20,667 nt of DNA from a virus: the IMG/VR virus record IMGVR_UViG_3300042987_002867, positions 1-20,667 of that record; one strand, given 5' to 3'. The position numbers were made by a program, and so were the translations under genes. Of the stretch, positions 1-20,667 are shown in pieces (the stretch's first letter is position 1; each line of letters opens with the position of its first letter). The notes under the pieces were generated by a model that saw only the letters and a program-made list of their open reading frames with translations, did not search any database and was not told where the DNA came from.

Positions 1-183
1 TATCTACATGCAGTTCATTTCTCTGCATGGAAGCAGGGATTGAAAACATTATATTATTGTAGATCGGAAAAAATAGGTAAGGCAGATAAAGTCTCTAAGC
101 AAATAGAGAGACAAGTAATAGAGGAGCTAGATCTAAAGGCTTTAGCTACAGACGAAGAAATTTGTTTAGCATGTCAGGGGTAA
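1..183 (+). CDS. nrdA: Ribonucleotide reductase class I large subunit, C-terminal end (partial)
   Basis: This is the last 60 codons of a gene that enters from the left edge, open in frame 1 from base 1 to the TAA at 181-183. The visible protein begins YLHAVHFSAWKQGLKTLYY and ends EEICLACQG. The (H)xxAWxxGLKTxYY segment and a terminal Cys pair (CLAC) are characteristic of class Ia NrdA. The C-terminal Cys pair re-reduces the active-site disulfide in the family. The product makes deoxynucleotides together with NrdB, encoded downstream at 1933. The catalytic barrel lies outside the window. The pit start codon follows the stop after 2 nt, so the genes are probably cotranscribed. Identification rests on the C-terminus only but is specific. 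Confidence 0.9.
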   Translation, partial: YLHAVHFSAWKQGLKTLYYCRSEKIGKADKVSKQIERQVIEELDLKALATDEEICLACQG

Positions 184-185
184 TT

Positions 186-1184
186 ATGGAAACATCATTA
201 TTAGTTGTAATTAGTTTGATAGTTGTAGCTTTAATTTTTGACTTTACAAATGGATTTCATGATGCAGCAAATTCTATAGCAACAGTAGTAGCAACCAAAA
301 CATTAACACCTATACAAGCTGTTGCTATGGCAGCATTTTTTAATTTTATTATAATGTTTTTTATTACTTTTAAAGTAGCTGCAACGATTGGTAAAGGTAT
401 TGTCATACCTCAAGCGGTTACTTTATTTGTTATTTTTGGTTGTTTAATGGGTGCGATTACATGGAATCTAATTACATGGTGGTTAGGTTTACCTACATCT
501 AGTAGTCATGCTCTAATAGGTGGATTGATAGGTGCAGCAATTGCTAGCGGTGGTTGGAATGTAATTATGGAAGAAGGTTTATTTAGAATATTATCTTTTA
601 TTGTTGCCGCACCCATTATTGGATTTGTATTAGGAGCTTCTTTCAATACAATTGTGAGAAATATGTTTCCTAAAGAAACAAATAATCAAAATAAATGGTT
701 TAAAAGATTACAATTATTGTCAAGTGCTTGTTATTCTATGGGTCATGGTGCAAATGATGCACAAAAGACAGCAGGAATAATATTTTTGATTCTTGTTGCA
801 GGTGGATATTTACAAGCAACAGACAATGTTCCATATTGGGCTGTACTTATTTGTTTTATTGTTATGGGATTAGGTACTTTAGCAGGAGGCTGGAAAATTG
901 TTCACACATTAGGATTCAAACTAACAGAATTATCTCCTCGACAAGGTTTTAGTGCAGAAACAGGTGGAAGTATGATGTTGTTTGGTGCTAGTGTTATGGG
1001 CATTCCTGTGAGCACTACACACACCATAACAGGTGCTATTTTAGGTGTAGGTGCAAGTCAACCCGAACCCAAAGTTCATTGGAAAAAGGCAGGCGAAATT
1101 CTTATTGCATGGATTTTAACTATTCCGTGTTCAGCACTGTTAGCATATGCATTTTGGGAATTAGCTTCATATGGTAACCGATGA
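186..1184 (+). CDS. pit: Pit/PHO4-family inorganic phosphate transporter
   Basis: This is a 332-aa polytopic membrane protein with roughly nine or ten hydrophobic segments. It carries both halves of the duplicated Pit/PHO4 signature, GFHDAAN at residues 23-29 and GHGAND at 186-191, plus the SSSHAL and STTHTITGA motifs that mark the two pseudo-repeats. The family imports phosphate (often as a metal-phosphate complex) by ion symport in the inner membrane. It is shorter than E. coli PitA (about 500 aa), which has a long central cytoplasmic insert absent here. The start at 186 is chosen because AGGGG lies about 6 nt upstream. An in-frame ATG at 162 has no such site and lies inside nrdA. In context it is an auxiliary metabolic gene between nrdA and nrdB, fitting phosphate demand for nucleotide synthesis. 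Activity is inferred. Confidence 0.9.
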   Translation: METSLLVVISLIVVALIFDFTNGFHDAANSIATVVATKTLTPIQAVAMAAFFNFIIMFFITFKVAATIGKGIVIPQAVTLFVIFGCLMGAITWNLITWWLGLPTSSSHALIGGLIGAAIASGGWNVIMEEGLFRILSFIVAAPIIGFVLGASFNTIVRNMFPKETNNQNKWFKRLQLLSSACYSMGHGANDAQKTAGIIFLILVAGGYLQATDNVPYWAVLICFIVMGLGTLAGGWKIVHTLGFKLTELSPRQGFSAETGGSMMLFGASVMGIPVSTTHTITGAILGVGASQPEPKVHWKKAGEILIAWILTIPCSALLAYAFWELASYGNR

Positions 1185-1779
1185 AGATGCATGGAATGCT
1201 TATCCATGGGCTCGGTACAAATATTTTAATAAATTATGGCTATCTGAATACCTAGAATATATATGTGGTCCAGCAGGAATTAAAATACCTAAAACAGGTG
1301 AGTATGTTGTCAGACCTATCTACAATCTTGAAGGTATGAGTAGAGGTGCATATTGTGGCACATTTGAAAGTGGATATGATTCGTTTCCTGCTGGCTATTT
1401 TTGGTGTGAGAAATTTGAGGGTGAACATTATAGTGTAGATTTTGAAAAATCTACAGAGGGATGGAATCAGATACTATCTGTAGTAGGATATAAATCTTCA
1501 TTTAAAAAATTTCACAGATGGGAAAAGATTAAAACAGATTATATTATACCTAATTTTCTTTATCATCTAGAAGTACCTTATATAAATGTTGAATATATTG
1601 GTAATAAGATAATAGAAGTTCATTTTAGAAGAAATCCTGACTTTTACAATCATAATTATAATACTCTTGATGTGATATGGGAATCAGATTCACCTTTAAA
1701 TTATGATAAAACTTGGACTTGGATTCCTGCAAAAGAACAAACAGATGATGATGTTAGAATAGGATTTTACGGGAGATAA
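1171..1779 (+). CDS. Conserved phage protein of unknown function (202 aa)
   Basis: The 202-aa product is rich in aromatic residues (many Trp and Tyr) and soluble in appearance, with no membrane segment or signal peptide. I recall similar proteins from T4-like cyanophages and other aquatic phages, sharing the blocks TGEYVVRPIYNLEGMSRGA (about residues 42-60) and PAGYFWCEKF. The first block vaguely recalls nucleotide-binding ATP-grasp proteins, but I see no full motif set and do not assign a function. The start ATG at 1171 overlaps the end of pit by 14 nt, and no strong ribosome binding site precedes it, suggesting translational coupling. The gene lies between pit and nrdB in a continuous run and is probably part of the same transcript. 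Confidence 0.8.
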   Translation: MVTDEDAWNAYPWARYKYFNKLWLSEYLEYICGPAGIKIPKTGEYVVRPIYNLEGMSRGAYCGTFESGYDSFPAGYFWCEKFEGEHYSVDFEKSTEGWNQILSVVGYKSSFKKFHRWEKIKTDYIIPNFLYHLEVPYINVEYIGNKIIEVHFRRNPDFYNHNYNTLDVIWESDSPLNYDKTWTWIPAKEQTDDDVRIGFYGR

Positions 1780-1781
1780 AA

Positions 1782-1940
1782 ATGGAAAATAAAAAACAAG
1801 TATTAGCAGAGTTTGTTCAAGAAGTAATGGATGAGTGTAAAAAGGAAGGTATCACAGACGAGGAACTTAAGGAGCTAGAGGAGCCTCTACAAAACCTGTC
1901 TATTACATTGGCAAAGATGAAAGCAAAACACAATGGTTAA
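1782..1940 (+). CDS. Small acidic helical protein (52 aa), unknown
   Basis: This short gene encodes 52 residues beginning MENKKQVLAEFVQEVM and ending KMKAKHNG. It has a good ribosome binding site (GGGAG, about 6 nt before the ATG), starts 2 nt after the previous stop and overlaps the nrdB start by 8 nt. The sequence is charged and predicted helical (EELKELEEPLQNL), without Cys or membrane segments. The tight packing on both sides supports a real gene. No function is recognised. Its position directly before nrdB suggests coupled translation with the reductase small subunit. Confidence 0.65.
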   Translation: MENKKQVLAEFVQEVMDECKKEGITDEELKELEEPLQNLSITLAKMKAKHNG

Positions 1941-2913
1941 AAAGAAGTTAAGGCTAACAGATGAGAGAAATTACTTTAGACCATTCAGTTATGAATGGGC
2001 ATATCAAGATTGGTTAGCCCATGAGCAGGCGCATTGGTTATTTTCAGAAGTACCTATGGTTGAGGATGTAAAGGATTGGAAAAATAAATTATCTGAAGAA
2101 GAAAGAGTCTTCCTCACAAATATTTTCCGTTTCTTTACTCAAGGTGATATTGATGTTGCTGGTGGTTATATAAAGAACTATCTACCACATTTCCCTCAAC
2201 CAGAGATTCGTATGATGTTATGTGGTTTTGCTGCTAGAGAGGCAGTTCATATTGCTGCATACAGTCATCTAATTGAGACTCTAGGAATGCCTGATTCAAT
2301 TTATAATGAGTTTCTTGAGTATGAAGCAATGAGAGATAAACACAATTACTTTCTAGATCTCTCAGCTAAAGATGGTACAAAGGATTCAGTTGCAACTAAC
2401 ATAGCCGCCTTCTCTGCTTTTACTGAAGGTATGCAGTTATTTTCATCATTTATAATGTTACTTAATTTCCCCCGCCATGGAAAGATGAAGGGAATGGGTC
2501 AGATTATTACTTGGTCTATTGTAGATGAAACTATGCATTGTGACTCGATGATTAAACTATTTAGAACATACATCGAGGAAAATAGAGAGATATGGAATGA
2601 TGAACTAAAGGGTAAGATTTATACCATTGCAACAAAGATGGTTGAACTAGAGGATAAGTTCATTGATCTAGCATTTAGTATCAAGGATATGCAAAATCTA
2701 ACTGCAGCAGATGTAAAGACATATATTAGATACATCACTGACAGACGTCTAATATCCCTAGGCTTAAAAGGTATATTCAAGGTTAAAAAGAACCCTTTAC
2801 CATGGGTAGAGGAAATGATCAATGCACCAACTCATACTAATTTCTTTGAAAACAGAGCAACCGATTATGCGAAAGGAGCTCTGTCAGGTAACTGGAATGA
2901 AGTCTGGGCATGA
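1933..2913 (+). CDS. nrdB: Ribonucleotide reductase class I small subunit
   Basis: The 326-aa product is the radical-generating R2 subunit, which pairs with NrdA (end at 183) to reduce ribonucleotides. All expected metal ligands can be placed: D72 (in QGDIDVAGG), E103 and H106 (in REAVHIAAY), E165 (in FTEGMQLF), and E199 and H202 (in DETMHCD). Y110 lies seven residues after E103, the same spacing as E115 to the radical Tyr122 in E. coli NrdB, so a tyrosyl-radical enzyme is likely. W27 matches the radical-transfer Trp. The C-terminus ends in WNEVWA, the part that docks on NrdA in the family. The start overlaps the upstream 52-aa gene by 8 nt, and the stop overlaps the next start (ATGA). nrdA and nrdB are separated here by three genes. 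Confidence 0.95.
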   Translation: MVKKKLRLTDERNYFRPFSYEWAYQDWLAHEQAHWLFSEVPMVEDVKDWKNKLSEEERVFLTNIFRFFTQGDIDVAGGYIKNYLPHFPQPEIRMMLCGFAAREAVHIAAYSHLIETLGMPDSIYNEFLEYEAMRDKHNYFLDLSAKDGTKDSVATNIAAFSAFTEGMQLFSSFIMLLNFPRHGKMKGMGQIITWSIVDETMHCDSMIKLFRTYIEENREIWNDELKGKIYTIATKMVELEDKFIDLAFSIKDMQNLTAADVKTYIRYITDRRLISLGLKGIFKVKKNPLPWVEEMINAPTHTNFFENRATDYAKGALSGNWNEVWA

Positions 2914-3095
2914 AGTTTTATGAAATAAGAATGGAGCTTTGCAAAGAGTGTGACAGATACAATAAAATCATACGTCTTTGCAAAGAGTGTGGCTGCTTTA
3001 TACCAGCCAAAGTATTAATAAGGAGTGAGAGATGTCCATTAAACAAATGGGTGGGACTAGATGATAATAAACATAAATCAAACTGTTGTACATAG
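2910..3095 (+). CDS. Small Cys-rich zinc-binding protein, DUF6171-like
   Basis: The 61-aa protein has Cys pairs C11-x2-C14 and C24-x2-C27 plus C29 and C42. It contains RLCKECGCFIPAK followed by CPLNKW, the pattern of the small DUF6171-like proteins common in phages and bacteria. It probably binds zinc, but no biochemical role is known to me. It starts in a 4-nt ATGA overlap with nrdB, so it is translationally coupled to the reductase. It is followed by another small zinc-ribbon gene at 3105, so the two form a pair of metal-binding small proteins after nrdB. Confidence 0.8.
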   Translation: MKFYEIRMELCKECDRYNKIIRLCKECGCFIPAKVLIRSERCPLNKWVGLDDNKHKSNCCT

Positions 3096-3104
3096 GAGAA
3101 AATC

Positions 3105-3272
3105 TTGGCAAGAAAAGGTTACGAATGTTTTGTCTGCGACGCAGCTTTTAGAGTAAAACATGATCTAGATGACAATTACTACAAAGTAGAATATTGTGCT
3201 TTTTGTGGCAATGAATTATCAGACGAAGAAGAATTAAGTTTCGAGGACGAGGACGAGGATGACAATTCATAA
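3105..3272 (+). CDS. Small zinc-ribbon protein with TTG start and acidic tail (55 aa)
   Basis: This short gene is read from a TTG at 3105 preceded by AGGAGA at 3094-3099, a strong ribosome binding site at correct spacing. The product has C8-x2-C11 (ECFVC) and C31-x2-C34 (CAFCG), a two-knuckle zinc ribbon. It ends in an acidic tail of about 15 residues made mainly of Asp and Glu (FEDEDEDDNS). Zinc binding is inferred from the Cys spacing. The tail suggests contact with a basic partner or mimicry of nucleic acid, which is speculative. No ATG start exists that would keep the first Cys pair, supporting the TTG start. Confidence 0.7.
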   Translation: MARKGYECFVCDAAFRVKHDLDDNYYKVEYCAFCGNELSDEEELSFEDEDEDDNS

Positions 3273-3294
3273 ATAATCTCGCAAAGGAGATTAT

Positions 3295-3708
3295 ATGGAT
3301 TGGATGTACAATGGAACAATTTTTGATAAACCAGATGCAACTGATGTTGGTTTTGTTTATCTCATAACTTGCATACCTACGGGTAGAAAGTATATCGGCA
3401 AGAAACTTTTTTGGTCTACCAAAACAAAACAAATAAAAGGTAAGAAGAAAAAGATTAAAGTCGAATCTGATTGGAAAAAATATTGGTCATCTTCAGCTGA
3501 ATTAAAAGCAGATGTGGCTAAATTGGGTGAGAATAATTTCCGCAGAACAATATTATACTTGTGCAAATCAAAAGGTGAGGCAAACTATCTAGAGGCTCGA
3601 GAGCAATTCGCCCAAGGAGTTCTAGAGTATCCTAGCCTTTGGTATAATGGCTGGATTATAGTTAAAGTATCTGGATCTCATATCAAGCGTCTACATATAG
3701 AGCTATGA
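3295..3708 (+). CDS. GIY-YIG nuclease-like protein
   Basis: The 137-aa protein carries the two-strand GIY-YIG core as GFVYL (residues 19-23) and KYIGKK (32-37). A basic stretch (KGKKKKIK) and a helix with an ExxxEA(R)E segment near residues 98-106 follow, where the family has its metal-binding Glu. The fold is used by phage homing endonucleases (Seg, I-TevI) and by repair nucleases. There is no separate DNA-binding domain beyond about 137 residues, so target specificity is unclear. AGGAG at the proper distance precedes the ATG. Its position close behind nrdB fits known homing-endonuclease invasion of T4-type nrd regions, but no intron or split gene is visible here. Confidence 0.75.
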   Translation: MDWMYNGTIFDKPDATDVGFVYLITCIPTGRKYIGKKLFWSTKTKQIKGKKKKIKVESDWKKYWSSSAELKADVAKLGENNFRRTILYLCKSKGEANYLEAREQFAQGVLEYPSLWYNGWIIVKVSGSHIKRLHIEL

Positions 3709-3896
3709 CGATAGATTACAAAAAGCAAACTCCTTTCATGCCTAGATTCATCTCTAGGGAGGGATTTTTTGTTCTATGGCAAAGTGGAGATTCCTCATAT
3801 GAGATTCATGATAGAGGTAAACGCATGCAAGAACTAAACAACGTAAGCTTTGAATCTGCAATGGAAATTTTTAATACTTTAAAATCAAAGAGTTAG
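3705..3896 (+). CDS. Small protein of unknown function (63 aa)
   Basis: The product is 63 aa, starting MTIDYKKQTPFMPRF and ending FNTLKSKS. It overlaps the GIY-YIG gene by 4 nt (ATGA), so translation is probably coupled. The central region reads as two or three beta strands (GFFVLWQ, SYEIHD) followed by a helix, a small alpha-beta fold. No family is recognised. It is the last gene before the promoter at 3904 and probably ends the nrd-containing transcription unit, although no clear terminator follows it. Confidence 0.65.
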   Translation: MTIDYKKQTPFMPRFISREGFFVLWQSGDSSYEIHDRGKRMQELNNVSFESAMEIFNTLKSKS

Positions 3897-3903
3897 AAAA
3901 AGC

Positions 3904-3932
3904 TTGACATTTTGATTTAAATATGTAATAAT
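3904..3932 (+). promoter_or_regulatory. Sigma70-like promoter before 3940 gene
   Basis: TTGACA at 3904-3909 is followed by TAATAAT at 3926-3932 with TG just before it, giving 16-17 bp spacing (AATAAT preceded by TGT would be an extended -10). It shares the CTTGACA start with the ten promoters at 7481-14772, but its spacer is unrelated. The downstream start codon is at 3940, only about 8 nt from the -10, so the leader is very short or absent. Confidence 0.6.
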
Positions 3933-3939
3933 GTGAGTT

Positions 3940-4125
3940 ATGGATAAAGATACGATTAGAAAGATATGCAACATACAACTAGAGACTCTTGTTGGTTTCG
4001 AGAATGTGTATGAATGGTGGACTATTCCCAATGCATTTTTCAAGGGGAGAACTCCTATAGATGTATTTGACGAGGATCCGTGGAATGTTCTAGGATACCT
4101 TATTTCAGTGACAGAGGGTTATTAA
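3940..4125 (+). CDS. MbcA/ParS/Xre toxin-binding-domain-like small protein
   Basis: This 61-aa protein consists almost entirely of a segment like the C-terminal toxin-binding domain of Xre/MbcA/ParS antitoxins (DUF2384). It has W26-W27 followed by IPNAFFKGRTPIDVF (29-43) and then a Pro and Leu-rich helix (DPWNVLGYLISV). In full antitoxins this module contacts a RES-type toxin and follows an HTH domain. Here there is no HTH domain and no neighbouring toxin gene. Stand-alone copies occur in phages and their role is unknown to me. It follows the promoter at 3904 by a few bases and has no strong ribosome binding site in the short leader. It is 2 nt before the next start. Assignment is by motif pattern only. 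Confidence 0.6.
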   Translation: MDKDTIRKICNIQLETLVGFENVYEWWTIPNAFFKGRTPIDVFDEDPWNVLGYLISVTEGY

Positions 4126-4127
4126 AC

Positions 4128-4370
4128 ATGATGATTACCAAAGAAGAACTAAGTAAAAAGCTACAGAAAAAGAGTCTCTCTATCACGTTTACCAAGGTGG
4201 ATGGCTCAGAACGTGTAATGAATTGCACATTAGAGGAAAAGTTTCTACCAGTGGTAGAGTCAAAATCTACTAAAAAACGTCTAGAGAATCAAGGAGTTAT
4301 CTCAGTTTTTGACCTAGACAAGCAGGCATGGCGTAGCATAAGGCTTGACAGCATAAAAAGTGTATGCTAG
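4128..4370 (+). CDS. DUF2693-like SH3-type phage protein
   Basis: The 80-aa protein (79 aa if the second ATG at 4131 is used) reads MMITKEELSKKLQKK, then SITFTKVDGSERVMNCTL, and ends with FDLDKQAWRSIRLDSIKSV. The order of a (V/I)TFTKxDGxxRxMxCTL strand pair and a terminal WRSxRxDSI motif is typical of DUF2693 (SH3-like fold) proteins common in T4-like phages. Their role is unknown, and nucleic-acid or protein binding is a guess from the fold. A longer reading from 4080 would overlap most of the end of the upstream gene and lacks the family's normal N-terminus, so 4128 is preferred. Confidence 0.8.
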   Translation: MMITKEELSKKLQKKSLSITFTKVDGSERVMNCTLEEKFLPVVESKSTKKRLENQGVISVFDLDKQAWRSIRLDSIKSVC

Positions 4371-4373
4371 TAT
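4345..4373 (+). promoter_or_regulatory. Possible sigma70 promoter before the 344-aa gene
   Basis: TTGACA at 4345-4350 is followed 17 bp later by TAGTAT at 4368-4373, a 4 of 6 match to TATAAT. It lies at the end of the DUF2693-like gene, 28 nt before the start at 4401. The -10 is weak and the match may be chance. Confidence 0.35.
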
Positions 4374-4400
4374 TGAGTTTCAAAAATGACGGAGAAAGAC

Positions 4401-5435
4401 ATGTCTGGTAGTGTTGATTGCAGTCGCCCTGATTACAACATTAGCCTTGCTTTGGTTCTCAACCAATACAATCTTGAGTATGAATACAAGGATGCTAAAA
4501 AGTTCCTGCAGGCATACATAGACAAGCAAGGTATGGCTATCGACATTAACTCCGTACCGGATGGTCAGATTCGACCAACTATGGGTTGGATTGCCGATTT
4601 GCTGCTCAAGGGCTGCAATATCTCTGCCTCTCACGTTGACAAGTTAAATGCATACATCAATCTATTACCCTCAAAGGTAAAAAAGGTTGTTGTCAAGCAA
4701 TCCAACAAGCCCTCCATTCAGGAGGCAGTACAAAACTCAATCAATGAGTATCTCGGTACTCTAGAGGCAGTATTTGACGATCTCTATACTGGAAAGATCA
4801 AATCTTTCGACATCTACTCTGATATGAAGGCAAAGCAGCTGCCTAAGCAAGCGGTAGCTATTGTGCAAGAGTGGGTTAAAGAGAAAGTAAAGTATTTCAT
4901 CAATGTATATGAAAGCAAAGATGAGCAGGTAATCGAGGCGTATGCTCACAAAAAGAAAAGTTTCTTTAAAAAGATGCTACAGGAGCTAGCATCCTGGATT
5001 AGTTCTTCTGGTACCTACAATGAGTATAAGAAGGCAACTCGTAAGCCACGTAAGAAGAAAGAGAAACCTGCCTCTGTGCAAGTTGCAAAGCTGAAGTATT
5101 GCAAGGAAAATACTGATCTAGGTATCAAATCGATCAATCCCGCTGACATGATTGGATGTGGTCAGCTTCTGTGCTACAATGTCAAGACGCGCAAGGTTAT
5201 ATTGTTTCGCACCGACAGTGCCTCAGGCATCAAGTGTAAGGGTTCGTCGCTACTCAATTATGAACCTGAACTCTCCATGCAGAAAACTCTGCGTAAGCCA
5301 AAGGAACAACTGACTGAGCTTATGTCCTTAAGTAAGGTACAGATGAGAAAGTTTATTGAAAACATCAAGGCAAAGGCTGCAGCGGTAAAGAGTCGCATTA
5401 ATGCTGACACGATGATTCTGCGCGCCATTAAATAG
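4401..5435 (+). CDS. Protein of unknown function (344 aa)
   Basis: The 344-aa, Lys-rich soluble protein has no signal peptide or membrane segment. The start at 4401 is chosen because GGAG at 4391-4394 is well placed for it. An in-frame ATG at 4386 would place that site inside the coding region. The N-terminal half is helical. A strongly basic linker (KKATRKPRKKKEKP) sits around residue 210, and the C-terminal third looks like a beta-rich domain (GQLLCYNVKTRKVILF) followed by a basic helix. The basic linker suggests nucleic-acid contact. I do not recognise the family. It lies directly before the RNase H gene, so a role near DNA metabolism is plausible but unproven. Codon use here is slightly more G/C-rich than in the first 4 kb. 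Confidence 0.75.
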   Translation: MSGSVDCSRPDYNISLALVLNQYNLEYEYKDAKKFLQAYIDKQGMAIDINSVPDGQIRPTMGWIADLLLKGCNISASHVDKLNAYINLLPSKVKKVVVKQSNKPSIQEAVQNSINEYLGTLEAVFDDLYTGKIKSFDIYSDMKAKQLPKQAVAIVQEWVKEKVKYFINVYESKDEQVIEAYAHKKKSFFKKMLQELASWISSSGTYNEYKKATRKPRKKKEKPASVQVAKLKYCKENTDLGIKSINPADMIGCGQLLCYNVKTRKVILFRTDSASGIKCKGSSLLNYEPELSMQKTLRKPKEQLTELMSLSKVQMRKFIENIKAKAAAVKSRINADTMILRAIK

Positions 5436-5446
5436 GGGATAATAAA

Positions 5447-6289
5447 ATTATTATAGTAGACTATTCACAAACAGCGATATCTAATCTAATGGTAGAGATT
5501 GGAGGAAGAAAAGACGTAGAGGTCAATCTTCCTCTAATTCGCCATATGATTATCAACTCTATTCGCTCATACAAGCAAAAGTTCGGTGACAAGTTCGGTG
5601 ACATAATTATTGCATGTGACAACATTAATTACTGGCGTAGGGACTACTTTCCCTACTACAAGGCACATAGAAAGCGAGATCGTGAGGAATCTGGCTTCGA
5701 CTGGAAAAGTATCTTCAATGCTCTAAATATCATTCGAGAGGAGCTAGATAAATTCTTTCCATACCATCTGCTGAATGTAGATGGTGCAGAGGCAGATGAT
5801 GTAATTGCTGTACTAATTGAGGCTCTACCGAAGAATGAAAACCATCTGATTATCTCTGGTGATCATGACTTCATTCAACTACAGAAGTATTCTAATGTAA
5901 GACAATATAGTCCTATTCAGAAGAAAATGATCGCTAGTAAGGACACTCATGAGAATATTAAGTTTGAACATATCATGCGTGGAGATCCTGGTGATGGTGT
6001 GCCAAACATTCTTTCTGAAGATGACTCTGTTTTTGTAGGTGCTCGTCAGAAACCAATTACAAAAAAGCGTCTACAGGAATGGAAAAATAATCTACCACAG
6101 ACAGCAGAGTTTCAACGTAACTATACTCGAAATAAAACTCTAGTAGACTTCGACTGCATTCCTATACATATAAAGAATAGAATTCTCGAACAATATAATA
6201 ACCAACAGAAAAAAGATAGATCTAATCTTTTTAACTACTTCATGGAGAACAAAATGAAGCAGATGTTGGAGTGCATACAGGAGTTTTAA
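5447..6289 (+). CDS. rnh: T4 RNase H-like 5'-3' exonuclease, probable AUU start
   Basis: This is a FEN-type 5' nuclease that would remove RNA primers on the lagging strand. Conserved metal-binding blocks are VDYSQ at the very N-terminus (D5), ACDN with YWRRDYFPYYKAHR, EADD (115-118), SGDHDF (D139, D141) and GDPGDGVPN (D180, D183). The first ATG in frame is at 5489, but starting there removes the essential VDYSQ strand, equivalent to the IDFSQ of T4 RNase H. The open frame runs upstream to a TAA at 5429-5431 without any ATG, GTG, TTG or CTG that would keep the motif at normal position. AGGGG at 5434-5438 is 8 nt before ATT at 5447, which would give (M)IIVDYSQ, the usual N-terminus in relatives. 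I therefore infer AUU initiation, with 280 aa. DsbA follows one gene later, as in T4-type gene order. Confidence 0.85.
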   Translation: MIIVDYSQTAISNLMVEIGGRKDVEVNLPLIRHMIINSIRSYKQKFGDKFGDIIIACDNINYWRRDYFPYYKAHRKRDREESGFDWKSIFNALNIIREELDKFFPYHLLNVDGAEADDVIAVLIEALPKNENHLIISGDHDFIQLQKYSNVRQYSPIQKKMIASKDTHENIKFEHIMRGDPGDGVPNILSEDDSVFVGARQKPITKKRLQEWKNNLPQTAEFQRNYTRNKTLVDFDCIPIHIKNRILEQYNNQQKKDRSNLFNYFMENKMKQMLECIQEF

Positions 6290-7024
6290 ATGAAATATCT
6301 TATACCAGAAATTTTTGACATGGTGCAGAAGGCAACCAACTATCAAGATCAAAAAAGAATTTTAGCAGCAAATGATTCAAAGGTTCTAATTGATTGCCTA
6401 CGTATTAACTTTTTACCACAGATGAAAATGGACCTCCCAGAGGGTGAGCCTCCATTTAAGAAAAAGAAAGACATTCCTATTGGTTATGCTGAATCAAATC
6501 TCTACAAAGAGATGCGACGATTCTATATCTGGCTGCAACCATCTAATCTGACAAAGGTACGAAAAGAAAATCTTTTTATTGAGTTACTAGAGTCGATTCA
6601 TCATACAGAGGCTGCAATAGTAGTTGCAATCAAGGATAAGAAGCTCTCTACACTTTACCCTAATATCACTTATGATCTGTGTAGAGATCTATATCCACAA
6701 TTTTTTCCTGAATTAGAGACACCAGTCGCAGCTGCAGTAGTCGAGGAAGCGAAGCAGGAAGCAAAGCAGCCAATTGATTTTCAGGAAACTGCAGCACCCT
6801 CTACAGGTGAACCAGATGCCAAACCAAATCAAAAAATAAAAAAAAAGAAGTTGTATATTCCGAACCCATACCGCGACAAGTGCGCTCTCTCATTGGAGGA
6901 GTGTATTTGCAAATCAAAGAGTATACGAAAAGGTTCTTGTCTAAATAGTAACAGTAAAATCTATCAATATATTAATGGAATGAAGGAAACTAAAAATGAG
7001 TCAGATTCTAACGAATCCAGCTGA
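6290..7024 (+). CDS. DUF6433-like conserved phage protein with Cys-containing tail
   Basis: The 244-aa protein starts immediately after the RNase H stop. The first 150 residues match the DUF6433 pattern I know from T4-like cyano- and pelagiphages: IPEIFDMVQ, an NDSKVLxDxL helix, LPEGEPPFKK near residue 50, LYKEMRRFYIWL, and AIKDKKLSTLYPNIT. A low-complexity linker of Ala, Glu, Lys and Gln follows, and then a basic C-terminus (KIKKKKLYIPNPYRD). The tail contains four Cys in about 25 residues (CALSLEECICKSKS then GSC), possibly a metal site. Function is unknown. Its last 29 nt overlap the start of the dsbA-like gene, suggesting coupled expression of rnh, this gene and dsbA. Confidence 0.75.
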   Translation: MKYLIPEIFDMVQKATNYQDQKRILAANDSKVLIDCLRINFLPQMKMDLPEGEPPFKKKKDIPIGYAESNLYKEMRRFYIWLQPSNLTKVRKENLFIELLESIHHTEAAIVVAIKDKKLSTLYPNITYDLCRDLYPQFFPELETPVAAAVVEEAKQEAKQPIDFQETAAPSTGEPDAKPNQKIKKKKLYIPNPYRDKCALSLEECICKSKSIRKGSCLNSNSKIYQYINGMKETKNESDSNESS

Positions 7025-7274
7025 TAGAAAAGCAATCAAGGATGCAATTAAAGAGATCTCAGCATCCATCACTCGAGTTGAAGCTGAACGAGATCTAATC
7101 AAGGAAATCATCTCGAATATCAATGAACAGTTTCTTCTGCCAAAGAAGCTTATTCGTAGAATGGCAAAAGTATATCACAATCAGAATTTCACCAAGGAAC
7201 AAGAGGAACATTCTGAATTCGAGGCACTATATGAAACAGTAGTAGAAGCATCCAATGCTAAAACCGACGACTAA
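6996..7274 (+). CDS. dsbA: DsbA-like late-transcription dsDNA-binding protein
   Basis: The 92-aa protein resembles T4 DsbA (89 aa) in length, helix order and sequence. It has an N-terminal helix (DRKAIKDAIKEIS), the ERDLIKEI helix matching NELIKDI in T4, then PKKLIRRMAKVYHNQNF matching the KMFNRLLALYHKDN segment, and a terminal acidic helix ending FEALYETVV (VVELYDTVF in T4). T4 DsbA binds DNA near late promoters and enhances late transcription. Location near the RNase H gene reproduces the T4 rnh-dsbA neighbourhood, here with one inserted gene. It overlaps the upstream gene by 29 nt. The match is by eye, so divergence in function cannot be excluded. Confidence 0.75.
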   Translation: MSQILTNPADRKAIKDAIKEISASITRVEAERDLIKEIISNINEQFLLPKKLIRRMAKVYHNQNFTKEQEEHSEFEALYETVVEASNAKTDD

Positions 7275-7449
7275 ATACATTGTAGAGGTGTCTCTACGTG
7301 ACTCTATCGATAGAGTCAGAAAATCAAAAATAGTTGGTGTGTGGGCTAGAATGGAGGATGTGCCACTTGATAAGATTCGCCGTCTAAACGAGATGGCTCA
7401 TCCTGACAAGAAAATAGAGATTCACGCCAGGGCATACTTCGATATCTAA
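7255..7449 (+). CDS. Small protein of unknown function (64 aa)
   Basis: The 64-aa product begins MLKPTTKYIVEVSLRD and ends HARAYFDI. It is basic, with an alternating strand-helix-strand pattern (KYIVEVSL, then PLDKIRRLNEMA, then KKIEIHARA), a compact alpha-beta fold. It overlaps the dsbA-like gene by 20 nt, so it is probably expressed from the same transcript. In T4 the neighbouring gene is 33, but this protein is shorter and I see no gp33 likeness. It is the last gene of the conserved block. The stop is followed at once by a CCATTGATT repeat element and the first promoter cassette. Confidence 0.6.
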   Translation: MLKPTTKYIVEVSLRDSIDRVRKSKIVGVWARMEDVPLDKIRRLNEMAHPDKKIEIHARAYFDI

Positions 7450-7450
7450 T

Positions 7451-7475
7451 CCATTGATTTTCCAGTACTTTTTAA
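7451..7475 (+). repeat. Orphan half of the TCATTGATT stem-loop repeat
   Basis: This segment reads CCATTGATTTTCCAGTAC then a T run. It is the reverse complement of the right arm of the repeat at about 10365-10390 (AAAAAGTACTG, then AATCAATG). No partner arm lies nearby, so it is a remnant or a single-arm copy, placed directly between a gene end and promoter P1. Confidence 0.5.
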
Positions 7476-7480
7476 AACGC

Positions 7481-7508
7481 TTGACAAATAGTTTAAAACC
7501 TGTATAAT
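7481..7508 (+). promoter_or_regulatory. Repeated promoter P1 (before 62-aa protein)
   Basis: TTGACA, the 16-bp spacer AATAGTTTAAAACCTG, then TATAAT. The -35 and -10 are perfect sigma70 consensus. It is followed by GGCAGCATAAGTTGACAACA and an AGGA site before the ATG at 7543. Confidence 0.9.
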
Positions 7509-7542
7509 GGCAGCATAAGTTGACAACACAGGAAAAAAACGA

Positions 7543-7731
7543 ATGAAACTGAGCAAAAAGACGACAAACACGCTGGAAACGATAATTAACGGCATGTTGG
7601 TGTATCAAAACATGGTAGCGCGCGCCATGGAAGAAAAGCGGTTTGATGATGCTGATAATGCTATGAAATGGTTTGATCAGCGTGCTGATGAAATGGTAAA
7701 CTATGGCATCCATATTCACAAGTATGGTTAG
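7543..7731 (+). CDS. Small helical protein, paralogue of 13209 gene (62 aa)
   Basis: The 62-aa protein is predicted to be mostly helical. It shares the layout of the 65-aa product at 13209: MK(L/F)SKKT at the start, I-N-x-(M/L)-L-V-Y-Q in the middle, a second helix with A-M-(K/Q)-W-F-(D/N)-Q-x-A-D, and a final (V/I)xKY. It is therefore one of two paralogues in this region, each behind its own copy of the repeated promoter. AGGA lies 9 nt before the ATG. The leader and start region are also similar to those of the AAA+ gene at 11478. The function is unknown. Size and strong promoter suggest an early host-takeover protein, which is inference. Confidence 0.75.
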   Translation: MKLSKKTTNTLETIINGMLVYQNMVARAMEEKRFDDADNAMKWFDQRADEMVNYGIHIHKYG

Positions 7732-7747
7732 TCGAGCCTAAAAACGC

Positions 7748-7775
7748 TTGACAAATAGTTTAAAACCTGTATAAT
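7748..7775 (+). promoter_or_regulatory. Repeated promoter P2 (before Gp88-like gene)
   Basis: TTGACA, the same 16-bp spacer AATAGTTTAAAACCTG as P1, and TATAAT. The preceding AAAACGC is also shared with P1. A ribosome binding site (GGAGA, 7796-7800) lies in the leader. Confidence 0.9.
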
Positions 7776-7809
7776 AGCAGCATTGACCTTGAATCGGAGA
7801 GTTATCTTG

Positions 7810-8451
7810 TTGAAACTTTCTAAAACATCAAAACTGGATAATATCAAAAGCTGGAGTCTACAAGCTTTGACTACATGTCCTGGCTCTATTGCGAAAGATG
7901 GTGGTCTGGTCGATGCCTGCAGGGGTTGCTATGCCACGCAAGGGTTCTATAATTTCAGCCAACCCAAGGCTGTCCGTGCCGATAATAAACAAGACTGGCA
8001 GCGAGATGAATGGGTTACCGACATGGTTGCCGCATTGAAAAAAGAATCCTACTTTCGCTGGTTTGATTCCGGCGACATGTATTCCATGAAACTGGCTGAG
8101 AAAATTCTGGCTGTTATGACCGCCACTCCTCATGTGAAACATTGGTTGCCGACTCGCATGTATAAATTTTCAAAATTTAGTCAAGTTCTTGCTAAAATGC
8201 AGGCTCTTCCTAATGTCATGGTTCGATTTTCCTCTGACTCCGTAATTGGTCAATATACTAAGGGCTTGCATGGTTCTACGATTCTACCGAGCCAAGATGT
8301 ACCTGAAGGCGTTGACCGCTGCGAAGCATACAATAACGGTGGTAAATGCTCTGGCTGCCGAAAATGCTACGACAAAGCGATACCCGTAATTGGGTATGTT
8401 CAGCATGGACGCACAATGAAAAAGGTAGTGGCTTTAAAGCTGGCAGCATAA
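7810..8451 (+). CDS. Gp88-family Cys-containing phage protein, TTG start
   Basis: The 213-aa product has the hallmarks of the phage Gp88 family (named after mycobacteriophage gene 88). These are an early SWSLQALTTCPGS, then CRGCYATQGFY (C37, C40), a WFDSGDMYS block, and PTRMYKF. C23, C37 and C40 form a conserved Cys set. A second cluster lies near the C-terminus, with four Cys in 16 residues (CEAYNNGGKCSGCRKC). A metal or Fe-S site is plausible but untested, and the function of the family is unknown to me. The start is TTG at 7810 (or 7807), because GGAGA at 7796-7800 fits and the earlier TTG at 7783 sits at the predicted transcription start of P2. The last codons and stop (GCA GCA TAA) lie in a copy of the sequence that follows promoter P1. 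Confidence 0.75.
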   Translation: MKLSKTSKLDNIKSWSLQALTTCPGSIAKDGGLVDACRGCYATQGFYNFSQPKAVRADNKQDWQRDEWVTDMVAALKKESYFRWFDSGDMYSMKLAEKILAVMTATPHVKHWLPTRMYKFSKFSQVLAKMQALPNVMVRFSSDSVIGQYTKGLHGSTILPSQDVPEGVDRCEAYNNGGKCSGCRKCYDKAIPVIGYVQHGRTMKKVVALKLAA

Positions 8452-8461
8452 GTTGACAACA
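8441..8461 (+). repeat. Copy of the post-promoter segment of P1
   Basis: These 21 nt are identical to 7508-7528, the bases following the -10 of P1 (TGGCAGCATAAGTTGACAAC plus A). Here no promoter precedes them. They provide the final Ala-Ala codons and TAA of the Gp88-like gene and lead into the next ribosome binding site. Confidence 0.8.
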
Positions 8462-8478
8462 TGAAAAAGGAGAATAGC

Positions 8479-8802
8479 ATGTTTGAAAATACACTTTCTT
8501 CTAGCATTGAATTTTTTGTTAATGAAATTGATTCTAAAGTAGAGAAATTTCTAAAAACCATGGAGCGCACCAATGCCCAACAACTAGGCCTAGACTATCG
8601 CGCTGGGCATAATTTATTTGTGGGACAAGAGTGTATTGGTGTAAGGAACAATTCTGCTGATCAGCGCTCACTTGAGTATTATGGTGGATTTGAGTATATA
8701 GATTTTGAAGATAGAATTTATGCCGGCGACTACATTTTTTATCTAGACTCCGATGACAGGGTAGCAAAGTGTATCGAGAGATTTGCAGATAAAAATGCTT
8801 GA
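8479..8802 (+). CDS. Protein of unknown function (107 aa)
   Basis: The 107-aa acidic protein starts MFENTLSSSIEFFVNEI and ends CIERFADKNA. AAGGAG 6 nt before the ATG at 8479 makes this start better than the in-frame ATG at 8461. A helical N-terminus is followed by a beta-rich part with many Asp and aromatic residues (GGFEYIDFEDRIYAGDYIFYLDSDD). No family is recognised. It has no promoter of its own and probably depends on P2 with the Gp88-like gene. Its stop is the TGA inside the -35 hexamer of P3, so its C-terminal Ala-stop is encoded by the promoter cassette. Confidence 0.7.
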   Translation: MFENTLSSSIEFFVNEIDSKVEKFLKTMERTNAQQLGLDYRAGHNLFVGQECIGVRNNSADQRSLEYYGGFEYIDFEDRIYAGDYIFYLDSDDRVAKCIERFADKNA

Positions 8803-8826
8803 CAAATAGTTTAAAACCTGTATAAT
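8799..8826 (+). promoter_or_regulatory. Repeated promoter P3 (before OB-like gene)
   Basis: TTGACA, the spacer AATAGTTTAAAACCTG, and TATAAT, followed by AGCAGCATAA. The TGA in its -35 is the stop codon of the upstream gene. GGAG before the ATG at 8859 completes the leader. Confidence 0.9.
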
Positions 8827-8858
8827 AGCAGCATAAATTAACACATTGGAGTACTTAA

Positions 8859-9563
8859 ATGAGCTTCGAGTTTGGTAGCGTAAGTGACAAAGAAAATTTC
8901 TTCTCGTTCAAAGCGCTTATCAAGAACAATGGCTTTTTTAAGTCTTCAAAGCAGAAAGCCTTCATGGAGAGGAATCTGGTAGCTCTCGAGAAATCCCATG
9001 GAGGTTTCGAGGCTCAATTCGACCGCATGCAGAGGTACTTCGGTATCACCATTAACAAAAATGAGCGAGTCGATGAATGCACCGCCTACATGCGGTGGGC
9101 GGATTATGGTTCACGTAGTCAAATTCCTCTGCTCTACTTCTTCGTCTTTGACGAATTTGGTATAGTTCGTCACTACAAGGTTGGTGGTCGAGGCAATCTG
9201 CGTGATGGTTGGAGCGCTGATCCCAAGAAGTGCAAGCTGCTCTGGAGTCGTCCAAGCGACGCAGTTGCGCCTGTTTTTGAGGCAGCAAAAGAGCCTACTC
9301 CGAGTATTAGTGTGTGGATCGGTGAGGTGGGTACTAAGCTGGTTGTGCAGGGCAAGATCAAAGCCCAGCGTAGTTTTGGTTATAATCAATTTGGTGAGTC
9401 GTTTCTCACCACAATCGAGGACATGGCAGGCAACATCATCAATGTCTGGAAAAACCTTGGTGGTTTGGTTGGTGATGAAATCAGTATCAAGGGCACGGTG
9501 AAGTCTCTGGCAGAATTCAATGGTGTGAAGCAAACTGTCATGACTCGAGTTAAGGTACAATAA
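8859..9563 (+). CDS. Phage protein with possible C-terminal OB-fold (234 aa)
   Basis: The 234-aa protein opens MSFEFGSVSDKENFF and has two parts. The N-terminal 145 residues are mixed, with many aromatic and basic residues and a short strand LLYFFVFDEFG. The C-terminal 85 residues have the strand pattern of a nucleic-acid-binding OB domain: TKLVVQGKIKAQRSF, FLTTIEDMAGNIINVW, GDEISIKGTVKSL, TVMTRVKV. This is a visual assignment. Single-stranded DNA or RNA binding is therefore only suggested. It is the first gene under P3 and is followed 10 nt later by the alarmone-hydrolase-like gene, so the two are probably one operon. Confidence 0.65.
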   Translation: MSFEFGSVSDKENFFSFKALIKNNGFFKSSKQKAFMERNLVALEKSHGGFEAQFDRMQRYFGITINKNERVDECTAYMRWADYGSRSQIPLLYFFVFDEFGIVRHYKVGGRGNLRDGWSADPKKCKLLWSRPSDAVAPVFEAAKEPTPSISVWIGEVGTKLVVQGKIKAQRSFGYNQFGESFLTTIEDMAGNIINVWKNLGGLVGDEISIKGTVKSLAEFNGVKQTVMTRVKVQ

Positions 9564-9573
9564 GGAATATATC

Positions 9574-10098
9574 ATGCAAGAACTAGTCTCAAAGGCACTC
9601 ATCTTCGCTACTGCAGCACATGCAGCGGTAGGTCAAAAGCGCAAGTATACTGGTGAAGATTACATCGTGCATCCGATTGAGGTTAAGGAGATTGTATCTA
9701 CAGTTCCTCACACTCAGGAAATGCTTTGTGCGGCTCTTCTGCATGATGTTCTAGAGGATACAAAGTGCACTTATGGCTTGCTCCACTCAACTTTTGGTGA
9801 AAACATCGCTGATCTGGTGCTCTGGCTTTCAGATGTCAGCAAGCCAGAGGACGGTAATCGGTCATTTAGAAAGATGATTGATCGCCAGCATATTGCAGCT
9901 GCTCCTTTTACAGCACAGACAGTAAAAGTTGCTGATCTGATCTCCAACACTCGATCCATTCTGGCATACGACAGAAACTTTGCTAAGGTGTATCTGGAGG
10001 AGAAAAAGCTTCTTCTAGAGGTGCTGACAAAGGCTGACAAGACTCTGGTGGCGCGTGCTTATGCTCAAATCGAGGATGCTCGAGAAAATGTTCTCTAG
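9574..10098 (+). CDS. HD-domain (p)ppGpp hydrolase-like protein (small alarmone hydrolase)
   Basis: The 174-aa protein matches the hydrolase domain of RelA/SpoT and stand-alone MESH1-type enzymes. H33, H57-D58 (LLHDVLEDT), E61-D62 and D121 with N125 (VKVADLISNT) reproduce the manganese and catalytic residue order. The spacing H33 to H57 (24) equals H53 to H77 in Rel of Streptococcus, and D121 to N125 equals D144 to N148. The basic residue before YIVHP is K24 where Rel has R44. No synthetase domain is present. The likely role is removal of the 3' pyrophosphate of (p)ppGpp in the host cytoplasm. Related nucleotides, or NADPH as for human MESH1, are alternatives. AAGGA precedes the ATG. It is expressed from P3 with the OB-like gene. 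Confidence 0.85.
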   Translation: MQELVSKALIFATAAHAAVGQKRKYTGEDYIVHPIEVKEIVSTVPHTQEMLCAALLHDVLEDTKCTYGLLHSTFGENIADLVLWLSDVSKPEDGNRSFRKMIDRQHIAAAPFTAQTVKVADLISNTRSILAYDRNFAKVYLEEKKLLLEVLTKADKTLVARAYAQIEDARENVL

Positions 10099-10273
10099 AA
10101 AAGAGAAGTTGTTTAAGTATGGTAAGAGTATTGGTATACTAATAGAGAGTGATCGGCAATGGTTTTTCATCGATGAGCATTACAGAGATAAGAAAGAGGG
10201 CTCGACCATCAGGATTGATTCGCTGGAATCAGACACAGCTGGAGCTGTTCTGGATCTGGTGGAATGGTCCTGA
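10088..10273 (+). CDS. Small protein of unknown function, possible +1 frameshift extension
   Basis: The 61-aa reading starts MFSRKEKLFKYGKSIG and ends AVLDLVEWS at a TGA. It overlaps the hydrolase gene by 11 nt, and no strong ribosome binding site is present, so coupling is likely. The C-terminus sits at TGG TCC TGA C. The +1 frame beyond it is open to 10349 and reads DKVLIEEKWQRGYWLPVENA, which looks like normal protein sequence. The gene may be an 86-aa protein broken by a single-base change, or one read by +1 frameshifting. The 5' part has strand-rich character (IGILIESDRQWFFIDEHY). No family is recognised. Confidence 0.55.
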   Translation: MFSRKEKLFKYGKSIGILIESDRQWFFIDEHYRDKKEGSTIRIDSLESDTAGAVLDLVEWS

Positions 10274-10332
10274 CAAGGTCCTTATTGAGGAAAAATGGCA
10301 GCGCGGCTACTGGTTGCCGGTAGAAAACGCGC

Positions 10333-10391
10333 AACTCATTGATTCTTAAGTGTTTTTAGTTTTCCAAAAAGTACTGTAGAATCAATGAGTT
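10333..10391 (+). repeat. Large inverted repeat, AACTCATTGATTCT arms
   Basis: The left arm is 10333-10346 and the right arm 10378-10391 (AGAATCAATGAGTT), a perfect 14-bp inverted repeat around a 31-nt loop. The loop itself can pair partly (TTTTT with AAAAA). The RNA stem-loop could stop transcription, protect a 3' end or be an RNase III site. A related repeat lies at 13913-13977. Confidence 0.8.
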
Positions 10392-10415
10392 ATGGAAATT
10401 TGGGCGCTACAGAGC
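10380..10415 (+). repeat. 36-nt direct repeat, copy 1
   Basis: Identical over 36 nt to 13968-14003. It covers the right stem arm, the segment TTATGGAAATTTGGG and the start of the terminator palindrome. Exact identity over 3.5 kb suggests recent duplication or gene conversion between cassettes. Confidence 0.8.
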
Positions 10416-10428
10416 TCTGTAGCGTTTT
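10405..10428 (+). terminator. Rho-independent terminator (20-nt palindrome plus T run)
   Basis: CGCTACAGAGCTCTGTAGCG is a perfect palindrome, giving an 8-bp stem with an AGCT loop, followed by TTTT. It ends the transcript from P3 and lies about 40 nt upstream of P4. Confidence 0.8.
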
Positions 10429-10468
10429 CTACCGTCTACTAGCACACTAGATCCGTGAGAACTAATGC

Positions 10469-10496
10469 TTGACAAATAGTTCTTGCCATGTATAAT
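10469..10496 (+). promoter_or_regulatory. Repeated promoter P4 (variant spacer)
   Basis: TTGACA, the 16-bp spacer AATAGTTCTTGCCATG, and TATAAT. The first seven spacer bases match the main family, but the second half is of the CATG subtype. GGAGATGCC before the ATG at 10520 gives a good ribosome binding site. Confidence 0.9.
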
Positions 10497-10519
10497 AGCA
10501 GCATCGATTAGGAGATGCC

Positions 10520-10687
10520 ATGAATTTCGGTCTGAAAACAGTGGTTTGGTGGTGCAAGGAATATCGGATGTACTGTGCAGTGCATCAAGATGAGAATGAT
10601 AATCAAGTGGGTAGTGCTGGCTACGGCATGACCAAGAGCTCAGCAATCGCAGATCTGCAATACCAGCAAAGTATCAAAATCAAATGA
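10520..10687 (+). CDS. Small protein of unknown function (55 aa)
   Basis: The gene encodes 55 residues starting MNFGLKTVVWWCKEYRMY and ending QQSIKIK. GGAG lies 5 nt before the ATG and P4 is directly upstream, both supporting expression. The protein has a strand with two Trp, a polar loop (HQDENDNQVG) and a short helix (SSAIADLQYQQS). The stop overlaps the next start in ATGA. Function is unknown. Confidence 0.65.
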   Translation: MNFGLKTVVWWCKEYRMYCAVHQDENDNQVGSAGYGMTKSSAIADLQYQQSIKIK

Positions 10688-10827
10688 TAGTGTATATCGT
10701 TCTCAAGAACGGTGAGGTGGATGAAGTTTTTCTGCACAGAAAAGACGCAGAGAATCATAGAGATAATCTCACTCGAGGGTGGAATCTGACAAAAATCATT
10801 GAAAAGACAGTGAATACTCTCCTCTAG
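10684..10827 (+). CDS. Small protein of unknown function (47 aa)
   Basis: The 47-aa product reads MIVYIVLKNGEVDEVF and continues to TKIIEKTVNTLL. It overlaps the preceding gene by 4 nt (ATGA) and is probably translated by coupling from P4. A strand-turn-strand followed by a helix (RKDAENHRDNL) and another helix is suggested. This resembles small phage proteins in which a VYIVLKNGEV hairpin leads a helix, but no family name can be given. Confidence 0.6.
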   Translation: MIVYIVLKNGEVDEVFLHRKDAENHRDNLTRGWNLTKIIEKTVNTLL

Positions 10828-10838
10828 GAATGTACTAA

Positions 10839-10895
10839 ATGATTGATTTTGTGGTGAAAAAACGTGTAGATGGTATCGAGGAAGAAAAGGCTTGA
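10839..10895 (+). CDS. Possible 18-aa peptide ending in the promoter P5
   Basis: A short frame reads MIDFVVKKRVDGIEEEKA and stops at the TGA inside the -35 of P5. The ribosome binding site is weak. It may be the truncated 5' end of a longer gene cut by cassette insertion, or a chance frame. It is listed because the Ala-stop ending matches that of three firmer genes. Confidence 0.3.
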   Translation: MIDFVVKKRVDGIEEEKA

Positions 10896-10919
10896 CAAAT
10901 AGTTTAAAACCTGTATAAT
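10892..10919 (+). promoter_or_regulatory. Repeated promoter P5 (before 10960 gene)
   Basis: TTGACA, the spacer AATAGTTTAAAACCTG, and TATAAT. It is followed by AGCAGCATGATGA, so an ATG falls at the expected transcription start (10926). Confidence 0.9.
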
Positions 10920-10925
10920 AGCAGC

Positions 10926-10955
10926 ATGATGAATAAACAAGCAGAAACGGAGTAA
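10926..10955 (+). other. Possible leaderless 9-aa leader peptide
   Basis: ATG ATG at the predicted transcription start of P5 opens a frame MMNKQAETE followed by TAA, ending 5 nt before the start of the 10960 gene. The same GCAGCATGATGA segment begins the gene after P10. It may be a translated leader or a by-product of the cassette sequence. Confidence 0.25.
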
Positions 10956-10959
10956 TGTC

Positions 10960-11373
10960 ATGGCATACGTTAGTCAAGAGATGAAAGCCAAGAAGGCGCC
11001 CAAGATTAAGGCAATTTGCAATCGGTATGGCGTCAAGGCCACGCTCGCTGTTCGCACGCATAGTACTCTGGTGCTCAATGTCAAGTCGGGACCCATTGAT
11101 TTCATTGGTAATTTCAATCGCGTGGCGGGCAAGCTGCTCGACCATCGGAGCTATCCTTTCACTCCGGTTGAGAGGGATATCAGCGTAAATCCCTATTGGT
11201 TCCATGAGCATTTTGATGGAGAAGCCAAGAAGTTTCTCACTGAGGTACTTGCATGCATGAACGAGGGAAACCACGACAGATCCGACATTCAGACCGACTA
11301 CTTCGACGTAGGCTGGTACGTGGATGTAAACATCGGCAAGTGGAATAAGCCTTACTCATTGATTACTAAGTAG
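10960..11373 (+). CDS. Conserved phage protein of unknown function (137 aa)
   Basis: The 137-aa protein begins MAYVSQEMKAKKAPKIKAI and carries RTHSTLVLNVKSGPIDFI (about residues 32-49), VNPYWFHEHFDGEA near 86, and the C-terminal DIQTDYFDVGWYVDVNIGKW. I recall proteins with these blocks in many tailed phages and some plasmids, always without assigned function. GGAG precedes the ATG and P5 is immediately upstream. The last residues (SLITK) are encoded by the CTCATTGATTACT repeat, a copy of the element also found at the ends of other units, so the C-terminus may have been altered by cassette recombination. Confidence 0.75.
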   Translation: MAYVSQEMKAKKAPKIKAICNRYGVKATLAVRTHSTLVLNVKSGPIDFIGNFNRVAGKLLDHRSYPFTPVERDISVNPYWFHEHFDGEAKKFLTEVLACMNEGNHDRSDIQTDYFDVGWYVDVNIGKWNKPYSLITK

Positions 11374-11416
11374 TTTTTCCACTAGTAACTTTCTGCAGTT
11401 TTTTGGTAGAAACTGC
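11355..11416 (+). repeat. TCATTGATT element plus hairpin abutting P6
   Basis: CTCATTGATT at 11355-11364 overlaps the gene end. GCAGTTT (11395-11401) and AAACTGC (11410-11416) form a 7-bp stem with an 8-nt loop, and the stem ends exactly where TTGACA begins. The T-rich surroundings could let it act as a terminator. Confidence 0.6.
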
Positions 11417-11444
11417 TTGACAAATAGTTTAAAACCTGTATAAT
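11417..11444 (+). promoter_or_regulatory. Repeated promoter P6 (before AAA+ gene)
   Basis: TTGACA, the spacer AATAGTTTAAAACCTG, and TATAAT, followed by ACATAGCATAAATTG. The leader then matches that of P1 closely (ACACAGGAAAAA, CGAATGAA), including the ribosome binding site and start codon. Confidence 0.9.
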
Positions 11445-11477
11445 ACATAGCATAAATTGATGACACAGGAAAAACGA

Positions 11478-12380
11478 ATGAACGCCAAGATTGTTTTCAG
11501 CAAGTCTCTGAACAAGTACACCGTAGTTGCTAATGGTAAGATCGTTGCCAAGAGCAACAAGCAGGATTACCTGAAGATGCGTGCGATGGAGCTTGGTTAC
11601 ACTATCGACCAGACTGCTGATGCTGACAAGCCGAAGGCTAGCGAGTTTGGTATCAATCAGCGGTTTGACTTTGTCAAGCGTATGGTTAACATGGTGTCGA
11701 ATGGCACCGTAGCCTCTGCAGTGATCACCGGTGAGGGTGGTTTGGGTAAGACTCACTCGGTTCTGAAGGCTCTCGATGCTGCTGGATTGCAGAATGTGAC
11801 TGACATGGCAGCTTTCGAGGTTGGTACTAAGATTCGCACCTCAAAGTCGTACCGCATCATCAAGGGTTTCTCCTCCGCTAAGGGCTTGTATCGTGCCCTG
11901 TATGAAGGCAACGAGATGACTCTGGTTTTTGATGATTGCGACTCGGTTCTAAAGGATCCTGTTGCACTGAATCTGCTGAAGGGTGCTCTGGATTCCTACT
12001 CGGAGCGTTACATTAGCTGGAATGCAGACATTCGAGACGAAGACCTGCCCCGTTCCTTCAAGTTCACTGGCAATGTGATCTTCATCTCGAATATGGAGCT
12101 TCTGTCGATTGACCAGGCAGTTCGTAGTCGTGCAATGTGTGTGGACGTCAGCATGACCGAAGCGCAGAAGGTTGAGCGGATGGAGGTGATCATTCAAGAC
12201 GCAGACTTTTTGCCTGGTTTCGCAATGGAGGTCAAGAAGGATGCAGTCGAATACATCAAGAGCATCCTTAGCGAAATCTCGAATCTGTCGCTGCGTTCAC
12301 TGATTGCCACTGTGAAGATTCGTGCTGAGGGTGGTAACTGGAAGCAGTTCGCCAAGTATGTGCTGACTCAAGGAGCGTAG
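11478..12380 (+). CDS. AAA+ family ATPase
   Basis: The 300-aa protein has Walker A GEGGLGKT (residues 85-92) and Walker B TLVFDDCD (148-155, D152-D153). Sensor-1-like VIFISN ends at N205, and an AVRSRA arginine-finger-like segment lies near 214-219. The first 50 residues are a small basic beta-rich domain (KIVFSKSLNKYTVVANGK). The helical C-terminal lid follows residue 230. It should bind and hydrolyse ATP, perhaps as a ring, but the partner is unknown. Start 11478 is chosen because AGGA lies just before it, whereas the in-frame ATG at 11457 is nearly at the transcription start. It is the only gene under P6. Its codon use is rich in G/C-ending codons compared with the nrd block, suggesting different ancestry. 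Confidence 0.85.
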   Translation: MNAKIVFSKSLNKYTVVANGKIVAKSNKQDYLKMRAMELGYTIDQTADADKPKASEFGINQRFDFVKRMVNMVSNGTVASAVITGEGGLGKTHSVLKALDAAGLQNVTDMAAFEVGTKIRTSKSYRIIKGFSSAKGLYRALYEGNEMTLVFDDCDSVLKDPVALNLLKGALDSYSERYISWNADIRDEDLPRSFKFTGNVIFISNMELLSIDQAVRSRAMCVDVSMTEAQKVERMEVIIQDADFLPGFAMEVKKDAVEYIKSILSEISNLSLRSLIATVKIRAEGGNWKQFAKYVLTQGA

Positions 12381-12430
12381 ATGTCTACGCAAACCTCCAT
12401 AAAAACAATGAGTTACGAGATCCAAAAAAC

Positions 12431-12459
12431 ACTTAGAAATCAATGACCTAAGTATTTTT
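12431..12459 (+). terminator. Stem-loop plus T run after AAA+ gene
   Basis: ACTTAG (12431-12436) pairs with CTAAGT (12448-12453) around an 11-nt loop containing ATCAATGA, followed by ATTTTT. The stem is weak, so it may be only a partial terminator. Confidence 0.5.
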
Positions 12460-12462
12460 GGG

Positions 12463-12480
12463 CGCTATAGAGCGTTTTTT
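12463..12480 (+). terminator. Short terminator-like element (CGCT-ATAG-AGCG, T6)
   Basis: A 4-bp stem with a 4-nt loop is followed by TTTTTT. It aligns with the longer palindrome at 10405 as an 8-nt deletion form. The core GGGCGCTA(T/C)AGAG is shared by all three copies. Confidence 0.55.
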
Positions 12481-12527
12481 CAGTGGTTTCTGTGCCAGTA
12501 TACACTAGAAAATCGGGCTAGAAACGC

Positions 12528-12555
12528 TTGACAAATAGTTTAGTTCATGTATAAT
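12528..12555 (+). promoter_or_regulatory. Repeated promoter P7 (CATG subtype)
   Basis: TTGACA, the spacer AATAGTTTAGTTCATG, and TATAAT. The spacer is identical to that of P10. GAGG before the ATG at 12582 completes the unit. Confidence 0.9.
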
Positions 12556-12581
12556 GCAAGCATACTGATTGAGGTCATGAA

Positions 12582-12767
12582 ATGAAACGCGGTATTCGAC
12601 AAGTTAAAGCTGAGCTGGATGCCCTTCGGGACGAATATGATCGCCGCAGAGCGATACTCGAGCAAGAAATAATCACTATTCGCAAGAGTAGCGGCTACAA
12701 GCTTAAGCAATCGAATTTTGCTGATTATTTCGAGCCCGGACGTAGTCGCGAACCCGGTCAACGCTAA
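12582..12767 (+). CDS. Small coiled-coil protein (61 aa)
   Basis: The 61-aa protein is highly charged. Residues 4-36 read as a coiled coil or long helix (RQVKAELDALRDEYDRRRA, then ILEQEI), and the C-terminal part has FADYFEPGRSREPGQR. GAGG lies 7 nt before the ATG and P7 is directly upstream. No family is recognised. The shape suggests a dimerising small protein that binds a host or phage partner. Confidence 0.65.
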   Translation: MKRGIRQVKAELDALRDEYDRRRAILEQEIITIRKSSGYKLKQSNFADYFEPGRSREPGQR

Positions 12768-12780
12768 GAAAGGTATAGAA

Positions 12781-13152
12781 ATGTTTTTCACTTTTAGCCA
12801 AAATAACTCGGGTGGTGGGTTTGATTTCGATGAAAAGGTCAGTGAGTATGTGATCATAGAAGCAGATTCTCCGGAGTTAGCGAATGAGCGCGCCGAAGAA
12901 ATAGGAATATATTTTGATGGTTGTGATTCTGAATTAGACTGTCCCTGCTGCGGTGATAGGTGGTGCAGGGTGTCCAATTTGGACGGAACTGAAGTTCCGG
13001 AAATATATGGAAAAAACCCGCAAGATGTAAAAACCACTTTTGTTAATTTTGTTAATGTAGGCGGAGTTTATTGTTACGTATACTACAAAAATGGAACGGT
13101 TGAGGAGTATCGCAAGCCGGTACCGGTTTACCGGTCACGAAAAAAGGCTTGA
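12781..13152 (+). CDS. DUF7296-like phage protein
   Basis: The 123-aa protein starts MFFTFSQNNSGGGFDFDE and has VIIEADSPELANERAEEIG, IYFDGCDSELDCPCCGDRW and a Trp/Tyr-rich strand region. The FSQNNSGG start, the IYFDGC block and the CPCCGDRW Cys cluster (four Cys close together, plus a following WC) match a phage family I know as DUF7296-like. Metal binding is likely and the role unknown. AAAGG precedes the ATG. The gene shares P7 with the coiled-coil protein. Its last codons (AAG GCT TGA) run into P8, so the stop is the TGA of the -35 hexamer. Confidence 0.75.
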   Translation: MFFTFSQNNSGGGFDFDEKVSEYVIIEADSPELANERAEEIGIYFDGCDSELDCPCCGDRWCRVSNLDGTEVPEIYGKNPQDVKTTFVNFVNVGGVYCYVYYKNGTVEEYRKPVPVYRSRKKA

Positions 13153-13176
13153 CAAATAGTTTGAAACCTGTATAAT
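13149..13176 (+). promoter_or_regulatory. Repeated promoter P8 (before 65-aa paralogue)
   Basis: TTGACA, the spacer AATAGTTTGAAACCTG (one change from the main form), and TATAAT, then AGCAGCAT. The -35 contains the stop of the upstream gene. Confidence 0.9.
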
Positions 13177-13208
13177 AGCAGCATCGATTGTCAAACTGGA
13201 ATGTAAAA

Positions 13209-13406
13209 ATGAAGTTTAGTAAGAAGACTGCCAAAGAACTTAGTTCTAACATTAACGCTCTGCTGGTTTATCAGGTGATGGCAAAGGATAGTATCAAGGC
13301 CAAGGATTCTATTAAGACTCTCAAAGCCATGCAATGGTTTAATCAATATGCCGACAAACTGATCGAAATGGGACTGACTGTCGATAAGTATCAAATTTCG
13401 GAGTAG
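13209..13406 (+). CDS. Small helical protein, paralogue of 7543 gene (65 aa)
   Basis: The 65-aa product is a diverged paralogue of the 62-aa protein at 7543. Shared features are the MKFSKKT start, I-N-A-L-L-V-Y-Q, the helix KAMQWFNQYADK, and the VDKY end. It has an extra KAKDSIK repeat in the middle (IKAKDSIKTLK), probably a small internal duplication. Both copies lie behind a copy of the same promoter. The start at 13209 is chosen over an in-frame ATG at 13188 because it matches the paralogue's N-terminus. Function is unknown. Confidence 0.75.
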   Translation: MKFSKKTAKELSSNINALLVYQVMAKDSIKAKDSIKTLKAMQWFNQYADKLIEMGLTVDKYQISE

Positions 13407-13408
13407 AT

Positions 13409-13669
13409 ATGAAAAGCATAGAGATTCAGGAATCAATCGCTCACTGGGCGCGACATAACAACTTCAATGCACCATATGGCGTTCTCACAGGTGAGCACAT
13501 GAACAAGAAAGGCAGAAAGTATTTGTCAGTAACTTTCGGTCGACCTCGAACTCTTGACTGTACAGTAGACATCTACAATAAGAACTTCATGGTGGTTACC
13601 TCTAGTCGGCATGGCTCTAGGGCATTCACGAGTGTAGAGGAACTGAAGGAATTTCTGGATCAGATCTGA
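13409..13669 (+). CDS. Small protein of unknown function (86 aa)
   Basis: The 86-aa protein begins MKSIEIQESIAHWARHNNF and ends SVEELKEFLDQI. It has a basic character and a pattern of helix, several strands (KYLSVTFG, CTVDIYN, FMVVTSS) and a final helix, a small alpha-beta domain. GGAG lies about 8 nt upstream of the ATG. The stop and next start overlap (TGATG). It is in the P8 transcript with the 65-aa paralogue. No family is recognised. Confidence 0.7.
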   Translation: MKSIEIQESIAHWARHNNFNAPYGVLTGEHMNKKGRKYLSVTFGRPRTLDCTVDIYNKNFMVVTSSRHGSRAFTSVEELKEFLDQI

Positions 13670-13920
13670 TGTCTGAACAAATTGGCATGACCAAGCAGGA
13701 GTTTCTCGATTACTGGCTGCAGCCAGATGAATATGGTATGACAAATCTAGACTACCTGAGAGAAAATCTACGTGAGAGTGTTTCTCAATATCGTTCTGAG
13801 TGTTCATTGTTCGGTGACGCAGGTCCAGGGCAATTGAGAAACATTCTGATGTTACGAGAGGAGCATGATCGAGTAAAAAATCGACTCGAGGAATTCTCCG
13901 CGGAACTGCCATCTCATTGA
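13669..13920 (+). CDS. Small acidic helical protein (83 aa), unknown
   Basis: The 83-aa product starts MSEQIGMTKQEFLDYW and ends EEFSAELPSH. It is acidic and nearly all helical, with a possible coiled coil near the end (REEHDRVKNRLEEF). It overlaps the previous stop by 1 nt (TGATG), indicating reinitiation. Its final codons and TGA are part of the CTCATTGATT stem arm at 13913, so the repeat reaches into the coding end. Function is unknown. Confidence 0.65.
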   Translation: MSEQIGMTKQEFLDYWLQPDEYGMTNLDYLRENLRESVSQYRSECSLFGDAGPGQLRNILMLREEHDRVKNRLEEFSAELPSH

Positions 13921-13977
13921 TTCTAAAGCACTTTTTCAAAACTAGAAAAAACTAGAAAACACCAGAAAATCAATGAG
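13913..13977 (+). repeat. Inverted repeat, CTCATTGATT arms
   Basis: CTCATTGATT (13913-13922) pairs with AATCAATGAG (13968-13977), a perfect 10-bp stem around an A-rich loop with a repeated ACTAGAAAA. It is a diverged copy of the repeat at 10333-10391. Confidence 0.75.
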
Positions 13978-14003
13978 TTATGGAAATTTGGGCGCTACAG
14001 AGC
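13968..14003 (+). repeat. 36-nt direct repeat, copy 2
   Basis: Identical to 10380-10415. It covers the right stem arm, TTATGGAAATTTGGG and the first part of the terminator core. Confidence 0.8.
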
Positions 14004-14009
14004 GTTTTT
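13993..14009 (+). terminator. Short terminator-like element (CGCT-ACAG-AGCG, T5)
   Basis: A 4-bp stem is followed by TTTTT. Compared with the 20-nt palindrome at 10405 it lacks 8 nt (CTCTGTAG), so the stem is shortened and termination may be leaky. Confidence 0.55.
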
Positions 14010-14067
14010 CTAGTAGTTTCCGACCCAGTATCCAGCTCAAATCGTAGAATTACCGCGAAACTAATGC

Positions 14068-14095
14068 TTGACATTTAGTTATAACCATGTATAAT
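14068..14095 (+). promoter_or_regulatory. Repeated promoter P9 (most diverged copy)
   Basis: TTGACA, the spacer TTTAGTTATAACCATG, and TATAAT. It keeps TAGTT, CATG and the 16-bp length, and is followed by GGTAACATA. Confidence 0.85.
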
Positions 14096-14121
14096 GGTAA
14101 CATACTTCAACGGAGATGAAT

Positions 14122-14388
14122 GTGCGAACTAAAGTGATGTTCCCTGGTGTCAAGAACTCTCAGAAAATCCGTGTTCTGGTTGACGGGTTTGGCATGTATA
14201 TGCGAGTCTGCGAACTGCCCAATATTTGCACCTCAAATCACCGTGCTGCTATTGAATCTGCTATGATCTCATTGTCCTCTAGCATTGCTGCTGGTAATCA
14301 GATTACTGGCTTTGCTTCTGGCGTGATGGTTTATGATGATAAAATGCAGAATACTCGCGTGGATGTCCAGATTGACCTGGTGAACTAA
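14122..14388 (+). CDS. Small protein of unknown function (88 aa), first of a tandem pair
   Basis: The 88-aa product reads from GTG at 14122 (MRTKVMFPGVKNSQKIRV). GGAG at 14112-14115 is 6 nt before this GTG but abuts the ATG at 14116, so GTG is favoured and MNVRTKV is the alternative. The N-terminal part has strands (KIRVLVDG, MYMRVCEL). The C-terminal part (HRAAIESAMISLSSSIAAG, then VMVYDD and RVDVQIDLV) is repeated in diverged form just downstream at 14384-14572. No family is recognised. It is driven by P9. The C-terminus is shorter than in the downstream copy, which continues with GNTVMIY. Confidence 0.65.
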   Translation: MRTKVMFPGVKNSQKIRVLVDGFGMYMRVCELPNICTSNHRAAIESAMISLSSSIAAGNQITGFASGVMVYDDKMQNTRVDVQIDLVN

Positions 14389-14572
14389 TATCTGTACTAT
14401 CACGCATCGAGTCGCAGTGGAATCTGCACTGACAATTCTCGGCTCTGTAATTAAGTCTGGTAAGAAACTCTCCAGCTTTGTCGATAATATCAGAGTATAT
14501 GATGATAATCTGCAATATAAGATGGTGAAGGTGCAGGTCGATTTGTTGGGTAACACTGTAATGATCTACTAA
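14384..14572 (+). pseudogene. Start-less diverged copy of the 14122 gene's C-terminal half
   Basis: In frame 2 the sequence reads TNICTITHRVAVESALTILG, later FVDNIRVYDDNLQY and KVQVDLLGNTVMIY, then TAA. It aligns throughout with NICTSNHRAAIESAMISL, MVYDDKMQ and DVQIDLV of the upstream gene. There is no ATG at its beginning. The frame is bounded by TGA at 14381 and only an internal GTG (14417) exists, without a ribosome binding site. It is therefore the 3' part of a tandem paralogue that lost its 5' end, or a +1 frameshift extension of the upstream gene. Confidence 0.6.
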
Positions 14573-14574
14573 CC

Positions 14575-14748
14575 ATGAAAAAATACCGCGTATACTTTTA
14601 TGTGAGTCCTTCAGGTAAGGACATGGTTGCTGACTATGATGCTGTAAATGAGAATGAAGCTATGTCTTTCTTTCAGAAGGATTTTTTCTGCAATTCTTCT
14701 TACGTGTCTGTCTACGTAGACATGATTAAAGAAGTAAAAAGTGCTTGA
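14575..14748 (+). CDS. Small protein of unknown function (57 aa)
   Basis: The 57-aa protein reads MKKYRVYFYVSPSGKDMVAD, then a helix (AVNENEAMSFFQKDFF), and ends SVYVDMIKEVKSA. A strand-helix-strand layout like that of small phage hairpin proteins is visible. It starts 2 nt after the stop of the decayed copy and lacks a clear ribosome binding site, so it may depend on coupling. The stop TGA lies within the -35 of P10, giving the Ala-stop end typical of genes upstream of these cassettes. Confidence 0.6.
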   Translation: MKKYRVYFYVSPSGKDMVADYDAVNENEAMSFFQKDFFCNSSYVSVYVDMIKEVKSA

Positions 14749-14772
14749 CAAATAGTTTAGTTCATGTATAAT
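14745..14772 (+). promoter_or_regulatory. Repeated promoter P10 (CATG subtype)
   Basis: TTGACA, the spacer AATAGTTTAGTTCATG (identical to P7), and TATAAT, followed by AGCAGCATGATGA. The first ATG lies 7 nt after the -10, at the expected transcription start. Confidence 0.9.
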
Positions 14773-14778
14773 AGCAGC

Positions 14779-14958
14779 ATGATGACGATAAAAGTTAAAG
14801 TAGTTGACCGGTACATGACGTATCTTTTTGATGCTGACATGCCTGCAAAGTATTGGTATTCGCCGACATGTTGCCCCAAGACGTTTGAGTTTGAGAATGC
14901 AGTGCATATGTACTACAGCGATTTTAAATATTTCACCGATCAATTGATTGTCGAATAG
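14779..14958 (+). CDS. Small protein of unknown function (59 aa), probable leaderless start
   Basis: The 59-aa product reads MMTIKVKVVDRYMTYLFD and ends YFTDQLIVE. ATG at 14779 (or 14782) is at the predicted +1 of P10, so the mRNA would have little or no 5' leader. No ribosome binding site is possible between promoter and start. A later ATG at 14815 (MTYLFDAD) has no convincing site either. The protein is rich in aromatic residues, with a CC pair (SPTCCPKTFEF), and looks alpha-beta. Function is unknown. Confidence 0.6.
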   Translation: MMTIKVKVVDRYMTYLFDADMPAKYWYSPTCCPKTFEFENAVHMYYSDFKYFTDQLIVE

Positions 14959-14967
14959 AGAGACATA

Positions 14968-15144
14968 ATGAACAAGGAACTTCGCCGTCTTGCAGTAAAA
15001 GCAGGTGCAACTAAAGAAATGTTAAAGAGCCAGGCATTTCAGGATTTCTGCGGACGATTCGCCGATGTTATTCTGCAGGAAGCTGAAAATGAAATGCTTA
15101 TGCTCGCTGCAGAAGAATATGAATCATCTGCAGTTCGCCATTAA
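14968..15144 (+). CDS. Small protein of unknown function (58 aa)
   Basis: The 58-aa protein begins MNKELRRLAVKAGATKEML and ends EEYESSAVRH. It has a mostly helical profile, with a block FCGRFADVILQEAENEML that resembles the FAELIVxE segment of small phage proteins of unknown role. The ribosome binding site is weak (GAGAGA). It follows the P10 gene after 9 nt, so it is probably in that transcript. Confidence 0.6.
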   Translation: MNKELRRLAVKAGATKEMLKSQAFQDFCGRFADVILQEAENEMLMLAAEEYESSAVRH

Positions 15145-15163
15145 AACGGTTAACGAGGGAAAA

Positions 15164-15307
15164 ATGAGCAAGACGTTTAAGCTACGGGATCCTTATGCGC
15201 GTGAGTTGCTTACATCAGGTAAGTACAAGCAGCGTGTGGTTTCACTCAAAAAGACTTACAAGCGTAAGTATCGCACACAAAAGGATGAACTAAATGAATT
15301 GCAATGA
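15164..15307 (+). CDS. Small basic phage protein (47 aa)
   Basis: The 47-aa strongly basic protein begins MSKTFKLRDPYARELLTSGK and ends KYRTQKDELNELQ. Similar short proteins with an FKLRDPxA(R)xL start followed by VVxxKKxYxRK occur in T4-like phages, role unknown. High positive charge (about one third Lys or Arg) suggests nucleic-acid binding. GAGGG precedes the ATG. The gene overlaps the ligase start by 14 nt, so its translation is probably linked to ligase. Confidence 0.7.
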   Translation: MSKTFKLRDPYARELLTSGKYKQRVVSLKKTYKRKYRTQKDELNELQ

Positions 15308-16607
15308 TATTCTGCTGCAGCTAGAGCAAACATCCTCTCGCCTAGCAAAAGAGAGTATTCTTCGGCAGAATATCGACAATACCACTCTAAAGCGAGTGGT
15401 AGAGTTGGCGTTGAATCCCACAATCAATTTCTACATCAAGAAGATTCCCGACTATTCTTCTACACCCAAGGCACTTCGTCCGTTTAGTCTAGACTGGGCT
15501 CTGACTGAACTGACTCGCTTTAGTACTCGGGAACTAACTGGAAATGATGCAATCAATCATCTACAACTAATTCTTAAATCATTGTCAAAGGAAGATGCCA
15601 GTGTCATTGAAAAAGTCATTAAGCGAGATCTGCGCTGCGGAGTATCAGAGGCAACAGCGAATAAGATTTGGAAAGGTCTCATCCCAGAATACCCAGTTAT
15701 GTTGGCTTCCAGCTTCGACGAGAAACTACTTGAAAAAATCAAGTTCCCGGCAATCGTCCAACTCAAGCTGGATGGAATGCGCTTTAACGCGATCTGTAAA
15801 AACGGCAAAGTAGAATTTCGTTCTAGAAACGGTAAGGAGATCGACCTACTAGGGCATCTAGAGGAAGAATTTAAGCTTCTAGCAAACGGTGACAATCTTG
15901 TTTTTGACGGTGAACTCCTGGTCATTGATAAAAACGGCGATACACTCAATCGAAAAACTGGTAACGGCATTCTAAACAAGGCAGTCAAGGGTACTATCTC
16001 TGAAAAAGAGGCTAGCTTTGTACGATGTTCACTTTGGGATGTAATTCCTCTTGTAGATTTCTACAAGAATAAATGTACCACACCATATGAAGAACGATAC
16101 CACAATCTCTACGAACTATGGAGGATTTTGCCACCTAAGCCAAAAAATAAAACTAGATTGATTGTCTCTACAATTGTAGATAATCTAGAGGAGGCAAATG
16201 GTCTCTTTGAGAGATATCTCAATCAAGGTGAGGAAGGTATTATTCTAAAAGATAAGCAAGGTATCTGGGAGGCTAAGCGCGTTAAGACACAGATTAAGTT
16301 TAAAGGTGAGCTTGAGTGTGATCTTAGGTGCATAGGTTGGGAGTATGGATCTGGTAAGAATTCTAAGCGCCTAGGTAATTTAGTTCTAGCGTCTGAGGAT
16401 AAAGTTATTAAAGTCTCTGTAGGTACTGGATTTGGTGATGCTGATCGTGATACAATTACACGAGAGATAATCGGCAAGATCATAGCTATTAAGTACAATG
16501 CTCGAATTAAGGACAAAAAGACTGGGCAGGAGTCACTGTTTCTGCCAGTATTCGTAGAGATTCGAGAGGACAAAACTGTAGCAGATTCATCAAAGGATAT
16601 TAAGTAA
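15294..16607 (+). CDS. lig: ATP-dependent DNA ligase, T4 gp30-like
   Basis: The 437-aa protein joins nicks in duplex DNA with ATP. The adenylation motif KLDGMR has nucleophile K158, next to the position of K159 in T4 ligase. Motif IV is EGIILK (314-319) and motif V is QIKFK (333-337). The N-terminal 130 residues form the helical DNA-binding domain seen in gp30-type ligases (RDLRCGVSEATANKIW), and the C-terminal OB domain follows residue 340. Total length is a little below T4 gp30 (487 aa). It overlaps the 47-aa gene by 14 nt and is followed by a TAATG overlap with the next gene. It would work with RNase H in Okazaki-fragment maturation. Confidence 0.95.
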   Translation: MNCNDILLQLEQTSSRLAKESILRQNIDNTTLKRVVELALNPTINFYIKKIPDYSSTPKALRPFSLDWALTELTRFSTRELTGNDAINHLQLILKSLSKEDASVIEKVIKRDLRCGVSEATANKIWKGLIPEYPVMLASSFDEKLLEKIKFPAIVQLKLDGMRFNAICKNGKVEFRSRNGKEIDLLGHLEEEFKLLANGDNLVFDGELLVIDKNGDTLNRKTGNGILNKAVKGTISEKEASFVRCSLWDVIPLVDFYKNKCTTPYEERYHNLYELWRILPPKPKNKTRLIVSTIVDNLEEANGLFERYLNQGEEGIILKDKQGIWEAKRVKTQIKFKGELECDLRCIGWEYGSGKNSKRLGNLVLASEDKVIKVSVGTGFGDADRDTITREIIGKIIAIKYNARIKDKKTGQESLFLPVFVEIREDKTVADSSKDIK

Positions 16608-16831
16608 TGGGTGTATTAGTAAAGGTGGAGGTAGATCTATTTGAAATAGATTCCTCCGATTTAAAACATGAGCTAGAGCGTAGAGGATATGAGGTAACTT
16701 TACCATATATCCAAGATATAGATGACGATGAAACGCTACTCATTAAAATTTACGAGACAAAAAAGCTTGGTGGTAATATAGATACTCTACTTAATGAATA
16801 CATTTATAAAAAATTAGGAGTACTACTGTGA
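16607..16831 (+). CDS. Small acidic protein of unknown function (74 aa)
   Basis: The 74-aa product reads MGVLVKVEVDLFEIDSSDLK and ends YIYKKLGVLL. It has a strand, a helix (DLKHELERRGY), a short acidic loop (QDIDDDETLL) and a C-terminal helix. The stop of ligase and this start overlap by 1 nt (TAATG). Its own stop overlaps the GTG start of the metallophosphoesterase. It is therefore part of a ligase-phosphoesterase operon. No family is recognised. Confidence 0.7.
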   Translation: MGVLVKVEVDLFEIDSSDLKHELERRGYEVTLPYIQDIDDDETLLIKIYETKKLGGNIDTLLNEYIYKKLGVLL

Positions 16832-17598
16832 AAATTGGTTTAGTTTCGGATATTCATTTAGAGTTTGGTGATCTAGAGTTAAAAAATAAAGAAGATGTGG
16901 ATGTACTAGTCATTGCAGGCGATGCATGCCTTGCTAGCAAGGTCGAAAGGTTTCTACCTTTCTTTGAGCGTATCGACAAGGAATTTCCTAACATTGTTTA
17001 TGTTCTAGGCAATCATGAGCATTATAGTGGTAAGTTTGATCAAACGTATGATGTTCTAAAGGCTGCTCTATCACATCTAGACAACATCAATCTTCTAGAG
17101 CGCGAGTATGTCTGCATCGATAATGTGGTTTTTCTAGGTGCTACTCTATGGACAGATTTTAATAAGTTCGATCCACTAACAATGTGGCAATGTCGTAGAG
17201 TAATGAACGACTACAATGTTATTCGTGTTGCAAAGGATAATTATCGTCGTCTATTTCCAGAGGATATTGCAGAGACTCATCTAAAAACTCTAGACTTTCT
17301 AAATGAGAATCTACAGAAGTTTAGTGATAAGAATGTAGTTGTGGTTACTCACCATGGTCCTACATTTCAAAGTGTACATCCTCAATATAGAAATGACACT
17401 CTAGTCAATGGTGCTTATGTGTCTGATCTTAGTGACTTGATCGAGAAGAATCAAAACATTCGCTACTGGTTTCATGGTCATACTCATAAGCCAGCAGATT
17501 ATAATGTGGGTGACACTCGAGTGATCTGCAATCCACGAGGTTACTGGAATAATGAGGTATTTGAGCATGGTTATACCTTTCAACTAGTTGAACTATGA
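16828..17598 (+). CDS. Calcineurin-like metallophosphoesterase, GTG start
   Basis: The 256-aa protein shows all motifs of the binuclear metallophosphoesterase fold: DIH (D8, H10), GD (D32), GNHE (61-64), THH (H175-H176) and GHTH (217-220). Substrates in the superfamily include nucleic acids, cyclic nucleotides and phosphoproteins. Which applies here is unknown. The small size without an accessory domain resembles bacterial and phage enzymes that act on small phosphate esters. The start is GTG at 16828, inside the 4-nt overlap with the upstream stop, preceded by AGGAG at a good distance. Its stop overlaps the next start (ATGA). In context it may recycle nucleotides or process nucleic-acid ends. 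Confidence 0.9.
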   Translation: MKIGLVSDIHLEFGDLELKNKEDVDVLVIAGDACLASKVERFLPFFERIDKEFPNIVYVLGNHEHYSGKFDQTYDVLKAALSHLDNINLLEREYVCIDNVVFLGATLWTDFNKFDPLTMWQCRRVMNDYNVIRVAKDNYRRLFPEDIAETHLKTLDFLNENLQKFSDKNVVVVTHHGPTFQSVHPQYRNDTLVNGAYVSDLSDLIEKNQNIRYWFHGHTHKPADYNVGDTRVICNPRGYWNNEVFEHGYTFQLVEL

Positions 17599-17828
17599 AA
17601 AAGTTTGACAAGGTAATGGAGTGGGTAAGTACTGCTATACTTCTAGTAGGAGTGGTACTCACTAGCTTCAATATCTTTCCACTTAATGTATGGTTTTCCC
17701 TAGCAGGAAACGTGTGCTGGATCATTGTAGGAATCATGTGGAGAAAGTATAGCTTAATTGTTGTCAGTACAGTTATATCTGTGCTATACTTGATTGGTCT
17801 AGTCAAAGAGTATTTCTATGCAAGCTAA
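17595..17828 (+). CDS. Small membrane protein (77 aa)
   Basis: The 77-aa protein has three hydrophobic segments: about residues 14-31 (STAILLVGVVLTSFNIFP), 32-48 (WFSLAGNVCWIIVGIMW) and 53-72 (LIVVSTVISVLYLIGLV). It starts with basic residues (MKKFDK) and probably spans the inner membrane two or three times. The gene overlaps the phosphoesterase by 4 nt and the next gene by 11 nt. Its role is unknown. It could be a host-membrane modifier, but there is no holin-specific sign and the endolysin is 2 kb away. Confidence 0.75.
   Translation: MKKFDKVMEWVSTAILLVGVVLTSFNIFPLNVWFSLAGNVCWIIVGIMWRKYSLIVVSTVISVLYLIGLVKEYFYAS
17761..17790 (+). promoter_or_regulatory. Possible promoter within the membrane-protein gene
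   Basis: TTGTCA (17761-17766) and TATACT (17785-17790) are separated by 18 bp, with TGC before the -10. It lies upstream of the 17818 gene but inside coding sequence. The match is moderate and could be chance. Confidence 0.3.
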
Positions 17829-18084
17829 AGTAATCAAATTTCCAAGAAACAATAAAGAGTTCACATTAAAGTTATATACTGACGAGGAAATAGATCTAGC
17901 TGTCAAGGCTTTTAATATGTTCTCTATGTTAGAGAAAAACATTACTAAAAGAAGTTTACAGTTTATTGATCCTCTTCATGTAATTAATTGTCTATGTATG
18001 GCAAAAATTAACTTTGCCTTTTTTTCTATTCATGAACATGAACTTTGTAATAAGATTCTAGAGACAGTAGAGAGAGTAAACTAA
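17818..18084 (+). CDS. Small protein of unknown function (88 aa)
   Basis: The 88-aa product begins MQAKVIKFPRNNKEFTLKLY and ends KILETVERVN. After a short basic N-terminus it has mainly helical sequence (DEEIDLAVKAFNMFSML), with several Phe and Met residues, and three Cys in the second half. It overlaps the membrane-protein gene by 11 nt and the following gene by 1 nt (TAATG). No family is recognised. Expression is probably coupled with its neighbours. Confidence 0.65.
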   Translation: MQAKVIKFPRNNKEFTLKLYTDEEIDLAVKAFNMFSMLEKNITKRSLQFIDPLHVINCLCMAKINFAFFSIHEHELCNKILETVERVN

Positions 18085-18662
18085 TGAATATTTTCTATCT
18101 AGATCATGATGTAGAGGCATGTGCTAAAATGCATTGCAACAAACATGTAGTTAAAATGATTCTAGAATATGCTCAATTACTCAGCACTGCACATAGAGTA
18201 ATTGATGGTAAAGAGACAATAGAGCGTAGGGAAATTAAAAAATCTCCCAGTAAATTTCGCAATGTAAAGGTATGGCGTTTACCAGACTCTACCTCTGATA
18301 ATTTGTTATATAAAGCTACTCATATTAATCATCCATCGGCACTTTGGGTAAGGCAATCATCTACTAATTACATGTGGCTAGCAATGCTACTATACAATCT
18401 CTGTAAAGAATACACTCACCGCTATACCAAAGTACATAAGGTAGAAGTTATAGGACTATCTTCTTTTCTAATTAGAAATGTACCAATCAAGTTAATGAAT
18501 AAAGGAATTGGTAAATTTACTCAACCTACACCAGCGATGCCTGATACATATAAGGTAATGAATGATTCTATAACTTCTTATAGAAATTATTACATCGGGG
18601 ATAAGGCAGGTTTTGCTAAATGGACTAATCGCCCAGTGCCTTATTGGTTTAAACCAACTTAA
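18084..18662 (+). CDS. Conserved phage protein of unknown function (192 aa)
   Basis: The 192-aa protein has blocks I recall from a widespread phage and bacterial family: NIFYLDHDVEACAKMHCNKH at residues 2-21, VKMILEYAQLLSTAHRV, HINHPSALWVRQSSTNYMWL near 80-100, and at the end FAKWTNRPVPYWF. Several His (H15, H19-K-H region) and Cys residues in conserved positions could be metal or catalytic sites, but the activity is unknown to me. There is no membrane segment. It overlaps the upstream stop by 1 nt (TAATG). The family often occurs near phage nucleotide-metabolism genes, which agrees with this block. Confidence 0.8.
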   Translation: MNIFYLDHDVEACAKMHCNKHVVKMILEYAQLLSTAHRVIDGKETIERREIKKSPSKFRNVKVWRLPDSTSDNLLYKATHINHPSALWVRQSSTNYMWLAMLLYNLCKEYTHRYTKVHKVEVIGLSSFLIRNVPIKLMNKGIGKFTQPTPAMPDTYKVMNDSITSYRNYYIGDKAGFAKWTNRPVPYWFKPT

Positions 18663-18671
18663 ATTGAAAAT

Positions 18672-18932
18672 ATGCCACTATACGAATATAAATGTGAATC
18701 ATGTAATGAAGTAACTACTCATATAAAAACAATAGCTGAACGAGAACAGCCAGAGAAAGAACCATGTCCTCATTGTGGTACTATTGCAATGAAGAAATGT
18801 GTTGGTTACTCTGGTATTGCTGACTCAGTCAGAATAGGAATAAGAAAACCAGATGAAGGTTTCAGGGAGGTCTTATCGAAAATAGCAGAGAGAGTACCAA
18901 GAAGTAATCTGAAAGATAAACTTTCTAGATGA
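18672..18932 (+). CDS. FmdB-type zinc-ribbon protein
   Basis: The 86-aa protein begins MPLYEYKCESC with C8-x2-C11 and has CPHC at 32-35 (C32, C35). This is the zinc-ribbon pattern of the FmdB/CxxC_CxxC_SSSS regulatory family, which always opens MPxYxYxCxxC. The C-terminal part is basic and polar. Family members are thought to regulate transcription or bind nucleic acids, but no direct role is shown here. The ribosome binding site is weak (TTGAAAAT before ATG). A rho-independent terminator lies 36 nt downstream, so this is the last gene of the transcription unit running from the ligase region. Confidence 0.85.
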   Translation: MPLYEYKCESCNEVTTHIKTIAEREQPEKEPCPHCGTIAMKKCVGYSGIADSVRIGIRKPDEGFREVLSKIAERVPRSNLKDKLSR

Positions 18933-18965
18933 TTTTAATGTTTTTAAAATAAATCAACTTAAAAG

Positions 18966-18994
18966 AGGGATACAGATATTCTGTGTCCTTTTTT
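18966..18994 (+). terminator. Rho-independent terminator before phoH
   Basis: GGATACAG (18968-18975) pairs with CTGTGTCC (18981-18988) around ATATT, one G-T pair included, followed by six T (18989-18994). It separates the ligase-FmdB unit from phoH. A GTG inside it (18983) is thereby excluded as the phoH start. Confidence 0.9.
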
Positions 18995-19009
18995 ACTTTC
19001 GAGGATTGT

Positions 19010-19747
19010 ATGGCTAAAAGACAAGAAAAACTAGAACAAAAGCAGCCTAAACTAACTCTATCAAATAGATTAAAGATTCAATTTGAGGATCTTAAAGAGG
19101 TGGTGCCGCTAACAATTAATCAAAAAATATTTTTTGACGCATATGATAAAAATGAACGATTAATTATGCTTCATGGTGTAGCGGGCACAGGCAAAACTTA
19201 TATAGCATTATATAAAGCTCTTAAGGAGGCTCTACAGAAACCTTCATTGAAAAAGAGAATAATCATAGTTCGATCTGCTGTGCAAGCTAGAGAGATTGGT
19301 TATCTTCCCGGAGATGCAGTAGAAAAAAATGAAGTGTATCAGATACCATACAAGGAGATTTGCGCGGATCTTCTACATAAATACGATGCATTTCAACGCT
19401 TGCAAGAACAACATATGATAAACTTTGTCACCACCTCTTTTTTACGAGGTCTAACTCTAGACAATTCTATCATTATAGTAGATGAGTGTCAGAATTTAAA
19501 TGATGCAGAGATCAATACTATAATGACTAGAGTTGGTAACAATTCAAAGATTATTTTCTGTGGTGATTTTAGACAAACAGATTTGAATAAACGACATGAT
19601 GTATCTGGTTTAAAGAAATTCATAGAGATAGTCAAAATGATCAAGGGTTTTAGAATGGTCGAATTTGACACACACGATATAGTTAGATCTGATCTTGTCA
19701 AGCAATATATTTTAGCCAGATTGGAATACGAGGAAAAACATGTCTGA
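19010..19747 (+). CDS. phoH: PhoH-like ATPase
   Basis: The 245-aa protein has the PhoH P-loop GVAGTGKT (residues 56-63), the conserved RSAVQAREIGYLPGD segment, Walker B VDECQN (D158-E159), and IIFCGDFRQTDL near 180-195. PhoH proteins are ATP-dependent, often linked to RNA metabolism and to phosphate stress in bacteria, and common in marine and freshwater phages. The start ATG at 19010 is preferred because GAGG lies about 6 nt before it. The only upstream start (GTG 18983) is within the terminator stem. The end overlaps the endolysin start by 8 nt. With the pit gene in the same window, a phosphate theme is visible. Confidence 0.92.
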   Translation: MAKRQEKLEQKQPKLTLSNRLKIQFEDLKEVVPLTINQKIFFDAYDKNERLIMLHGVAGTGKTYIALYKALKEALQKPSLKKRIIIVRSAVQAREIGYLPGDAVEKNEVYQIPYKEICADLLHKYDAFQRLQEQHMINFVTTSFLRGLTLDNSIIIVDECQNLNDAEINTIMTRVGNNSKIIFCGDFRQTDLNKRHDVSGLKKFIEIVKMIKGFRMVEFDTHDIVRSDLVKQYILARLEYEEKHV

Positions 19748-20378
19748 ATTTAACTTTGAATTTACGGAAGATGATTTAAGAAGTATAGGTGTTACTAAAG
19801 ACACTGATAAATGGTTTGATGCCCTAGCATTGGCTTTACCTATAGAGGGATATGATATTAATACAATCGAGAGAGTGTCTGCCTTTCTGTCTCAATGCAT
19901 GCATGAATCTGCTGGATTTAAATTTCTAGAGGAAAATTTAAACTATAGTAAAGAAGGTTTAATGAAAGTATTTCCTAGATACTTTCCTACAGAAGCTTTA
20001 GCAGCTCAATATGCTAGAAAACCAGAGGAAATTGCCAACAGAGTTTATGCCAATAGAATTGGTAATGGTGACGAGGCATCTGGAGACGGCTGGAGATTTC
20101 GTGGTAGAGGACTAATACAACTAACCGGTAGAGCAAACTATACCAGTTTCTCTATGGATGTAATGGGTGACGATACTATAGTAAATAATCCAGAAATGGT
20201 ATCGTCACCAGAGTATGCTGTACTTTCAGCATGCTGGTATTGGAAAAAGAATAGATTGAATCAGTATGCGGATTCATGTGATAATATAACTCTCACCAAG
20301 AGAATCAATGGTGGAACTAATGGTTTAGATGATAGAATCAAATACTACAATAAGATTAGGAGTATACTAGAACAGTGA
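19740..20378 (+). CDS. GH19 chitinase-like endolysin
   Basis: The 212-aa protein has the GH19 catalytic core. The first catalytic Glu is E56 in MHESAGFKFLEENLNY and the second E65, nine residues later, as in the family. GDGWRFRGRGLIQLTGRANY (about residues 115-134) and NPEMV with the SACWYW block follow. It would cleave peptidoglycan glycan strands at lysis. There is no signal peptide or separate cell-wall-binding domain, so it needs a holin to reach the wall. None is identified in this window. GAGG precedes the ATG. The start overlaps phoH by 8 nt, and the next gene's GTG overlaps its stop by 4 nt. Confidence 0.92.
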   Translation: MSEFNFEFTEDDLRSIGVTKDTDKWFDALALALPIEGYDINTIERVSAFLSQCMHESAGFKFLEENLNYSKEGLMKVFPRYFPTEALAAQYARKPEEIANRVYANRIGNGDEASGDGWRFRGRGLIQLTGRANYTSFSMDVMGDDTIVNNPEMVSSPEYAVLSACWYWKKNRLNQYADSCDNITLTKRINGGTNGLDDRIKYYNKIRSILEQ

Positions 20379-20667
20379 CAAACTTTATTCATGAGCATGT
20401 GCAAGTACCACAAATTAAACAATGTAACTTGAATGGAACTAGATTATATGAGGTGACTGAGGGTGTTTTCTATCCCTCAGTCACCACTGTATTGAGTGAG
20501 TATAATAGAAGTGCAATAGAGGACTGGAGAAAAGCTGTAGGTGAGGAAGTTGCAAATGAAATTAGTAGTCGAGCAGCTAGAAGAGGAACAAGAACTCACT
20601 CATTTATAGAAAAATATCTTAGAAATTCTCCAGTTCCTCTAGCTGATCCATTAAAGAATTTTTTGAT
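20375..20667 (+). CDS. PD-(D/E)XK-like exonuclease, N-terminal part (cut by window end)
   Basis: A frame from GTG at 20375, in a GTGA overlap with the endolysin stop, is open to the window end (97 codons). It begins MTNFIHEHVQVPQIKQCNLN and contains FYPSVTTVLS, then AIEDWRKAVGEEVANEI, then RGTRTHSFIEKYLRNS. The YPSVTTVLS and RGTxxHxxIExYL blocks are typical of the N-terminus of phage PD-(D/E)XK (RecB/Cas4-like) nucleases. The catalytic Asp and Glu-x-Lys should lie beyond the edge and cannot be seen. It probably acts on DNA ends or recombination intermediates. No ATG alternative keeps this N-terminus. Confidence 0.75.
   Translation, partial: MTNFIHEHVQVPQIKQCNLNGTRLYEVTEGVFYPSVTTVLSEYNRSAIEDWRKAVGEEVANEISSRAARRGTRTHSFIEKYLRNSPVPLADPLKNFL

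Follow-up and report, generated by a model that had tools for sequence, protein, structure and literature searches.

Promoter-early stem-loop (PeSL) cassettes (Arbiol 2010, Comeau 2014; cited in PMC4503421 and PMC5348500) are the nearest counterpart of the locus considered here. They occur in the Krischviruses RB49 and phi1 and in other T4-like phages, and for RB49 and phi1 gene gain, loss and swapping by recombination at PeSLs has been proposed. In the 2010 work, recombination between cassettes reportedly gave rise to small DNA circles. In the haloarchaeal virus HGTV-1, a conserved promoter-like motif with an inverted repeat precedes most of the ORFs on one genome side and has been likened to PeSLs (PMC3950731). 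Early promoters of T4 are characterized by a GTTTAC -35 element and a TGn extended -10 element (PMC2988021, PMC1524935).

Here, we analyzed a 20,667-nucleotide stretch of viral DNA (IMG/VR record IMGVR_UViG_3300042987_002867), referred to as the window, which contains ten exact TTGACA-N16-TATAAT sites, all on the + strand and within positions 7481-14772. A previous sequence-only reading had placed such promoters at 7481, 7748, 8799, 10469, 10892, 11417, 12528, 13149, 14068 and 14745, and each was recovered exactly. Mononucleotide shuffling of the window (2000 replicates) yielded a mean of 0.015 and a maximum of one exact match, versus the ten real ones; allowing up to two mismatches gave 14 sites where 4.3 were expected, and 0 of 100 dinucleotide shuffles reached this number of 14. 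The sites form a single repeat family of approximately 45-46 nt with 70-96% identity to the reference copy, the repeat unit being TGCTTGACAAATAGTTTAAAACCTGTATAATAGCAGCAT and its variants. The 28-nt promoter is letter-identical in five of the ten copies, and other spacers in this genome differ at 5-8 positions; a TG stands directly before TATAAT, and a spacer TAGTT is conserved. The claim that most copies are followed by AGCAGCAT holds exactly for six of ten; the remaining post-promoter sequences are GGCAGCAT, GCAAGCAT, GGTAACAT and the 1-nt-longer ACATAGCAT.

Two other contigs, of 23.8 and 30.3 kb, extend the window on both sides and match it at 1457-12843 (99.99%) and 12717-20667 (99.95%); as these independent contigs agree, the array is no assembly artefact. 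Elsewhere in the known sequence of this phage (~46 kb) the promoter family is absent, so that within a total of ~54 kb it is confined to the 7.3-kb array, an outcome with a probability of 2e-9 under even placement. Searches with the promoter block returned weak matches only among cultured phages, the promoter plus AGCAT was not found in bacterial genomes, and an Rfam search of the window gave no match.

The array shares with PeSL cassettes repeated promoters of strong sigma-70-type sequence in hypervariable T4-type regions, an association with stem-loops at some of the copies, and gene turnover at cassettes. The spacers of RB49, which we scanned, likewise fall into families whose members are almost identical; however, one of its families carries the palindrome GGGGATC...GATCCCC inside a 17-bp spacer, whereas the window spacer is 16 bp long and lacks a palindrome. 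Instead, the window presents a stem-loop built from a pair of a 26-bp element, E26 (AACTCATTGATTTACCAGTACTTTTT), and a putative GGGCGC terminator, both some 55-150 bp upstream of the promoter and absent from half of the copies. With T4 early promoters the array has in common multiple near-perfect sigma-70 promoters, A-rich upstream tracts and small, putatively early genes, but its -35 is TTGACA, its spacer is 16 bp long and a TG immediately precedes TATAAT; assignment to that class was rejected, as the window promoters lack the GTTTAC -35 and the TGn. T4 middle promoters carry a MotA box 12 ± 1 bp upstream of the -10 element in place of a -35 element. A MotA-box reading of TGCTTGACA was also discarded, since its GCTT lies in the -35 region, at least 18 bp from the -10. 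The HGTV-1 motif is of the archaeal TATA-box type and, as far as described, has no sequence homology to the window promoters (PMC3950731).

The array is flanked on the left by genes for a ribonucleotide reductase small subunit, an RNase H-type exonuclease, a DUF6433 protein and DsbA, and on the right by DNA ligase, metallophosphoesterase and PhoH, which together constitute a T4-type gene set; the relatives G001 and G002 carry a gp23 capsid gene. Megablast identified no close annotated relative, and the best cultured-phage ligase is 44% identical. Products of the array are mostly small and without family. Promoter 1 (7481-7508; spacer family A, exact match) precedes a 62-aa gene (7543-7731), promoter 2 (7748-7775; family A) the GP88 gene (7783-8451) and then 8461-8802, and promoter 3 (8799-8826; family A) 8859-9563 and an HD_4 hydrolase gene (9574-10098). 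Promoter 4 (10469-10496; spacer TTCTTGCCATG) lies before 10520-10687 and 10684-10827, while promoters 5 (10892-10919) and 6 (11417-11444), both of family A, lie before the phrog_10415 gene (10960-11373) and the phrog_1250 gene (11478-12380), respectively. Spacer TTTAGTTCATG is found both in promoter 7 (12528-12555), followed by 12582-12767 and a DUF7296 gene (12781-13152), and in promoter 10 (14745-14772), followed by 14764-14958 and 14968-15144. Promoter 8 (13149-13176; family A, one mismatch) precedes 13209-13406, 13409-13669 and 13669-13920, and promoter 9 (14068-14095; spacer TTATAACCATG) precedes 14116-14388, 14417-14572 and 14575-14748. The gene at 13209-13406, behind promoter 8, is a paralogue of the one behind promoter 1, and 14417-14572 is a partial paralogue of 14116-14388. 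Anti-phage defence models gave no match to ten accessory proteins. A decayed eleventh cassette at 3904-3932 on the + strand reads TTGACA-17-AATAAT and has a weak arm of E26 (3873-3894).

The promoter family was sought in contigs of relatives using a degenerate pattern and was detected, with a 16-bp spacer throughout, in G005 (54 kb), G002/G003 (149/156 kb), G008/L053 and G006, with near-matches in G001; as G002 and G003 are identical across the 21-kb ligase region compared, G002 alone was used. The gap from the dsbA side to the ligase gene measures 7.7 kb with ten promoters in the window, 1.35 kb with four in G005 and ~1.3 kb with one in G002. The array occupies this hypervariable gap, which conserved T4-type genes flank. 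The sequence-only reading had called for a comparison of gene content among relatives, and this revealed changed gene order with cassette-linked gain and loss: the promoter junctions of the window are broken 10/10 in both G005 and G002, versus 17/33 and 16/30 of its other junctions (Fisher p 0.007 each), a test that partly measures the region, because inside the gap nearly all junctions are broken with or without a promoter.

The most clear-cut case is a pair of contigs: L053 and G005 share 91.8% identity over 4,879 bp, ending 15 nt past a promoter, beyond which L053 carries a 7543-type gene and G005 the phrog_10415 gene; because the L053 contig stops 163 nt past the switch, misassembly at the repeat is possible in this instance. 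The phrog_10415 gene has a promoter in front and E26 plus a promoter behind, and its neighbours differ in three phages: it sits in the dsbA-ligase gap in the window and G005, and in G002 it precedes the RNase H block, where two copies of another small gene enclose it and a promoter lies on either side. This gene has thus been relocated together with its promoter. For the phrog_1250 gene, the upstream neighbour is a different one in each of the window, G001 and G002, and a promoter always stands between the two.

In 28% of cases, the point where homology between related loci ends lies no more than 60 bp from a strong promoter, versus 8% for random positions. With near-duplicates removed and random gene junctions as the null, the values were 31% and 23% (p 0.09), no significant excess, and promoter breakpoint enrichment was dropped as proof of exchange under this fairer null; breakpoints track gene junctions generally (98% within 100 bp). 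The proposal that PeSL-like cassettes are units of gene exchange is therefore upheld in part: the hypervariable gap, the changed junctions in two relatives, the relocated phrog_10415 gene and the L053/G005 switch agree with it, but the breakpoint statistics show no significant excess over gene junctions, and half of the copies lack a stem-loop. The specific cases favour promoters as putative agents of exchange.

To assess generality, we surveyed loci around 80 phrog_10415 homologues in environmental phages. A strong promoter lies just upstream in 67 of the 80, and in 41 of these 67 this promoter, with its lineage-specific spacer, is repeated at least three times within 5-12 kb, compared with an average of 0.07 in spacer-shuffled controls. 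These arrays resemble that of the window in repeating one promoter, marked by its lineage-specific spacer, three to nine times over 5-12 kb, but their spacers are mostly 17 bp long and of other sequence, and E26 is almost absent. The promoter array is a member of a common arrangement, known also in RB49, and is not new in kind. Its description as an unrelated-sequence version of PeSLs is apt with respect to RB49, where the palindrome lies in the spacer, but the array is less exceptional than that reading assumed, given how widespread lineage-specific promoter arrays are.

The likeness of promoter copies was examined within and between genomes. Spacer similarity is 0.665 within and 0.584 between genomes (0/2000 permutations), and the first 10 nt after the -10 are likewise more alike within genomes (1/2000 permutations); the next 20 nt of the leader are not. 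Promoters 1 and 8 differ at 1/28 nt, and the paralogous genes behind them are 62% identical. A promoter-less copy of the promoter 1 leader at 8442-8461 (+), identical to 7509-7528 over 20/20 nt and located at the end of gene 7783-8451, is probably a recombination scar. We read these patterns as a sign that the promoter block was copied, or spread by gene conversion, from site to site in one genome, with selection for a fixed spacer as the rival account.

The probable explanation, in our assessment, is that this uncultivated T4-type phage has a hypervariable region of early genes with PeSL-like promoter cassettes, in which promoter homology aids gene exchange. Ten copies of a strong sigma-70-type promoter would each drive between one and three small accessory genes as soon as infection begins, and full modules, with their inverted E26 pair and GGGCGC hairpin, would first end the upstream transcript. 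The ~45-bp promoter core would be copied between sites inside the genome, and since the promoter is the same at every site and offers short homology at gene boundaries, small genes could be gained, lost and swapped by phage recombination.

A plain early-transcription array, in which one optimal promoter is selected per lineage, illegitimate recombination acts at gene ends, and promoters mark the blocks without causing their exchange, is a credible but clearly less probable account. Spacers could be kept alike by selection through a host polymerase or phage factor that reads them, an own early consensus has been reported for each T4-like genome (PMC1524935), and both the frequency of lineage-specific arrays around phrog_10415 homologues and the general attachment of breakpoints to gene junctions fit this account. 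Against it, five letter-identical spacers beside others at 5-8 differences point to copying rather than a loose optimum, and the orphan leader and the L053/G005 switch exactly after a promoter argue in the same direction. On this balance we retain the PeSL-like cassette reading.

That stem-loops or terminators precede several promoters, as the sequence-only reading had it, is borne out at three of the ten and, in the form of half elements, at two more. Terminator modules, consisting of one or two E26 arms and a GGGCGC terminator-like hairpin, occur at 10469, 12528 and 14068; half elements, each a single arm, occur at 7481 and 11417, and the other five promoters have no such element. Full modules, found upstream of promoters 4 and 9, follow the order inverted E26 pair, GGGCGCYAYAGAGCG hairpin, 55-88 nt and promoter, with the hairpin lying 22-23 nt beyond the point where the conserved core of the right arm begins. 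At promoter 4, the left arm (10333-10357, +; 20.0 bits) and right arm (10366-10391, -; 22.1 bits) have a centre spacing of 33 and are followed by the hairpin with a T run (10402-10428, +); this structure, at 10330-10435, is the sole one to fold far better than shuffles (z -7.1; others -2.1, -1.6 and about 0). Promoter 9 has a left arm (13913-13936, +; 19.4 bits) overlapping the stop codon of 13669-13920, a right arm (13956-13979, -; 13.5 bits) at a centre spacing of 43, and a hairpin (13990-14010, +), and promoter 7 has a right arm (12425-12445, -; 12.6 bits) and a hairpin (12460-12480, +). Single arms often overlap the stop codon of the upstream gene: the arm just 5' of promoter 1 (7448-7473, +; nhmmer 19.4 bits) overlaps that of 7255-7449, and the arm 5' of promoter 6 (11354-11378, +; 17.3 bits) encodes the last codons of the phrog_10415 gene.

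E26 is confined to the clade, with 40 matches of at least 12 bits in 383 kb (overlaps included), none in reversed sequence, and two matches in 1.5 Mb of other phage loci. For 30 of 42 copies, a promoter follows within 200 bp, and copies occur singly, in either orientation, or as inverted pairs. Within pairs, the arms are spaced at 22, 33-34 or 43-44 and at no other value (p 0.016 when each class counts once, a post hoc result from few independent classes), and two of the longer loops seem to have arisen by separate tandem duplications of 10 bp. This stepped spacing hints at a possible DNA-level role. One alternative holds that E26 is a DNA-binding site, its inverted pairs being phased sites for a protein and serving to control early promoters or as recombination sites, that the promoter array is the regulated target, and that the stem-loop is not mainly an RNA terminator. 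Clade confinement, promoter proximity and the restricted spacings favour it, but the spacing result is limited as stated, phasing of arm-to-promoter distances is not significant (p 0.12), and 12 copies have no promoter nearby; we consider it unlikely.

The promoters also end genes. The TGA of TTGACA is the stop codon of 8461-8802 (promoter 3), 12781-13152 (promoter 8) and 14575-14748 (promoter 10), and it ends further genes in G005, G002 and G006. In a typical copy, the TGA in TTGACA, a TAG in the spacer and the TAA in TATAAT provide stops in all three frames, which the conserved spacer TAGTT helps to supply. The clade-specific E26, its stepped spacing and these three-frame stop codons are what is new here. 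It is conceivable, at rather low probability, that E26, with sites phased in steps close to a helical turn and recognised by a protein of the phage, forms with the three-frame-stop promoter a clade-specific DNA-level shuffling or control system, a self-contained gene-boundary module. If true, the E26-promoter module could be inserted between or into genes, giving a clean end upstream and a strong start downstream.

A gene near the array, at 3295-3708, resembles homing endonuclease families. Spread of the E26 pair and promoter by a transposase, as a REP- or MITE-like mobile element, could draw on the many copies, the inverted pairs and this nearby gene, but is very improbable, as the copies are of unequal extent (a bare promoter, one arm or the full module) and no transposase gene was found among the genes scanned.

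Drawn from a small number of cultured phages of enterobacteria and Vibrio, the PeSL idea would, under the cassette reading, extend to uncultivated T4-type phages, in which the survey suggests that lineage-specific promoter arrays are common. The clade of the window offers, in E26, a defined DNA element, and the L053/G005 switch together with the phrog_10415 gene provides compact natural test cases for the gain and loss of small early genes.

A permuted (two-piece) tmRNA is encoded both by the window's own phage, on the minus strand approximately 0.7 kb past the right end of the window (positions 9206-9610 of L072, its rightward continuation), and by the related phage contig G002 (L074, 9891-10274). 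The two genes match Rfam family RF04321 with 127.5 and 135 bits, and their tags read ANDAYYEDLKLAA and ANDAFYTEEYALAA, respectively. A further match, of the G002 gene to the betaproteobacterial tmRNA family, hints weakly at the host. In another relative, G006, a 7.4-kb block carries approximately 30 tRNA genes (L065, 4851-12238), one of which is called as tRNA-Pyl with a CTA anticodon, making it a possible amber suppressor.

Environmental phage loci with phrog_10415 homologues (L162-L240) repeatedly show lineage-specific promoter arrays around that gene, with spacers of 17 bp, for example AATAAATGGGTTTGGGT; one of these loci, L208, has nine copies within 7.3 kb. Immediately upstream of the G002 promoter at 77181 lies a long hexamer repeat of the GTCTAG/GTCTGG type (L077). 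The array of the window itself includes an HD_4-domain gene (9574-10098; PF13328) of the SpoT/MESH1 hydrolase type; judged solely by its family, this putative phage enzyme possibly acts on alarmone nucleotides.
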